64,000 nucleotides of DNA. Origin: Melioribacter roseus (GTDB lineage: Bacteria; Bacteroidota; Ignavibacteria; Ignavibacteriales; Melioribacteraceae). The position numbers and the translations under genes were made by a program. Location: the NCBI GenBank assembly GCA_020724265.1, contig DYHH01000015.1, positions 1 through 64,000 of the forward strand, written 5' to 3'. Positions within the stretch are counted from its first letter, which is position 1. Every line of letters begins with the position of its first letter. The notes below the pieces were generated by a model. That model was given only the letters and a program-made list of their open reading frames with translations. It made no database searches and was not told the origin of the DNA. Of this stretch, positions 1-64,000 are shown piece by piece.

Positions 1-114
1 TTTATTAATTAAATATACTCTCCTATGGTCATTTGACCTAAACTATAAATAGTATTATATGGAATTCGAAATAAAAATGATTATTTCGGTATTTATTTAA
101 TCAATATGTTGAAT

Positions 115-140
115 GGGTGGCGGGTAAAATTCTGCCACCC
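115..140. other. Hairpin upstream of the alcohol dehydrogenase
   Basis: A perfect 7-base inverted repeat, GGGTGGC at 115-121 and GCCACCC at 134-140, lies 24 bases before the dehydrogenase start. There is no clear T tract after it, so it is a weak terminator candidate for an upstream gene. It could equally be an operator or a 5' UTR structure. The rest of 1-163 is AT-rich with no gene seen. Confidence 0.4.
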
Positions 141-163
141 TGTTAATTCTCTAAGAGGTAAAA

Positions 164-1117
164 ATGCGCAGCGCAATATTGTATGGTCCTCATGATTTTA
201 GAATTGAAACTTTGCCCGAACCAGTTTTAGCGGAAAAGGAATATTTGGTGAATATTAAAGCATGCGGTGTTTGCCATTCCGAAATTCATCAATGGGAAAG
301 TAAAATCCCCGGGTTAGAGTATCCTCGATTTATCGGACATGAAGTATCTGGAGAAATTAGTAAAATCGGGAAGGATTGTGCGAAGTTTAAAATTGGGGAT
401 AGGGTAGCTGCTTGGGTTGAAGGGAAAGGTTATGCAGAACAAATCGCCGTTAAAGAAGAACGACTTTTTTTAATGAAACATGATTTGCCTTTTGAACACG
501 CTATTCTTGAACCTGTCGCTTGTACTACAAACGGTGTAATTAAAGCAAACATACAATTGGGTGATACAGTTGCGCTGATTGGTACAGGTTTCATGGGGCT
601 GTTAATATTGCAAAAAGTAAAACTTTTAGGTGCTTCAAAAATAATTGCAGTTGATGTTAGAGATGAAATGCTTGTTCTTGCAAAACAAATGGGTGCTGAT
701 GAAGTAATAAATTCTAACAACCAAGATGTGAAAAAAACGATTTTGCAACACACTGGCGATAGTGGAGTTGATGTGAGTTTTGAAATAGGTGGTCTTCAAG
801 CTACACTGGATATTGCTGCCGAGATTACAAGGATGGAAGGTAAATTGGTTATTTTCGGATACCATCCAGGCAAGAGAGTAATTAATGATTTAGGATACTG
901 GAATTGGATGGCATTTGATATTATCAATGCTCATTTCAGAGATATGTCAACAATTCTTAAAGGCTCCGCCATCGGAATGAGTCTTCTTAACTCGAAAAAA
1001 ATTAATATGGGTAGTCTCATAACGCATAAGTTGAAATTAGATAGCATTAACGAAGCTTTCGAGCTTTCCAGAGATAAACCAAATGGTTTTATTAAATCCG
1101 TTGTTGTAATGGATTGA
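164..1117 (+). CDS. Zinc-dependent alcohol dehydrogenase (MDR family)
   Basis: Medium-chain dehydrogenase that would oxidise an alcohol or polyol with NAD(P)+ in the cytoplasm. The 317-residue protein has the N-terminal GroES-like fold with catalytic-zinc ligands C37 and the GHE motif at 58-60. A Rossmann nucleotide site (IGTGFMG) lies near residue 139. The four-cysteine structural-zinc lobe normally found after the GHE motif is absent, which explains why the protein is shorter than the usual ~340-350 residues. AAGAGG at 153-158 supports the ATG start. It sits ahead of the envelope trio, on the same strand with a ~50-base gap, and a polyol or sugar-alcohol substrate would fit the region. The substrate cannot be read from the sequence. 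Confidence 0.85.
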   Translation: MRSAILYGPHDFRIETLPEPVLAEKEYLVNIKACGVCHSEIHQWESKIPGLEYPRFIGHEVSGEISKIGKDCAKFKIGDRVAAWVEGKGYAEQIAVKEERLFLMKHDLPFEHAILEPVACTTNGVIKANIQLGDTVALIGTGFMGLLILQKVKLLGASKIIAVDVRDEMLVLAKQMGADEVINSNNQDVKKTILQHTGDSGVDVSFEIGGLQATLDIAAEITRMEGKLVIFGYHPGKRVINDLGYWNWMAFDIINAHFRDMSTILKGSAIGMSLLNSKKINMGSLITHKLKLDSINEAFELSRDKPNGFIKSVVVMD

Positions 1118-1165
1118 AAATTGTGTTAATAATAAAAATTATACAAAAAGAAATAAGTGATTGAT

Positions 1166-4045
1166 ATGAAATTAAAAATTACCGAACAAATGTTTAGTTG
1201 TAAGTTAAAACTTCTGGTGATAGTATCAATTCTTTTTATTCAGACGATGATTTTTGCCGGAGGGAAATTAGTAGGTAAAGTTACTGAAGCGGGTACAGGC
1301 GAACCGTTGTTTGGTGTAAACATTGTCATTATTGGCAAAGATATTGGTTCGGCTACAGATATTGATGGCGATTACTTTGTTCTAAATATTCCCCCGGGAA
1401 TCTATGAAGTTAAAGCTACAATGATAGGTTATCAATCTGTAACTCAAACCACTGTTGAAATAAAAAATAATATTACCACTGTACTCGATTTTACTCTCAC
1501 TCAATCATCAATTCAACTGGATGAAAGTATTGTTATAACGGCAGAAAGACCGTTAGTCGAAAAAGATTTAACCTCAACAAGGCACTTTGTCTCCGCTGCT
1601 GAAATTTCAGCGCGACCAACCGATCAATTGATGACCATTTTATCAACACTCCCCGGAATTGATGTGAATTCTTCCGGAGAGTTAGTTGTTAGACGCGGTA
1701 CTCTAGATCAAGTAGCCTTTCTTATTGACGGTGTTAGAGCAAGAAATCCATTGGACTTTCAACCATACACCGGTATTAATCTTTCTTCCATTCAAGAATT
1801 GGAAATTATAACCGGCGGATTTAGTGCAGAATACGGCGAAGCTCAATCTGGTGTTTTCAATATAATAACTAAGGAAGGATCCGAAAAGTTTGAGGTATAT
1901 ACCGAATTTAAGTATACACCACCAGGATTAAAACATTGGGGAACTGCTCTTTATGATTACTCTTCGACTAAATTTTGGGAAAATTCGCATGCACGACATT
2001 TACAATGGTGGATTGACAATCCAAATATGTGGGTAGACCCGGACGGAACACCGGGTAATGACCCGAATAGTCAATGGACACCTCAAGAAGCTTATAATCA
2101 TTATATGAAAAATCATCAACCTCTAACCGATTATACAGACAAGCCAAGTTATCAAACAGAAATGTCCATCGGCGGGCCAACTCCGCTTAAAGATTTGTAT
2201 TTCTTTTTTACAGGGAAATTTAGAACTGCTCCACCAGTTTCAGGAAACAGTTTTTACGATCAGGGGTTTTGGTATGATGGAACTTTGAAACTAACTTATA
2301 AAGTTAGTAAAGCAATAAAATTGATGTTTTCCGGTTTTTATAATGATTCAAAAACCAGTTACGGAATGGACTATCTTACCTTTGAAAATGGATTCGAAAA
2401 TAAGTACGCTCTTTATGATTATGAAGGCTTTCCGGAGAATAGAATTAATAGTCAAGCTATTAAAATGACTCATGTTTTGAGCAACAATACTTTCTATGAA
2501 TTACAATTATCTAGAACTTACAGCTACAGAGGTCAATCTACCTTCCCCGGCGATGAAGATGGGTGGGATGAAGGTGAAATATTCCGCAATCATCTCAGAG
2601 CTGTTGATAAAAATGGAAATCCGATTCCCGAAGGGTACAGTAATTTCTACGGATTGCATACAACAGGGTATTATTACCGGGGTAATGATAAGAACACGGA
2701 TATTACATTTTCCGGTGATTTGATAAGTCAATTTAGAAAGAATTGGCAAATTAAATCCGGGTTTGATTTTACGTATTATAATCTTGATAGATTTCAGCAA
2801 GGTAAAGCCTACAATATAATTGAAGATAAAGTCTACAACCCATATGAAGGAGCAGTTTACTGGCAGAATAAGTTGGAATTTGAGGGTCTTATTATGAATC
2901 TGGGTCTCCGATTCGATTTTTATAATCCTAACGATTATGTATATCTTGACGAATTCAACCCATTGGGAACAAGTTCTGACGAAGAGGAAAATGTAACCCC
3001 AAGAATGGAGAAAACAAAAATTACAGGTCAATTATCTCCGAGAATTGGAATATCACATCCGATCTCTGAAAACACGGTTCTCCATTTTTCTTACGGTCAT
3101 TTCTTCCAAAGAGCAACATTTGGTGATTACGGCGAAGGAACCGGAAGTAATGCACCAGGGCAACGGGTAACCGGTATTCTAAATACATACCTAGTGGAAA
3201 ACGAGGATGGTACATTTTCTCCTTACAATATTGGAAACAGAAACTTAAAACCTAGAAAAACCGTTCAGTACGAATTAGGTGTTGAACATAATATCGGCGG
3301 TATTGTTGCTAATATTACAGCTTTTTATAAAGACTATACTAATAATATACGTACTATAACAGTATTTACCGATGATGGCGGATCATATAAGACTACAGGA
3401 AATTCAAATTACTCCGACTCAAAAGGTGTAGAAATATCATTAAGAAAACCTTTATCAGGCTTATGGGGAGGTTACCTAAATTATTCTTGGAGCACCGGTA
3501 TTGCTGGTAGATCTGGTGACCCGGATGTTATAGCCTCACCTCTTTCGGGGCTTCAAACCCGCCTTACAGATTATACTGGTGATTTTATACTCTACGACCC
3601 CTCTCGCTTAAAGTGCGGTTTGGTATTTAATGTGCCTTCTGATTTTGATTTTCTCTTTGGTATTTTTTCGAACATGCAATTATCTATAGACTATTCAGTC
3701 TATTATCCGCACGAAAAAATTATCCCGGATAATTATTCTTTCGGGGGTAAATCTTTTATGAGATACGCATATAAGAATGCTTTGGTTAGAATAAGAAAAG
3801 AGTTCTTGCTTGGCGGGTTTAATTTTGCTGCTTTTGTTGAAATACAAAATGCATTCAATGATAAGCACCTCAATTTTTACAGTATAAGTTCTTCCTCGGC
3901 TTCCCTGGAAGACCAAGCAAAATTTGTAAACTCTAACTTCACGGAATTTCCTGATGAGAAGCCAAACGGTGGACCTTTTCCCGATGTATTAAAATATTAC
4001 AATTATCCTCGTTCAGTTGTATTTGGTGTTGCATTCGGATTTTAG
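1166..4045 (+). CDS. TonB-dependent outer-membrane receptor with N-terminal carboxypeptidase-regulatory-like domain
   Basis: Outer-membrane ligand-gated channel for energised uptake, of the CarboxypepD_reg-like plus plug plus barrel type. The start is placed at the ATG giving MKLKITEQ; a GTG three codons upstream is possible and neither has a strong ribosome-binding site. A hydrophobic signal segment is followed by a beta-sandwich domain (about residues 30-110, with the EPLFGVNIVI and DIDGDYFVLNIPPGIYEV motifs). Next come a plug (about 120-240, with a GGFSAEYGEAQSG segment) and a long aromatic-rich barrel ending in FGVAFGF with a terminal Phe. It is followed after 31 bases by a secreted protein and then a PorV-family barrel, but by no SusD. 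The ligand is unknown. Confidence 0.9.
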   Translation: MKLKITEQMFSCKLKLLVIVSILFIQTMIFAGGKLVGKVTEAGTGEPLFGVNIVIIGKDIGSATDIDGDYFVLNIPPGIYEVKATMIGYQSVTQTTVEIKNNITTVLDFTLTQSSIQLDESIVITAERPLVEKDLTSTRHFVSAAEISARPTDQLMTILSTLPGIDVNSSGELVVRRGTLDQVAFLIDGVRARNPLDFQPYTGINLSSIQELEIITGGFSAEYGEAQSGVFNIITKEGSEKFEVYTEFKYTPPGLKHWGTALYDYSSTKFWENSHARHLQWWIDNPNMWVDPDGTPGNDPNSQWTPQEAYNHYMKNHQPLTDYTDKPSYQTEMSIGGPTPLKDLYFFFTGKFRTAPPVSGNSFYDQGFWYDGTLKLTYKVSKAIKLMFSGFYNDSKTSYGMDYLTFENGFENKYALYDYEGFPENRINSQAIKMTHVLSNNTFYELQLSRTYSYRGQSTFPGDEDGWDEGEIFRNHLRAVDKNGNPIPEGYSNFYGLHTTGYYYRGNDKNTDITFSGDLISQFRKNWQIKSGFDFTYYNLDRFQQGKAYNIIEDKVYNPYEGAVYWQNKLEFEGLIMNLGLRFDFYNPNDYVYLDEFNPLGTSSDEEENVTPRMEKTKITGQLSPRIGISHPISENTVLHFSYGHFFQRATFGDYGEGTGSNAPGQRVTGILNTYLVENEDGTFSPYNIGNRNLKPRKTVQYELGVEHNIGGIVANITAFYKDYTNNIRTITVFTDDGGSYKTTGNSNYSDSKGVEISLRKPLSGLWGGYLNYSWSTGIAGRSGDPDVIASPLSGLQTRLTDYTGDFILYDPSRLKCGLVFNVPSDFDFLFGIFSNMQLSIDYSVYYPHEKIIPDNYSFGGKSFMRYAYKNALVRIRKEFLLGGFNFAAFVEIQNAFNDKHLNFYSISSSSASLEDQAKFVNSNFTEFPDEKPNGGPFPDVLKYYNYPRSVVFGVAFGF

Positions 4046-4076
4046 TTATTAATCATGATTGGAGAAATTTGAAGAA

Positions 4077-6287
4077 ATGAAAAAAACAAAAAAATTAAAT
4101 TCGCTAATTATTGCTATCATTCTGCTATTTCTTACAACCCCTTTGTTTTCACAAAGGCATTTAGTTACTCATACAAGGGGAAAATTATGGGAGACCTTAA
4201 ATAGCTTCGGGCTTATCGGTCATGGTGGTGCGTGGGATTATGAACAAGTCACCGGTATTGGTTTTTATCCAGGCTTCCCTGAATTTTATTTCCCTAACGA
4301 TGAACTTGATGCGAACCTTCCGACAAAAATTACAAATGCCAATTTTCATAATTTCAGAAGCGGTCCATGGGTTGTTGCAAAAGGTTTACAATCCTTAGAA
4401 CCTCCGGATTATTCACCGAAGCCAAAAGATTTTCTTATTTATCATTCTTCTATGACTTGGCAACAAAGAGGTACTATTTATAATTATTCACCGTTCGTAA
4501 CAACTAATAATTTTGTTGGTGAGCCCAATTTTAATCCTGCCTTACCCGAAGAAATGCATTACACTACAATTCCTACTGTTACAGGCATAACTATTAAGCA
4601 AAGATCTATGGCTTGGAGTTTCCCCGGCTATTCTGATTTTATTATTTACGACTATGTTTTCGTTAATACAGGTGATATGGTGGTGCCGACTCTTAACAGT
4701 ATAAGAAATCATCAACAAACATTAGAGGAAGTTTGGTTGGTGTTTCATTCCGGAATTTCTGTTTCTACAAAAGGTACTCTCAATTTCCATTATGAACCCG
4801 GTCAATTTGTTGAATCGGCGGCACCTGCTGGGGGCTTTGGTGGTTATGGGCAGAAACCAGGCTCGGATATTTATGCTATAGAAAATTTGGAAAGTGGCGA
4901 CGGGAAAGGATTATTATATTATAGCAGAGATTATAATGGCGGAAGAGAACCGGTACCATGGGATAAGTGGGCAATTAAAAGTAATTGGAGAGAATTGCTT
5001 AGGTTATCTCCTGATTGGGAACCGGAGTTACAAGACCCTGCTTGTTTTGGTTTTCAGTTTTTATATAGAACTCCGCCTAAAACTGCTTTTAGCAACGATC
5101 CATTTGATGCTGATCCCTCTTTCTTCAGTGTTTATAGTGATGAAGGGGGTAGTTTTAACGGGAAAAGCCTGGATTTCAATGAATCTTTTGGTCTCAAATC
5201 CTTTAATGAAAAATTTATTTATGATTTTATTACACATGATTTCTTAAGAGCTAATGATGGCAGATTATATGGTTGGTATACTTCTTCCTTCGGTCCTTAT
5301 AAGTTAGCCCCGGGTGATTCAGTTAGATTGGTTGTTGCCGAAATCGCCGGTCAATTGGATATGTGGGATGTTGTTAGAGGAGACCCGGATCATAACTTCC
5401 CCGATAGTTCAATTGCCGCAATTCAAAGAAACGCCCAAGCAGCCAGAAATGCTATTAAATGGGGATTCGGTGCGAGGGTTGACGGTATTGATATCGTTGC
5501 AGATGTTCCTGAATCTCCGCCTGCCCCTAATTGCACTGCTTCAAATGCTTCTGTTGCGTCTGATACTGCAGTAATTGCTATTAGGTGGGATAAACTTGCC
5601 GAAGAAACTTCTTTTAACGATGGATCTAACCAAGTATTTTATAACGGTGCTGATGATTTAAGCGGTTACAGAATTTTTCGGGGTACTGATGAAAGAGGCG
5701 TGTGGACTCTTCTAATGGATATTCCCAAAATTGATTTTGATTTGTTTTGGAATTCTGAAAAAGGACTCTACGAATATTTGGATAAAGACCTTCAATTCGG
5801 CTTCGGATTTTATTATTACGTACAAGCTTATAATTCAAATCCAAAACCTTGGACTTCAATTAACGGTACTTTAGTAAACAATCTTCCTGAATTGAAAAGT
5901 GCTGATTACAACCGTACTCAAAAAGTTTCAGCAAGACCGGGTCCCGTCGATATTAAGGAAAAAGGCTGGGATGTTTTCGTTGTTCCTAACCCATTTATTG
6001 AAGGCAATTTTGAATACAGTTTTATGGGAACTGATTCAAGAAAAATTGAATTTAGAAGTCTTCCCGAAAAAGCCACTATAAAGATTTTCAATCTTGCCGG
6101 TGAATTAGTTAGGACTTTAAGACATGGTCCTGATTCATACGGAAATTTAGCCGGTAGTATTGATTGGGATCAAAGATCTGACTCAGGTTTATTAGTTGCT
6201 CCTGGACTTTATATTTATGTTGTCGAGTCCGAAACTGCAGGAACAATAGGGAGTCGTACTAACGGTAAATTGATGATCATAAGATAA
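4077..6287 (+). CDS. Large secreted protein with fibronectin-like region and T9SS-type C-terminal domain
   Basis: I do not recognise a catalytic family. The protein (736 aa from this ATG) begins MKKTKKLNS and has a Sec signal ending near LFSQ. GGAG at 4061-4064 precedes the start; a TTG six codons earlier is less likely. The middle is rich in Trp, Tyr and Pro. About residues 480-600 look like a fibronectin type III or similar beta-sandwich (PPAPNCTASN, then RIFRGTDERG). The last ~90 residues (VVPNPF, IKIFNLAGELVRTL, GLYIYVVES, GKLMIIR) match the FlgD-like / Por-secretion sorting fold, so cell-surface delivery by T9SS is likely. It sits between the TonB receptor and the PorV protein and may be a surface ligand-binding partner, in place of SusD; that is inference. 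Confidence 0.75.
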   Translation: MKKTKKLNSLIIAIILLFLTTPLFSQRHLVTHTRGKLWETLNSFGLIGHGGAWDYEQVTGIGFYPGFPEFYFPNDELDANLPTKITNANFHNFRSGPWVVAKGLQSLEPPDYSPKPKDFLIYHSSMTWQQRGTIYNYSPFVTTNNFVGEPNFNPALPEEMHYTTIPTVTGITIKQRSMAWSFPGYSDFIIYDYVFVNTGDMVVPTLNSIRNHQQTLEEVWLVFHSGISVSTKGTLNFHYEPGQFVESAAPAGGFGGYGQKPGSDIYAIENLESGDGKGLLYYSRDYNGGREPVPWDKWAIKSNWRELLRLSPDWEPELQDPACFGFQFLYRTPPKTAFSNDPFDADPSFFSVYSDEGGSFNGKSLDFNESFGLKSFNEKFIYDFITHDFLRANDGRLYGWYTSSFGPYKLAPGDSVRLVVAEIAGQLDMWDVVRGDPDHNFPDSSIAAIQRNAQAARNAIKWGFGARVDGIDIVADVPESPPAPNCTASNASVASDTAVIAIRWDKLAEETSFNDGSNQVFYNGADDLSGYRIFRGTDERGVWTLLMDIPKIDFDLFWNSEKGLYEYLDKDLQFGFGFYYYVQAYNSNPKPWTSINGTLVNNLPELKSADYNRTQKVSARPGPVDIKEKGWDVFVVPNPFIEGNFEYSFMGTDSRKIEFRSLPEKATIKIFNLAGELVRTLRHGPDSYGNLAGSIDWDQRSDSGLLVAPGLYIYVVESETAGTIGSRTNGKLMIIR

Positions 6288-6317
6288 AAGTTAGTGAAAG
6301 TATACTTGGAGGAAGTT

Positions 6318-7298
6318 TTGAAAAAGCTAATAATTTTTTTGATGTTAATAATTATTTCGGTCTCAACTGAAGCTCAGTTTAACAAAGTTGGGCGAACCTC
6401 TCTCCAATTCTTAAAGATTGGGGTAGGGGGAAGAGAATCGGCTCTTGGTGAAGCTTCTATAGCAGATCCACGAAATATTAATGCTTTATTCTGGAATCCA
6501 GCCGGTATAACAGTAATTGAAAATTTGGAATTTTCTTTTAACTATACAAAATGGTTCCTTGATTTGAATGTTATAGGGGTAGCTGCAGGAATTAATTTAG
6601 GAGATTGGGGTGTATTGGCTGTAAACTATATCTACCTTGATTACGGGGATTTAGACTTAGCGCCCGTTACTAGTCAATCGGGTGGGCTCGATACTCGTAC
6701 CGGTATGAAGTTTACCGGTAAAGATTTGGCTATTGGAGTTGCATATGCTAGGAAATTTACCGACAAACTTTCAATAGGTGTTAATTTTAGATATTTGCGA
6801 GAAGACCTTTACAAGTATACTACAGACCTATTTAGTTTTGATGTCGGAAGTTTTTATAACACCGGCTGGAAGGGTATCAGACTTGCAATGAGCGCTCAAA
6901 ATTTTTCTACACAAGCACGATGGTTGCAAACAGGTGATGAATCGATTCAATCTTATGAACTACCGCTGCTATTTAGAGTTGGTTGGTCTGTTGACTTATT
7001 AGGTGGTGAAGACCTTTTCTTAGGCGGTAATTCAGATCAACATAGAGTTACTTTCAATATGGATGCAATTCACTCAAATGATTATTCGGAAAGACTCAAT
7101 ATGGGTTTGGAATATGTTTTCCTTGATCAATTTTTCTTAAGGGGTGGTTATAGATTAAACTATGATGAAGGCAATTTAGCTTTTGGTCTTGGGGTAAATA
7201 CTAAAATCTCGGATTTTAAAATTCAATTTGATTACTCATATGTTAAATATGATTTTCTGAATTCACCACATAGGTTCACATTGCTGCTTGCTTTTTGA
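6318..7298 (+). CDS. PorV/PorQ family outer-membrane protein
   Basis: Beta-barrel of the PorV/PorQ (UPF0164) family; PorV proteins act as shuttle subunits of the type IX secretion system in Bacteroidetes. The family signature is at the N terminus: FLKIGVGGRESALGEASIA then NALFWNPAGI. It ends with alternating beta strands and a terminal Phe. The start is placed at TTG 6318 because GGAGGA at 6308-6313 lies just upstream and the product then begins MKKLIIFLML, a proper signal peptide. An in-frame GTG at 6294 would add eight polar residues. It follows the secreted T9SS-type protein by 30 bases, so the three genes 1166-7298 probably form one operon. Genomes of this group carry many PorV paralogues, so a locus-specific role is only inferred. 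Confidence 0.8.
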   Translation: MKKLIIFLMLIIISVSTEAQFNKVGRTSLQFLKIGVGGRESALGEASIADPRNINALFWNPAGITVIENLEFSFNYTKWFLDLNVIGVAAGINLGDWGVLAVNYIYLDYGDLDLAPVTSQSGGLDTRTGMKFTGKDLAIGVAYARKFTDKLSIGVNFRYLREDLYKYTTDLFSFDVGSFYNTGWKGIRLAMSAQNFSTQARWLQTGDESIQSYELPLLFRVGWSVDLLGGEDLFLGGNSDQHRVTFNMDAIHSNDYSERLNMGLEYVFLDQFFLRGGYRLNYDEGNLAFGLGVNTKISDFKIQFDYSYVKYDFLNSPHRFTLLLAF

Positions 7299-7609
7299 TG
7301 TAGTCTTGGTGAAAAAAATAGTTCGGGGATATTGGAATCTTAATTCGAAATTTTAAGAGATTGTTAAAAGTTGGGAATTATTTATCGATAGGTAATATTG
7401 TTTCAATATTCTTCCTGAAAATAGGTTATTTGTGGATTGTTAAGAAATTAGAAGCCCAATATTAAAAAGCATATAAATTTTTGCTGCAATTCTTAAGCCA
7501 TGTGTTACGAACTTCGTTTTACTTAAAGGACTGATTATGGTTGTCATACAATCTTCAGTTCCAGAATTAAATTGATAATTAGATAGAACTTTTAAGGAGA
7601 TACTTATTT
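7299..7609. other. Intergenic region before the polysaccharide cluster
   Basis: 311 bases, strongly AT-rich, with no ORF, hairpin terminator or repeat family that I can see. It probably carries the promoter of the long plus-strand cluster. The only clear element is the ribosome-binding site AAGGAG at 7594-7599, ten bases before the ATG at 7610. Confidence 0.5.
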
Positions 7610-10600
7610 ATGAACTTTGCTAAACTACTGGTTGAAGGTGAAAAATTAACGAGAGATAATTTTGCTAATCCTCCAAAAGCTATGGGTGTTTTACCTTTTT
7701 GGTTTTGGAATGGTGAAATGAATGAAGAGGAAATGATTTGGCAGATGAAAGAATATCACGCAAAAGGAATTTCCGGATTATTTATACACGGTCGTTTCGG
7801 TGAATCAATTGGTTATTTATCCGATACATGGTTTGAACGAACTAAGCACGCTGTAAAAGTCGCAAAAGAAATCGGAATTGATGTTTGGGTTTATGATGAA
7901 ATGAATTGGCCGAGTGGTACAGCCTATAGAAAAGTTTCACAGGAAAATCCAAAACTCAGACAGAAATATTTAGAGATGGTTGCGCTTCCCGTACCGGGGC
8001 CATTGTTCACATTTTTGGAAGCAACGGATGATAGATATGTAAATACAGGAAATTCAAAACCGATTGTTGCTTATGCATGTTCGGAAGAAGAGTTTCAATC
8101 AAATTTAAACCCAGACACAATTATTGATCTTACTCCAAACTTATCATTTAATGCTGTTATCCCTTGGGAAGCACCAAAAGGAAATTGGCGATTGCTTTAT
8201 TTCTTAGAAAAGGAAATCGATTATTATATAGATGCCTTAAATCCCGAATCAACAAGAAAGTTTTTAGATGAAACACATGAAAAATATAAAACTGCCGTTG
8301 GCGAAGAGTTTGGTAAAGTTATGCCCGGCTTTTACACCGATGAACCGGCAATGCATTACTATCATGTTGGAATGCAAAACCAAGTTATACCTTGGACGAC
8401 ACAGATGTTTAAGATTTTTCGTGAAAGAAGAGGCTACGATTTAAAACCATATTTAGGCGCACTCTTTTTAGACATGGGTGAAAAGACAGCACAAATCCGT
8501 TATGATTTTTGGAAAACTTTAACTGAACAATATTCGGAATCCTACTACCAACAGATAAGAGAATGGTGCGAAGCAAATAATGTGTTATTCACAGGCCACT
8601 TACTCGGCGAAGAATGGATTTGGATGCATGCAAGATGCGAAGGAAATATTTTCAAACATTTGAAACATATGCACATCACCGGAGTTGACCACCTTTATCC
8701 GATTGTCGGTTCAAAAGAAGCTGCCAGTCAACATGTTGCTTTAAAGATTGCAAGTTCAGCAGCTCATCATTACGGAAGTAATCAATTGTTATGTGAATCA
8801 ATGGGCGGAACTTATTGGGATTGCACTCTCGAAAGAATGAAATGGATTGCTAACTGGGAGTACGTTCTCGGTGTAACAATTTTTAACAACCACGGCTATC
8901 ACTATTCGATTGAAGGTGAACGTAAACGCGATTGGCCGCCTTCGCAGTTCTATCATCATACCTGGTGGAAATATTATGACAACTTTGTGAAGTATATGTC
9001 CCGATTGGGTCATATGCTCTCCGGTGGAAAACATATCGCAAAAATTTTAATGCTTTATCCAATTAACAGCGCATGGGCGAATTATAAACCAAGTGGTCCT
9101 GATCAACTATTCAATTTAATGCAATCCGATTTCGATTACTTAACTGATTTACTTCTTAGATTACATTATGATTTTGATTATACCGACGAAGATATTCTCA
9201 CCGAAGCGGAAGTGGTTGATGGTAAATTAAAAATCAATAAAGAAGAATTCTCCGTTATCTTCCTTCCGCCGATAACAGCTTTACAGCAAAGTGCATTTGA
9301 TAAACTCCATGAGTTTGTATCACAAGGCGGAACACTGATTGCTGATACTGTAATTCCGAATACAATACTAGATGCAAAAGATGATAACTCATTAATCAAT
9401 ATCAAAAAGTTATTCGGCAAAGACCCGGCTGATTTATTAAAACACTTAAACAACGGTTCTTCCTTTACGGTGAATAAAGTTAGCAACATTGGTAAAGGTT
9501 CTGTTTATTTATTCGAAGGGAAAGGTTTATCGAATGAAAAGAAAGAATCAGAGATTAAAAAGTTACTCAATGAAATTCTTGTCCCCGATGTTACGATAAG
9601 CGAAGAAGATGTATTCTATCTGCATAAAGTAAAAGATGATTTTGATTTATGCTTCTTCACAAATACTCAGCAAGTAAATCACGGTGAAGTTGATATAACA
9701 TTTGAGAAAGTCGGCACACCCGAATTATGGAATCCCGAAACAGGTGAAATCGAAAAGATGAATCACTATTCGATTGAAAACAATCGACTTAAAATAACAT
9801 TACCGTTCGATTCAACACAATCCCATTTTGTAATTGTAAGAGATGAAGTTGAAGTACCGTATGTCACCTCAAGTAATATTACCGTAACTGAATTAACAAA
9901 TGAAAAACTCACCGGTTACTCAAAAGAAAAAATTGAAAAAGCGGAAGCACAAGTAGCTACAATGGATGGTGAAAAAAATGTTAATGCTGAAGCAGTAAGG
10001 AAACTTGACGACATAAAACTGAACGGAAATTATTCATTCAATATTACCGAAGATAATGTTTTATGCATCGGTAAATACAAAATGATGATTGAGAGTGATT
10101 TATCAAATCCGAATGATATAATGAAAGAAGATTACGATGACAGCAATTGGCTTGATGTAACAATGGGTGCTTGGGAAATGCAGCTTCCACAGGAAAGAGA
10201 TGAATCAACTTATCCCGAAACACTTTGGTACCGCACTTCATTCGAAATGAAAAAAGTTCCGGTAAATCCTAGAATATTAATTGACGGATTCAGCGGCAAA
10301 GAATACACGATGTTCATTAACGGGAAAGAAGTAAAAGATAAAGGCAGAAGAAGCAAGATTGACGCTGAGATAAAAGAGGTTGACATAAAAGATTATGTAA
10401 ATGAAGGAAAGAATGTTGTTGCAGTTAAGTTGGTAGTTGTAAGAAGAACCGATGGAATACTTGATCTTTTAAAAGTAGTCGGTGATTTCACTCTTAAAAA
10501 GAATAACAATACTTATTCAATTGCTGAAAAAGTAAACACAATAGAATTAGGGGACTGGACAAAACAAGGATATCCGCATTACTCGGGCACAGGCGTTTAC

Positions 10601-10888
10601 TCAACCGAATTCGATTTTCCGAAAGAATACTTAAACGGAAAATTATTCATGAACATTAACTGTGGTGAAGATGTGCTTGAAGTAAAAATCAACGATAGTG
10701 AATCCAAAGTTGCGTTATGGAATCCTTACCAACTTGATATAACCGGCTTGGTGAAAGAAGGGAAAAACAAAATTGAATTAAGCGTAACAAACACATTAAT
10801 AAATATGCTCGAAGCTGTCGAACATAAATCCGGCATATTCGAGCCGCCGGTAATTATTCATGCACCGGTGTATGAAATTAAATTATAG
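7610..10888 (+). CDS. GH106-like glycoside hydrolase (alpha-L-rhamnosidase-type)
   Basis: A 1092-residue glycosidase. The N-terminal TIM-barrel carries the segment typical of GH106-related enzymes: [13 protein letters not shown], then [13 protein letters not shown], then [15 protein letters not shown] near residues 30-105. Likely catalytic carboxylates lie in this barrel (for example the E of [11 protein letters not shown] and of TGHLLGEEW), but I cannot assign them firmly. About residues 880-1092 form GH2-like jelly-roll sugar-binding domains ([28 protein letters not shown]). There is no signal peptide, so it should act in the cytoplasm on imported oligosaccharides. It is the first gene of the plus-strand cluster and is followed by ribokinase after 20 bases. 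Rhamnosidase is the best guess; other deoxy- or uronic sugars are possible. Confidence 0.75.
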
Positions 10889-10908
10889 GAATTTCCGGAG
10901 TATTGGTT

Positions 10909-11823
10909 ATGGATAAAAATGGTGTACTTGTAGTCGGCAGCGCCAATATGGATTTGGTGGTAACAAGCGAACGTTTTCCCAATCCGGGCGAAACGGTATT
11001 CGGGAAAAACTTTGCAATGTTCCCCGGCGGTAAAGGTGCAAATCAAGCTGTTGGTTGTGCAAAGTTGGGGGCGAAAACACACTTCTTAGGAAAAATGGGC
11101 AATGACGATTTTCATGATATACTTGTTAAATCTCTTGCTGATAATGGTGTAGATATTAAAGACATAATAGTTGAAAAAAATGGTCAGACAGGCGTTGCAT
11201 TAATTAGCGTTGATGGTTCAGGGGAAAATGAAATTATTGTTATCTCCGGCGCCAATATGAAATTCAGTACCGATGATCTGATTACTAAAAAAGATTACTT
11301 CAACAAAGTAAAAGTAGTTCTTTGTCAACTTGAAATACCGGTTGAGACTGTAACATTAGCAGCAAAACTGGCAAAAGAAAATAATGCAATATTTATTCTT
11401 AATCCGGCACCTGCTTTCGAATTAAATGACGAACTTCTTTCACTCGTTGATTTTCTTACGCCTAACGAAACCGAGTTGGAGATTCTTAGCGGATGTAAAG
11501 TTGAAGAAGAATGCTCTGTTGAAAAAGCTGCGATTGTATTATTGGAGAAGGGTGTAAAAAATGTTTTACTTACAATCGGTGAGCGAGGCTCAATATTGGT
11601 AAATAAAAATGGTACGAAGAGATTTGAAGCATGCAGAATGAAAGCCGTTGATACAACTGCTGCCGGTGATAGCTTCAACGGAGCTCTAGCTTATTCTTTA
11701 TCAAACGGAAGGTCGTTGGATGAAGCAATACGATTTGCCAATTATGCCGCTGCTCTTTCGGTAACTAAAATGGGAGCGCAAACATCTATGCCGACATTAA
11801 ATGAAGTAGAAGCTATTCTCTAA
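10909..11823 (+). CDS. rbsK: Ribokinase (PfkB family)
   Basis: Phosphorylates D-ribose to ribose 5-phosphate with ATP. The 304-residue protein shows both PfkB signatures: the N-terminal GSANMDLV and [11 protein letters not shown] motifs, and the C-terminal [13 protein letters not shown] motif with the catalytic Asp of the AAGD segment. The start is the ATG at 10909, eight bases after GGAG at 10897-10900; a TTG two codons earlier is less well placed. It is followed 28 bases later by ribose pyranase, the usual partner. A nucleoside hydrolase at 44714 could be one source of ribose. Related PfkB kinases with other substrates cannot be excluded, but the partner gene favours ribose. Confidence 0.88.
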
Positions 11824-11851
11824 ATATTGACTAATCTAGGAGATTTATAAA

Positions 11852-12253
11852 ATGAAGAAGTCCGGAATATTAAACGCACCTCTTTCAAAAATTGTTGCAA
11901 GAATGGGGCATACAGATAAACTCGTCATTTGCGACAGCGGTTTACCGATACCCAAAGGTGTTGATTTAGTTGACCTTGCTGTTACTCAAAATATTCCTCG
12001 CTTTCTCGATGTGCTTAAAATTACTCTCGAAGAGTTGGAAGTAGAAAAAGCTATAATTGCCGACGAATTAGTAAGCGGCAATGATGGTTTGCTCGGAGAA
12101 ATTAAACAACTTCTGCCAAATGTTGTGTTGGAATTTGTGCCTCATGAGAAATTTAAAGAACTGACAAGAGCTAACGGTGATGTTGCTTTTGTTAGAACAG
12201 GTGAAACTACTCCTTATGCAAATATTATTTTAATATCTGGTGTAACTTTTTAA
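11852..12253 (+). CDS. rbsD: D-ribose pyranase (RbsD/FucU family)
   Basis: A 133-residue member of the RbsD/FucU mutarotase family, which interconverts the pyranose and furanose forms of ribose (RbsD) or the anomers of fucose (FucU). The family pattern is complete: MKKSGILNAPLSKIVARMGH with the conserved His20, then DSGLPIP, and a C-terminal FVRTGETTPYANIIL segment. AGGAG (11838-11842) precedes the start. Its place directly after ribokinase makes ribose the most likely substrate, supplying the furanose form to the kinase. It is cytoplasmic and part of the plus-strand transcription unit. Confidence 0.9.
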   Translation: MKKSGILNAPLSKIVARMGHTDKLVICDSGLPIPKGVDLVDLAVTQNIPRFLDVLKITLEELEVEKAIIADELVSGNDGLLGEIKQLLPNVVLEFVPHEKFKELTRANGDVAFVRTGETTPYANIILISGVTF

Positions 12254-12270
12254 CTGGATGAATCCAATCT

Positions 12271-13254
12271 ATGAAGTATAGAAAATTCGGAAATATGAAT
12301 TGGGAAGTATCCGAAATCGGTTTCGGTGCTTGGGCTATCGGCGGCGGATGGGGACCGCAGAGTGATGATGAATCAATTAAGGCGCTTCATCGTGCACTTG
12401 ATCTCGGTGTGAATTTTATTGATACTGCACAAGGTTATGGTGAAGGCAAAAGTGAAGAGATAATCGGTAAAGTATTGAAGGAAAGAAATGAAGAAATATT
12501 TGTCGCCACAAAAGTTCCGCCTAAAGAATTCGATTGGCCGGCAAGAATTGATTACGATGTACGTAAAGCCTTCCCGAATGAATATATTATTGAAGAGTGT
12601 GAAAAATCATTGAGAAGATTACAACGAGATTATGTCGATGTATATCAATTTCACACTTGGTCAATGAGATTTAACGATCAAGTAGAATGGTTTGAAGCAT
12701 TTGAGAAATTAAAGAAGGATGGAAAAATAAGAGCGTCTGGCGCTTCGGTTCCTGATATCGATCCATATTTTATTGACGGCACTCTGACTGAAGGAAAGAT
12801 TGATTCGATTCAATTGGTTTATAATTTATTCGAACAGTCGCCGGCTTGGAATACACTAAAAGTTTGTAAATCCCATAGCATCGGAGTAATTGTTCGTGTT
12901 CCGTTTGATGAAGGCGCATTAACCGGCAAATATAATTACGATACAACTTTCCCCGAAGGAGATGTGAGACAACATTACTTCCGTGGAAATAATTTGAAAG
13001 CAGTTGTTGATAAAGTAATGGAAATAAAAAAATATAAAGATGAGAAACATCTTGAATTATCAATGGCGGATTTTGCATTAAAGTTTTGCTTAAGCAATGA
13101 TGCTGTTTCAACAGCTATACCAGGAATAAGAAATATTAAGCAAGCGGAAATGAATACCTCAGTTAGTGACGGAAATTATTTTCCTAAAGATGAAATTAAA
13201 GAGATGGAACAATTCGCCTGGCGTAAAGATTTTTGGAATGAGGAAGTAAGTTAA
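12271..13254 (+). CDS. Aldo/keto reductase 1
   Basis: NAD(P)H-linked reductase with a TIM-barrel fold, 327 aa, full length for the family. The catalytic tetrad is visible: Asp in FIDTAQGYG, Tyr four residues on, Lys in ATKVPP and His in YQFHTW. It starts 17 bases after ribose pyranase and shares the strand, so it belongs to the same unit. It is the first of three aldo/keto reductases in the window, and the three differ clearly in sequence. The substrate is unknown; a sugar aldehyde or keto-sugar intermediate would fit the neighbours. After it comes a repeat-rich gap before the next gene. Confidence 0.88.
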   Translation: MKYRKFGNMNWEVSEIGFGAWAIGGGWGPQSDDESIKALHRALDLGVNFIDTAQGYGEGKSEEIIGKVLKERNEEIFVATKVPPKEFDWPARIDYDVRKAFPNEYIIEECEKSLRRLQRDYVDVYQFHTWSMRFNDQVEWFEAFEKLKKDGKIRASGASVPDIDPYFIDGTLTEGKIDSIQLVYNLFEQSPAWNTLKVCKSHSIGVIVRVPFDEGALTGKYNYDTTFPEGDVRQHYFRGNNLKAVVDKVMEIKKYKDEKHLELSMADFALKFCLSNDAVSTAIPGIRNIKQAEMNTSVSDGNYFPKDEIKEMEQFAWRKDFWNEEVS

Positions 13255-13284
13255 TAAAGATTTGTTTGTTGAAAGAAATAATTG

Positions 13285-13414
13285 CCGTTGGTTTCAACCA
13301 ATGGAGAATGAGAACAAAAGAAGTCAACGGGCTTTAGCACCAAAGTTAAATCTCAACTGGGTCTGAAGTCCGGCAATTTGTTCGATTCTTCAATCCGTCC
13401 ACTGAAGTGGACGG
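13285..13414. repeat. Composite of short intergenic palindromes
   Basis: Two palindromes frame this gap. CCGTTGGTTTCAACCAATGG at 13285-13304 has 9-base arms with one mismatch. CCGTCCACTGAAGTGGACGG at 13395-13414 has perfect 9-base arms around GA. Between them are degenerate copies with the same TTTAG or TGAAG centres. They belong to the same short-palindrome class seen at 28110-28214 and 56112-56382. No ORF is present. Confidence 0.75.
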
Positions 13415-13466
13415 CAAAAATTAGAGAACACAAAAGTTTCAATCAAATACAAAACGGAGAAAAACA

Positions 13467-14924
13467 ATGAAGAAAACACTTTTAATCATTTTAACGAGTT
13501 TGATTTTAGTTAGCTGCGCTCACGATGAAGAAAAAGCTATTCAAGATAAGTTGATGTATGATCAGCTATTAACTAAAAATAATTCGGAATATTACCATAT
13601 GCCTCTCGGTCTTTGCGAGGACTGGCCTGAAGAAACAACTACTCGGGATATTTATATTGCAGATTTTGAATTATTGAAAAGATCAGGAATAAAATATCTT
13701 AGAATATCATTCGGCTGGGATGCAATTGAGTATGAGAAAGATAAATACGATTGGCTCTTTTGGGATGACTTCGTAAAAACCGGTGTTGAAGAATACGGGA
13801 TTACAATGCTTCCTTACGTTTGTTATACTCCCGCCTGGAATTCAACTGAACCAATTGATTCAGCTTTATACTGGAATATTCCACCCGTTGACATGGAAGA
13901 GTGGGGAGAGTTCATGTTTGATCTAACAACACGTTATAAAAAGTGGATCAAAACTTGGGAACTATGGAATGAACCCGATATATGGATTTATTGGAGAACT
14001 CAAGACGTCGGACAATTTGCAGAGTTTCATAAAATTGGAGCCGATGCTGTTAGAAAAGCTGACCCCGAAGCTAAAATTGTTTTGGGTGGAATCGCTTATA
14101 GACCCGAATGGATTCAAGCACTTTTTGAAGACCATGGATTAAGTCCTTATGTCGATATAGTAAATTGCCATAACTATTTCGAAACATGGCATAAAAATCC
14201 AGTTGAAGAAATTACTAACTATGTAAACGATGTTTACAACGTAGTTGCAAAATATGGCGATAACCAACCTATATGGATGGCAGAAGTTGGATACAGCACA
14301 TTCCGTCAAGGCTCGATGGTATCGGATTCATATACAGCATATTACGAATATGAGCACACCCCCGAATATCAAGCAGTAGATTTAGTTAAGCGAGTTGCAC
14401 TTGTTCGTTCAACCGGACAAATTGATGCAATGGCTTGGTATGAAATAAAAGATTTACCACCGGGTGATGAAGTTATTGGTGATATTTACAACAACAAACA
14501 CCTTGGAATTGCATGGGCAGATCATTCACCAAAACCGGCAAACCAAGCATTGATTTTTGTAGATGAATTACTGAGTGATCCTGTAAAAAGTATCGGTGAA
14601 AATGTAGTATCGAACGCAGGTGAAAATACCGACAGCCGTTATGTTGCTTTCGAAAGAGAAAACGGTGATGTACTTTTATTTGCATGGCTGCAGGTTGTAC
14701 AATATGATAAGAGAACCGATGACAAAACCGGAATGGTAAAAGATATTCGTGCTGAATCAGTAAGTTTTACAATTCCATCCGCATTAAGTGGAACAGCTAA
14801 ACTTTACAATGAACTTGGTGAAGGTGCAGAATTTACTTCACTAGAAAAATCAGATAACCAAACAGTTGTAAAAGATGTAACACTTGAAGGCGGAAAGATT
14901 GCAGTGATTGAAATTAAAAAATAA
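13467..14924 (+). CDS. Lipoprotein glycoside hydrolase of clan GH-A (GH39/GH5-like)
   Basis: A 485-residue retaining glycosidase, probably membrane-anchored. The N terminus is a lipoprotein signal (MKKTLLIILTSLILVSC) with the lipobox Cys at 17. The barrel shows clan GH-A features: WELWNEPD with the acid/base candidate E169, and WMAEVGYST with the nucleophile candidate E273. After about residue 370 a small beta domain follows, as in GH39 enzymes. The closest match by eye is GH39 (beta-xylosidase and related), but GH5-like families share these motifs. The gene comes after the palindromic gap and is followed by another repeat element. A role in trimming xylan or pectin side chains is inferred. 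Confidence 0.72.
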   Translation: MKKTLLIILTSLILVSCAHDEEKAIQDKLMYDQLLTKNNSEYYHMPLGLCEDWPEETTTRDIYIADFELLKRSGIKYLRISFGWDAIEYEKDKYDWLFWDDFVKTGVEEYGITMLPYVCYTPAWNSTEPIDSALYWNIPPVDMEEWGEFMFDLTTRYKKWIKTWELWNEPDIWIYWRTQDVGQFAEFHKIGADAVRKADPEAKIVLGGIAYRPEWIQALFEDHGLSPYVDIVNCHNYFETWHKNPVEEITNYVNDVYNVVAKYGDNQPIWMAEVGYSTFRQGSMVSDSYTAYYEYEHTPEYQAVDLVKRVALVRSTGQIDAMAWYEIKDLPPGDEVIGDIYNNKHLGIAWADHSPKPANQALIFVDELLSDPVKSIGENVVSNAGENTDSRYVAFERENGDVLLFAWLQVVQYDKRTDDKTGMVKDIRAESVSFTIPSALSGTAKLYNELGEGAEFTSLEKSDNQTVVKDVTLEGGKIAVIEIKK

Positions 14925-14934
14925 GAAATGAATA

Positions 14935-15015
14935 GAACACAGATGACGCAGATATGGCAGATATTCACTGATTAGTAATCTGCGTAAATCAGTTTAATCA
15001 GCGTCATCTGCGTTC
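14935..15015. repeat. Intergenic hairpin repeat, CAGATGACGC family (copy 1)
   Basis: Left arm GAACACAGATGACGCAGAT (14935-14953) pairs with right arm ATCAGCGTCATCTGCGTTC (14997-15015) with two mismatches, enclosing an AT-rich centre with further partial copies of the arm. Related copies occur at 18399-18480 and 44568-44669, each between two plus-strand genes and each followed by a TATTGTT or CATTGTT tail. Confidence 0.85.
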
Positions 15016-15052
15016 CATTGTTATTAGATTAATTAGCGAAGTGAACAAAATC

Positions 15053-15523
15053 ATGATCACAATAAATTCAAAACCAATAACCGAAGATAACTTCAAAAAA
15101 TTCGGTAGAGTTGTAAAATCACCAAAGGGTGAACCGACAGCACAAGCTGCGGATTTTAGATTTTGGTCCGATATTGCTAACTATGAAATTGACGGTTCAA
15201 CGGAAATTGGTATTTGTACGGTTTACAAACAACCGAAAAATATTATTAACGGAATGGAACGGCATCTTAACACTCCTGAAATTTTAATCCCGATTGACGC
15301 ACCGTTTGTACTTCCATTATTGAAAGAAGGCGAATCAGAGGAACAAGCTGAATCTTTTCAAGTTGATATCGGCGAAGCGGTTCTAATCGATAAAGCGGTA
15401 TGGCACGGAGCGTGTTTACCTGTAGGGAAAGAAGAATCATCTTACTTTGTGATCTTTCGGAAAGGAACACCTAACGAAGATGTTTATAAAAAAGAAATAA
15501 AAGAAATCGAACTTCAATTTTGA
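15053..15523 (+). CDS. Ureidoglycolate lyase (AllA)-like cupin protein
   Basis: A 156-residue single-domain protein resembling the ureidoglycolate lyase / AllA cupin family: NFKKFGRVV at the N terminus, ILIPIDAPFVLPLL in the middle, and AVLIDKAVWHGACLPV with the conserved His near residue 125 of the barrel. ATG 15053 is chosen over an in-frame GTG at 15041; neither has a clear ribosome-binding site because a repeat element lies just upstream. No other purine or allantoin gene is nearby, so the true substrate is probably a sugar-acid-like compound instead. That is an inference from context. It is followed 18 bases later by an uncharacterised barrel protein. Confidence 0.6.
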   Translation: MITINSKPITEDNFKKFGRVVKSPKGEPTAQAADFRFWSDIANYEIDGSTEIGICTVYKQPKNIINGMERHLNTPEILIPIDAPFVLPLLKEGESEEQAESFQVDIGEAVLIDKAVWHGACLPVGKEESSYFVIFRKGTPNEDVYKKEIKEIELQF

Positions 15524-15541
15524 AAAACAATTGCGGTTAAT

Positions 15542-17206
15542 ATGACTAAAAATATTCAGTCCGATTCATTACGAATCGATTTTGCAGAAGACTTTTCAAT
15601 TGATGGTCTTTTTATTTTTAAAGAAAGCACAAAGGTTTGTGCCGGTGGTGAGCAGTCTATAATTATTAGAACCCACAATGCTGTATCAGACCCAACAGTG
15701 CTTCAGACAATTAATTCAATTGAACAGAAAGATGATTTATTTCAATTTCACTTTGCTGATGAAAGCAAAGAATATTCCGCAATTGTTGAATTCATCAAAT
15801 CAGCTGACGGAGCTATAGTCAAAATTAAAGTCGATGCACCAAGACCGATCTGGCTGGTTGAATGGAAATTAAACGGATTCGATTTCGATGAAGTTTTAGT
15901 TCCAGCTCTGGGCGGACAATCAATCAGCAGCGAGATGCCACAAGGAAAAACTCTCTCATATAAATATCCTTTCTGGTGGAATTCTCAGTTTGTAATTGGT
16001 AAAACTAAAAACGGCGGTTTGATTTTTAGATCTGAAGATAAATCAAACGATTTAAAATTGTTGAGAGTCGGTAATACAAAAAAGAATTTTGAAATAACAT
16101 TCGGACACGAAGCTGATGCACCATTAAATTCAAACCACCTTGAATATGAATTCTTTATTGAGCCGTTCAAAGGTGATTGGAAAAACGGAGTTGATATTCA
16201 TAAGAAATGGATGAAAGAAAACTTCAACTTGGTTGAATATAAAGAACATCCACATTATCCCGAGTGGATGAATAATATAAATTTCATTCTTGAACCGTGG
16301 GGTGCGAGGAAAGGTACAAAAGCACATCATACATTTGATCAGATAGTTGACCGACTGCATGATTGGAAAAAACTACACGATCCAAATCAAACTTTGCTTT
16401 ATTTACCCGGCAATGCTCAAAATGGAGTTGATTCTAATGCTCCAAACTATGATCCAAGTGAACAATGCGGCGGATCAGAAAAATTCAAAGAACTTGTCGA
16501 TACCGCACACGAACTCGGTTATAAAGTAATGATTCACACAAATATACTTGCAATGACTTTTGTCCATCCGTTATATGAAGAATTCAAAAAGTTTACAACG
16601 ACAGATCCTTGGGGACGAGAACTTACTTGGGGATTAGATATCGATGGTGATTGGCTTCCTGAACCATTCTTTGCATATATTAATCCCGGTTACAAAGAAT
16701 GGGGCGATTTTATGACTAAGGTTCTCGGTAAACTTATAAATGAGTATAAACTTGATGCAGTATTTGTAGATCAAACATTGCTTGCTTTTAACAATGATCG
16801 GGGACCCAATTTTATTCAAGGGATGCACGATCATATAAAACGATTACAAGAAGAATTTCCAAGTGTACTTTTTGCCGGTGAGGGAATTAACGAAAGAGTT
16901 CTGCCGAGATTGCCGGTTGTACAAATTCATGGCATTGACAGTATTGCGGAAGTTCATGGAATGGATGATAGAGTTCAGTGGAGAAATGTTCATCCGATTT
17001 CATCTTATTTGTTTGGTGATTACACAAAATTTATGGCGCATCTATTAACCAAACACACTTCTGATCCGATCTTTAAACTTCAAGAAGAATCTTATGCAAA
17101 ATTGAATGTTATTCCATCGTTAAGTCTTTATAGCTATGAACAAGAAATGGATACACCTGAAACTCGCAAGATGATTGAAAGAGCAAAAAGATTAAAGGAG
17201 GAGTAA
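15542..17206 (+). CDS. Uncharacterised TIM-barrel protein, probable glycoside hydrolase
   Basis: I do not recognise the family with confidence. The 554-residue protein has an N-terminal beta-sandwich (about 1-215) and then a (beta/alpha)8-like region. The barrel strands resemble GH31/GH36-type enzymes: TLLYLPGNAQNG, KVMIHTNILAM, AVFVDQTLLAF with a conserved Asp (about residue 408), and LFAGEGINERV with a Glu (about residue 446). These two acids are candidate catalytic residues. There is no signal peptide, so it is cytoplasmic. It starts 18 bases after the AllA-like gene and ends two bases before the Gfo/Idh/MocA gene, which shows close co-expression with the dehydrogenase and isomerase that follow. 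Confidence 0.55.
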   Translation: MTKNIQSDSLRIDFAEDFSIDGLFIFKESTKVCAGGEQSIIIRTHNAVSDPTVLQTINSIEQKDDLFQFHFADESKEYSAIVEFIKSADGAIVKIKVDAPRPIWLVEWKLNGFDFDEVLVPALGGQSISSEMPQGKTLSYKYPFWWNSQFVIGKTKNGGLIFRSEDKSNDLKLLRVGNTKKNFEITFGHEADAPLNSNHLEYEFFIEPFKGDWKNGVDIHKKWMKENFNLVEYKEHPHYPEWMNNINFILEPWGARKGTKAHHTFDQIVDRLHDWKKLHDPNQTLLYLPGNAQNGVDSNAPNYDPSEQCGGSEKFKELVDTAHELGYKVMIHTNILAMTFVHPLYEEFKKFTTTDPWGRELTWGLDIDGDWLPEPFFAYINPGYKEWGDFMTKVLGKLINEYKLDAVFVDQTLLAFNNDRGPNFIQGMHDHIKRLQEEFPSVLFAGEGINERVLPRLPVVQIHGIDSIAEVHGMDDRVQWRNVHPISSYLFGDYTKFMAHLLTKHTSDPIFKLQEESYAKLNVIPSLSLYSYEQEMDTPETRKMIERAKRLKEE

Positions 17207-17208
17207 TT

Positions 17209-18369
17209 ATGAAACGTATAAAAACAGCGGTTATCGGTTCGGGATTTATGGGCGGTGCGCACATCGAAGCACTGCAGAGAATCGGTGGTGTTGATGTTGT
17301 TGCAATTGCTTCAGATGATAAAACCGGCGCTAGTGAATTACAATCTAAATATAGCATCCCAAAATATTATGAAAATTGGCAAGAAGTGATGAAAGATGAT
17401 GAAGTTGAAGTAATTCATAATTGTACTCCCAACTTTCTTCACTTTGAAATAAACAAAGCTGCAATCGAAGCGGGAAAGAATATCCTTTCGGAAAAGCCGT
17501 TAACTCTTACTGCAAAAGAGTCCGATGAACTTTTAACACTATTGAAAAAGAAAAATGTAGTAAACGGAATCAACTTTAATTATAGATTTTATCCTTTGGT
17601 TCAGAATGCACGAGTTGAAATTGAAAAAGGAAATCTCGGCGATATCTATTTAGTTCATGGGAATTATTTACAAGATTGGCTTTACTACGATACCGATTAC
17701 AATTGGAGATTGGAAACCGAGCTGAGTGGTACATCAAGAGCAATTGCAGATGTTGGTTCGCATTGGTGTGATACTGTCCAATTTGTAACGGGGAAAAAAA
17801 TTAAACGTGTCTTCGCAAACTTGGTAACTATTCATAAGAAACGAAAAAAACCTACAAAACAAGTAGCAACATTTAAGGGGAAGGAAGAAAGCGGTTCAAC
17901 AGAGTATCAAGAAATAGATATTAATACAGAAGACGCGGGTTCAGTTTTAATTCAATTTGAAAACGGTGCACAAGGAGTTTTCACAGTTTCACAAGTCAGT
18001 GCGGGTAGAAAAAATCACTTCAGTTTTGAAATTGACGGAAGTAAAAAAGCAATCTCTTGGAATCAAGAAAGACCGAATGAAATGTGGGTGGGTTACCGTG
18101 AGAAAGCAAATGAAATTGTAATCAAAGACCCGGCCTTAATTGATGAAAGTGTAAGAAAGTATGCGAGTTATCCCGGCGGACATCCGGAAGGTTATCCCGA
18201 CGGACCGAAAAATTTGTTCGCAAACTTTTATCAATTTATTCGTGAGGGGAAAAATCCGCAAAAAGATAAATCGGACTTCCCAACCTTCGCGGACGGACAC
18301 ATTGAAAATAAAATTGTTGAAGCGATTTTGAAAAGCAACAGAGAACAGAGGTGGGTTGACGTTGAATGA
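17209..18369 (+). CDS. Gfo/Idh/MocA family sugar dehydrogenase 1
   Basis: NAD(P)-dependent oxidoreductase of the glucose-fructose oxidoreductase / inositol dehydrogenase / MocA family, 386 aa. An N-terminal Rossmann domain (AVIGSGFMGGAH, residues ~6-17) is followed by the conserved SEKPLTL motif near residue 95, where Lys is catalytic. The C-terminal alpha/beta domain carries ADVGSHWCD with the conserved His. AAGGAGGAG at the end of the upstream gene gives a strong ribosome-binding site, two bases downstream of its stop. Members oxidise sugar hydroxyls to keto-sugars or reduce them back. The neighbour at 18541 is a sugar isomerase-like TIM barrel, a common pairing in keto-sugar pathways. There is no signal, so it is cytoplasmic. 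Confidence 0.88.
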   Translation: MKRIKTAVIGSGFMGGAHIEALQRIGGVDVVAIASDDKTGASELQSKYSIPKYYENWQEVMKDDEVEVIHNCTPNFLHFEINKAAIEAGKNILSEKPLTLTAKESDELLTLLKKKNVVNGINFNYRFYPLVQNARVEIEKGNLGDIYLVHGNYLQDWLYYDTDYNWRLETELSGTSRAIADVGSHWCDTVQFVTGKKIKRVFANLVTIHKKRKKPTKQVATFKGKEESGSTEYQEIDINTEDAGSVLIQFENGAQGVFTVSQVSAGRKNHFSFEIDGSKKAISWNQERPNEMWVGYREKANEIVIKDPALIDESVRKYASYPGGHPEGYPDGPKNLFANFYQFIREGKNPQKDKSDFPTFADGHIENKIVEAILKSNREQRWVDVE

Positions 18370-18398
18370 TACAAATTGTTTTTGCTTAAAACAAAAAT

Positions 18399-18480
18399 GG
18401 AACACAGATAACGCTGATTGAACAGATTCACACAGATTTTTACTCAGCGATAATCTACCGCATCAGTGTCATCTGCGTTC
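18399..18480. repeat. Intergenic hairpin repeat, CAGATGACGC family (copy 2)
   Basis: Left arm GGAACACAGATAACGCTGAT (18399-18418) and right arm ATCAGTGTCATCTGCGTTC (18462-18480), followed by TATTGTT. Same family as 14935-15015 and 44568-44669. It lies in the 171-base gap between the dehydrogenase and the isomerase-like gene. Confidence 0.85.
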
Positions 18481-18540
18481 TATTGTTTTAAAAGTGAGTT
18501 CAAAGAGATTATAAAAAACAGAAAGAACAAGGAGTATAAA

Positions 18541-19467
18541 ATGAAATTAGGTTACATCACAGCTTGCTTTCCGACTTTAAGTTTGGAAGAAATGGTAAAG
18601 TGGTCGGCTGATGTCGGATTCCAAGCACTCGAACTTGCGGCTTGGCCTGTTGAAAGCGACAGAGATTATCAAGCTAGGCAAATTGATGCTGCAAACTTTA
18701 CAAAAGACGATGCAAAAAGAGTGAAAGATTTATTTGCAGAAAACAAATTGGAAATCTCTGCAATGGCTTATTACGATAATAATCTTCATCCTGATCTAAA
18801 GAAAAGGGAATACTACATCAACCATCTTAAAAAAGTTATTGATAAAGCAGAAATGCTTGATGTTGAATTAGTCGGTACGTTTGTCGGCAGTAGACCCGAT
18901 AAAACTCCGACCGAAAATATGAAAGAAATCGGTGAAGTATTTCGAGGAATATTAAAATATGCAGAGGACAAAGGCAGAAAAATAATGATTGAAAATTGTC
19001 CGATGGAAAATTGGGTTAAGTTCGGACTGCCCGGGAATTACGCATATTCGCCCGAACTTTGGGAAGCATTATTCAATGAAGTACCGAGTGATAATTTCGG
19101 ATTAAATTTCGATCCGTCTCACTTATATTGGTTAGGCATCGATCACATTGCAGCATTAAGAGAATTCAAATCAAAAATATTTCACGCTCACGCAAAGGAT
19201 ACGGAAATATTAGATGACGGAGTTTATCGCTACGGTCTTTTCGGAAAGCAAATTGATCCGACTCCCTGGAAATCCGGTTGGTGGCGATATCGCATGCCCG
19301 GCTGGGGAGAAATTGATTGGCAGAAATTTATCTCAGCACTTCAGGAAGAAGGGTACGATTATGTTTTGTCAATCGAACACGAAGACCCGCTTTGGGAAGG
19401 TTCGGTTGAGAAAACCAAGAAAGGTCTGCAGCTCGGACTCAAACATTTATCTCAATTTGTGATATAA
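18541..19467 (+). CDS. Sugar phosphate isomerase/epimerase-like TIM barrel protein
   Basis: A 308-residue member of the xylose isomerase-like TIM barrel (AP endonuclease 2) superfamily. Metal-ligand candidates are in the expected order: Glu in IMIENCP, Asp and His in NFDPSHLYW, His in FHAHAKD, and Glu in SIEHEDPL. The start is the ATG at 18541 with GGAG six bases upstream; an upstream in-frame extension to 18466 would read through the repeat element and is unlikely. Superfamily members isomerise or epimerise sugars, and some cleave keto-glycosides by elimination. Coupling with the Gfo/Idh/MocA dehydrogenase at 17209 suggests action on a keto-sugar. It is followed 18 bases later by GH42. Confidence 0.85.
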   Translation: MKLGYITACFPTLSLEEMVKWSADVGFQALELAAWPVESDRDYQARQIDAANFTKDDAKRVKDLFAENKLEISAMAYYDNNLHPDLKKREYYINHLKKVIDKAEMLDVELVGTFVGSRPDKTPTENMKEIGEVFRGILKYAEDKGRKIMIENCPMENWVKFGLPGNYAYSPELWEALFNEVPSDNFGLNFDPSHLYWLGIDHIAALREFKSKIFHAHAKDTEILDDGVYRYGLFGKQIDPTPWKSGWWRYRMPGWGEIDWQKFISALQEEGYDYVLSIEHEDPLWEGSVEKTKKGLQLGLKHLSQFVI

Positions 19468-19485
19468 AAATTTACGGAGTTATTA

Positions 19486-21621
19486 ATGCGAAATCTTATA
19501 AAAGGAAATTACGTTCCATTCGGTTCTCAATATTACAGAGCGCCTTCACCACATCGTGAGGATTGGGATCGTGATCTAAAAAGAATGTCCGAACTTGGTT
19601 TTAATACGGTAAAATATTGGATTCAATGGCGATGGAATAATCCAGCCGAAGGTGAATATAATTTTGATGACATCAATGAATTAATGGACTTAGCGCAAAA
19701 GTATAACTTAAAAGTTATGCTCAATACAATTTTTGATGTTGCACCGGCATGGATTTATGAAAAATATCCCGATGCATCAATGGTAACTTTAAGCGGAAGA
19801 AAAATAGGTCCGCAGTCACAACCGCATCGTCAAATCGGTGGACTCGGTTACTGTTTTAATCACGATGGTGTAAGCAAACACTTTTTCGATTTTTTGGCAG
19901 CAGCAGTTGAGAGATATAAGGACCATCCTGCTCTTGAAATATGGAACGTTGGCAGTGAACCGGAATTAACAAGCAGCATGGCAGAGATGCGAGATTATGC
20001 AAACGACTTAAACAAAATGGGAGATATGCTCTGCTTCTGTGATAACTGTAAAACTAAATTCAAAAAATGGTTAAGCACAAAGTATGATTCAATCGAACAA
20101 TTAAACATAAGCTGGAATAGAAATTACAAATCATTTGAACTAGCTGAAATACCATTAACAAGAAATACGTTCAACGATATGATCGATTGGCGCATGTTCT
20201 TTGTTCATACACTTGGTGAAAATGTTAAAAAGAGATTTGAAGTTGCAAAAGAAATTGACCAAGGGAAACATCCTTTAATGTGTCATCACGTTTTCATTCA
20301 AGGTTTCCCTGTAACATCAACTGCGAGTGATCCTTGGAATGTAGGGCAATACGGTGACTTGCACGGTTTTACACAAATGGATGACGCTGCAATGATTGAT
20401 ATTCTTCGTTCATGTGCAAGAGGCAAACCTGTTATATCTGCAGAGATGTTGATGCTTCCAGGCTACACACTTAATTTGCCGGATCTAATTGATGCAGATG
20501 ATATTAAGAAATTCATTTTTAGTGGAGTTGCCGGTAATCAAAAAGGATTCATCTTTTGGCAATATCGTCCAGAAATTCTTGGAAGAGAAGCTCCGACTTG
20601 GGGATTATCTTATCTCGACGGTGACGACACTTCTTATTTAAAAGCTTATGCCGAAGTCGGAAAAGTCTTAAATAAAAATGTTGATTTAGTGATGGACGGC
20701 GAACCGGAAAAAGCTGAAGTGGCGATTATGTATAATCCCGAAAACCAAGTGTTTGCTTGGGCTTCAACCGGCAAAGAAGGAAGTGCAACTGATTCAATAT
20801 TAGGAATTCACAAAGCACTATATGAAAGAAATATTACAAGTGACTTTTTACATCCGAAAGATTTTGCCAAAGGCGAACTCGATAACTATAAAATTCTCGT
20901 TCTTGCTTTCCCTTATTTAATAAACAAAAAGATTGCTGAACAAATTAAATCTTGGGTTGAAAAAGGCGGAGTTATTTTAAGCGAAAGCTATACTGCCGGA
21001 TGGAATAAAGAAGGTGGACATCACGAAAAAACAGTTCCCGGCTACGGTCTTCACGAAGTTTTTGGAATCAAACAGCGCGATGTTGAACCAGCCGATGAAA
21101 ACAACGAAGTCGAAATTGAATTAACAGTCGATTTACCGTTACTCAAAAAAGGTGCAAAAGTAATCGGAAGTTTTGTTAAAGAAACTTTTGAACTCAGTGG
21201 TGCCGAAGCATTAGCAAAATTTGAGGATGGTAAAGCGGCAATCACAATTGCGAATTATGGTAAAGGTAAAGCGATACAAATCGGTTCATATACCGGAATG
21301 AATTATCATAGAAAAGGCATTGACGAAATCGGAAGACTTATCCCGTCGTTAATTGAACATGCAACAGAACTCAATAAACCGAAAGTAAAAGATGATGTGA
21401 AAGTAAGGGTAGACACATTAAAAGACGGTCAGAGTCTGATGCTTATTCTTCAAAACAAAGAAGAAATAGAAGTCAAAAGTGAAGTTACATTCAACTATGA
21501 TAAAGATGTTGAGGTAACTGAGCAGTTCACCGGTGAAAAACTACAGCTAAATAAAACAGATAACGGCGTTTCGTGTAAGTTCAGTTTGAAAGCTAAGGAG
21601 GTTAAGGTTTACTGTGGGTAA
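19486..21621 (+). CDS. GH42-family beta-galactosidase-like enzyme
   Basis: A 711-residue cytoplasmic glycosidase (no signal peptide) with GH42 architecture. The N-terminal barrel has MSELGFNTVKYWIQWRWNNP. The acid/base region WNVGSEPEL lies near residue 155, where GH42 usually reads W-x-x-x-NE. The CFCDNCKTKFKKW cluster matches the family's zinc-cysteine motif. The nucleophile candidate is the Glu of PVISAEMLML (about residue 322). A Rossmann-like trimerisation domain (about 400-630) and a small C-terminal beta domain follow. The acid/base Asn is replaced by Ser (GSEPE instead of xNE), which is unusual and may mark a different substrate. It overlaps the next gene by eight bases. Confidence 0.85.
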   Translation: MRNLIKGNYVPFGSQYYRAPSPHREDWDRDLKRMSELGFNTVKYWIQWRWNNPAEGEYNFDDINELMDLAQKYNLKVMLNTIFDVAPAWIYEKYPDASMVTLSGRKIGPQSQPHRQIGGLGYCFNHDGVSKHFFDFLAAAVERYKDHPALEIWNVGSEPELTSSMAEMRDYANDLNKMGDMLCFCDNCKTKFKKWLSTKYDSIEQLNISWNRNYKSFELAEIPLTRNTFNDMIDWRMFFVHTLGENVKKRFEVAKEIDQGKHPLMCHHVFIQGFPVTSTASDPWNVGQYGDLHGFTQMDDAAMIDILRSCARGKPVISAEMLMLPGYTLNLPDLIDADDIKKFIFSGVAGNQKGFIFWQYRPEILGREAPTWGLSYLDGDDTSYLKAYAEVGKVLNKNVDLVMDGEPEKAEVAIMYNPENQVFAWASTGKEGSATDSILGIHKALYERNITSDFLHPKDFAKGELDNYKILVLAFPYLINKKIAEQIKSWVEKGGVILSESYTAGWNKEGGHHEKTVPGYGLHEVFGIKQRDVEPADENNEVEIELTVDLPLLKKGAKVIGSFVKETFELSGAEALAKFEDGKAAITIANYGKGKAIQIGSYTGMNYHRKGIDEIGRLIPSLIEHATELNKPKVKDDVKVRVDTLKDGQSLMLILQNKEEIEVKSEVTFNYDKDVEVTEQFTGEKLQLNKTDNGVSCKFSLKAKEVKVYCG

Positions 21622-22891
21622 ATTCTCGCTTCCTTCTTATAACTGGACTGGCAACGTCAAGCGTAATTTTATTTTAAATGTATTTGATGGAGCAATATTT
21701 GCATTTGCCATGAACTTTGTTGCACTAAATACCGTGATCCCTGTCTACGTAAAAAAAATCGGTGGTACAAATTTAGCCGTCGGTTTAATTCCGGTACTTT
21801 GGGCAATTGGGTTCCATTTACCACAGATCTTTACAGCAAATTTTGTTCGCAAAAGATCTAATAAGAAAAAGATTATGATGGTTACTGCATTAGCTCAAAG
21901 ATTACCTTGGTTCTTGTTAGCACTATTAAGTTATTTTGTTATAGATAAAGTAGATACAAATTTAGGGTTAGTAATATTCTTTGGTGGATTCCTAATCGCT
22001 GCTTTAGGCGGCGGAATGAATTTACCTGCTTGGTTTGATTTGCTTACAAAAATTACTCCGACTCATATACGTGGTAGGTTGTTTGCATTCCGGGTCACTC
22101 TTGGTGCTGTGATGGGTATCTTCGCCGGGTACACTGCAAAACAAGTTCTTGATAATGTTCAGTACCCGGCTAATTTTTCCCTGTTATTCGCCGTAGCGTT
22201 TTCTATTATGATGATCTCATATCTCTTCCTTTCGTTTCTCAAGGAAGAAAAAATTAACTCGGCCGCAAATGCAATTCATTGGAAAGAGTTTTTACAAAGT
22301 TTACCAAACATTCTAAAAACTCAGAAAAATTATAAAAATTTTCTTATTGCGGATATATTAATGATTCTAGCCGGAATGGCAAACGCATTCTATACGGTTT
22401 ATGCTTTTGAAAAGTTTAATCTAACAGCCGGTTATGCCGGAGATTTTACAATTGTGATGATGAGTGCTACAATATTTGCAAGTATGTTTTTTGGTTATTT
22501 ATCGGATAAATACGGACACAGATTAAATTTATTTTTTGGGGCTGTATTTACCGTTATTGCATGTATTCTTGCTCTAACCACCCAGACTCTTTTTCTGTAT
22601 TACTCCGTATTTGTTTTTTCTGCCATGACAATTGCTCTAATCCAAGTTTCTCGAATAACAATTATTGCAGAGTTATCGCCATCTGAAGAAACATCAACTT
22701 ATGTAGCGTTGACACATGTCATTACTGTACCGTTTGTTCTATCCGGAATTTTCGCAGGATGGCTTGCAGATTTGTTCGGATACATTCCTGTTTTCGTATT
22801 AGCCGGATTCTTTGCCGCACTTTCTGCTTATTGGTTCTTGTTTATTATGAAAGAACCACGATTTCATCAAACAACTAATTTGAGTCAATAA
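21614..22891 (+). CDS. Major facilitator superfamily transporter
   Basis: A 425-residue integral membrane protein with about 12 hydrophobic segments and an MFS layout, including a loop 8-9 motif FFGYLSDKYGHRL. It starts at GTG 21614 inside the GH42 gene, with AAGGAGG at 21595-21601. Its stop overlaps the ATG of the first GH10 gene by one base (22891), so translation of GH42, transporter and GH10 is probably coupled. A role in importing an oligosaccharide released by the periplasmic GH10 enzymes is inferred from position. It is the only complete carbohydrate carrier in the cluster, since the ABC system lacks permease genes. Confidence 0.88.
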   Translation: MGKFSLPSYNWTGNVKRNFILNVFDGAIFAFAMNFVALNTVIPVYVKKIGGTNLAVGLIPVLWAIGFHLPQIFTANFVRKRSNKKKIMMVTALAQRLPWFLLALLSYFVIDKVDTNLGLVIFFGGFLIAALGGGMNLPAWFDLLTKITPTHIRGRLFAFRVTLGAVMGIFAGYTAKQVLDNVQYPANFSLLFAVAFSIMMISYLFLSFLKEEKINSAANAIHWKEFLQSLPNILKTQKNYKNFLIADILMILAGMANAFYTVYAFEKFNLTAGYAGDFTIVMMSATIFASMFFGYLSDKYGHRLNLFFGAVFTVIACILALTTQTLFLYYSVFVFSAMTIALIQVSRITIIAELSPSEETSTYVALTHVITVPFVLSGIFAGWLADLFGYIPVFVLAGFFAALSAYWFLFIMKEPRFHQTTNLSQ

Positions 22892-24558
22892 TGAATAGAA
22901 GAAAATTCATTAAAAATACTTTGATCGGAAGTGTCGGAACAATTGCAGCGACAAACGCAATTTTATCGGCACCGACAATTTTAACTTCTTCTCGTGTTGC
23001 TAAAAGTACGCTTGGTGGAGAACTCATTTTTAAACCGATATTTGTTCAAAAAGGAATGGGTCCGCATTTATATGATTTAGTTTGGGCTACAGATAAAGAT
23101 TGGGATACTTTTTATACAAACATCAAGCTTGGTTCGGATGGAATTAAAATCTCTGATTCTAAAGGAAAACAAAAATTCGGAATCAACGCAAGATGGAATG
23201 TGGAAGGATTTGGTTACACAAACATCACGGCTGATAACGGTGGTGAATTTTATGAGCTTCCTCCCGAAGGGAAATCACAAGAGTTTATTCTGCAATACGA
23301 ATTTGCAAAAAGTCGCGTTGAAAGAAACGAAAGAAGAATAAAACTTCACTCGATGAATGGATGGCAGCCATCAACAGAATCTGCCGGATTACATGCATTC
23401 TCCCAAACTCTTTTTGAAGACGCGACTAAGTTTAAAAGCGATAAAGAAAAATGTGCGGAGCTCTCACAAAAAAGTTTGATGTATGCATTATGGGCTTCCG
23501 AAAAAATTGAACTTGATAAAGCCAATTATGAAATCGCAAGAATAGGTAAAAGGAATGATTTCTTTATCGGTTGTGATGCAAGAGCATTTTATCAAATGGA
23601 TCAAGATATATTTTTGGAAAACTTTGTTCCGTTATTCAATTACGCAAACATAACCTTCGTTCCGCAAAGTAATAATGCAATCAACCGCGACTTTGAGCCA
23701 CAAAGAGGTAAACACAATTTTGCAATCCGTGAACATTTAATTGATACTCTTGCCGAACACGGAATAAAATCACAAGGAAGATTACTGTATTGGTTCCACA
23801 ATTGCTGTATGCCTGATTGGATGAAAGGGATGAAGTATGACGAGCTTCTCAAATATGTTAATGAAAACACAAGAAAAGTTACCAAGCATTACGGAGATAA
23901 AATGTACGCTTGGGAAATGGTTAATGAACTTCACGATTGGGCTAATGAATTTCATCTTGATCACAAACAAATCAATGAGTTAACCGGGATTATAACCAAT
24001 GCCGCGAAAGAAACCGTTCCAAGGGTTAAAAGAACAATAAACAGTTGCTGTCCTTTTGCAGAGTATGTTGGAATGAAAAGTTACTCCGGTTCTCCTGCTT
24101 CACATCCGCAGAGAACTCCGGTGCAATTTACAAGAGATATTTTAGATGCCGGAATCGACATCGATATAATAGAACAACAGATGTATTTCCCATACAGAGA
24201 TTTACAAGATACTATAATGTTAATTGAACGTTACGAGGAATTCGGTAAACCAATGCACATTTCCGAAATCGGTTGTCCCGGTGGACCGACTGAATACTCG
24301 GTAAAAATGACAAATGAACCTTTCCCGCCGGAAGAACCGTATTTATGGCATCATCACTGGGATGAAGAAACACAGGGTGATTGGATTGAACAGATTTATA
24401 CATTGATCTACAGTAAGCCGTACATCAAAGCCGGCAACTGGTTCGATTTTGTTGAACCGCATTCTTATATGCAGAACGGTGCTCTTTTAAAAAATATAAG
24501 TGGAGAAAAGAAAGCCTCGTATCATAGATTCAAAAAAGTAGTTGAGAGGTTTATCTGA
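22891..24558 (+). CDS. GH10 endo-xylanase-like paralogue 1 (Tat signal)
   Basis: A 555-residue GH10-type retaining glycosidase. The N terminus MNRRKFIKN plus a hydrophobic stretch ending LSAPTIL fits a twin-arginine signal, so periplasmic export in folded form is likely. About residues 40-215 form an extra domain, probably beta-rich, shared by all five paralogues. The barrel then shows GRLLYWFHNCCMPDW, HYGDKMYAWEMVNE with acid/base E346, and HISEIG with nucleophile candidate E459. Canonical GH10 has TELD at the last site, so this is a divergent subgroup. It overlaps the MFS gene by one base. The substrate is probably a beta-1,4-xylan or related glycan. Confidence 0.85.
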   Translation: MNRRKFIKNTLIGSVGTIAATNAILSAPTILTSSRVAKSTLGGELIFKPIFVQKGMGPHLYDLVWATDKDWDTFYTNIKLGSDGIKISDSKGKQKFGINARWNVEGFGYTNITADNGGEFYELPPEGKSQEFILQYEFAKSRVERNERRIKLHSMNGWQPSTESAGLHAFSQTLFEDATKFKSDKEKCAELSQKSLMYALWASEKIELDKANYEIARIGKRNDFFIGCDARAFYQMDQDIFLENFVPLFNYANITFVPQSNNAINRDFEPQRGKHNFAIREHLIDTLAEHGIKSQGRLLYWFHNCCMPDWMKGMKYDELLKYVNENTRKVTKHYGDKMYAWEMVNELHDWANEFHLDHKQINELTGIITNAAKETVPRVKRTINSCCPFAEYVGMKSYSGSPASHPQRTPVQFTRDILDAGIDIDIIEQQMYFPYRDLQDTIMLIERYEEFGKPMHISEIGCPGGPTEYSVKMTNEPFPPEEPYLWHHHWDEETQGDWIEQIYTLIYSKPYIKAGNWFDFVEPHSYMQNGALLKNISGEKKASYHRFKKVVERFI

Positions 24559-24568
24559 TAGTTGTAAT

Positions 24569-24690
24569 CAAAATGCAGTGGGACACAGAGAGCACTGAGA
24601 AGCACAGAGCACCACTGAGATTTAAAAAGCATTTTGATTGTTTTTCTCTGTGGTTCTTTGTGAAAACTCTGAGGTTCTCTGTGTAATTAG
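24569..24690. repeat. Intergenic repeat, CTCTGTGGTTCTCTGTG family (copy 1)
   Basis: GGACACAGAGAGCACTGAGA and following purine-rich copies on the left mirror TTTCTCTGTGGTTCTTTGTG and GAGGTTCTCTGTGTAA on the right, around AAAAAGCATTTTGATT. Related copies occur at 47911-47966 and 51781-51893. It separates GH10 paralogues 1 and 2. Confidence 0.82.
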
Positions 24691-24734
24691 TTTTAATATC
24701 CAAAAAGTCAATAACTTACTAAAGGAAAAATAAA

Positions 24735-26396
24735 ATGAGAAGACGAGATTTTCTGCGTAACACTATGATAACCGGTGTCGGTTTGTCTGTTGGTTCAACA
24801 ATTTTAGGGGCGCCCACTGTCCTTACACCAAAGCGCACCGATTACAACACAGAAAAAGGAAGACTGGTTTTTAAACCCGTGTTCGTGCAAAGAGGCAAAG
24901 GTCCGCATTTACTCGATTGGGCGTATGCTTCAGATCATAACTGGGATGCTTTTTATTCAAACATAACTGCAGATAACAAAGGTGTAGTTATAAGCAATAC
25001 AGAAGGAACTGAAAAATTCGGTATCGATGTACGCTGGCACGTAGAAAATTTTGGATACATTTTTATTACAGCCGATAACGGCGGAGAGTTTTATACTCTT
25101 CCCGAAAAAGGAAAAACCAAAGAACTCAATCTCAACTACGAATTGGCTAAGAGCAGAGTTTACAGAAACAAAAAACGCAAAGGAAATTTTGAACCCTCAA
25201 GAGAAGTTGCATCACTGCTTGATTTATCAGAAGAGCTTTTAGAGGATTCAAAAAAATCAATGAGCAATGAATACAAATTTTCGCAGCTTGCACAAAATTC
25301 TCTTTACTACGCAATGGTTGCCGGAGAAAAACTTGAATTAGAAAAAGCAAACTCTGTAATTTTTAAAACCGGTTATCGTCCCGATTTCTTTATTGGATGT
25401 GATGCACGCGGTTACTTGCAAATGGATCCCGATGTTTTCATGGAATTATTTACGGAAGCTTTCAACTATGCAACTATTACACATTATTTAATCAGTGAAA
25501 AATATCAGAACTTCGAAACTCACGAAGGTAAAAAGCAATTCAATTTAAGAACGGCACTCCACAAAGAATTAAGAAAGAAAGATATAACAGTTGAGGGAAG
25601 ACCGCTTTTCTGGTTTTATAACACAGTAACACCCGATTGGTTAAGAAATAAATCATATGATCAACTGTTAAAGTATGTTGAATCACATACAAAAGAGGTA
25701 GTAGGACATTATGGTGACGGAATGTATGCTTGGGAAGTTGTGAACGAAGCACATGACTGGGCAAATGAATTGCAATTAACTCCTGAACAAATTGTTGAAG
25801 TAACAAAACTTGCTTGTGATGTCGCGAAAGATACAGCGCCTAATGTTCATCGATTGATAAATAACTGCTGCCCGTTTGCTGAATATGTTCAACTTAAAAA
25901 GTGGGGCGAACTCGATGCAAAATATCCGCAGAGAACACCTGTTAAATTTATGAAAGACTTAGTTGATGCAGGAGTCGATTTCACAATAACCGGTCAACAA
26001 ATGTATTTCCCTTATCGTGATCTTCAAGACACAATTATTTTAATTGAAAGACATGAGCAATTCGGAAGACCAGTTCAATTAACAGAAGTCGGCGCTTCTT
26101 CAGGTCCAACAAAAGCTTCAATTAATGACGGCAGACTCGGTTTACCCAACGAACCATATATATGGCATCGTAATTGGGATCAAGATTTACAAGCTGAATG
26201 GCTTGAAGGATTATATACTTTAGCTTACAGTAAACCTTGGATTGAAGCAGTTAACTGGTATGATTTTGTTGATCCATATTCATGGATAAAAGAAGGTGGT
26301 TTACTTGAATCACCAAATGGAGAAAAGAAAGAATCATATAACAGAATTATTGAGTTACAAAAAAGATGGAAATCACTTGGAACTAAACAAGGATAA
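24735..26396 (+). CDS. GH10 endo-xylanase-like paralogue 2 (Tat signal)
   Basis: A 553-residue paralogue with the same layout as its neighbours. MRRRDFLRN and a hydrophobic region ending LGAPTVL form a twin-arginine signal. The shared N-terminal domain holds the conserved FKPVFVQRGKGPHLLDW segment. The GH10 barrel has GRPLFWFYNTVTPDW, WEVVNEAHDWANE with acid/base E338, and QLTEVGASSGPT with nucleophile candidate E451. AAAGGAAAA precedes the start. It ends two bases before paralogue 3, so these two are probably translated from one message. No T9SS tail is present, so the enzyme should remain periplasmic. Confidence 0.86.
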   Translation: MRRRDFLRNTMITGVGLSVGSTILGAPTVLTPKRTDYNTEKGRLVFKPVFVQRGKGPHLLDWAYASDHNWDAFYSNITADNKGVVISNTEGTEKFGIDVRWHVENFGYIFITADNGGEFYTLPEKGKTKELNLNYELAKSRVYRNKKRKGNFEPSREVASLLDLSEELLEDSKKSMSNEYKFSQLAQNSLYYAMVAGEKLELEKANSVIFKTGYRPDFFIGCDARGYLQMDPDVFMELFTEAFNYATITHYLISEKYQNFETHEGKKQFNLRTALHKELRKKDITVEGRPLFWFYNTVTPDWLRNKSYDQLLKYVESHTKEVVGHYGDGMYAWEVVNEAHDWANELQLTPEQIVEVTKLACDVAKDTAPNVHRLINNCCPFAEYVQLKKWGELDAKYPQRTPVKFMKDLVDAGVDFTITGQQMYFPYRDLQDTIILIERHEQFGRPVQLTEVGASSGPTKASINDGRLGLPNEPYIWHRNWDQDLQAEWLEGLYTLAYSKPWIEAVNWYDFVDPYSWIKEGGLLESPNGEKKESYNRIIELQKRWKSLGTKQG

Positions 26397-26398
26397 AA

Positions 26399-28102
26399 AT
26401 GAGGCGAAGAGATTTTATACGTAATTCCACGCTAGTTGGTGTTGGAGGTTTGGTTGCTGCTAATTCATTATTTAGTGCGCCGACAATTTTAACGAAACCA
26501 CGTGTGCCAAAATCGATTGAGCAAGGAACACTAGTTTTTAAACCTTACATTGTTCAAAATGGAAGCGGTCCGCATTATGGAATGGTTAATTCATTTGAAT
26601 CATTGACAGAAAAAGATTGGGCATTCCCGCAATGGGCTTTTGCGAGTGATGAAAATTGGGATGCTTTCTTCTCAAATATATTTGCTTATCCCGATGGAGT
26701 AAAAATCTCAAACTCAGAAGGACGAGATAAAATTGGAATAAATGTTCGATGGAACGTTGAAGGTTTCGGATTCATTTATATGACTGCTGACAATGGCGGT
26801 GAGTTTTATGAATTTCCTTCGATCGGAAATGAAAAGCAGTACAATCTAAATTTTGAGTTAGCGAAATCTCGTCTCGTTAAGAACCGTGAACGTTACAATC
26901 AATTTATGAAAGAAGGTTACTTACCGGAAAAAGATGTAAAAGCTTATCTCGATCTAAGCGAAGAGTATTTTCACGATGCACAAAGAGTTAGTGCAGACGA
27001 ATGGAAGCGAGCACAGCTTTCGCAGAAATCGCTTTACTATTCAATGTGGGGCGGAGAAATGCTCGAGCTTGATAAAGCAAGAAAAGATATTGTGCTTCGA
27101 GGACAGCGTCCCGATTTCTTTATAGGTTGCGATACTAAAGGTTATCCGCATATGGATAAAGATTATTTCCTAGATATGTTCAGTGATATTTTCAACTATG
27201 CAACAATAACACATTACTTGCCACGCTTTGAAAAAGAAGAAGGCAAATACACTTATCTTGACAGAGACGAACAGTTTCGTGAATTAAGAAAACGCGGAGT
27301 TACTGTTGAAGGAAGACCAATATTTTGGTCGGCAGACTGCTGTATGCCTGATTGGATAATGAAGAAAAGTTATCCCGAACTTTTGAAATATTTAGAAAGA
27401 CACACTCGCGAAGTTGTCAGTCATTACGGCGACGAAATGTACGCTTGGGAAATAATCAACGAAGCACACGACCCGGGTAACCCATTAAAATTAACTCCCG
27501 ATCAAATGGTAGAAATTGCAAAACTTATCGCGGATGTAGCAAAGGATACAAATCCCAAAGTTCATCGATTAATAAACAACTGTTGTATCCAAGCTGATTA
27601 TGTTCAGTTGATGGATTGGAGCACTGTTCCTGAACAATATGATATAATTACTCCGCACAGATTTATAAAAATGTGTCACGAAGCCGGAGTTGATTTTGAT
27701 ATAACCGGACAGCAGTTGTATTTCCAATATACTAATCGCGACTTAGCCGATAACATTAGAATGACCGAAAGATTGAAAAAGTATGGAAGACCTGTGCAGA
27801 TTACTGAGATTGGTACAACTGCAGGACCGACAAAAGAATCAATTATGTCCGGCGAGGTTGGTTTACCGGAACTTCCTTATCCGTGGCATCGTCATTGGGA
27901 TGATGAACTTCAAGCAGATTGGATGGAACAGATTTACACAATCTTTTATGCTAAAGATTGGGTTGAAGCAATTAATTGGTACGATTTTGTTGATCCGTAT
28001 TCATTTATAGATAACGGCGGATTTTTGAAATCGCCCCAAGGTCCGGCAAGACCAATCTATGAAAGATTAAAAAATATGCAGAAGTATTGGAAGTCGTTGT
28101 AG
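26399..28102 (+). CDS. GH10 endo-xylanase-like paralogue 3 (Tat signal)
   Basis: A 567-residue paralogue, the longest of the five because of a ~20-residue insertion in the N-terminal domain (MVNSFESLTEKDWAFPQW region). MRRRDFIRN begins a twin-arginine signal ending FSAPTIL. The barrel has GRPIFWSADCCMPDW, WEIINEAHDPGNP with acid/base E355, and QITEIGTTAGPT with nucleophile candidate E470. The Trp-Ala pair found after AHD in the other copies is changed to Pro-Gly here, which may alter a substrate subsite. It is followed by a 138-base gap filled with short palindromes and then by the signal-less paralogue 4. Confidence 0.86.
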   Translation: MRRRDFIRNSTLVGVGGLVAANSLFSAPTILTKPRVPKSIEQGTLVFKPYIVQNGSGPHYGMVNSFESLTEKDWAFPQWAFASDENWDAFFSNIFAYPDGVKISNSEGRDKIGINVRWNVEGFGFIYMTADNGGEFYEFPSIGNEKQYNLNFELAKSRLVKNRERYNQFMKEGYLPEKDVKAYLDLSEEYFHDAQRVSADEWKRAQLSQKSLYYSMWGGEMLELDKARKDIVLRGQRPDFFIGCDTKGYPHMDKDYFLDMFSDIFNYATITHYLPRFEKEEGKYTYLDRDEQFRELRKRGVTVEGRPIFWSADCCMPDWIMKKSYPELLKYLERHTREVVSHYGDEMYAWEIINEAHDPGNPLKLTPDQMVEIAKLIADVAKDTNPKVHRLINNCCIQADYVQLMDWSTVPEQYDIITPHRFIKMCHEAGVDFDITGQQLYFQYTNRDLADNIRMTERLKKYGRPVQITEIGTTAGPTKESIMSGEVGLPELPYPWHRHWDDELQADWMEQIYTIFYAKDWVEAINWYDFVDPYSFIDNGGFLKSPQGPARPIYERLKNMQKYWKSL

Positions 28103-28109
28103 AATTAAA

Positions 28110-28214
28110 AACCGTTAAAACGGTTATTTTCATCGGTGTTATTTCAGTCAGTAACCAACGACTTAAGTCGTTGGTTAATAAAAAGTTAATAGCGAACTAA
28201 CCGTTTCAACGGTT
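28110..28214. repeat. Cluster of three short perfect palindromes
   Basis: AACCGTTAAAACGGTT at 28110-28125, a 24-base perfect palindrome with arms AACCAACGACTT / AAGTCGTTGGTT at 28153-28176, and AACCGTTTCAACGGTT at 28199-28214. All three lie between GH10 paralogues 3 and 4, immediately upstream of the only GH10 copy without a signal peptide. Confidence 0.85.
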
Positions 28215-28240
28215 TTACAAAACGAAGGAAGAAAGTTGTT

Positions 28241-29791
28241 ATGCCACAATCAAAACTAACATTCAAACCACACTTTGTACAAAACGGACGTGGTCCGCAC
28301 ATCGAGGAATTTGTATTTGCTACTGATCAATATGGAGATGTATTTAAGTCAGACATAAAATTAGATAAAGAGGGAATAATAATAACCGATTCCGCCGGAG
28401 TTGAAAAGTTTGGAATAAACGTACGCTGGAATGTCGAAGGTTATGGTTATCTATTTATAGGTGCTGATAATGGTGGTGAATTTTATTCTTTGGAAAAAGA
28501 TAAATCGATAATACTAAATCTAAATTATGAGTTAGCAAATTCACGTGTTAAAAGAAATGAAAAAAGACTGAAGAAGTTTTTAAGTGAAGGATTTATTCCT
28601 TCACGAGAAGTAAAAACTTTTCACGGACTTTCTCAAGAATATTTAAGTGATGCAGAGAAAACAAAAGAGTCAAACGAAAATATAACAGCTTTAAAATCAC
28701 AAGTAGCACTAAAACATGCATTATGGGTAAGTGATTTACTCGAGTTGGAAAAAGCAAAATTCGGTGTAGCAAAAATTGGTTATAGAAAAGATTTCTTCTT
28801 TGGATGTGACACACGCGGTTACTTCCAAATGGACCAAGAACTTTTCTTTGAAAGATTTACAGAACTCTTTAACTACGCAACAATCACACATTACTTAAAA
28901 GGCGATGTTGTCGATTTCGAACCGGAAGAAGGGAATAAGCAGTTCAAAGAACGTGATGAACTACTCGATAAACTTTTAGATAAAGGAATAACTGTTGAAG
29001 GCAGACCGCTTTTCTGGGTTCATACTTGGGTTACGCCGGATTGGCTGAAGAAAAAAACGTATAAAGATTTGTTAAAGTATGTTGAAGAACATGTTCACTC
29101 TGTTGTTTCACATTACGGTAATAAGATTAAAGTTTGGGAAGTAGTAAATGAAATGCATGATTGGGCAAATGAACTTCAGCTTAATCATGAACAAACAATT
29201 GAACTTACAAAGATTGCATTCGATGTAGCACGAAAAACAAATCCGAATATTCAATTGCTGCTGAACAATTGTTGTCCGTTCGGTGATTACGTTCAAAAAG
29301 GTAAGTGGCATGATATAGAAGCAAAATATCCGCAGCGAACGCCGCATCAGTTTACAAAACAGATTATTGAAGCCGGCGTTGATTTCGATATAGTCGGTGT
29401 TCAAGTTTATTTTACACATAGATCTGCTTCGGATCAAATATTACAAATTGAACGATACAAAGAATTCAATAAAATAGTTCATCTCGCAGAAGTCGGCTCT
29501 CCATCTATCGGAATTAAACAGGAGTTTATTGATAAGGAAGAAGGAAGTTTTTCACAATATCCTTACGAATGGCATCGTCATTGGGACGAAGAACTGCAAG
29601 GTGATTGGCTAGAATATACTTTCACTTATGCATATGGACAAAAATTTATTGAAGCAGCTAACTGGTATGATTTTGTTGATCCGTACGGATTCTTAAAAAG
29701 CGGAGGAATTCTGCGTTCACCAAAAAGTGAAAAGAAAGCAGCAGTTGACCGATTGATAAAACTACAAAAACAATTCAAATCTCTTAAATGA
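28241..29791 (+). CDS. GH10 endo-xylanase-like paralogue 4 (no signal peptide)
   Basis: A 516-residue paralogue that starts directly at the shared N-terminal domain (MPQSKLTFKPHFVQNGRGPH). In the other copies the matching FKP segment sits about 40 residues further in, behind a Tat signal. GAAGGAAGAAAG upstream of the ATG is a good ribosome-binding site, so the short start looks real and the enzyme should stay in the cytoplasm. The barrel is intact: GRPLFWVHTWVTPDW, WEVVNEMHDWANE with acid/base E304, and HLAEVGSPS with nucleophile candidate E417. It may trim imported oligosaccharides. The palindromic repeats just upstream suggest that rearrangement removed the signal. Confidence 0.85.
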   Translation: MPQSKLTFKPHFVQNGRGPHIEEFVFATDQYGDVFKSDIKLDKEGIIITDSAGVEKFGINVRWNVEGYGYLFIGADNGGEFYSLEKDKSIILNLNYELANSRVKRNEKRLKKFLSEGFIPSREVKTFHGLSQEYLSDAEKTKESNENITALKSQVALKHALWVSDLLELEKAKFGVAKIGYRKDFFFGCDTRGYFQMDQELFFERFTELFNYATITHYLKGDVVDFEPEEGNKQFKERDELLDKLLDKGITVEGRPLFWVHTWVTPDWLKKKTYKDLLKYVEEHVHSVVSHYGNKIKVWEVVNEMHDWANELQLNHEQTIELTKIAFDVARKTNPNIQLLLNNCCPFGDYVQKGKWHDIEAKYPQRTPHQFTKQIIEAGVDFDIVGVQVYFTHRSASDQILQIERYKEFNKIVHLAEVGSPSIGIKQEFIDKEEGSFSQYPYEWHRHWDEELQGDWLEYTFTYAYGQKFIEAANWYDFVDPYGFLKSGGILRSPKSEKKAAVDRLIKLQKQFKSLK

Positions 29792-29802
29792 AAGGAAAAT
29801 AA

Positions 29803-31452
29803 ATGCGAGAATCGAGAAGAAATTTTGTTAAAAAAGGGTTGATGGTTTCGGCTGCCTTTACAACTCTTCCGTTGATTGATAAATCATCAAACATATTTGC
29901 ACAAACCAACAGAGAACTTTCGATTAAATCATATCCGCATGAATGGATGGGAGAAACAACTTGGGTTTATCTAGCAGATGAAAATGTTGATCCATTTAAA
30001 TCAACTGTCCGGTTCAATCAAGGATCGGTTGTAATTGATGAACTAGATTCGTTGAAAGGAAAACGATTTTCAATTAATGCTCTTTGGTTCGTGGAAGGAT
30101 TCGGAAACGTTGTTCTAGATGCAACTAACGGAGGTAAACTTTATAGTGTTGATGATTTTCCTTCCGATTCAAATCTGAATTATGAATTTGCTCTATCGCG
30201 TGTTGTTAGAAATAGAGAGGTTAAGAAACGTTATGAACTACTTGGCACGAAATTCTCGAGCGAAGTTGAACATTTGGTAAACTTAGGTGAAGACCTTTGC
30301 AACGATGCAAAACAAAGATTAAATAACGGACCAAAGAGCGGTGAAATTGCTAACCGTGCATTGAATTATATCCTTTGGGCTGGAGAAAAAATTGAACTCG
30401 AACACGCCCGTCAACAAATTGAGATTCAAAAGCGAACAGATAAAGTTTATTTCGGTTGTGAGTCGCGCCAATATATTTGGGCAAAATCCGAAGAAATGAC
30501 AAAGCGATTTGTCGAACTTTTCAACTTTGCTACCGTTACTCATTACATCTGGGATACCTGGTATCCGCTCTTCGAACCGAAAGAAGGTGACCACAAATTT
30601 GGAATTAAAGATGACATTGTTGGATGGCTTGAAGATCATAATATAACAATTGAGGGAAGACCATTGTTTTGGTTTCATCCTACCGTTACACCCGATTGGT
30701 TAAAAAACAAAAATTTTTCTCAGCTAAAAGATTATGTAAAAAGTCACACTGAAACAGTTGTTGGTCATTACGGAAATAAATTGGAAAGTTGGGAAGTAGT
30801 TAATGAATATCACGATTGGGGAAATATTCATAATCATACGCCTGCTCAAATTTCTGAAATAACAAAACTTGCATGTGATACAGTCAAAGAAGTTAACCCA
30901 AACGTAAAACGTTTAATAAATAACTGCTGTCCGTGGGCTGAATACGCTGCAAGAGGAAGATATGCGCGTTCTAAAGAAGATGCAGATAGACCTTTACGCT
31001 CACCTCGAAAATTTTTGGAGGATATAATTAACGACGGTGTCGATTTCGATATACTCGGTATTCAAATTTATTTCCCACAACGCGATTTATCCGATATAGT
31101 TCGTTTACTTGAAAGATTAGATAAATTCAATAAACCAATTTACATTACCGAGATCGGCGCATCAGCGGGTTATTATGATCAAGCAATTAAACTCGACGAA
31201 ATGAAAATCGAAGATGCACCTTATCAATGGCACCGAAGATGGGATGAAGAACTTCAAGCTGATTGGTTGGAAGAAGTATATACACTTTATTATGCACGCA
31301 AAAATGTTCAAGCAATAAATTGGTATGACTTCTCCGACTTCAGACCGTTTATTAGAAACGGTGGATTAGTTCGCGAAGACGCATCACCGAAACGATCATT
31401 CTATAGATTAAAAGAACTTCTTGATAAATGGGGAAGATTACCGAAATCATAA
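29803..31452 (+). CDS. GH10 endo-xylanase-like paralogue 5 (divergent, Tat-like signal)
   Basis: A 549-residue copy, the most divergent of the array. The N terminus MRESRRNFVKKG with a hydrophobic stretch ending NIFAQ fits a Tat signal. The first domain lacks the FKPxFVQxGxGPH segment of the others and instead has SYPHEWMGETTWVYLADE. The barrel motifs are conserved: GRPLFWFHPTVTPDW, WEVVNEYHDWGN with acid/base E335, and YITEIGASAGYY with nucleophile candidate E450. AAAGGAAAA precedes the ATG, 11 bases after paralogue 4. The altered domain suggests a different ligand or product profile. A T9SS-tagged amylase gene follows 12 bases later. Confidence 0.85.
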   Translation: MRESRRNFVKKGLMVSAAFTTLPLIDKSSNIFAQTNRELSIKSYPHEWMGETTWVYLADENVDPFKSTVRFNQGSVVIDELDSLKGKRFSINALWFVEGFGNVVLDATNGGKLYSVDDFPSDSNLNYEFALSRVVRNREVKKRYELLGTKFSSEVEHLVNLGEDLCNDAKQRLNNGPKSGEIANRALNYILWAGEKIELEHARQQIEIQKRTDKVYFGCESRQYIWAKSEEMTKRFVELFNFATVTHYIWDTWYPLFEPKEGDHKFGIKDDIVGWLEDHNITIEGRPLFWFHPTVTPDWLKNKNFSQLKDYVKSHTETVVGHYGNKLESWEVVNEYHDWGNIHNHTPAQISEITKLACDTVKEVNPNVKRLINNCCPWAEYAARGRYARSKEDADRPLRSPRKFLEDIINDGVDFDILGIQIYFPQRDLSDIVRLLERLDKFNKPIYITEIGASAGYYDQAIKLDEMKIEDAPYQWHRRWDEELQADWLEEVYTLYYARKNVQAINWYDFSDFRPFIRNGGLVREDASPKRSFYRLKELLDKWGRLPKS

Positions 31453-31464
31453 ATAAGGGATATT

Positions 31465-33804
31465 ATGAAGTTATTAACTCATGTTATTATTCTGTTTTTA
31501 GCGGTCAGTTCGAGCATTGCTCAAGGTATTAGTATTCACAAAAAAGATGCAATTGTTTGGGGACAAGAGCAAGTTATTAAAGGTGAAGTTAACGGTGAAT
31601 TTTCATCAAACGGAACATTGTATCTTAATGAAGAAGAAATTCCTTTTCAAATTATCGATGATAAGTTTTCAGTAAATATTAAGGTACGCAATAATGAAAA
31701 TACAATTTTTGTAGGGATAGATAGTTCAGGAAGTGTTATTTATTCAGATACATTATTGCTTACTCTAGGTTATGATTTAATACCCGAAGTTAGATTAACA
31801 CCCGAAGTCTCGGGTAATCAAGTAACAATAAATGCATCAATTGTAGAAAATCCGAAAGAACTTCCGTTGAATTTTTATTGGTATGCTGATGAATCAAATC
31901 CTTCCGACGTTTCAATTACAGGTACTGGTTTAACCGCGAATGCAACAATTCCAAATAGTTCTTCTAATGGGGAATATTATTTTAGATTATTAGTCACAAC
32001 TTCGGAAAATGATTCGGCTTTCTTCGGTACATTCGTTACTTTTGATTCGAATTCAATTACACCTTTCAACATCAAAACAGATTATGCAGCTTGGATTGAC
32101 TCGGCTGTTATTTACGAAGTTACTCCTTACATATTTACTCTATATAATCATTTTCGAAACATAATGAACAAACTTCCAGAAATACGCGAGATGGGAATTA
32201 ATACATTGTGGATTCAACCAATAATGAAAACGGAGTATGGTGGACAAGGATATGACATTACAAATTATTTTGAAATGCGAGATGATCTTGGAACTGAAGA
32301 AGAATTGATTGAGTTGATTCAGACAGCCAAGAGTCTTGGAATGCGTGTATTATTCGATATTGTTCAAAATCATTCTTCAATTCATCATCCTTATGCTCAA
32401 GATAAAGTTAGAAATGGAGAGAGTTCTCATTACTATGATTTTTACCAAACCGAAAATGATAATGCTCCTTACTCGCAACACTATAACTTTAAATCAGGTG
32501 GGTTCATTTATTATTTCTGGAATGATTTGGTTAATCATAACTATAACAATCCCGAGGTACGTAGATGGATGATTGAAGCCGCAAAACATTGGATCAAAAA
32601 ATATGATATTGACGGTTATCGTTATGATGCAATTTGGGGAGTAAATGCTCGAGCGCCCGAGTTCGCTAAAGAAATGCGGCTTGCATTAAAAAGTATGAAA
32701 CCTGAAATACTTATGCTTGCTGAAGATAAAGCAACATGGCCAGAAACATTTGATGAAAGATTTGATGTCGGTTTCGACTGGTTTGCTGAAGAAAGCTGGG
32801 TTTCACATTGGGCATTTCAGACTTTTTACAGCGAAAACTCTAATCCGACTATTTTCAACAGTAGTAATCAAAACAACCGGGCAAGTCTGCTAAGAAATGC
32901 TTTGACTAATAACGGGAACGGTTATGCTCCGAATGCAAAGATACTTAGATTCATTGGTAACAATGATATTTATCATTTTATAACTCATCATGGGTTAGAA
33001 AGAACCAAGATGGCTGCAGCTTTAATCTTTGCATTAGATGGAATTCCAATGGTTTATAACGGGCAAGAAATTGGGGCTCAAGGTCATCCTTATGGAACTG
33101 AAAGATTATTTTATCCGGGACAAACAATCAAACAGCAAGACGGTTATGGTCTTTATCCTTTTTATCAAAGATTAGCCGAGATTAGAACCAAATCACCCGC
33201 ATTATATAGTAACAATTTTGAGGAGATTAATGTCAGTCCGAATAACTTTACCTACGCGTTCAGAAGATGGACGAATAAGGAGAATGTAATCGGAGCAATA
33301 AATATGGGTGATATTGCTGTCGGTATGAACCTTTATCTTCCTGTTTCTGATATGAATTTGGATTCGACAAAAACTTATTACTTAACCGACTTAATAAACG
33401 GTGAATATTTTCAATCCGATTATGACGGATTAATAAATATTACGATCCCAATCGAAAAATACACAACTAGAATATTAAGTCTCGCCGATACTGTTGCATT
33501 AGTTGTGTCTGTTGAAGATGATTACGATGAAACAGTTCCAAATGAATTTTCAATTTCGCAGAACTATCCGAATCCATTTAATCCTAGTACAAAAATAACT
33601 TATAGTTTACCTGAAGCTGGAAATGTGAAATTAAGTGTATATGATGCACTCGGGAGAGAAGTAAAGTTATTAGTAGATAAATTTGAGAATGCAGGAAGAC
33701 ATACTGTTGAATTTAATGCAAGCAAATTATCATCCGGTGTTTATTTCTATAGAGTTGAATATCAAAACAATTTTACAACAAAGAAAATGATTCTAATCAA
33801 GTAG
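31465..33804 (+). CDS. GH13 alpha-amylase-family enzyme with T9SS sorting domain
   Basis: A 779-residue secreted enzyme. A Sec signal (cleavage near SIAQ) is followed by beta-sandwich domains (about 22-200). The GH13 barrel then shows VLFDIVQNHSS, GYRYDAIWG with nucleophile D388, ILMLAEDKA with acid/base E420, and FIGNNDIYHF with D501. The end is a Por-type T9SS sorting domain starting QNYPNPFNPSTKI and finishing KKMILIK, so the protein should be exported and surface-attached. The usual NHD of GH13 region IV reads NND here. It probably acts on starch or other alpha-glucans, an odd member of an otherwise xylan-like gene row. Only five bases separate it from the next gene. Confidence 0.9.
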   Translation: MKLLTHVIILFLAVSSSIAQGISIHKKDAIVWGQEQVIKGEVNGEFSSNGTLYLNEEEIPFQIIDDKFSVNIKVRNNENTIFVGIDSSGSVIYSDTLLLTLGYDLIPEVRLTPEVSGNQVTINASIVENPKELPLNFYWYADESNPSDVSITGTGLTANATIPNSSSNGEYYFRLLVTTSENDSAFFGTFVTFDSNSITPFNIKTDYAAWIDSAVIYEVTPYIFTLYNHFRNIMNKLPEIREMGINTLWIQPIMKTEYGGQGYDITNYFEMRDDLGTEEELIELIQTAKSLGMRVLFDIVQNHSSIHHPYAQDKVRNGESSHYYDFYQTENDNAPYSQHYNFKSGGFIYYFWNDLVNHNYNNPEVRRWMIEAAKHWIKKYDIDGYRYDAIWGVNARAPEFAKEMRLALKSMKPEILMLAEDKATWPETFDERFDVGFDWFAEESWVSHWAFQTFYSENSNPTIFNSSNQNNRASLLRNALTNNGNGYAPNAKILRFIGNNDIYHFITHHGLERTKMAAALIFALDGIPMVYNGQEIGAQGHPYGTERLFYPGQTIKQQDGYGLYPFYQRLAEIRTKSPALYSNNFEEINVSPNNFTYAFRRWTNKENVIGAINMGDIAVGMNLYLPVSDMNLDSTKTYYLTDLINGEYFQSDYDGLINITIPIEKYTTRILSLADTVALVVSVEDDYDETVPNEFSISQNYPNPFNPSTKITYSLPEAGNVKLSVYDALGREVKLLVDKFENAGRHTVEFNASKLSSGVYFYRVEYQNNFTTKKMILIK

Positions 33805-33809
33805 GAATT

Positions 33810-34856
33810 ATGATGAAAGTATTGATGATAGGCGGAACGGGATTTATAAGCAGCAACGTTGTAAAACTTTTAATCGAAGAAGGGCACGATATTACATTGG
33901 TGACCCGTGGTGAATCTAAAATTGAATTGTTTGATAAAAATAAAGTGCAGTTTGTGTATGGCGACAGACACGATAAAGAGTTCCTAAACAAACTTGCGAA
34001 TGAAAAGAGTTTTGATGTACTTTATGATATGATCGCATACATACCGGATGAATCGCAAATGATAAGTGATGTATTCGGCGGTAAAGTTCCCCGTTTAATT
34101 CACACAAGCACAATTTCCGTTTACATGGTTTCGGATGTAATTAGAAATCCGATTAAAGAAGAAGATGATAAACATCCGTTAATGAAATTCTGGGATAGGA
34201 ATCCTTTCGGAATGCAGTACGGAATTGACAAACGAAAATGTGAAGATGTTTTATGGAAAGCACATAACGAAGGTAAGTTTGAAGTATCGATGATTAGAGC
34301 ACCATATGTTTGTGGTCCAAACGATCCGATGAAACGTGATTACTTTTGGATCCAAAGAATAATGGACGGTAAGCCCTTGCTTATCCCGGGCAGCGGCGAT
34401 TATGCATCACAGCACGTTTTTGTTGAAGACTTAGCTAAAACCTTTGTCGATTTGTTAAAGTCAGATGATAGTAAAGGCAAAGCATATAATATTGCATCCG
34501 AAGAAATATTTTCATTAAACGATTATCTGGATGCTCTTTGTAAACTTTTGGATAAAAATCCCGAACGAGTGAATGTTGTTTTAAATGTGTTCGAAAAACT
34601 ACCGTTCAGTGTCAGTCCGGAAGGTCATGCATTCCCGTTCAATACTTATCGAACTGCAATTTTTAGTATTGATAGAGCAAAACGAGACTTGAATTTTCAA
34701 TCAACTCCATTCGAAAAATGGATGCCTGGTACAATCGATTGGTATTTGAATGAATTCAAAAAAGATTCGGTTGGTTACGGTAATCGTGATAAAGAAGTTG
34801 AGTTTGTTGAGAAGTGGAGGAAGTATAAAGGAGAATTGATTAATAAAACTACTTAA
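33810..34856 (+). CDS. NAD-dependent epimerase/dehydratase (extended SDR)
   Basis: Cytoplasmic nucleotide-sugar-type epimerase or dehydratase, 348 aa. It has the Rossmann motif GGTGFISSNVV (residues ~8-18) and the YxxxK catalytic pair in YGIDKRKCE near residue 138, with STISVYM upstream supplying the Ser/Thr. RAPYVCGP is typical of the extended SDR group. Two adjacent ATGs (33810, 33813) are possible starts. It may interconvert a free sugar or sugar nucleotide for pathway entry; the substrate is not evident. A repeat element follows before the GH2 gene. Confidence 0.82.
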   Translation: MMKVLMIGGTGFISSNVVKLLIEEGHDITLVTRGESKIELFDKNKVQFVYGDRHDKEFLNKLANEKSFDVLYDMIAYIPDESQMISDVFGGKVPRLIHTSTISVYMVSDVIRNPIKEEDDKHPLMKFWDRNPFGMQYGIDKRKCEDVLWKAHNEGKFEVSMIRAPYVCGPNDPMKRDYFWIQRIMDGKPLLIPGSGDYASQHVFVEDLAKTFVDLLKSDDSKGKAYNIASEEIFSLNDYLDALCKLLDKNPERVNVVLNVFEKLPFSVSPEGHAFPFNTYRTAIFSIDRAKRDLNFQSTPFEKWMPGTIDWYLNEFKKDSVGYGNRDKEVEFVEKWRKYKGELINKTT

Positions 34857-34872
34857 GTGAAAAAATTGAGGA

Positions 34873-34999
34873 TTGTCATTCCGAGCCCGTCCGCTTTCGG
34901 GCAGGCGAGACGAAGTGAAGCGAGGAATTTCACTTTAATATTTGCTCAATGTTAAGGTGAGATTCCTCAGTCATTAAAAAATGATTCCTTCGGAATTAC
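34873..34999. repeat. Intergenic GTCATTCCGAG / GAGGAATTTC repeat
   Basis: Left end TTGTCATTCCGAG and CGAAGCGAGGAATTTC-like sequence (34873-34932) is mirrored on the right by GAGATTCCTCAG and TTCGGAATTACAA. Inside is a hairpin GCCCG-TCCGCTTT-CGGGC at about 34885-34902. It is a full-length hairpin repeat unlike the other families in the window. Confidence 0.75.
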
Positions 35000-35033
35000 A
35001 AAAACTTGGTATTTAACATTATTTGGAATACAA

Positions 35034-37697
35034 ATGAAAAAAAGATTATTAATGATATTAATTTTTGTTACAACAGCATTGATTAACTCCCAATCAAAAA
35101 TATCACTAGATGGTCAATGGCAATTTACAGCTGATAGTACAATCTATTTGAACATCAACAATATTGATAAGCACAAAGATTGGTTACAAGTCAATGTTCC
35201 CGGTTCATGGCATTTATATTCAGATGTATTGTTAGATTATCAAGGCATCGGTTGGTTTAAGAAGAACTTCACTATAGATGAAAAGATTGATAGCAAGAGA
35301 TATTTACTGAATATTGATGCAGTAGATTATTTATCTGAATTATACATCAACAAAAATTTAGTAGGAAAACATGAGGGTGGTTACACACCATTCAGTTTTG
35401 ATGTAACAGAATTTATTAATGAAGGTAACAACGAAATATTATTACGTGTAAATGATCCGGCAACTGATGAAGAAGGAACTGAAGGAATTAGTTACTGGCA
35501 TATCCCTCACGGGAAACAAAGTTGGTATGTTCAAACAAGCGGTATTTGGCAGTCGGTTGAATTATTAATTAAAGAGAAGATATTTGTTGAAACAGTTCAT
35601 GTCACACCCAAAAACTCCGGTGAGTTTATTCTTACTCTTAATCTTAATCATAATCTTACACTTACACGCTTAGACAATCTCACAATAAAAATAATTTCTT
35701 CCGATGAGCAAGTAGTTTTCGAAAAGAAATTTGAGATACATTCAAAAGAAATATCAATTGAAGGCAAAATAGATAATCCGCAGTTATGGGATATCGGTAA
35801 ACCAAATCTCTACAAAGTTATTGTTCAAATAGGTAATGAAACTTATGAAGATAAATTCGGATTCCGCGAGTTCACCAAAAAAGACGGGAAGTTTTACTTA
35901 AACGGCAGACCATTTTATATGATCTCTGCATTGGATCAAAATTTTTATCCCGAAACTATTTATAAAAGTCCAGGTAGAGATTATATCCGCGATGAAATGC
36001 AGAAAGCAGTTGAACTTGGCATCAACACGATGCGCTGCCACATTAAAATTCCCGAAAAAGAATATTTGGAAGTTGCCGATGAACTCGGACTTTTAGTCTG
36101 GTATGAAATTCCAAATTGGGATGTGTTCGATGAAAGCGTCAAAGAAAGAAGCAGATATACTTTCGATCAAATGCTTAAACGAGATTGGAATCATCCATCG
36201 CTCGTGGTTATCAGTATAATAAACGAAAGCTGGGGAATTGATCTTTCAAAAGAAGAACAAAGAGAATGGCTGCTTAATGAATTTGATTATGTAAAAGAAA
36301 AAGCTGTCGGTAGATTGATAGTTGACAACAGTGCTTGCTGGGGCAACTTTCATCTCAAGACCGACATAAATGATTATCACATCTATTGGGCTATGCCAGA
36401 AAATTATAAAAAGTTTTCCGAGCAGGTAAAAGAAATTAATACTCGTCCCAAATGGCTTTTCAGCGAGCACGGCGATTCAAAGGAAACCGGAGACGAAGTA
36501 TTGATGATTTCTGAATTCGGTAACTGGGGATTACCCAAACTTCCGGATGAATTGCCTTTCTGGTTCGATCGAGTATTTTATGATGAGTGGATAACTCTCC
36601 CAGCTGGAGTTCAAAAACGTTTTGATGATTATAAGTACGACAGAATCTTTGATAACTACGATCAACTTGCCGAAGAAAGCCAAATTGCACAAACGAAAGC
36701 ACTGAAATATGAAATTGAAGAAATTCGCTTAGCGGATGCAATTCAAGGTTATTGTGTTACCGAGTTTACAGATATCAACTGGGAAGTTAACGGGTTGCTC
36801 GATATGTGGCGCAATTTTAAATTAAATAAAAATATGCTGCAGATGATTCAGCAGCAGGATGTTATTATCCCTCGAGCGGAAAAACACAATTATTATACCG
36901 GTGAAGAAGTAGCAATCAATACCTTTCTTTCTTATTACAGCGGTAATGATTTATCAAACTTATCACTTAGATGGAATGCTGAAAACTTTTCTAATGGTGA
37001 AGTCAATATTGATAAAAAAATCAATCTAGCAGATGTTCAAGAAATTGCGGATATAAAATTTTCAGCAACTAAATTGAACGAACCGCGAAAAATAAAAGTT
37101 GATTTTGAATTAATGTCTGATGGAAAAGTAATAGCACAAAATTATGTTGACGTTTTTGTCTATCCAACGATCGAATTGCATGAGACTAAAGATATAATAA
37201 TTACAAATAAAATTAACGAGAATATTTTAGAAAGAGTTGAATCCGGCAATACAGTTTTATGTATAGCCGACAGTACTGATGTTCTTCCCGAAACATTCCC
37301 TTATAAAATTATATCACGTGAAAGTGATTGGCTTGACGGCAACTGGGCATCTGCATTGAATTGGTATGATCCGGATCATCCGGTGTTCCAAAATATAAAT
37401 TTCGGAAAATCATTTGGTTTTGAAGCATATGAAATTTTACCTCAATATGTCATAAGCGAAATTCCACAGGAGCAATTCGAATCGGTTCCTGCCGGAATTT
37501 TTATTGCTTGGGTATATCTTAACTCCGGCTACATAATTGAAATGAATTATGGTAAAGGGAAATTACTTTTGACGACTTTAGATTTGTCAAATCAAAATGA
37601 TCCATATGTCGCAACGCTGAGAAATAATTTAATAGATTATATATCAAGTGAAGATTTCAAACCAAAGATTGATTTAATATTAAGTACAGGTAAATAA
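35034..37697 (+). CDS. GH2-family beta-glycosidase
   Basis: An 887-residue exported retaining beta-glycosidase. A Sec signal (MKKRLLMILIFVTTALINSQ) leads into a jelly-roll sugar-binding domain (about 30-180, KNFTIDEKI, LYINKNLVGKHEGGYTPFSFDVT). An immunoglobulin-like domain (about 185-275) and the GH2 barrel with ISIINESWG (acid/base E398) and CVTEFTDINWE (nucleophile E577) follow. Further C-terminal domains complete the length. Family members include beta-galactosidases, beta-glucuronidases and beta-mannosidases; the sequence does not decide between them. No T9SS tail, so it is likely periplasmic. It ends one base before the ManA-like cupin gene. Confidence 0.87.
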   Translation: MKKRLLMILIFVTTALINSQSKISLDGQWQFTADSTIYLNINNIDKHKDWLQVNVPGSWHLYSDVLLDYQGIGWFKKNFTIDEKIDSKRYLLNIDAVDYLSELYINKNLVGKHEGGYTPFSFDVTEFINEGNNEILLRVNDPATDEEGTEGISYWHIPHGKQSWYVQTSGIWQSVELLIKEKIFVETVHVTPKNSGEFILTLNLNHNLTLTRLDNLTIKIISSDEQVVFEKKFEIHSKEISIEGKIDNPQLWDIGKPNLYKVIVQIGNETYEDKFGFREFTKKDGKFYLNGRPFYMISALDQNFYPETIYKSPGRDYIRDEMQKAVELGINTMRCHIKIPEKEYLEVADELGLLVWYEIPNWDVFDESVKERSRYTFDQMLKRDWNHPSLVVISIINESWGIDLSKEEQREWLLNEFDYVKEKAVGRLIVDNSACWGNFHLKTDINDYHIYWAMPENYKKFSEQVKEINTRPKWLFSEHGDSKETGDEVLMISEFGNWGLPKLPDELPFWFDRVFYDEWITLPAGVQKRFDDYKYDRIFDNYDQLAEESQIAQTKALKYEIEEIRLADAIQGYCVTEFTDINWEVNGLLDMWRNFKLNKNMLQMIQQQDVIIPRAEKHNYYTGEEVAINTFLSYYSGNDLSNLSLRWNAENFSNGEVNIDKKINLADVQEIADIKFSATKLNEPRKIKVDFELMSDGKVIAQNYVDVFVYPTIELHETKDIIITNKINENILERVESGNTVLCIADSTDVLPETFPYKIISRESDWLDGNWASALNWYDPDHPVFQNINFGKSFGFEAYEILPQYVISEIPQEQFESVPAGIFIAWVYLNSGYIIEMNYGKGKLLLTTLDLSNQNDPYVATLRNNLIDYISSEDFKPKIDLILSTGK

Positions 37698-37698
37698 A

Positions 37699-38892
37699 AT
37701 GAGCAATAAGAAAAAAACTATACTTGATACTATCAAGCAAAACGATGGAATAATAAGATTAAAACCCGCTTGGGTTGCTAGAGATTTTCTACCACCAGGA
37801 AGAAGACTAGGTTTGCCGGAAGATCAATATGAACTTGGTGAACGCGGCGGAATATGCGAACGGTGGGTTGGTTCTACTACTAAAGCTGATAATAAAGTTT
37901 CAGTTCCGAACGAAGGATTAAGTATTCTTAATATCGATAGTGATGAAGAAATCACTTTAAAAGAAGCAGTAGAGCTGCTTCCAAAAGAATTATTGGGTGA
38001 TGATTATTCAAAAAAACACGATGGCTTAAAACGTCTTCCCAAAATATTTGATTACAAATACCGTTTGCCTTACCACATACATCAAATGGAACATCATGCA
38101 AAACTTGTCGGCTGTAACTCTAAAGAAGAAGCATATTACTTTCCCGAAGACGTTCCGTTGGGCGAAGAAGCCGAAACATATTTCGGAGTTCATCCGTACA
38201 TAGCTCAGCAGAAAAAGTATGACTTGCTTATGCCTCACATGATCGAATGGAAAGATGATACGATACTTCAGCATGCTAGAGCTTTTATGCAAATTCCCGG
38301 CGACGGTTATCATGTTCCTTCCGGTACACTTCACGCACCCGGTTCCGCGCTAACAATTGAACTTCAGGAAGACTCTGATGTTTTCGCAATGCTGCAGCCC
38401 AAAACCGGCGGTAAGATTATCGATAAAGAATTGCTTTGGAAAGACGTTACCGAAACTGATAGAAAAGAAAAAGGCGAAAAGATAATTCTTGAAATGATCA
38501 ACTGGGAAATAAGCGGCGATCCATATTTTTATGAGAACCGTCATACACCGCCTATCTTAATCGAGGAAACAAAGCAAGAAGGCGGAGAAGAGTATTGGAT
38601 ATTTTACAACACGAATAAATTTAGCGGTAAAAAGTTAGTTGTAAAGCCCGGCGGTAAATTTATAAGCAAAGATAAAGGAGTTTACAACATTCTAGTATGG
38701 CGAGGCAATGGTACATTTGACGGATTAGATATAGAAGGTGAAAACTTTGAACAAGATGAACTTATTGTTTGTCATGACAAAGCCGTTAAAGAAATTGAAG
38801 TAATAAACACAGGTGATAGAGATTTAATAATTTATAAGTTCTTCGGTCCGGATATAAATGACGTACCGATGCTTCCAAAATATGAAGGTTAA
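37699..38892 (+). CDS. Mannose-6-phosphate isomerase-like double cupin
   Basis: A 397-residue cytoplasmic protein resembling class I phosphomannose isomerases in outline. Metal-ligand candidates are in PYHIHQMEHHAKL (about residue 115-127), GCNSKEEAYYF, and GYHVPSGTLHAPG (about 205-217), which matches the His motif of ManA-type enzymes. A second beta domain fills the C terminus (WIFYNTNKFSGKKLVVKPGG). It is adjacent to a small cupin protein and upstream of xylulokinase. As no xylose isomerase is visible in the window, this protein is a candidate for the sugar isomerase that supplies that kinase. This is inference; sugar-binding regulation is an alternative. Confidence 0.68.
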   Translation: MSNKKKTILDTIKQNDGIIRLKPAWVARDFLPPGRRLGLPEDQYELGERGGICERWVGSTTKADNKVSVPNEGLSILNIDSDEEITLKEAVELLPKELLGDDYSKKHDGLKRLPKIFDYKYRLPYHIHQMEHHAKLVGCNSKEEAYYFPEDVPLGEEAETYFGVHPYIAQQKKYDLLMPHMIEWKDDTILQHARAFMQIPGDGYHVPSGTLHAPGSALTIELQEDSDVFAMLQPKTGGKIIDKELLWKDVTETDRKEKGEKIILEMINWEISGDPYFYENRHTPPILIEETKQEGGEEYWIFYNTNKFSGKKLVVKPGGKFISKDKGVYNILVWRGNGTFDGLDIEGENFEQDELIVCHDKAVKEIEVINTGDRDLIIYKFFGPDINDVPMLPKYEG

Positions 38893-38897
38893 TAAAT

Positions 38898-39518
38898 ATG
38901 CCCGTTTTTGATTATAAAAATAAATCTACGCTAAAAGAAAGCGAAGTTGAAGTAATAGATATTATTCATCTTAATGCCAATGAAGTATATAAAGTTAAGA
39001 ACCATCAAGAAAAAGAAGTTCTCTTGATGGGAAGAGGCAAAGCTCTCGTTAAGACGGAAAGTCATATACGTGATATAAATAAAAATGATGTCGAAGAGTA
39101 TTTGCACGATGAAAATAAACTGAAACAAATAATAGCTTTTGAAAATTCAGTGATCATTCGAATCGGTGGAAAATGGAATTGCCAAACAGGAACCCGCGGT
39201 GTGTTTCAATTAAGTGAAACCGATAATCCTAAGAACATCGGTGATCCAACTGATTATCAAAGAAATACAGAGTTCGATAATCATTATCACGACTGCGATG
39301 AGTTTTGGATTTTGTTCGGCGGAAGCGGTGAAGTCGTAACTGAAAGAAACAGATATAATGTAAGAGCAGGTGATTGTGTTTTCACGAAAGCGGGTGATCA
39401 TCACGATTTCCCGGTAGTGCATAAAACAGTTGAAGGAGTTTGGTTTGAGACTTCTTTGATTGGACAAAAACGTGAAGGACATCTTTGGAATCATACTCAT
39501 AAAGAGAGCGAGAAATGA
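38898..39518 (+). CDS. Small cupin-domain protein
   Basis: A 206-residue cupin. Motif 1 is in FDNHYHDCDEFWILFGGSG, with the His-His-Glu metal-ligand pattern. Motif 2 is in VRAGDCVFTKAGDHHDF, with the second His. The N-terminal ~80 residues are another beta-rich unit, giving a bicupin-like shape. It is six bases after the ManA-like gene and its stop overlaps the next ATG by four bases (39515-39518), so translational coupling with the aldo/keto reductase is expected. Possible roles are sugar isomerase, epimerase or dioxygenase; none can be chosen from sequence alone. Confidence 0.75.
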   Translation: MPVFDYKNKSTLKESEVEVIDIIHLNANEVYKVKNHQEKEVLLMGRGKALVKTESHIRDINKNDVEEYLHDENKLKQIIAFENSVIIRIGGKWNCQTGTRGVFQLSETDNPKNIGDPTDYQRNTEFDNHYHDCDEFWILFGGSGEVVTERNRYNVRAGDCVFTKAGDHHDFPVVHKTVEGVWFETSLIGQKREGHLWNHTHKESEK

Positions 39519-40546
39519 ATTATAGGAGAATGGGTAACTCAGGTTTAACCGTTTCCGAAATATGTTTTGGTGCGATGACGTTCACTGGATCAAATGGATG
39601 GACTCATCTTGGTGAACTTCATCAGAAGGATGCCGATAAACTTGTAAAGTCTGCTCTTGATAACGGAGTTAATTTTTTTGATACAGCGGATTTTTATTCT
39701 TCCGGCAATTCTGAAAAGATGTTAGGGAAGGCACTTGGCAACAAAAGAAAAGATGCGATAATATGTACTAAGTTCGGTTTTGAAATGAATGGCGAACTGC
39801 ACGGCAAAGGTCTTTCAAGAAAACGAGTAATTGATGCCTGCGAAGCAAGCTTAAAAAGACTGCAAAGCGATTACATCGATTTATATCTAATTCACGCATT
39901 GGATTTTGTTACACCTTTGGAAGAAACACTCGACGCACTTACTCAATTAGTCGCCGACGGTAAAGTTAGATACATCGGTTGTTCAAACTTTCCGGCTTGG
40001 GTACTTGCTAAATCATATTACATTGCTGAAGAGAACAATTATCAAAAAATGATTGCTCATCAAGCAAGTTATAATATTTTAAGAAGAGATCTCGAACTTG
40101 ATATAATTCCTGCTTCACTTGAATATGGTATAGGAACGATGGTTTGGGGTCCGCTTCAAGGTGGAATTTTAACCGGTAAATATAGAGACAAAAACAATTG
40201 GCCTAAAGATACACGAATGAAAAGTCCCGGTGATCACAATCCGTACAATCTTGAACAAGGTGAAAAGATTTTAGATGAACTTGAAAACATCGCAAAGGAA
40301 AGAAATGTAACCGTAACTCAAGTTTCATTGAATTACTTGCTTCGAAAAGAAGGTGTATCAAGTGTAGTTGTCGGCATTAGGAATAATGATCAATTACTTG
40401 ATAACGTAAAAGCAAGCGATTGGGAATTAACCGAAGATGAGATGAAGAGATTAGATGTGCTAAGCGAACCATACCAATATTATCCGCATTGGTATTATCA
40501 AAATTTCTGGACGGAAAACTATAAACAATATTATCTGCCAAAATAA
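39515..40546 (+). CDS. Aldo/keto reductase 2
   Basis: A 343-residue NADPH-linked reductase. The tetrad residues are Asp in NFFDTADFY, Tyr in ADFYSSG, Lys in CTKFGF, and His in YLIHALD. YRRMGNSGLTVSEICFGAMTF at the N terminus is typical of the family. It overlaps the small cupin by four bases and precedes a flavodoxin-like gene by 14 bases. It probably reduces an aldose or keto-sugar, though no substrate can be read from the sequence. It is distinct in sequence from the enzymes at 12271 and 56429. Confidence 0.9.
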   Translation: MNYRRMGNSGLTVSEICFGAMTFTGSNGWTHLGELHQKDADKLVKSALDNGVNFFDTADFYSSGNSEKMLGKALGNKRKDAIICTKFGFEMNGELHGKGLSRKRVIDACEASLKRLQSDYIDLYLIHALDFVTPLEETLDALTQLVADGKVRYIGCSNFPAWVLAKSYYIAEENNYQKMIAHQASYNILRRDLELDIIPASLEYGIGTMVWGPLQGGILTGKYRDKNNWPKDTRMKSPGDHNPYNLEQGEKILDELENIAKERNVTVTQVSLNYLLRKEGVSSVVVGIRNNDQLLDNVKASDWELTEDEMKRLDVLSEPYQYYPHWYYQNFWTENYKQYYLPK

Positions 40547-40560
40547 AAGTAAATTTAGTT

Positions 40561-41085
40561 ATGGGTAAAATTTTAATTCTATACGACAGTGCAAGCGGCA
40601 ATACGGAAAAGATGGCTCAGTACGTAAAAGAAGGTGCCGAATCCTTTGGCGATCACGAAGTTAAGATTAAAAGAGTTGATGACGCATCGTACAAAGATAT
40701 CGAATGGTGTGACGGTATTGCACTCGGTTCTCCCACAAATATGGGAATCGTTTCATGGAAGATGAAAAAGTTTTGGGACGAAATAGGTGACAATGTTTGG
40801 GGAAAAATTGATGGGAAAATCGGCTGCGCATTTTCATCGCAGGGCGGATGGGGAGGAGGAGCTGAAATTACTTGTATGTCGCTTATGACAATCTTAATGA
40901 ACTTTGGTTTTCTTGTATTCGGTTTAACCGATTATGTTGCAGATAAGTTTACGCTTCACTACGGAGCAACTTGTGCGGGCGAACCACGTGAACAAAAAGA
41001 AATTAATGCTTGTAAACAACTTGGTAAAAGATTGTCGCAATGGGTTTCAAAATATGTTGATAAAGAAGAGGTGAAAGTTAAATGA
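40561..41085 (+). CDS. Flavodoxin-family (WrbA-like) quinone reductase or flavodoxin
   Basis: A 174-residue flavodoxin-fold protein. The phosphate-binding loop is YDSASGNTEKMAQ (residues 7-19). GSPTNMGIVSWKMKKF and AFSSQGGWGGGAEIT complete the FMN site, and the latter resembles WrbA-type quinone reductases. There is no signal. Its stop overlaps the xylulokinase ATG by four bases. An electron-transfer or quinone-reducing role next to the aldo/keto reductases is plausible. Why it sits in a sugar operon is unclear. Confidence 0.8.
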   Translation: MGKILILYDSASGNTEKMAQYVKEGAESFGDHEVKIKRVDDASYKDIEWCDGIALGSPTNMGIVSWKMKKFWDEIGDNVWGKIDGKIGCAFSSQGGWGGGAEITCMSLMTILMNFGFLVFGLTDYVADKFTLHYGATCAGEPREQKEINACKQLGKRLSQWVSKYVDKEEVKVK

Positions 41086-42587
41086 GTTATTTCATCGGAC
41101 TTGATGTCGGCACAAGCGGAGCAAAAGCTTTACTCATTAATGAAATGGGTGATGTGATTTCTTCTGCAACAAATGAATATCCAATGCTTACTCCTAAACC
41201 AAATTGGACGGAGCAGAATCCCGAAGATTGGTGGGAAGCAAGCAAGAAAAGTATTCGATCAGTTGCATCTAAAGTTAAGAAAGATGAGATAGAAGGAATC
41301 GGTTTAACGGGACAAATGCACGGTTTAGTTACTCTCGATGATAATTTAAATGTTGTTCGTCCCTGCATTATGTGGAATGACCAAAGAACAGTAAAAGAAT
41401 GTGATGAGATTACAACCAAAATTGGTTTAGAGAAGTTGATAAAAATTACCGGCAATCAAGTTCTTACTGGATTTACAGCTCCTAAAATTTTGTGGATAAA
41501 GAACAATGAGCCTGATAACTATCATAAAATTAAAAAGATTCTTCTTCCTAAAGATTATATAAGATTCAGGTTAACCGGTGAGCTTGCTACTGATGTCTCG
41601 GATGCTTCGGGAACATCTTTGCTAAATGTTCCGGAGAGAAAATGGTCGGATGAAATACTATCAGGATTAGAGATTCCAAAAGAGTGGATGCCGCAACTAT
41701 ATGAATCATCAGAAATATCCGGTAGAGTTAAAAAAGGTTTATGCGAAGAGTTAAACTTACCGGAATATTTAATAGTTGCTGCCGGCGGCGGAGACCAAGC
41801 TGCTGGCGGTATCGGAACCGGAACGGTAAGTGAAGGAATAACTTCTCTTGTACTTGGTACATCAGGAGTTGTATTCGCTCACAGTGATAAGCCGCTAATA
41901 GAAGCAAGTGGAAAAGTTCACTCCTTTTGTCACTCGGTCCCGAATGCTTGGCATGTAATGGGGGTTACGCTTTCTGCGGCAGGTTCTCTTCAATGGTATA
42001 GAAATACTTTTCATAATGGAGTTGATTATTCAGAGTTGACAAAAGCAGCGGAAAATATTCAACCCGGTTCGGAAGGGTTATTTTTTCTACCATATTTGAG
42101 CGGGGAGAGAACGCCATATCCTGACCCAAATGCAAAAGGTACTTTTATCGGAGCAACAGTGCGGCATAACACTTCTCATTTTACAAGAGCTGTTTTGGAA
42201 GGAGTGGCTTACAGCTTGCGAGACTGTTTTGAATTAAATGAAGGTCTCGGTGTAAAAACCGACCAAGTGCGTATATCGGGCGGCGGTGCAAAAAGTAAAA
42301 TGTGGATTCAAATTTTATCTGATTTATTGAATAAGGAAATTGTAACTCTTACTTCAACTGAAGGCGCGCCCTATGGTGCCGCTATTCTCGCCGCAGTTGC
42401 TTCGGGAAAATTTAAATCAGTGGATGAAGCATGTTCTTCGATCATTAAAATAAAATCGGCGACAACTCCGAATAAAGAAAATATCAATATATATGAAGAT
42501 TTCTACAATATTTATAAGAATCTTTACGGTACGCTTAAGAGCACTTTTGTTAATATAAGCAACACCGTGGAGAAATATTCAAATTAG
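41082..42587 (+). CDS. xylB: Xylulokinase
   Basis: A 501-residue FGGY-family kinase that phosphorylates D-xylulose to xylulose 5-phosphate. GLDVGTSGAKALL at the N terminus is the first ATP motif, and the sugar-binding residues fall in GLTGQMHGLV and MWNDQRT. The FGGY signature region shows GVAYSLRDCFE, RISGGGAKSKMWIQIL and EGAPYGAAILAA. The length matches XylB (about 490-500). It overlaps the flavodoxin-like gene by four bases. Xylulose would come from xylan degradation, which fits the GH10 array, but xylA is not in the window. Confidence 0.92.
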   Translation: MSYFIGLDVGTSGAKALLINEMGDVISSATNEYPMLTPKPNWTEQNPEDWWEASKKSIRSVASKVKKDEIEGIGLTGQMHGLVTLDDNLNVVRPCIMWNDQRTVKECDEITTKIGLEKLIKITGNQVLTGFTAPKILWIKNNEPDNYHKIKKILLPKDYIRFRLTGELATDVSDASGTSLLNVPERKWSDEILSGLEIPKEWMPQLYESSEISGRVKKGLCEELNLPEYLIVAAGGGDQAAGGIGTGTVSEGITSLVLGTSGVVFAHSDKPLIEASGKVHSFCHSVPNAWHVMGVTLSAAGSLQWYRNTFHNGVDYSELTKAAENIQPGSEGLFFLPYLSGERTPYPDPNAKGTFIGATVRHNTSHFTRAVLEGVAYSLRDCFELNEGLGVKTDQVRISGGGAKSKMWIQILSDLLNKEIVTLTSTEGAPYGAAILAAVASGKFKSVDEACSSIIKIKSATTPNKENINIYEDFYNIYKNLYGTLKSTFVNISNTVEKYSN

Positions 42588-42629
42588 TATGTCAATTTAA
42601 TTATCATCAAAATATTACAAAGGTGACTT

Positions 42630-43736
42630 ATGGCGGATGTGGTTCTTAAAAATGTGACAAAAGTTTACGAGGGCGGAACGGTTGCGGTTCGCAACGCAAA
42701 CATAGAAGTAAAAGATAAAGAATTTTTAGTTTTAGTAGGTCCATCGGGATGCGGGAAATCTACAACACTTAGAATGATTGCCGGACTCGAAGAAATAACC
42801 GAAGGTGAACTTTATATCGATAACGAATTAGTGAACAATGTTTCACCAAAGAATCGAAACATAGCAATGGTTTTTCAAAATTATGCTCTTTATCCTCACA
42901 TGACTGTTGCTGAAAATATGGGCTTCGGTTTAAAACTTCGGAAGTACAAAAAAGATCAGATAAAAGAGAGAGTAAATGAAGCGGCAGAAATTTTAGGAAT
43001 AACAGATTTACTTGATAGAAAACCTAAAGCGCTTTCGGGCGGACAGCGGCAGAGAGTTGCTGTCGGGAGAGCGATTGTCCGGCACCCAAAAGTGTTTTTG
43101 TTTGATGAACCGTTAAGTAATCTTGATGCGAAGTTGAGAGTTCAAATGCGTACGGAAATTTCTAAGCTTCATCAAAAACTTGAAGCAACAATGATCTACG
43201 TAACACACGATCAAACTGAAGCGATGACTATGGGTGATAGAATTGTAATTATGAAAGATGGTGATATTCATCAGATAGATACACCGCTTAAACTCTATAA
43301 TCACCCTGCTAATAAATTTGTCGCCGGATTTATCGGTTCGCCTTCTATGAATTTTGTGGACGGTAAAATTATTAAAGAAAACGGACTTTACTTTGTTGAT
43401 AAAGAAAACACAATTAATATAAAAGTATTTACCGAACACGAACATGCTTTAGCAAATTATGTCGATAAAGAAATAACAGCCGGTATTCGTCCCGAAAACA
43501 TTCATCATCCAAGTACTGCTAAAGCAGAAAGTATGGATGAAATCGAAGTAACACTCGATGTAACCGAACCAATGGGGAACGAAATTTTTCTATACTTCAA
43601 CATCGCCGCTTCAAATTGTATTGCAAGAATAGCCGCTATTGAAGAACCGGAACCGGGACAAAAGATGCAGTTATACGTTGATGCTGCAAAGATACATTAC
43701 TTTGATAAAGAATCGGAAGAGGCAATATTAAAATAA
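42630..43736 (+). CDS. Carbohydrate ABC transporter ATP-binding protein (MalK/UgpC/MsmX type)
   Basis: A 368-residue ATPase. Walker A is GPSGCGKST (residues 37-45), the signature is LSGGQ, Walker B is [12 protein letters not shown], and the switch His is in [10 protein letters not shown]. The C-terminal ~130 residues are the OB-fold/TOBE regulatory domain with GIRPENI, as in sugar importers. AAAGGTGA precedes the ATG. The binding protein gene at 45619 is nearby but permease genes are absent from the window, so this ATPase may energise permeases encoded elsewhere, as MsmX does for several importers. Confidence 0.93.
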
Positions 43737-43753
43737 ATTAAAGGAGTGAGGGT

Positions 43754-44512
43754 ATGACGACACTGGAAAAAATAAATATAACCGATGAACAAAAACGGCA
43801 ATATCAAGAAGACGGATTTTTTATTCTTGATAAAGTTATCCCCGATGATGTTCTCGAAACTTTACGCAACGAGTGTGATTCCTTGATCGCGGAACAAGAT
43901 GCCGAGATGGAAAAGCAAGGTGTAACAGAATTAAACTTAAGCAGAAAGAACAGCCGTTACTTTGTATTCCTTGCCTATAAAGAACGGAAAGCATTGGGAG
44001 AATTTATTTTTAGTGATTTGATGGAAGAGATCTGTAAAGCAACAATTGGTGATGATGCATATCTTTTCTGGGAACAGTTTGTCGTAAAGGGATTGGATAA
44101 AAAAGGAGCCGAGTTTACCTGGCATCAAGATTCCGGTTATGTTGACAGTGAACATAAACCTTATGTAAACTGTTGGATTCCTCTGGTTGATGTTAACGAA
44201 GAAAATGGAACTGTTTATTTATTGCCTTATTCTAAAGCAGGAACAAAAGATAAAATTGAGCATAAAGTGATGGAAGGATCGAAAGACCGCGTTGGGTATT
44301 TTGGTGATGAAAGAGGAGTTCCCGTTGTAGCTAAAGCAGGCTCGATTGCTGTCTTTTCAAGTACATGTTTTCATCGCTCCGGACCGAATAACACTGACGA
44401 AATGAGAAGAGCTTGGGCTATCCAATATTCTCCGGAAATTATTTGCGAACCGGATGGCTCGTTAAAAGGATTGGATGAAAAGTTTTTAGAGAACGGGAAA
44501 CGAGTAAGATAG
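43754..44512 (+). CDS. Phytanoyl-CoA dioxygenase family protein
   Basis: A 252-residue Fe(II)/2-oxoglutarate-dependent oxygenase-like protein. The metal facial triad is visible as the HxD of TWHQDSGYV (about residue 121) and the distal His of CFHRSGPNN (about residue 210). Nearby Arg residues (EMRRAWA) may bind 2-oxoglutarate. A strong AAGGAGTGAGGG ribosome-binding site precedes the ATG. Members act on many small molecules, not only phytanoyl-CoA. A requirement for oxygen sits oddly with the glycyl radical enzyme downstream, unless expression is separate. It ends the run of tightly spaced genes before a repeat element. Confidence 0.85.
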   Translation: MTTLEKINITDEQKRQYQEDGFFILDKVIPDDVLETLRNECDSLIAEQDAEMEKQGVTELNLSRKNSRYFVFLAYKERKALGEFIFSDLMEEICKATIGDDAYLFWEQFVVKGLDKKGAEFTWHQDSGYVDSEHKPYVNCWIPLVDVNEENGTVYLLPYSKAGTKDKIEHKVMEGSKDRVGYFGDERGVPVVAKAGSIAVFSSTCFHRSGPNNTDEMRRAWAIQYSPEIICEPDGSLKGLDEKFLENGKRVR

Positions 44513-44567
44513 GTTTTAATTGATTGAATAAAGTAATAACATTCTAAGAACTTTCAGATATAATTAT

Positions 44568-44669
44568 GGAACACAGATGCCCGCTCAATACGCGGGCATA
44601 CACAGAAAAAACTGATTGACACTGATCTGTAAACTGCGTTAATCTGTAGTTTCTGCGTCATCTGCGTTC
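44568..44669. repeat. Intergenic hairpin repeat, CAGATGACGC family (copy 3)
   Basis: Left arm GGAACACAGATG (44568-44579) and right arm TCTGCGTCATCTGCGTTC (44652-44669) with a TATTGTT tail. A separate GCCCGC / GCGGGC hairpin sits near 44579-44597. It is the longest and most degenerate of the three copies, in the gap before the nucleoside hydrolase gene. Confidence 0.82.
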
Positions 44670-44713
44670 TATTGTTGCTAAGTAAATAACCGCCGTTATA
44701 AGGTGAGAAAATC

Positions 44714-45598
44714 TTGAAACAAAAAATACTCCTCGATACCGATATCGGTACAGACATAGACGACGCGGTTGCACTTGCATATTTACTCGCCAATCCCAAA
44801 TGTGATTTGGTTGGAATAACAACCGTAACAGGAGAATCTACCAAGCGGGCAATGATAGCAAGTGCCTTGTGTAAAATTGCAGGTAAAGATATTCCGATTT
44901 ATCCCGGAATTGAAAAACCATTAATCCGCGAACAACTTCAAACTAAAGCACAGCAAGCAAAGGCATTGGATAAATGGGAACACGAAACGAGGTTTCCCCA
45001 AGGTGAAGCAATTGAATTTTTGCGGGAAACAATCAGGCAAAATCCCGATGAAATAATTTTACTTACTATCGGCCCGCTTACAAACATCGGATTACTTTTC
45101 TCAATCGATCCGGAGATTCCATCATTACTTAAAGGAATATATACAATGGCAGGCAACTATAATTTGGAAGCCCCTGCTTACAGCGATGTGGAATGGAATG
45201 CAGAAGGAGATTATCACGCTTCATACATAACTTATTATGCAAACGCAAAAAATCATCATTCAATCGGTATAGATATTACTTCAAGAGTTACAATGGACTC
45301 GGATGAGTTTGCAAAAATATGTAAACACGATTTACTCAAACCGGTTTTGGATTTCTCAAAAGTTTGGTTTGAAGAATGGGATGCTGTTACTTTTCACGAT
45401 CCTTTAGTTGCTGCCACTATCTTTAACGATTCAATCTGTAAATTTGAAAAAGGTCAAGTCGTTGTTGAATTGGATAACAAAGAAAAAATGGGGTTAACTC
45501 ATTGGCATCCTAGAAAAGAACGCGGCAATCATTTGGTTGCTGTTGATGTTAATAAAGAAAAATTCTTTGAAGAATATCTTTCTGTATTTAAAGACTAA
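44714..45598 (+). CDS. Nucleoside hydrolase (inosine-uridine preferring type)
   Basis: Hydrolyses a ribonucleoside to ribose and base. The 294-residue protein has the N-terminal calcium-binding DTDIGTDIDDAVAL motif, with Asp residues at about 7-15, and a second Asp/His region near VTFHDPLVAA (about residue 226) that matches the family. AAGGTGAG precedes the TTG start. Ribose released here could be handled by ribokinase and ribose pyranase at 10909-12253, so the three form a ribose-salvage set despite lying 32 kb apart. Base specificity cannot be read from the sequence. The ABC binding-protein gene follows after 20 bases. Confidence 0.88.
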   Translation: MKQKILLDTDIGTDIDDAVALAYLLANPKCDLVGITTVTGESTKRAMIASALCKIAGKDIPIYPGIEKPLIREQLQTKAQQAKALDKWEHETRFPQGEAIEFLRETIRQNPDEIILLTIGPLTNIGLLFSIDPEIPSLLKGIYTMAGNYNLEAPAYSDVEWNAEGDYHASYITYYANAKNHHSIGIDITSRVTMDSDEFAKICKHDLLKPVLDFSKVWFEEWDAVTFHDPLVAATIFNDSICKFEKGQVVVELDNKEKMGLTHWHPRKERGNHLVAVDVNKEKFFEEYLSVFKD

Positions 45599-45618
45599 TC
45601 ACATACACCGGAAATAAA

Positions 45619-46935
45619 ATGAAAGTATGGAGCGCTCTAAAAGCAGTTCTATTGATTTCGTTGCTGACCTTTCTCTCTTGCAAAAACGAAAACGAATTCA
45701 CTTCATCAAAAATTGAATTAACATTTTGGCACAGCTTCGTTGCTAATACTCATCCTGCATTAAAAGAGTTACTCGATCAATATGAAAAAGAAAATCCCGA
45801 TGTAAAAATAATTGAGCAGTACGTTCCATCCGGCGATCCACTTGTGCAGAAACTTATCACCGCAATTCAAAGCAACACCACACCCGATTTAGCGTGGGTT
45901 CATACTGACTTTCTCGATAAGCTCATACTCGCTGATGCAATCTATAAAATGGATTATTTCATAAACGGTGAAAACGGCTTTACAGAAAAAGAGTTTAATG
46001 ATTTCTTCCCGCAGTTAATCAGTAATGCAAAATGGAACGACACGCTTTATGCAATACCGATGGAAGCCACAACATTAGCTTTACTTTATAACAAGGATTT
46101 GTTTAAGCAAGTCGGACTTGATCCTAACAAACCACCCCAGACTTGGGATGAGTTGAAAGAGTATGCGAACAAGTTAACAATTGATACCGACGGTGATGGG
46201 AAAATGAATCATTATGGATTTTATGTACCGGCACTTCCAGCATCGGGTGCGCTAAGCATTTGGATGCTGCTTCAGTGGGAACCCTATCTCTGGCAAGCCG
46301 GAGGAGAGTTCTTAAATAAAGAGCAAACTAAAGCACTTTTTAATAGTGAAGCCGGAGTAAAAGCATTAACACTTTGGAAAAAAATGTACGATCAAATTGG
46401 TTTTGATTCTTTTTCGATGACTCACGATATGGGATTCATTGCTCAAGCTTGTGCAATGATAATGGACGGGCCGTGGGATTTGCCTTCTCTTCGAAAAATT
46501 AAAAATTTTGATTGGGGTGTTGCTCCGCTTCCCGAAGGTCCCGTTAAAAGAGCTACTTATGTTGCCGGTGAACATTTAACGATATTCAAAAATTCTAAAC
46601 ATCCAGATGAAGCATGGAAATTTATTAAGTGGTTTACTTCACCTGAAATTCAAGCAAAGTTTTCGATTGAATCGGGTTATATGCCTGTTCGCAAATCGAC
46701 TTTGGAATTACAATCATATAAAGATTACTTAAAAACCGATCCGTATCTCGCTGCATTTGTTGAACAGTTTGAAATCGGTTATGCAAGACAGAATATAACA
46801 TACTATCGAGTTGAAATAAATCAACGAGTTGCCGAGGCAATTGAAAGCACACTGCTTGGCGATATGGATCCCAAAGAAGCTCTTGATAAAGCCGCAGAGC
46901 AAGTAAACGAAATATTAAGCAGAGTAAAAAGATGA
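45619..46935 (+). CDS. ABC transporter sugar-binding lipoprotein (family 1)
   Basis: A 438-residue extracellular solute-binding protein. The signal ends in a lipobox (LTFLSCKNENE, Cys at about 21). The rest has the family 1 features: LTFWHSF near the N terminus, NTTPDLAWVHTDFL, and PMEATTLALLYNKDLF. Sugar-type ABC importers use this family. The permease genes normally beside it are missing; the next gene is an SMP-30 lactonase, overlapping by four bases. The matching ATPase could be the one at 42630. The exact ligand, possibly a xylo- or gluco-oligosaccharide, is not decided by sequence. Confidence 0.9.
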   Translation: MKVWSALKAVLLISLLTFLSCKNENEFTSSKIELTFWHSFVANTHPALKELLDQYEKENPDVKIIEQYVPSGDPLVQKLITAIQSNTTPDLAWVHTDFLDKLILADAIYKMDYFINGENGFTEKEFNDFFPQLISNAKWNDTLYAIPMEATTLALLYNKDLFKQVGLDPNKPPQTWDELKEYANKLTIDTDGDGKMNHYGFYVPALPASGALSIWMLLQWEPYLWQAGGEFLNKEQTKALFNSEAGVKALTLWKKMYDQIGFDSFSMTHDMGFIAQACAMIMDGPWDLPSLRKIKNFDWGVAPLPEGPVKRATYVAGEHLTIFKNSKHPDEAWKFIKWFTSPEIQAKFSIESGYMPVRKSTLELQSYKDYLKTDPYLAAFVEQFEIGYARQNITYYRVEINQRVAEAIESTLLGDMDPKEALDKAAEQVNEILSRVKR

Positions 46936-47891
46936 AAAAAACAATTTACATAGTTATAGCAATGGTATTTGTCGATGTAGTTTATTCACAGTGTGGCTGT
47001 ATCGATGACATGAAAAACGATCCGCATAAATATTCCGATAGAATTGAATTGATTTTCGACGGTGGTTTCTTCACCGAAGGTCCCGCTGTTGATTCGGAAG
47101 GAAATGTTTACTTCACCGATTTAACTTTCACTTCCGAAACCGGAAACGAACCGGGACATATTTGGAAGTATTCTCCTTCAGCTAATCAAACTTCTATTTA
47201 TCGTTCGCCAAGCAACATGGCTAACGGAATGATTATAGAAAATGATACACTTTATATTTGCGAAGGAGCGGACACCGGCGGAAGACGATTAATAAAAACC
47301 GATTTAGCTACCGGTAAAAGTTTTATTTTAACAAACAGCTTTAACGGCAAACCCTATAACTCTCCAAACGATTTAACGATAGCAGACGACGGTACAATTT
47401 ATTTTACCGATCCACGCTATGCCGGCGAAGAACCGATTGAACAACCAGTTAACGGAGTTTATCGCTTAAATGTTTTCGGTCAGATTGAACTAATAATTGA
47501 TAATATTTCAATGCCGAATGGTATTACAGTATCACCGGATAACAGAAAGTTGTACGTCGGATGCAATGATGAAAATGCTGATGAGGAGATTCCAAATTTC
47601 ATTGCGGAATATTTGATTAACGAAGAAGGTAAAGTAACCTTCAATAAATATATTGCAAAATTTTTACCACCAACCGGTCCCGATGGAATCAAACTCGGTA
47701 AAGACGGTTTCATTTATGCGGCGTTACGTGATCCGTATCGTCCGGGTATTTATGTTTACTCCCTAGAAGGAGTATTGATTGAAAAAGTGATTCTTCCCGA
47801 AGACCCGAGCAATTTAATTTTCGCCGATGAATCGCAAGAAATATTATATGTGACTGCCGGCGGAAATTTATACAGAGTATCAATGAAATAA
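46932..47891 (+). CDS. SMP-30/gluconolactonase family lactonase, exported
   Basis: A 319-residue six-bladed beta-propeller lactonase. A Sec-type signal (MKKTIYIVIAMVFVDVVYSQ) implies an exported, probably periplasmic enzyme. Metal-site residues fit the family: Glu in FTEGPAVDS, Asn in NSPNDLTI, and Asp in GPDGIKLG. It starts inside the binding-protein gene (ATGA overlap) and would hydrolyse an aldonolactone formed by dehydrogenation of a sugar. Dehydrogenases in the window that could make such a lactone are those at 17209 and 50191, but both look cytoplasmic. Confidence 0.83.
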   Translation: MKKTIYIVIAMVFVDVVYSQCGCIDDMKNDPHKYSDRIELIFDGGFFTEGPAVDSEGNVYFTDLTFTSETGNEPGHIWKYSPSANQTSIYRSPSNMANGMIIENDTLYICEGADTGGRRLIKTDLATGKSFILTNSFNGKPYNSPNDLTIADDGTIYFTDPRYAGEEPIEQPVNGVYRLNVFGQIELIIDNISMPNGITVSPDNRKLYVGCNDENADEEIPNFIAEYLINEEGKVTFNKYIAKFLPPTGPDGIKLGKDGFIYAALRDPYRPGIYVYSLEGVLIEKVILPEDPSNLIFADESQEILYVTAGGNLYRVSMK

Positions 47892-47910
47892 ATTTACTTT
47901 TTTGAGTAAT

Positions 47911-47966
47911 TACTCAGTTATTCTCTGCGGTACTCAGTGAATATCTCTGTGGTTCTATGTGTAATA
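47911..47966. repeat. Intergenic repeat, CTCTGTGGTTCTCTGTG family (copy 2)
   Basis: TACTCAGTGAATATCTCTGTGGTTCTATGTG in shortened form lies between the lactonase and the GH92 gene. The repeat overlaps the apparent first ATG of the GH92 frame, which argues for the downstream start at 47984. Confidence 0.75.
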
Positions 47967-47983
47967 TTTTGAAGGATATTATT

Positions 47984-50194
47984 ATGCTAAGAAATGTAAA
48001 ACTGTTTTCAACCTTATTTATTCTTTTCTTTAATGTTGCAGTTAATCTATTCCCTCAATCAAAGACAGAATTAATTAACTATGTAAATCCGTTCATCGGC
48101 ACATCAAACGGAGGCAACACGTTTCCGGGTGCGGTTGTACCTTGGGGGATGGTGAGTGTTAGTCCGCACAATTCACCTGGCTCTCCATCCGGTTATATTT
48201 ATGGGGGAAAGTATTTCTACGGATTCGGTCACACACATTTAAGCGGCACCGGCTGCTCAGAACTTGGTAACATAATAATTACAATTACTAAAACTAATAC
48301 AACTGACCCCGAGAATTATAAAACAACCTACTCCAATGAGACAGCATCCCCCGGTTATTATTTTCTTTACTTGGATGAATACAAAATCAAAGCTGAAGTC
48401 TCGACATCGGAAAGAAGCGGTATAATTAAATTTACTTCTGAAGAAGAAGTTGAAATTGATTTATTAATTGATGTAGGAAGAAATTTAAGTTTAGTTGGCG
48501 GCGGCGAAATTGAAATATTATCGAACAGAGAGATTACTGGCTATAACATAAGCGGCGGCTTCTGCGGGGAAGAGAATCGAAAGAATGTTTATTTTTATTC
48601 GCAGCTAAATTATGAAGCAGAGAAAATGACCATTTCTCATGATGATACAATAATAGATGAAACAAAGTATTCCGTAAAGGACGAACCGCTTGTTTGCTCT
48701 GCACGAATAAAAATTCAGCCTGATAAACCGTTGATCATTAAAACCGGCATATCATATACAAACAAAGAAAACGCAAAGGAGAATTTGTTAAAGGAAATTA
48801 TTCATTGGGATTTTGATGAAGTAGTTAATTATGCAAAAGATAAATGGAACAAAGTATTAAGTCAAATAATTGTCAACGATTCAGAGAGAACTAACAAGAT
48901 GAAATTTTACTCTGCTTTATATCATATGTTGATTCATCCGAATATCATAAGTGATTTCAATGGTGATTATCCTACTATGAATGAACATAAAGTGAAAAAT
49001 TATTCCGATCGAAACAGATATTCAGTTTATTCATTGTGGGATACGTACAGAACACTGCACCCGTTTTTAACATTGGCTTATCCTAAACAACAATCAGATA
49101 TGATTAAGACAATGATTGATATGTATGATGAACAAGGTTACTTACCAAAATGGGAATTGATCGGTAACGAAACTTATATGATGGTCGGGAATCCCGCTGT
49201 ACCGGTCATTGTTGACAGTTATGTAAAAGGTATATGTGATTTTGACATCAACAAAGCATACGAAGCAATTCTTAAGCCTGTAAATCTTGATAAAAATGAA
49301 AAAGCACCACCTGTACGGGCAGCGTATCACTATATATTAGAATACGGCTACATTCCTTTCGATCAAAACATGGAAGATGAATGGTGGGCGTGGGGACCTG
49401 TGTCAACTACTTTGGAATACAATTATGCAGATTGGACAATCTCTCAATTAGCGGGATTACTAGATGATACAGAAAATCAAAATAAATTTTACCAACGATC
49501 ACTTAGCTACAAAAAATTGTTCGATCCTGAAACTAAATTCCTCAGACCGAAATTAAAAAACGGCGAATGGATGGAGCCGTTTGATCAACTTGCAACAGAA
49601 GGTTCGGGTGATTGGGTTGGTTCGGGCGGACCTGGTTATGTTGAAGGAAATGCTTGGAATTACACCTGGTTTGTTCCGCATAATGTGCTCGGATTGATTG
49701 AATTATTCGGTGGTGAAAAAGAGTTTTCAGAAAAGTTATTGGAATCATTTATTAATGAACAATTTACAATCAATAATGAACCGGATATTTTTTATCCGTA
49801 TTTATTCAAGTACACAGATAACTATTCACTTCACACAAGTGAATTAGTAGATCAAATTATGGACTCGGAATTCGGAATTGATGAAAACGGATTACCCGGA
49901 AATGATGACTGCGGTACAATATCCGGTTGGTTTGTATTTTCTGCATTTGGATTTTATCCGGTTTGCCCCGGTTCGGATGATTACGTTTTAAATCAACCGT
50001 TATTTGATGAAATAGAAATTCAACTTGATCAAAATTACTATAGTGGAAATGAGTTGGTAATCAAAAAGAAATTTGGAAATACTAGAGAAGTAATATTTAA
50101 TGGAAGTCGTATGAATTCTAACTTCATAAAGCACAGCGAAATTATAAAAGGTGGTGAATTAATATTTATAATTCCCAACGGAGAAGAGAAATGA
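47984..50194 (+). CDS. GH92-family alpha-1,2-mannosidase-like enzyme
   Basis: A 736-residue exported, calcium-dependent inverting glycosidase. The start is the ATG at 47984, eight bases after a GAAGGA ribosome-binding site; the upstream ATG at 47957 lies in repeat sequence. A Sec signal (cleavage near NLFPQ) is followed by the family segment VNPFIGTSNGGNTFPGAVVP (about 30-50). Later motifs are YSLWDTYRTLHP, GYLPKWEL with the acid Glu, and GNDDCGTISGWFVFSAFGF, as in GH92. Typical activity is on alpha-mannosides. It overlaps the next gene by four bases. Confidence 0.92.
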   Translation: MLRNVKLFSTLFILFFNVAVNLFPQSKTELINYVNPFIGTSNGGNTFPGAVVPWGMVSVSPHNSPGSPSGYIYGGKYFYGFGHTHLSGTGCSELGNIIITITKTNTTDPENYKTTYSNETASPGYYFLYLDEYKIKAEVSTSERSGIIKFTSEEEVEIDLLIDVGRNLSLVGGGEIEILSNREITGYNISGGFCGEENRKNVYFYSQLNYEAEKMTISHDDTIIDETKYSVKDEPLVCSARIKIQPDKPLIIKTGISYTNKENAKENLLKEIIHWDFDEVVNYAKDKWNKVLSQIIVNDSERTNKMKFYSALYHMLIHPNIISDFNGDYPTMNEHKVKNYSDRNRYSVYSLWDTYRTLHPFLTLAYPKQQSDMIKTMIDMYDEQGYLPKWELIGNETYMMVGNPAVPVIVDSYVKGICDFDINKAYEAILKPVNLDKNEKAPPVRAAYHYILEYGYIPFDQNMEDEWWAWGPVSTTLEYNYADWTISQLAGLLDDTENQNKFYQRSLSYKKLFDPETKFLRPKLKNGEWMEPFDQLATEGSGDWVGSGGPGYVEGNAWNYTWFVPHNVLGLIELFGGEKEFSEKLLESFINEQFTINNEPDIFYPYLFKYTDNYSLHTSELVDQIMDSEFGIDENGLPGNDDCGTISGWFVFSAFGFYPVCPGSDDYVLNQPLFDEIEIQLDQNYYSGNELVIKKKFGNTREVIFNGSRMNSNFIKHSEIIKGGELIFIIPNGEEK

Positions 50195-51180
50195 GAAAAG
50201 TAAAACTCGGAATTATCGGAACAGGTTTAGCTGCAAAGAATTTACACTTACCGGCATTGCAGAAATTAAAAAACAAATTTGAAATTGTTGCGGTCTGTAA
50301 TCATACAGAAAAGAAAGCAAAGGAATTTTCTAAGATGGTTGGTGATGTTCCATATCATCTAGATTACAAAGAATTATTAAAACGCGAAGATGTTGAAGCA
50401 GTTGATATCGCTTTACCAATTAATTTGAACTACAATGTGGCTAAAGAATCAATAAAAGCCGGTAAGCATGTTTTCTTAGAAAAACCTCTTGCCGGGAATA
50501 TGCATCAAGCAAAACAACTTTTGGATATGGATAAGAAAAGTAAAACTGTAAATATGGTTGCCGAAAATTTTCGGTACAGAAAAGTTTTTCTGAAAGCAAA
50601 GGATCTAATTGAAAAAGGAAAGATCGGTAAACCTTATGCTGTGAATTGGAATTTATATTATCATGTAACGACTGATAAAGATTATTGGTCAACCAAGTGG
50701 AGACAAAAACACGAACATCCCGGCGGCTTTTTACTTGATGCAGGTGTTCACAATGTTGCTGCAATAAGAATGATACTCGGTGATTTTAAGTCCGGTAATG
50801 CGCTTATTAAATCCGTCAACCCTAAGATCGGAACGTTTGATACGACTGTTTTTCAATTTGAATTAAAGAATGGAATTGTTGGTCTTTATAATCTTTACTT
50901 TTCGGTAAACGGTCATTGGGAGGATAAATTCCTAATCTTTGGCGATCAAGGTAGTATCGAAATCAATACAAATGTTTTGACACTTAAACAGGAAGGCAAG
51001 AAAGATAAAACTGAAGATTTAACCGACGGACATGGTTATGATGCGGAGTTCAATGATTTTTATAATGCAATTGTTAAAGGAACTAAAGTAGATTATTCAT
51101 TTAAAGAAGCTTATCGAGATATGGAGATAGTTTTGGGTGCTTTGAAGTCCGCTGAGAATAAAAGGAAGGTTAATTTTTAA
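50191..51180 (+). CDS. Gfo/Idh/MocA family sugar dehydrogenase 2
   Basis: A 329-residue NAD(P)-dependent oxidoreductase. The N-terminal Rossmann motif is GIIGTGLAAKNLH (residues 7-19). The conserved Lys is in FLEKPLAGN (about residue 98) and the conserved Asp/His in FLLDAGVHNV. It starts inside the GH92 gene by four bases. It is shorter than the enzyme at 17209 and clearly not its recent duplicate. This is the last gene of the 44-kb plus-strand block; a ~70-base gap without visible signal follows. Confidence 0.87.
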   Translation: MRKVKLGIIGTGLAAKNLHLPALQKLKNKFEIVAVCNHTEKKAKEFSKMVGDVPYHLDYKELLKREDVEAVDIALPINLNYNVAKESIKAGKHVFLEKPLAGNMHQAKQLLDMDKKSKTVNMVAENFRYRKVFLKAKDLIEKGKIGKPYAVNWNLYYHVTTDKDYWSTKWRQKHEHPGGFLLDAGVHNVAAIRMILGDFKSGNALIKSVNPKIGTFDTTVFQFELKNGIVGLYNLYFSVNGHWEDKFLIFGDQGSIEINTNVLTLKQEGKKDKTEDLTDGHGYDAEFNDFYNAIVKGTKVDYSFKEAYRDMEIVLGALKSAENKRKVNF

Positions 51181-51250
51181 TTGACTTGAATTAAATTGTG
51201 AGAATGAATACATTAGAATATAAATAAAGTAATAATATTCAAGGTTCGTC

Positions 51251-51493
51251 ATGTCTAAAACTGTAACACTTCGTCTAAGTGAAGAGAATTATAGAAAGTT
51301 CAAAAAGCTAGCTGAATCGGATAATCGACCAATTTCAAATTTTATTGAGACAGCGGTAAACCGGTTCATTGAACAAGATATATTTGTTGATGAATATGAA
51401 ATGGAAGAAATCAAAAACAATTCTGAATTAAACAAATCTCTTAACCGTGCCTTGAAAGATGTGAAAAATAAACGAGGTAGATTTGTTGAGTAA
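51251..51493 (+). CDS. Ribbon-helix-helix antitoxin
   Basis: An 80-residue antitoxin of the CopG/RHH type. The first ~45 residues are the DNA-binding fold (SKTVTLRLSEENYRKFKKLA and SNFIETAVNRFIEQ), and the charged C terminus should bind the toxin. It overlaps the toxin gene by 11 bases, the usual arrangement. Such antitoxins repress their own promoter; the 70 bases upstream are AT-rich. Function is assigned by pattern and by its partner. Confidence 0.78.
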   Translation: MSKTVTLRLSEENYRKFKKLAESDNRPISNFIETAVNRFIEQDIFVDEYEMEEIKNNSELNKSLNRALKDVKNKRGRFVE

Positions 51494-51764
51494 TTACAGA
51501 ATTTTTGAGACCGAAGAATTTTCAAAAACTCTTAGCAAAATTAATCATCCCTATCAAAAATTAATTACCAAGAAATTGCAACATCAAATTTTTCCTCAAT
51601 TAAAAGATGAACCTCACTTTGGTAAAAATATTAAAAAGTTAGTCGGTTATAACCCGGAAACTTGGAGATTTAGAATCGGTAAGTATAGACTGTTTTATAT
51701 AATTGATGAGTCTGAAAAGATTGTGTATTTATTGCATATTGAATTAAGAAAAGATGCTTATTAA
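51483..51764 (+). CDS. RelE/ParE-superfamily toxin
   Basis: A 93-residue protein with the RelE-type fold: YRIFETEEFSKTLSKI, then KNIKKLVGYNPETWRFRIGKYRLFYII, then a terminal HIELRKDAY with the His/Arg/Lys/Tyr tail found in RelE and YoeB relatives. It starts at TTG 51483 (or the TTG at 51486) inside the antitoxin gene. It is either an mRNA interferase (RelE-type) or a gyrase inhibitor (ParE-type). The basic residues in the tail favour the former. The pair sits between the catabolic block and the AraC/glycyl radical unit. Confidence 0.75.
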   Translation: MLSNYRIFETEEFSKTLSKINHPYQKLITKKLQHQIFPQLKDEPHFGKNIKKLVGYNPETWRFRIGKYRLFYIIDESEKIVYLLHIELRKDAY

Positions 51765-51780
51765 TACATGCCTGTACTTC

Positions 51781-51893
51781 GCTGTGGTTCTTTTCAAAAA
51801 GTGATCCCTTCGGGGGGGGTACTCCGTGTTCTTTGTGTCCACAAAGCTTTTTCACAGAGAAACAGCAAGAAGACACGGAGCACCACAGAGAAA
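51781..51893. repeat. Intergenic repeat, CTCTGTGGTTCTCTGTG family (copy 3)
   Basis: GCTGTGGTTC and CCGTGTTCTTTGTG on the left are mirrored on the right by CACAGAGAAACAGCAAGAAG and CACGGAGCACCACAGAG. The centre contains a run of eight G residues at 51812-51819. It lies between two convergent genes (toxin and araC-type regulator). Confidence 0.82.
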
Positions 51894-51929
51894 AATATTT
51901 TTATCTTAGTAGTTAGTTAATAAAAAGCA

Positions 51930-52790
51930 CTATGAGGGTATAACATTCTTTCTGTGCTGCTTTCTAAAATCACCTGGCGATAAGTTGTATTTCTTTTTAA
52001 ATAGATGGTAATAGTGGCTCAAATTTTCGAAACCGCTTTCCATTGCAATGTAGGGAATGCTTTCGTCGGTTGTCATAAGTAAGTTAGCGCTGTAATTTAA
52101 TCGAAGATCGTTAATGTATTCAGTAGGTGTTTGAGCATAATGTTTTTTAAATTCTCTGCAAAGATGCTCTTTTGATCTATGTGAGATTTCTACCATCGAT
52201 CCGAATCCGTTTACAAATTTTTCTTTCTGCTGCATTTCGGATCTGGTTTCTTCCAGCCATTTCGGAACAGAACTTCGTTGTATCCAAAAACTTTTTGAGA
52301 AATAGTTTGTCATTATCTCCGCTAATAAAATTCTAAGGGCCGTTCTTATTTCAGATTTTTTACTTAGAGGAATTAACTGAAGTTTTTCAAATCTTTCTTT
52401 TAAAATTGTTTTTTCAGTCGAAGATAAAATTGTTGAGGGAGGAAGCTTACTTTCAAGTAGTCTCTCTGCTTCAAATCCTTCTCCTAAATAATCAAATAAC
52501 TCGGCAATAGTTTTTTTAGGAAAAGCTAAATTTATCAATTCGACTTCATCTTTCTCATGCTTTTGATAATAATGAATATCATTCGGTCTCATAAATATCA
52601 TTGTACCTTCATCAAGAACTTGTTCGTTATCATTAATGATGTGCTTAACCTTTCCCTTTGCAATTAAAAATATTTCATAAAAATCATGAGTATGTTTGAC
52701 AGTTATATCTTTTAACGATTTGTGAAACGCATAATGAATTTCTGTCTGTGGATCGAGGATTTCTTCAGTATATATTTTAATTGGACTCAT
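51930..52790 (-). CDS. AraC-family transcriptional regulator with cupin sensor domain
   Basis: A 286-residue regulator. The N-terminal ~110 residues form a cupin sensor (VKHTHDFYEIFLIAKG, VLDEGTMIFMRPND). The C-terminal two helix-turn-helix unit is complete: SKEHLCREFKKHYAQTP, then IPYIAMESGFENLSHYYHLF and KKYNLSPGDFRKQ. It is divergent from the glycyl radical enzyme, with a 117-base gap that contains direct-repeat candidates for its operator. It is the obvious candidate to control the enzyme-activase pair. The inducer is probably a sugar or derived compound, by family precedent. Confidence 0.9.
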   Translation of the reverse strand: MSPIKIYTEEILDPQTEIHYAFHKSLKDITVKHTHDFYEIFLIAKGKVKHIINDNEQVLDEGTMIFMRPNDIHYYQKHEKDEVELINLAFPKKTIAELFDYLGEGFEAERLLESKLPPSTILSSTEKTILKERFEKLQLIPLSKKSEIRTALRILLAEIMTNYFSKSFWIQRSSVPKWLEETRSEMQQKEKFVNGFGSMVEISHRSKEHLCREFKKHYAQTPTEYINDLRLNYSANLLMTTDESIPYIAMESGFENLSHYYHLFKKKYNLSPGDFRKQHRKNVIPS

Positions 52791-52803
52791 ATCTCGTAAA
52801 AAT

Positions 52804-52905
52804 CAATATAATACAATTAATTAATCATTCTAAAACAAGATAATGCCTATATATCTTTGTATTTATCTAATGTCAATATAACAATTAACTACATAATATC
52901 AATAT
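52804..52905. promoter_or_regulatory. Direct-repeat operator candidates, AraC / glycyl radical enzyme intergenic region
   Basis: CAATATAATACAATTAA at 52804-52820 and CAATATAACAATTAA at 52874-52888 are near-identical direct repeats 70 bases apart. A partial third copy, TCAATAT, lies at 52899-52905. Direct-repeat half sites are normal for AraC-type proteins. No strong sigma-70 hexamers were identified for either gene. Confidence 0.5.
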
Positions 52906-52907
52906 TT

Positions 52908-55139
52908 ATGAAAAAGAAAGATTTCAAAACCGAACTAAAATTTACCGAGACATATAAGAAATATCAAAACGACCATCCTGCAATTAGAGAAGCAAAATGT
53001 CTCGATGCTCAATACCCGGATTATTTTGCCGAAATAAAGAAGGGCGATCTTTTCGCCGGACGAATTGATCACGGTTTAGTCGGATTCAGTATTGACGAAT
53101 GGGGATCGACTGCATTCGGATATTACTGCCAATTCGAAGAAATAGAAAAGTGCTTAACTGACTTCAATTATTCCCCTAAGGAAGGAAAAGAAATCAGAGA
53201 CATGATGAAATTTTGGGAGAAGGAAGATACTTCGAACAAACTTCGTGAAGCGTATCCTGATGAAATGAAAAAATGGTTACCGACCGATGACTGGATGAAT
53301 GCTTCCGGAATTGCATTTCCTCTTTATAGATTAACCGGCGGAAATATTGATAACGAAAAATTAGTAATGCTCGGAATACCGGGATTGCAAAAGGAAATTA
53401 AGGCAAAACTCGAGCAAGCAGAATCTGACAAACAAGAATTCTACGAAGGAGCATTATTAGCAATTGATGTTTTGGTTAAAGTGGCAAACCATTACGCTAC
53501 ACAAGCAAGATATTTTGCTGAAGAAACTAATGATAAGAAGTGGAAAAACGAGCTTATAAAAATTGCCAATACACTTGATTTAATAACACAAAGTAAACCG
53601 AAAACACTTCGCGAAGCAATACAACTTTTTTGGCTTTACTCATTGATAAGCGATATACGCAATCATGGAAGAATGGATGTTTATTTCGGTGACTTTCTCG
53701 CCAATGATTTACAAAGCGGTGTATTGACAAAAGATGAAGCATTGATGTTGTTACAATCACTTTGGAAGTTAATGGCCGATAGAGATACAGTTGTGCACGG
53801 AAGAATTATAATCGGTGGAAAAGGAAGGCGGAATGAGAAAAATGCCGATGCGTTTGCGTTACTTGCTCTTGAGGCAAGTCGAACAGTATTGGAAGTCGAG
53901 CCGCAGCTTTCATTAAGAATTTATGACGGAATGGATGAACGAATTTACGAAAAAGCACTCGATGTAATTGGTGAAGGAAGAACTTATCCAATTTTATATA
54001 ATGATGAAGTAAATATCCCTTCGATTGTAAAAGCGCTTGAATTCAAACCGCTGGAAGCCGAGCAATATGTTCCTTACGGCTGCGGTGAATATATTTTAGA
54101 ACATCAATCGTTCGGAACACCAAGCGGAGTAATAAACTTATTGAAAGCACTCGAAGTTACTCTTCATAACGGTGTTGATCCTATAACCGGTAAAGTTATT
54201 GGTCTGCAGTTCGGAGAGTTCAACGATTTTGAAACATTTGATGATTTATGGAATGCATATAAAAAACAAATTGAATTCTTTGTCGATTTAATGGCTCAGC
54301 AGGAAGTAATCGAATATAAAATAGCTGCTCAATCTGCTCCTTTTCTTTTTGCAAGTATTTTATACGACGATTGTTTAGAAAAAGGTAAAGGTTTGTTCGA
54401 AGGAGGAATTCGCTATTTGGGTGGAACGCTTGAAACATACGGAAACACAAACACAGCGGACAGTTTAACCGCGATTAAAAAATTAGTTTATGAGCAAAAG
54501 AAAATTACCCAAGAAGAATTGCTAAATGCACTCGACAATAAATTTGAGGGCTACGACAATCTTAGAAAAGAATTATTACAGCAACCCAAATACGGTAACG
54601 ATAATGACGAAGCCGATTCAATGCTTGTTAAAGTTCACGAACACGTTTGTAATTATGTGCGAGATCAGAAAGGCAAGGTCGATTTGCATTCATACCTAGT
54701 AGTTATAATTAATAACTCGGCTAATACATTAATGGGTCATTCCACTTCAGCATCAGCAGACGGCAGGTTATCCGGGACATACATGAACAACGGCAATGCA
54801 CCTTCGGGCGGCAGCGACAAAGAAGGTGTAACCGCAATGTTGAATTCAATCACAAAGCCGGATACCTCAATACATGCGGGAGCCGTGCAGAATATGAAAT
54901 TCAGTAGAAAAATGTTCATGGAAAACAGAAATGAGTTGAAAGCTTTATTAAAAACATATTTTGAAAAAGGCGGACAGCAGGCAATGATAACTGTCGTAAA
55001 TAGAAATGATCTCGAGAACGCAATGCAAGAACCGGAAAAATATCAACACTTATTTGTAAGAGTTGGTGGATTCAGCGCAAGATTTGTTGAGCTTTCACCT
55101 GACGTTCAAAAAGATATTTTAAATAGAACTTTGTATTAG
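52908..55139 (+). CDS. Glycyl radical enzyme (pyruvate formate-lyase/dehydratase family), substrate unknown
   Basis: Oxygen-sensitive radical enzyme, 743 aa from the ATG at 52908 (a longer TTG start at 52857 is unlikely). It carries a catalytic Cys in YVPYGCGEYI (C392) and a C-terminal glycyl radical site RVGGFSARF with radical G721. A single Cys followed by Gly-Glu is not the Cys-Cys pair of true pyruvate formate-lyase. Characterised diol- and glycerol-dehydratase-like members read GCVE. The Glu two residues after Cys is retained, which favours a dehydratase or lyase of unknown specificity. The activase follows at 55172. A deoxysugar-derived diol is one possible substrate in this context. 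Confidence 0.85.
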   Translation: MKKKDFKTELKFTETYKKYQNDHPAIREAKCLDAQYPDYFAEIKKGDLFAGRIDHGLVGFSIDEWGSTAFGYYCQFEEIEKCLTDFNYSPKEGKEIRDMMKFWEKEDTSNKLREAYPDEMKKWLPTDDWMNASGIAFPLYRLTGGNIDNEKLVMLGIPGLQKEIKAKLEQAESDKQEFYEGALLAIDVLVKVANHYATQARYFAEETNDKKWKNELIKIANTLDLITQSKPKTLREAIQLFWLYSLISDIRNHGRMDVYFGDFLANDLQSGVLTKDEALMLLQSLWKLMADRDTVVHGRIIIGGKGRRNEKNADAFALLALEASRTVLEVEPQLSLRIYDGMDERIYEKALDVIGEGRTYPILYNDEVNIPSIVKALEFKPLEAEQYVPYGCGEYILEHQSFGTPSGVINLLKALEVTLHNGVDPITGKVIGLQFGEFNDFETFDDLWNAYKKQIEFFVDLMAQQEVIEYKIAAQSAPFLFASILYDDCLEKGKGLFEGGIRYLGGTLETYGNTNTADSLTAIKKLVYEQKKITQEELLNALDNKFEGYDNLRKELLQQPKYGNDNDEADSMLVKVHEHVCNYVRDQKGKVDLHSYLVVIINNSANTLMGHSTSASADGRLSGTYMNNGNAPSGGSDKEGVTAMLNSITKPDTSIHAGAVQNMKFSRKMFMENRNELKALLKTYFEKGGQQAMITVVNRNDLENAMQEPEKYQHLFVRVGGFSARFVELSPDVQKDILNRTLY

Positions 55140-55171
55140 ACTTTGCGTCCTCGCGACTTAGCGGCTTACTA
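55138..55171. repeat. Short GC-richer intergenic element, CTTTGCGTCCTCGCGACTTAGCGG type
   Basis: A 34-base spacer between the glycyl radical enzyme stop and the activase start, rich in GCG/CGC and unlike its AT-rich surroundings. It contains no ORF or clear ribosome-binding site. Its composition resembles a dispersed intergenic repeat, but I see only one copy here, so this is weakly supported. Confidence 0.4.
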
Positions 55172-56092
55172 ATGAATTTACATAATCATCATAAAGGACT
55201 TGTCTCCGATATACAAAGATTCTCGCTTCACGATGGACCGGGAATTCGCACAACTGTGTTCTTAAAAGGATGTCCGCTTAACTGCAAATGGTGTCACAAT
55301 CCCGAAACACAAATATCAAAACCACAGTTATCATTTTCTCTAGATAAATGTATGAACTGTTTTAAGTGCGTTGAAGCTTGTCCAACCGGAGCGCACTACA
55401 TCAAAGATGAACAACACAAAATAAATTTCTCGACATGTGAATTATCAGGAGAATGCGTTTCAGTTTGCCCCAACGATGCATTAAAAATTATTGGTAAAGA
55501 AAATTCCGTTAACGAAACTCTTGAGTTAGTCTTACGCGATAAAGAATATTACAAAAACTCCGGCGGCGGCTTAACAATTTCCGGCGGCGAACCGATGAAT
55601 CAGTTCTCGTTTACCAGAGATCTGCTTCAGCTTGCAAAGTTAAACGGAATACATACCGTACTTGAAACTTGCGGCTTCGCACCAAAAAATCGCTATCTCG
55701 AGATAATTCATTTAGTCGATTTATTTCTTTACGATTACAAAGAAACCGATCCGGTAAAACATAAAGAGTTCACCGGAGTTGACAGCAAAGTTATCATTGA
55801 TAATTTAAAAATGCTTCACAATAACGGAGCAAAAGTTATTCTTCGATGTCCTATCATTCCAAGCGTGAATGATAGAGATGATCATTTTGAAGGAATAGCC
55901 GAGTTGGTTTCTCAGCTTCCGAATTTAATTTCGGTAGATTTGATGGCTTATCATGATAGCGGAAGAGATAAAGCTGTTAAGGTTGGAAGAGATAACGAAT
56001 ATTATCATATCGAAAATGCAACTGAAGAAATGAAAAATGAATGGCTGCAGAAATTGAACGAGTTTAATGTTAATAACGTTTCAATTGGATAG
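55172..56092 (+). CDS. Glycyl radical enzyme activase (radical SAM)
   Basis: Installs the glycyl radical on its partner. The 306-residue protein has the radical-SAM cluster motif CPLNCKWCHNPE (Cx3Cx2C, near residue 35). An inserted ferredoxin-like domain with two Cys clusters follows: CMNCFKCVEACPTG, and CELSGECVSVCPNDA (about 57-105). The double-cluster insert marks the dehydratase/decarboxylase-type activases and is absent from pyruvate formate-lyase activases. SGGGLTISGGEP is the SAM glycine-rich motif. It lies 32 bases after the enzyme gene and is surely its partner. It has no visible ribosome-binding site because the spacer is occupied by an unusual sequence. Confidence 0.93.
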   Translation: MNLHNHHKGLVSDIQRFSLHDGPGIRTTVFLKGCPLNCKWCHNPETQISKPQLSFSLDKCMNCFKCVEACPTGAHYIKDEQHKINFSTCELSGECVSVCPNDALKIIGKENSVNETLELVLRDKEYYKNSGGGLTISGGEPMNQFSFTRDLLQLAKLNGIHTVLETCGFAPKNRYLEIIHLVDLFLYDYKETDPVKHKEFTGVDSKVIIDNLKMLHNNGAKVILRCPIIPSVNDRDDHFEGIAELVSQLPNLISVDLMAYHDSGRDKAVKVGRDNEYYHIENATEEMKNEWLQKLNEFNVNNVSIG

Positions 56093-56111
56093 TTAAATGA
56101 TTAAAAACGTT

Positions 56112-56382
56112 CAACCCTTTTAGGGTTGTTTTTATTTTTTTCGCCTTGTTGTCTATTCATGTTAAATCCCTCCGGGATTTATATTAAACCATCTTTAAAG
56201 AACTCCGATTGAGATGAATGTGAATAGAATCCAAGTAAATTTGAATCTGAAATTACATCAAAATTTTGCATGAACTTCAAAGGAATTCAATGTTCAAAAC
56301 CGTCGTGAATTAATAGGAACTCCGAAGGAGTTCAACATGAATAGAAAAATGTAATTTTAAAAAAAGAACCCCAACGGGGTTC
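56112..56382. repeat. Cluster of at least four short palindromes
   Basis: CAACCCTTTTAGGGTTG at 56112-56128, AAATCCCTCCGGGATTT at 56164-56180, GAACTCCGAAGGAGTTC at 56317-56333, GAACCCCAACGGGGTTC at 56366-56382. The arms differ in sequence but each pair is complementary, so structure is kept while sequence drifts. The first could also act as a terminator, since a TTTTTATTTTTT tract follows. The 336-base gap has no ORF. Confidence 0.85.
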
Positions 56383-56428
56383 AACAAAAATTCATAATTA
56401 TAAATATGTCATTATAAAAGGAGGATTA

Positions 56429-57424
56429 ATGGAATATCGTTATTTAGGTAAATCCGGATTAAAAGTATCAGCACTTTCATTCGGTTCATGGGTTACATTT
56501 CATGATCAAATAGGTGAAGATGTTGCATACAAATGTATGAAAGAAGCATACGATGCGGGCGTAAACTTTTTTGATAACGCCGAAGTTTATGCAAACGGTC
56601 AATCGGAAATATTGATGGGAAAAGTATTAAAGAAAACCGGTTGGAAAAGAAGTGATCTTGTTTTATCAACAAAAATATTTTGGGGTGGAGAAGGTCCAAA
56701 CGATAAAGGTCTTTCGCGGAAACACATAATTGAAGGGACAGAAGCCGCATTAAAAAGAATGCAAGTAGATTACGTTGACTTAATATTTTGCCATCGTCCT
56801 GATATTCACACACCGATTGAAGAAACCGTTAGAGCAATGAACCATATTATTAATCAAGGTAAAGCATTCTATTGGGGAACGAGTGAATGGACAGCTCAGC
56901 AAATTATGGAAGCATACGGAATTGCAAGACGTGAACACTTAATTCCACCACTTATGGAACAACCGGAATACAATATGTTCAGAAGAGAAAAAATTGAAAA
57001 GGAATATCTTCAACTTTACAATGAAGTTGGTTTAGGAACAACAATCTGGAGTCCCCTTGCAAGTGGCTTATTAACCGGAAAGTATGTTGATGGAATTCCC
57101 GAAGGAAGTAGACTCAATCTTAAGGGTTATGAATGGCTGAGAGATTGGATTTTAAATGAAGATGGGAAAAAACGTAATGTGAAAGTGAAGGATTTAATTC
57201 CAATTGCCAAAGAAATTGGTGTAACCATGCCCGAACTTGCGATCGCATGGTGTTTAAAAAACACAAATGTAAGTACAGTAATAACCGGTGCATCAAATGC
57301 AGATCAAGTAAAACAAAACATGAAAGCTCTTGATGCAGTTGAAAAGTTAACCGTTGAAGTAATGGAAAGAATTGAAGAAATCTTAGATAATAAACCTCAA
57401 CTCGAATGGGATCACAGAGTTTAG
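56429..57424 (+). CDS. Aldo/keto reductase 3 (potassium channel beta-subunit-like group)
   Basis: A 331-residue NADPH-linked reductase. The catalytic residues are Asp in [10 protein letters not shown], Tyr four on, Lys in STKIFWGG, and His in [25 protein letters not shown] and [18 protein letters not shown] resemble the Kv-beta-like branch. AAAGGAGGA precedes the ATG. It is separated from the activase by the palindrome cluster and so may have its own promoter. It ends near a tRNA-like hairpin and terminator. Reducing an aldehyde made by the glycyl radical enzyme would be attractive but is unproven. Confidence 0.88.
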
Positions 57425-57489
57425 TTTTGCAATGCGATTAGAAAGATAATTGGAATAATACGAAAGAACGTTTTACTATATGGTGGAAC

Positions 57490-57524
57490 CGATTGGTAAT
57501 CGACGGGTGGTTCGAGACCACCCG
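57490..57524 (+). other. tRNA-like hairpin remnant
   Basis: CGATTGGTAATCG at 57490-57502 (5-base stem, GGT loop) is followed by CGGGTGG-TTCGAGA-CCACCCG at 57504-57524, a perfect 7-base stem around a TTCGAGA loop, the T-loop consensus. It resembles anticodon (TTGGTAA) plus T-arm parts of a tRNA-Thr(GGT), but acceptor and D arms are missing. I call it a remnant or tRNA-like element, not a functional tRNA. Confidence 0.4.
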
Positions 57525-57538
57525 CGCTCACAGTAATT

Positions 57539-57576
57539 AAACCCTTGTAAGATAAAGACTTGCAAGGGTTTTTTAT
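57539..57576 (+). terminator. Rho-independent terminator after aldo/keto reductase 3
   Basis: AAACCCTTGTAAG (57539-57551) pairs with CTTGCAAGGGTTT (57559-57571), with one G-T wobble and a 7-base loop, then TTTATTTTA. It fits a plus-strand intrinsic terminator at the end of the aldo/keto reductase unit. Confidence 0.85.
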
Positions 57577-57582
57577 TTTATC

Positions 57583-57616
57583 AAAAAAAAGCCGCAGTAT
57601 TTCTACTACGGCTTTT
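57583..57616 (-). terminator. Rho-independent terminator of katG
   Basis: Read on the minus strand, AAAAGCCGTAGTA-GAAA-TACTGCGGCTTTTTTTT forms a 13-pair stem with one mismatch and an eight-T tract ending at 57583. It lies 29 bases past the katG stop and closes that transcript, back to back with the plus-strand terminator. Confidence 0.88.
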
Positions 57617-57644
57617 CTTATGCAAGCAAGAATATTAATTATCA

Positions 57645-59861
<2,217 letters not shown>

Positions 59862-60017
59862 TTACATAGATTCTAAATTACATCAGTTTATAAAACGCTG
59901 AGGATACTGATTTATTTTTCCAGCACCATTCTTTTTTTGATGACTTTTCCCAAAAACATGATTAAACTTTGCGTACTGTTTGTATAAATATATTACAATG
60001 ATCAATAGGGTACTCAA

Positions 60018-60443
60018 TTAATTCTTTTTGCTATCAAACGTGCCAATTATCTGAAGCTTTATGTCCTTTATTGCAAAATTAGAAATTTTCTTTTTTTCGA
60101 AATATTTTATTAGGATCTCATTTAGTTCATCGTCAAAAAAATCTTCTATACGTTTAGTCTCCTCACAATACAAATGATGATGTCGATCAAGTATCGCATC
60201 ATATCTCATCACACCTTCTTCGGTTTTTACCCTATTGACCATTCCCTTTTCAACAAAAGTTTCGAGGGTTTTATAAATTGTACCGACCGCTATGTTGGGA
60301 TTATTCTTAACCACGTACTCTTTAATCTTATCTGCAGTGGGATGATCCTTTAAATTGTCCAAAGCTTCAAGAACGGCTGTTCTTTGAGGTGTAACTTTTA
60401 AGTTGCTGTCTTTTAATTTATTTCCGTACTTTTCTTTTGTCAT
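60018..60443 (-). CDS. PerR/Fur-family peroxide-responsive repressor
   Basis: A 141-residue Fur-superfamily protein, PerR-like. The N-terminal winged helix (KVTPQRTAVLEAL, NIAVGTIYKTLETFVEKG) is followed by the metal site RYDAILDRHHHLYC, with His, Asp and His ligands as in PerR. The family usually has CxxC structural-zinc pairs; here HHHLYC is followed by EET, not CxxC, and no later Cys pair exists, so that zinc site is lost. Upstream (60459-60507) is a TTGACA-N17-TATCTT promoter with an overlapping inverted repeat. KatG lies directly downstream on the same strand and is a likely target. Confidence 0.85.
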   Translation of the reverse strand: MTKEKYGNKLKDSNLKVTPQRTAVLEALDNLKDHPTADKIKEYVVKNNPNIAVGTIYKTLETFVEKGMVNRVKTEEGVMRYDAILDRHHHLYCEETKRIEDFFDDELNEILIKYFEKKKISNFAIKDIKLQIIGTFDSKKN

Positions 60444-60458
60444 AGGTAATTATTATTA

Positions 60459-60507
60459 AATAGGAATAGTTCTTATTTAAGATAATTATTTATTTGAATA
60501 ATGTCAA
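60459..60507 (-). promoter_or_regulatory. perR-like gene promoter with overlapping inverted repeat
   Basis: On the minus strand TTGACA (60502-60507) and TATCTT (60479-60484) are 17 bases apart. Between the -10 and the start lies the imperfect 19-base palindrome AATAGGAATAGTTCTTATT (60459-60477, seven of nine pairs), a candidate self-operator for the PerR-like protein. Confidence 0.55.
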
Positions 60508-60889
60508 AATTCATCAATAAAGGTGTTACCCCGAAATTTATTTGAGTAATCTTCTATATTGTTTAGTTTATTACTCATATAGCAATTAGAAAAGTAAACG
60601 ATAGGAGTTTGACAAATTTTTTTTAGCAAATTAGAAAATTATCTTTTTTTCGTAAAGACGCCAATACATTCTCGAATTGGGGGCTTATGCTTTTTATTTT
60701 ACAGTAAATACACTAATGATATATTTTGTTTTTTAACTCTTCGTAAAAATTTTGGAGTAACACCAGATTGAGTACACTTGGGTTAGAATTTTGGTGTAAT
60801 CGTGAAATCGCTAAGTATTAAAAATAAAAGACCGGGTTAAATAAAATAGAAATAGAGACCTATTGGCACCAAGTCACATCTATTTTAGT
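60508..60889. other. AT-rich intergenic region
   Basis: About 380 bases between the repressor promoter and the amylase stop. It is very AT-rich, with runs of T. I see no convincing ORF, intrinsic terminator for the amylase, or member of the repeat families found elsewhere in the window. Confidence 0.5.
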
Positions 60890-62563
60890 TTATCTTATTA
60901 ACATAAGTTTATTTGTGATAATTCTATTATCGCTTTTCATCCTGTAAAAATATACTCCGCTGCTTAAGTCTTTTGCATTAAACTCTATTTCATACACGCC
61001 GCTTGAATGTTGGTGATCGACTAATGTTTCTACATACTTTCCTAAAATATCATAGATGGATATATTTACATGAGATGAGTTAGGAATACTGTATTGTATT
61101 TTTGTTGTTGGATTAAACGGATTCGGATAATTTTGTTCGAGTATATAATCAACGATTATATTTTCTTGTTCATTGATTCCTGTAATTTCAGAATTTTGTT
61201 TGAAAATTTTGTAACCCCAAGATGATAATTCAAGTTCACTTTCCTCGGTAAACGTAACCGTATCACCGGAAAAAACATCAACATACACACCTTTATATAA
61301 TTCTCCGACCGGTATTACAGTTTGTAATGTATCTGTGATATTAAAAAGTGCAAAGATTTTATCATCATCTTTTTGTCTAACAAATGCGAAGATAGCAGGA
61401 TTATTGTTTGTTAAAACTCGCACGGCTTTTCCACCATTTATACCGTTCCAAAGTGCGGAGTTTTCTCTTTTCAGATTCAATAATGTTTTGTATACTTCAA
61501 AGTACGGATGCTCATTCCATATAATTAAATCTTTGTCAAAAAATTTAAGACGTTTATTCAATCCTGCTTCTTGACCACTGTAAATTAACGGCATACCGTT
61601 TATTGTATGAGTTATTGCAGCAAAATTCTCGGCAGCATCTCCAAATCTTTCGAAGACTGTTCCGTACCAAGAATTTTCATCATGATTGGAAGTAAAATAT
61701 AATCTATAATGTTCAGCAGAAAAATTATTCAATTCTGCACGTAAATAGCTGTTAATAATATTTGCCGGGTAAACAATACCATTTATAATTTGTGTGAAAA
61801 CACCACCTCCAAAACCATATAAGCCCCAAGCAAAAGAAATATCGAAACCGGCTTGTTGATATTCGGGACCATCAGCTTCAGCAAGCATTAAAATTTCCGG
61901 TTTAGTTTCTTTTAGTTCTGTTATTGCGAATTCCCAAAAATCAAGCGGAACCATACTTGCTGCATCGAATCGAAATCCATCAATACCGGTTTCGGTAATC
62001 CAAAATTTCATTGCATCAATCATATACTCGCGCAGACCTTGATTGCTGTAGTCAAGATCAATCACATCACTCCAATTTGTACCAGCGGGAGGCATAAAAT
62101 TTCCGTGCTGGTCTTTTGTATACCATTCAGGATTTGAAATAGTAAGAGGATTATCCCACGAAGTATGATTCGCAACCCAATCAATAAGAATATAAAAACC
62201 CATATCCTTAGCTTTATTAACAAGTTCCTTAAAATCATCTAAAGTTCCGAACTCAGGATTAATATTCAAGTAATCCTTAACAGAATAATAACTTCCTAAA
62301 CTTCCCAATCTATTTTCAATTCCGATAGGATGAATAGGCATGAACCAAAGAATACCAACTCCCATTTCTTTCAATCTTTCTAAATGAGGCTCGAACGCTT
62401 TGAATGTACCCTCTTCGGTATACTGGCGAATATTCACTTCATACAATCCAAGGTTGTAACTCCAATCGCCGTGATCTTGAGAGGATAAACTTACAGGTAA
62501 CAGAATAAGTAAAAAACAGAAATATAAAATTATCACATGTGGTTTTAGTCTAGTAACAGTCAC
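60890..62563 (-). CDS. GH13 alpha-amylase-family enzyme 2 with T9SS sorting domain
   Basis: A 557-residue secreted amylase. GGAGAA precedes a GTG start, and a hydrophobic signal ends near LSSQ. The barrel shows ILIDWVANHTS, GFRFDAASM with the nucleophile Asp, MLAEADGPE with the acid/base Glu, and FTSNHDENSW with the third acid. The end is a Por-type sorting domain starting QNYPNPFNPTTKI and finishing KLMLIR, matching the tail of the amylase at 31465. It is shorter than that enzyme, with no extra N-terminal domains. Surface display through the T9SS is likely. It acts on starch-like glucans and stands alone on its strand. Confidence 0.92.
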   Translation of the reverse strand: MTVTRLKPHVIILYFCFLLILLPVSLSSQDHGDWSYNLGLYEVNIRQYTEEGTFKAFEPHLERLKEMGVGILWFMPIHPIGIENRLGSLGSYYSVKDYLNINPEFGTLDDFKELVNKAKDMGFYILIDWVANHTSWDNPLTISNPEWYTKDQHGNFMPPAGTNWSDVIDLDYSNQGLREYMIDAMKFWITETGIDGFRFDAASMVPLDFWEFAITELKETKPEILMLAEADGPEYQQAGFDISFAWGLYGFGGGVFTQIINGIVYPANIINSYLRAELNNFSAEHYRLYFTSNHDENSWYGTVFERFGDAAENFAAITHTINGMPLIYSGQEAGLNKRLKFFDKDLIIWNEHPYFEVYKTLLNLKRENSALWNGINGGKAVRVLTNNNPAIFAFVRQKDDDKIFALFNITDTLQTVIPVGELYKGVYVDVFSGDTVTFTEESELELSSWGYKIFKQNSEITGINEQENIIVDYILEQNYPNPFNPTTKIQYSIPNSSHVNISIYDILGKYVETLVDHQHSSGVYEIEFNAKDLSSGVYFYRMKSDNRIITNKLMLIR

Positions 62564-62619
62564 TTTTTGAATTCTCCAATCAAAGTGTTTCTATAAAGTT
62601 TTTTCAAGAAACACATTTT

Positions 62620-63057
62620 TTATTTTTTTTCTAAATATTCTTTTAATCGATTTTTGATAAAATAATTCCAACCGTTTATACAACTCTCTCTTTTAAACTC
62701 CGGTATATCATCGGAAAAGTCTTCAAGAATTTCTACTGTTAATCTTAATTTTGTTTTATCGTTTTCATCAAACAATTCAAATGTAACATTTGAATCGCCT
62801 TTATAACCTTCATACTTCCAGTTATATTTAATCAATTTGCCGGGAATTACTTCAATTACTTCCCAGATATGTAAAAAATTTCGTTCTTCACTTTGTACGT
62901 TGAATTGAGTTTTAAATCCAATTTCCGGCAAGAATGACGGGATATTCTCAAAATACCAACCGTGCATTTCTTGAATGTCTGTTATCGAATTCCAAACTCT
63001 ATGAATATTATTTTCAAAGGTTTGTTCAACTATTATCGGCGTATCATTTTTTTTCAT
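62620..63057 (-). CDS. SRPBCC / AHSA1-family protein
   Basis: A 145-residue START-like domain protein of the AHSA1 (activator of Hsp90 ATPase C-terminal) group. VEQTFENNIHRVWNSITD opens the fold, MHGWYF and WEVIEVIPGKLIKYNWKYEGYKG form the beta sheet, and ESCINGWNYFIKNRLKEYLE is the long C-terminal helix. Members bind small hydrophobic ligands, and no catalytic role is clear. It lies between the amylase and the histidine kinase with ~50-80-base gaps. I cannot assign a specific function. Confidence 0.82.
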   Translation of the reverse strand: MKKNDTPIIVEQTFENNIHRVWNSITDIQEMHGWYFENIPSFLPEIGFKTQFNVQSEERNFLHIWEVIEVIPGKLIKYNWKYEGYKGDSNVTFELFDENDKTKLRLTVEILEDFSDDIPEFKRESCINGWNYFIKNRLKEYLEKK

Positions 63058-63140
63058 ATTATTATCAATTAGTTAAAGATTATAAACAGGGTTATTCTTA
63101 TTTAATTTTCATCAAGCTAAAAGAATTTACTTAAAAGGTA

Positions 63141-64000
63141 TTATACTTTTTGAAAAGATACGAAAAAAGTAGTTCCTTGATTTTTCTGACTTGTTACTTC
63201 AATTTTAGCATTATTCATCTCGCTGTAACTTTTTACAAGGGCAAGTCCTAACCCGCTTCCTTCAAATCGGCGGGTGTAACCTGTTTCTTCCTGACTGAAA
63301 GCATCGAAGATGTGAGGAAGAAATTCCGGGGAGATGCCAACACCGGTATCCGATATTTCAGTTATAATTTTATCTTCAACACAATTCAATTTTATCTTTA
63401 CTTCTCCTTTAGAGGTATACTTAATTGCATTATCAATTAGATTTGCGAGCATTTGCGAAATACTGTAATGGTCACCGTAAATTATTGGTTGTTCACAATT
63501 TACCTCGATATTAAATGTAAGATTTTTTGAATGTGCCAAGGGTAAAAATTCTTTATGAAGTGATAGCAAAACATCGTTATAAAGTGATATTTTTTTTGGA
63601 GTAATATCGAAAGCGCCTGTTTGAATTTGTGCCATATTTAATATTGAATCTATGGTTCTTATTAATCTCGTACTTGCATGTTCAATAGCATTAAATCCTT
63701 CCTTCATATCTTGGTCAAGGTATGAATCGATTGTATCTTTGATAAGATTGCTGAAACTTAAGATTACATTTACTGGAGTTCTGATTTCATGTGACATCTG
63801 TGCAAGAAATTCGGACTTTAATCTATTTGCTTCTTCAGCTTTTTCTTTAGCAACAATCAATTCACTTTGTGCTTTTTTCCTATCGGTTATATCAACGGCA
63901 ACAACAAGTACTGCATCTTTATTTTCAAATTCAATTTGATGAGAAATAATTAATACATCTATAATTTCCCCGTTCTTCAACTTATGCTGCCATTCACTAT
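63141..64000 (-). CDS. PAS-domain sensor histidine kinase (5' end outside window)
   Basis: Partial gene. The frame is open to the window end, so the N terminus is missing; an internal TTG at 63980 is unlikely to be the true start. Visible parts are the end of a PAS domain ([14 protein letters not shown], then [15 protein letters not shown]), a HisKA domain with SHEIRTP (phospho-acceptor His), and a complete HATPase domain ([42 protein letters not shown]). It ends without a receiver domain, so it is a classical kinase with its partner elsewhere. The signal sensed is unknown. Confidence 0.93.

Follow-up and report, generated by a model that had tools for sequence, protein, structure and literature searches.

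A glycyl radical enzyme of a separate clade, predicted to be an eliminase, in a sugar island of Melioribacter roseus

The closest described relatives of the enzyme studied here are eliminases of the glycyl radical enzyme (GRE) family. PMC7077986 and PMC8473560 present the Cys-x-Glu (CXE) pair as a conserved mark of GRE eliminases, and the review PMC11574389 describes many abundant GREs of gut microbes as having no known function. Searches against solved structures revealed eliminases as the best matches, namely glycerol dehydratase, HypD and CutC, with the B12-independent glycerol dehydratase (PDB 1r8w/1r9d) on top at E-values of 2e-81 for the single sequence and 2e-114 for a profile. With glycerol dehydratase and the GRE diol dehydratases our enzyme shares the fold family, the radical Gly, the Cys and the Glu of the CXE pair, and with HypD the CXE pair and a beta1 Arg in the same place as Arg141 or close to it. 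YbiW and PflD, the anhydrohexitol-6-phosphate lyases of E. coli, are similar in being GREs that act on a sugar alcohol, according to a review.

The enzyme, its activase and its regulator

The window, which is the whole stretch of 64,000 nucleotides analysed here, comes from a bacterium of a little-studied group. The genes and sites of the GRE unit are as follows.

52908..55139, + strand: GRE, 743 aa (PF02901 and PF01228 above cut-off; sole PF01228 match of the genome)
54078..54089, + strand: Cys-loop codons Gly391-Cys392-Gly393-Glu394 (invariant in the 8-row alignment A1; codons read)
55068..55070, + strand: codon GGA of the radical Gly721, in RVGGF (alignment)
55172..56092, + strand: GRE activase, a radical-SAM protein of 306 aa that carries a ferredoxin-like insert (TIGR02494 335 bits, cut-off 174; Cys positions)
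51930..52790, - strand: divergent AraC-family regulator (PF12833 and PF02311 above cut-off)
52802..52838, + strand: two direct half-sites ATCAN7ACAA at a distance of 22 bp, probably the AraC operator (conserved repeat)

The GRE reading frame starts with ATG at 52908 and its stop ends at 55139. The protein scored 421 bits against PF02901 (cut-off 24.3) and 83 bits against PF01228 (cut-off 22.2), so far above both cut-offs that the assignment is not a chance likeness, and nothing else in the 3.77 Mb assembly matches PF01228. The codon TGC at 54081 encodes Cys392 within YGCGEY, which together with Gly721 and the Pfam scores confirms the GRE recognised in the first-pass annotation. That annotation had placed the motif outside both the GCVE pattern of the dehydratases and the CC pair of pyruvate formate-lyase. 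The latter part holds, as the single Cys has no CC partner and the pyruvate formate-lyase model TIGR01255 gave 86 bits against a cut-off of 994. The former does not, because GCGE differs from GCVE in one letter and keeps C-x-E (C392-G393-E394); thus the motif alone is no sign of odd chemistry. Reading it as a mark of unusual chemistry was an overstatement and was dropped, since the CXE pair is intact. Judged from the alignments, the actual peculiarities are the beta1 site and a shortened segment, rather than the motif. AlphaFold2 models of the pocket, built from 3 and 6 alignment rows, had mean pLDDT values of 39.5 and 55.0; the loops of Cys and Gly stayed below 50, too poor to inform on the substrate.

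The activase carries the CX3CX2C motif of a cognate activase at Cys 34/38/41, ends at 56092 as first annotated, and is predicted to form the glycyl radical. Its proposed double iron-sulphur insert stands in part: the ferredoxin-like insert is present, with seven canonical Cys (60/63/66/70 and 89/95/99) instead of eight. The divergent araC gene was also correctly recognised. Between it and the GRE gene lies the operator-like direct repeat, which occurs once in the genome and was found in all six loci used to define it and in all four kept out of its definition, three times perfectly and once with a mismatch. Its conservation and single occurrence agree with the earlier proposal of a dedicated inducible unit, in that an apparent dedicated regulated unit is seen. 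The direct repeats noted earlier do exist as a 12-nt pair at 52868 and 52894 (spacer GC 18%), but the conserved repeat is the different one at 52802-52838. The near relative G120 has one copy of the 12-nt pair left, and this pair was set aside as an operator.

A separate clade among glycyl radical enzymes

In the tree the GRE falls into a clade with support of 100/100, whose members turned up in 19 genomes, belonging to Ignavibacteriales and Clostridia; some counts of relatives are lower bounds, as about two candidates per genome at most were scored. The clade lies outside the HypD, YbiW, PflD and glycerol-dehydratase-like rows. The 46 non-clade rows compared are the nearest matches plus three E. 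coli GREs and form no random sample. From the tree set L026 and L058 were excluded on length, L041 and L003 are one gene, and L043-L046 are fragments. L058 (G783) covers the C-terminal part, without the Cys loop, and adjoins its own activase; it stands outside the 19 genomes and is a probable further member. Viral contigs, tried as a source of relatives, gave none in three of five scans, five loci of pyruvate-formate-lyase type or with a partial GRE in another, and in the remaining one a single locus of a contig already found.

The GCGE motif is present in all 19 clade genomes. The proteins are 6-7 residues shorter ahead of GR[MLI]D, and the substrate site on beta1 has no His, Asp or Gln. Studied eliminases use such residues at the beta1 site, and relatives have catalytic residues in the shortened segment, so the mechanism of the clade may differ. 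Arg141 was found in every one of the 17 clade rows covering the position. GGxGRxN is present in the first 13 clade rows (13/13) and missing from two (L127, L128) of the 5 later full-length rows.

Identity between the window GRE and the other GREs compared is 28-35%, and reaches at most 34.6% to the 14 GREs outside the clade; no GRE with an established substrate proved closely identical, a result that would have refuted the first-pass reading. The glycerol-dehydratase-like rows share about 32% identity, but at the positions of glycerol dehydratase His164, the His281 segment and Asp447 the window GRE has other residues: the column of His164 holds Gly (G/A/S/T/M/I in another register) and that of Asp447 holds Pro. 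HypD rows share 28-31%, and the equivalent of HypD His160 is missing. YbiW and PflD, at 31-33%, branch outside the clade, whose own support is 100/100, and have different neighbours. Nearest in the tree, with weak support (84/48), are the uncharacterised rows L055 and L064, which are likewise shortened before GRFD; they share 29-33% identity, and where the CXE pair has its Glu they carry Gln (GCNQ, GCSQ).

None of the NCBIfam models reached its cut-off with the GRE. TIGR01774, for the broad family of formate C-acetyltransferase/glycerol dehydratase, gave 360 bits against 678, and 274-377 bits for five other clade members; it was also missed by the HypD rows L070, L011 and L014 and by rows L055, L064 and L069. 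The HypD model NF043068 gave 329 bits (cut-off 1100), the CutC model TIGR04394 287 bits (cut-off 1050), and the HpsG and HpfG models NF048011 and NF048009 329 and 288 bits (cut-offs 1000). Together with the tree, this bears out the suspicion of an uncharacterised cluster. A literature search over titles and abstract openings, with subscription papers mostly outside it, returned no paper on this clade. From these comparisons, what is new is a separate, uncharacterised GRE clade, and what is known is the predicted type, a GRE eliminase.

The sugar island and the predicted reaction

The GRE gene lies inside a sugar island of about 55 kb with glycosidases, sugar kinases, dehydrogenases and a nucleoside hydrolase; Pfam and NCBIfam matches of the neighbours thus uphold the sugar-degrading region noted earlier.

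10903..11823, + strand: ribokinase (TIGR02152 367, cut-off 300; NF008353 342.2, cut-off 341)
11852..12253, + strand: D-ribose pyranase (NF008761 160, cut-off 93)
41082..42587, + strand: xylulokinase-type FGGY kinase (TIGR01312 604 bits, cut-off 380)
44714..45598, + strand: IunH-type nucleoside hydrolase (PF01156 177 bits, cut-off 34; motifs read)
45619..46935, + strand: sugar-type ABC substrate-binding protein (PF13416 above cut-off)
46932..47891, + strand: SMP-30/gluconolactonase-like protein (PF08450 110 bits)
47957..50194, + strand: GH92 glycosidase (PF07971 500 bits)
50191..51180, + strand: Gfo/Idh/MocA dehydrogenase (PF01408 and PF02894 above cut-off)
56429..57424, + strand: aldo-keto reductase (TIGR01293 416 bits, cut-off 365)

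The aldo-keto reductase adjoins the GRE also in G120, G047, G220, G113 and G836, and is not beside it in G144, G341, G787, G788 and G789. A GH106 gene and five GH10-like genes of the window were weighed as substrate clues and name no glycan. The PhyH-type oxygenase that the island also holds, alongside an oxygen-sensitive GRE, counts against the proposal below.

We propose, with moderate confidence, that the GRE of this separate clade is a 1,2-eliminase acting on a sugar-derived substrate, and that a dedicated AraC regulator controls its expression together with the activase. In favour are the CXE pair, the eliminases among the solved structures, the support for the clade, the operator-like repeat, the sugar island, the co-occurrence of the GRE with a nucleoside hydrolase, and Arg141. 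It probably dehydrates such a compound, most likely a polyol made within the pathway of the island, and the substrate is perhaps acidic: the invariant Arg141, which coincides with the Arg position of HypD and IslA or is offset from it by one residue, hints at a substrate carboxylate or phosphate. In the proposed reaction, the activase would form the glycyl radical on Gly721 with oxygen absent, and Cys392 would become a thiyl radical that abstracts H from a hydroxyl-bearing carbon. Glu394 would deprotonate the hydroxyl on that carbon, and a neighbouring oxygen would depart by dehydration or ring opening. The product would be a deoxy aldehyde or a ketone; in loci that have the aldo-keto reductase beside the GRE, this reductase would reduce it or a cleavage product.

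Alternative substrates and significance

A specific form of our proposal, which we regard as possible but tentative, is a sugar-acid dehydratase turning an aldonate into a keto-deoxy acid, after the Gfo/Idh enzyme has oxidised an aldose to the lactone and the SMP-30-like protein has opened it. These two are the most persistent neighbours of the GRE where the rest of the island is missing (G787, G788, G809), and Arg141 could bind the carboxylate. However, both genes are missing nearby in G789, G341 and most Clostridia loci, and the SMP-30-like protein starts with what reads by eye as a signal-peptide-like stretch, so it may not share the compartment of the GRE.

A riboside pathway, in which the substrate of the GRE would be ribose itself, a polyol derived from it or the aglycone released by the nucleoside hydrolase, appears doubtful. 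The window hydrolase has the IunH motifs DTDxGxDxDD, E(F/W)N and HD. IunH-type hydrolases occur in 11 of 13 GRE-positive against 6 of 133 GRE-negative genomes, at a cut of 150 bits picked after the scores were known and among related genomes that are not independent. The hydrolase gene lies within 10 kb of the GRE in 8/19 clade genomes and adjoins the activase in the distant G395; the island encodes ribokinase and ribose pyranase, and a ribokinase homologue lies near the GRE in G494. The hydrolase may nevertheless serve another branch of the island, and it is absent or elsewhere in 10/19 clade genomes, including G787-G789 with it on a different contig, and 30 kb away in one. Equally doubtful is the bolder form, in which the GRE would be the first to serve the breakdown of ribosides or nucleosides, dehydrating or ring-opening a ribose-derived or glycosidic intermediate that comes by way of the linked hydrolase; its pocket would do this without the His/Asp/Gln of beta1 and without some of the segment on which the studied eliminases compared here rely. 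As the hydrolase is off the contig in some genomes and the lactonase-like and Gfo/Idh genes are missing in several loci, substrates may differ within the clade.

That the GRE retains a much-diverged known activity, of the glycerol/propanediol dehydratases or of the ring-opening YbiW/PflD lyases, is unlikely: among solved structures glycerol dehydratase comes closest, and YbiW, a 1,5-anhydroglucitol-6-phosphate lyase, is a sugar enzyme too according to a review, but the low identities and the His164 and Asp447 columns argue against it, as does a Pfam scan of 38 window proteins, in which no family of microcompartments, PTS or fructose-6-phosphate aldolase turned up. Arylacetate decarboxylases also have a Glu two residues past the Cys, and the indoleacetate and hydroxyphenylacetate decarboxylase models match at 258 and 231 bits, far below cut-off. 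Yet a decarboxylase or C-C lyase is quite improbable, as the models of HypD, HpsG, HpfG and CutC score higher (287-329 bits; the PflD-type model, at 247, does not), the CC pair is missing and the neighbourhood concerns sugars, not aromatic acids.

The first-pass annotation had suggested a deoxysugar-derived diol; the genomic links favour ribosides and the dehydrogenase/lactonase-like pair at least as much. The clade offers clean markers in two phyla, an operator-like repeat with a single occurrence in this genome, a conserved sugar island and a nucleoside hydrolase that co-occurs with the GRE. Together these restrict the candidates for the substrate to compounds derived from sugars or ribosides and bring an anaerobic assay within reach. 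Should the substrate prove new, it would add an anaerobic sugar reaction and show another design of GRE pocket.

A distinct glycyl radical enzyme clade

The window is contig 13 of a 3.77 Mb assembly, and its glycyl radical enzyme (GRE; 743 residues, with Cys392, Glu394 and the radical Gly721) is the sole match to PF01228 in the genome. The unit and the gene beyond it are arranged as follows:

51930-52790, minus strand: AraC-family gene, divergent from the GRE gene
52908-55139, plus strand: GRE gene
55172-56092: activase gene, directly after the GRE gene
56429-57424: aldo-keto reductase gene, 336 bases beyond the activase

Just past the unit, 57645-60443 holds what we take, from the translated sequence alone, to be a catalase-peroxidase-like gene and a Fur/PerR-type gene. 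Two named relatives were found: a MAG from the Ignavibacteriales, at 93% identity, and one from the Oscillospiraceae, at 39%.

In a tree of 59 GREs, one branch, supported at 100/100 and with a stem 1.42 changes per site long, separates the 13 sequences carrying GCGE at the catalytic Cys. Identity with glycerol-dehydratase-like sequences, YbiW, PflD, PflB and the HypD sequences (L070, L011 and L014, assigned by passing the NF043068 cut-off) is 28-33%, and with the 14 non-clade sequences compared it is 34.6% at most. No NCBIfam cut-off was reached by the window GRE or by any of five clade members tested; the broad TIGR01774 was also missed by the HypD sequences and others, so that miss alone proves little. 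According to passages of PMC6453916, a published network separated enzymes of different function at more than about 60% identity. Judged by this threshold, the group of the window GRE makes up one separate cluster or more, and the clade probably comprises several.

The clade GRE was found in 7 of 395 genomes drawn from across the phylum, in 13/146 genomes of the order (a set overlapping the phylum sample) and in 6/391 genomes of the class to which the Oscillospiraceae genome belongs, where the lowest member scored 764 bits and the next full match 443. Together these samples give at least 19 clade genomes. The Clostridia sequences of G666 and G494 fall among Ignavibacteriales sequences with good support, which suggests transfer of the GRE between phyla. 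A probable further member is encoded in G783 (L058), where the C-terminal part of a GRE resembling the clade follows unrelated sequence, with an activase adjacent; this is either a truncated gene or an assembly join. Viral contigs (L119/L120, L121/L122) carry a gene for a GRE of the pyruvate formate-lyase type, which has the CC pair.

Active site and activase

The first-pass annotation was right about the presence of the unit, and its view of an uncharacterised GRE unit stands on other grounds than the motif. Its headline argument, that YGCGEY departs from the GCVE pattern of dehydratases, is weaker than stated. Compared with GCVE, a single letter is changed and the Glu at Cys+2 is intact. In passages of PMC7077986 and PMC8473560, CXE is the feature that GRE eliminases conserve, its Glu being the probable base for most of these enzymes, and one of the two finds no strict conservation among them beyond the Cys and Gly loops; the motif therefore argues for an eliminase. 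GCGE is a clean marker of the clade, present in 13/13 clade sequences, in none of the 46 other GREs of the set and in all six members found later. Four other GREs (L055, L064, L057 and L061) have Gln in place of the CXE Glu (GCNQ, GCSQ, GCVQ and GCIQ, respectively).

Differences outside the Cys loop are alignment readings, as two structure predictions were too poor in quality to serve as a check. The segment just before GR[MLI]D lacks 6-7 residues in 13/13 clade sequences compared with glycerol-dehydratase-like sequences and HypD, a shortening shared by L055 and L064 and thus not unique to the clade. In glycerol dehydratase this stretch holds His281 and Ser282. In HypD it holds Asp278, according to a passage of PMC7077986; gap placement is uncertain, and one alignment puts an Asp at that position in only 10/13 clade sequences. 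The beta1 site, given in part of PMC8473560 as Gln193 in IslA, Asp216 in CutC and His160 in HypD, is Gly in the computed alignment of the 12 clade sequences covering it, or one of G, A, T, M and I when the register moves by one residue; one later member has S. Among the 15 non-clade sequences shown, it is His in 14 and Glu in one. Arg141, conserved in all 17 clade sequences covering the position, lies at, or one residue off, the position common to HypD Arg156 and IslA Arg189, and may hold an anion. The motif GGxGRxN occurs in the first 13 clade sequences and in 0/46 other GREs, and is missing in two of five later members.

The insert of the window activase carries four plus three canonical Cys. 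Among 20 clade activases read, 11 are without the same one Cys of the second motif and six have all eight. Most Cys of the ferredoxin-like insert are lost in G787 (L138) and G788 (L139), and the insert itself is missing in G395 (L080, 1883-2596); judging from these sequences, it is not essential across the clade.

A putative operator

Between the araC and GRE genes lies the direct repeat ATCAN7ACAA-N7-ATCAN7ACAA (52802-52838), which occurs once in the whole genome. The motif was defined by eye from six related loci and is present in all six, with a gap of 6 in G144. Four loci outside this set, all with a gap of 7, have three perfect repeats and one with a single mismatch (G788). Markov sequences for five loci gave such a pair in 0 to 2 of 20,000. 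When three mismatches were allowed, the window had two matches against 2.3 expected by chance, so only the perfect repeat is informative. One half-site is present in G694, and the repeat was not found in G341 or in four Clostridia spacers tested. Direct half-sites spaced by roughly two turns of the helix would suit binding by an AraC dimer. Since the repeat is conserved, unique in the genome and spaced like AraC half-sites, the regulator seems dedicated to the GRE promoter region in Ignavibacteriales.

Sugar island and proposed reaction

The GRE lies close to one edge of a catabolic island (1157-57424, about 55 kb) that takes up almost all of the window. The island encodes a TonB receptor, a GH106 protein, ribokinase, ribose pyranase, GH42, five GH10-like proteins, an alpha-amylase-type protein, GH2, a xylulokinase-type kinase, MalK, a PhyH-type oxygenase, a nucleoside hydrolase, a binding protein, an SMP-30-like protein, GH92 and Gfo/Idh enzymes. 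The five GH10-like genes are consecutive paralogues (22891-31452; PF00331, E 1e-12 to 1e-22). An ABC ATPase and binding protein lie at 42630-46935, and a Pfam scan of 38 window proteins found no ABC permease family. The PhyH-type protein (43754-44512), an oxygen-using type in the same island as the oxygen-sensitive GRE, is kept in G120, G047, G220, G144, G113 and G836.

At least four other Ignavibacteriales genomes share the conserved island: its genes recur in G047, G220, G144 and G113 as blocks of varying order and orientation, and G120 and G836 keep the island in part. SMP-30-like and Gfo/Idh genes remain beside the GRE in G787 and G788, and together with GH92 in G809; none of the three was found on the 21.7 kb GRE contig of G789 or within the stretch read in G341. 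In Clostridia, G494 has GH106, ribokinase and hydrolase homologues near the GRE and G395 has the activase followed by a hydrolase; no such partners were seen at the other four loci, two of which stop at contig edges.

The nucleoside hydrolase (IunH family; 44714-45598, plus strand) co-occurs with the GRE. Among 146 Ignavibacteriales genomes, with GRE in 13 and IunH in 17, both occur in 11, GRE alone in 2, IunH alone in 6 and neither in 127 (Fisher 8e-11); restricting IunH to matches that score 150 bits or more, a threshold picked after the scores were seen, gives 10, 3, 1 and 132 (3e-12), and both values are inflated by relatedness of the genomes. IunH was found in 0/33 GRE-negative genomes of an earlier subset and in 6/133 of the larger sample, the better figure. 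In 8 of the 19 clade genomes (G000, G047, G220, G144, G113, G836, G494 and G395) the hydrolase and the GRE are no more than 10 kb apart; in G120 the distance is 30 kb, and in the other 10 the hydrolase is elsewhere, only weakly matched or absent. The GRE-linked hydrolases retain the family motifs.

The GRE residues, activase gene, operator-like repeat and genomic links are observed; all that concerns catalysis and substrate is proposed. If the enzyme works like the GRE eliminases already studied, activation would take place on Gly721, and a thiyl radical would then form on Cys392 and take a hydrogen from a position beside a hydroxyl. Glu394 would act as the base for deprotonation, a neighbouring oxygen would leave and the hydrogen would then be returned. 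An aldonate and a riboside are both kept as narrower rival substrates, each overlapping with the broader reading that we favour, in which the enzyme would rather probably act on a sugar-derived, perhaps acidic, polyol.
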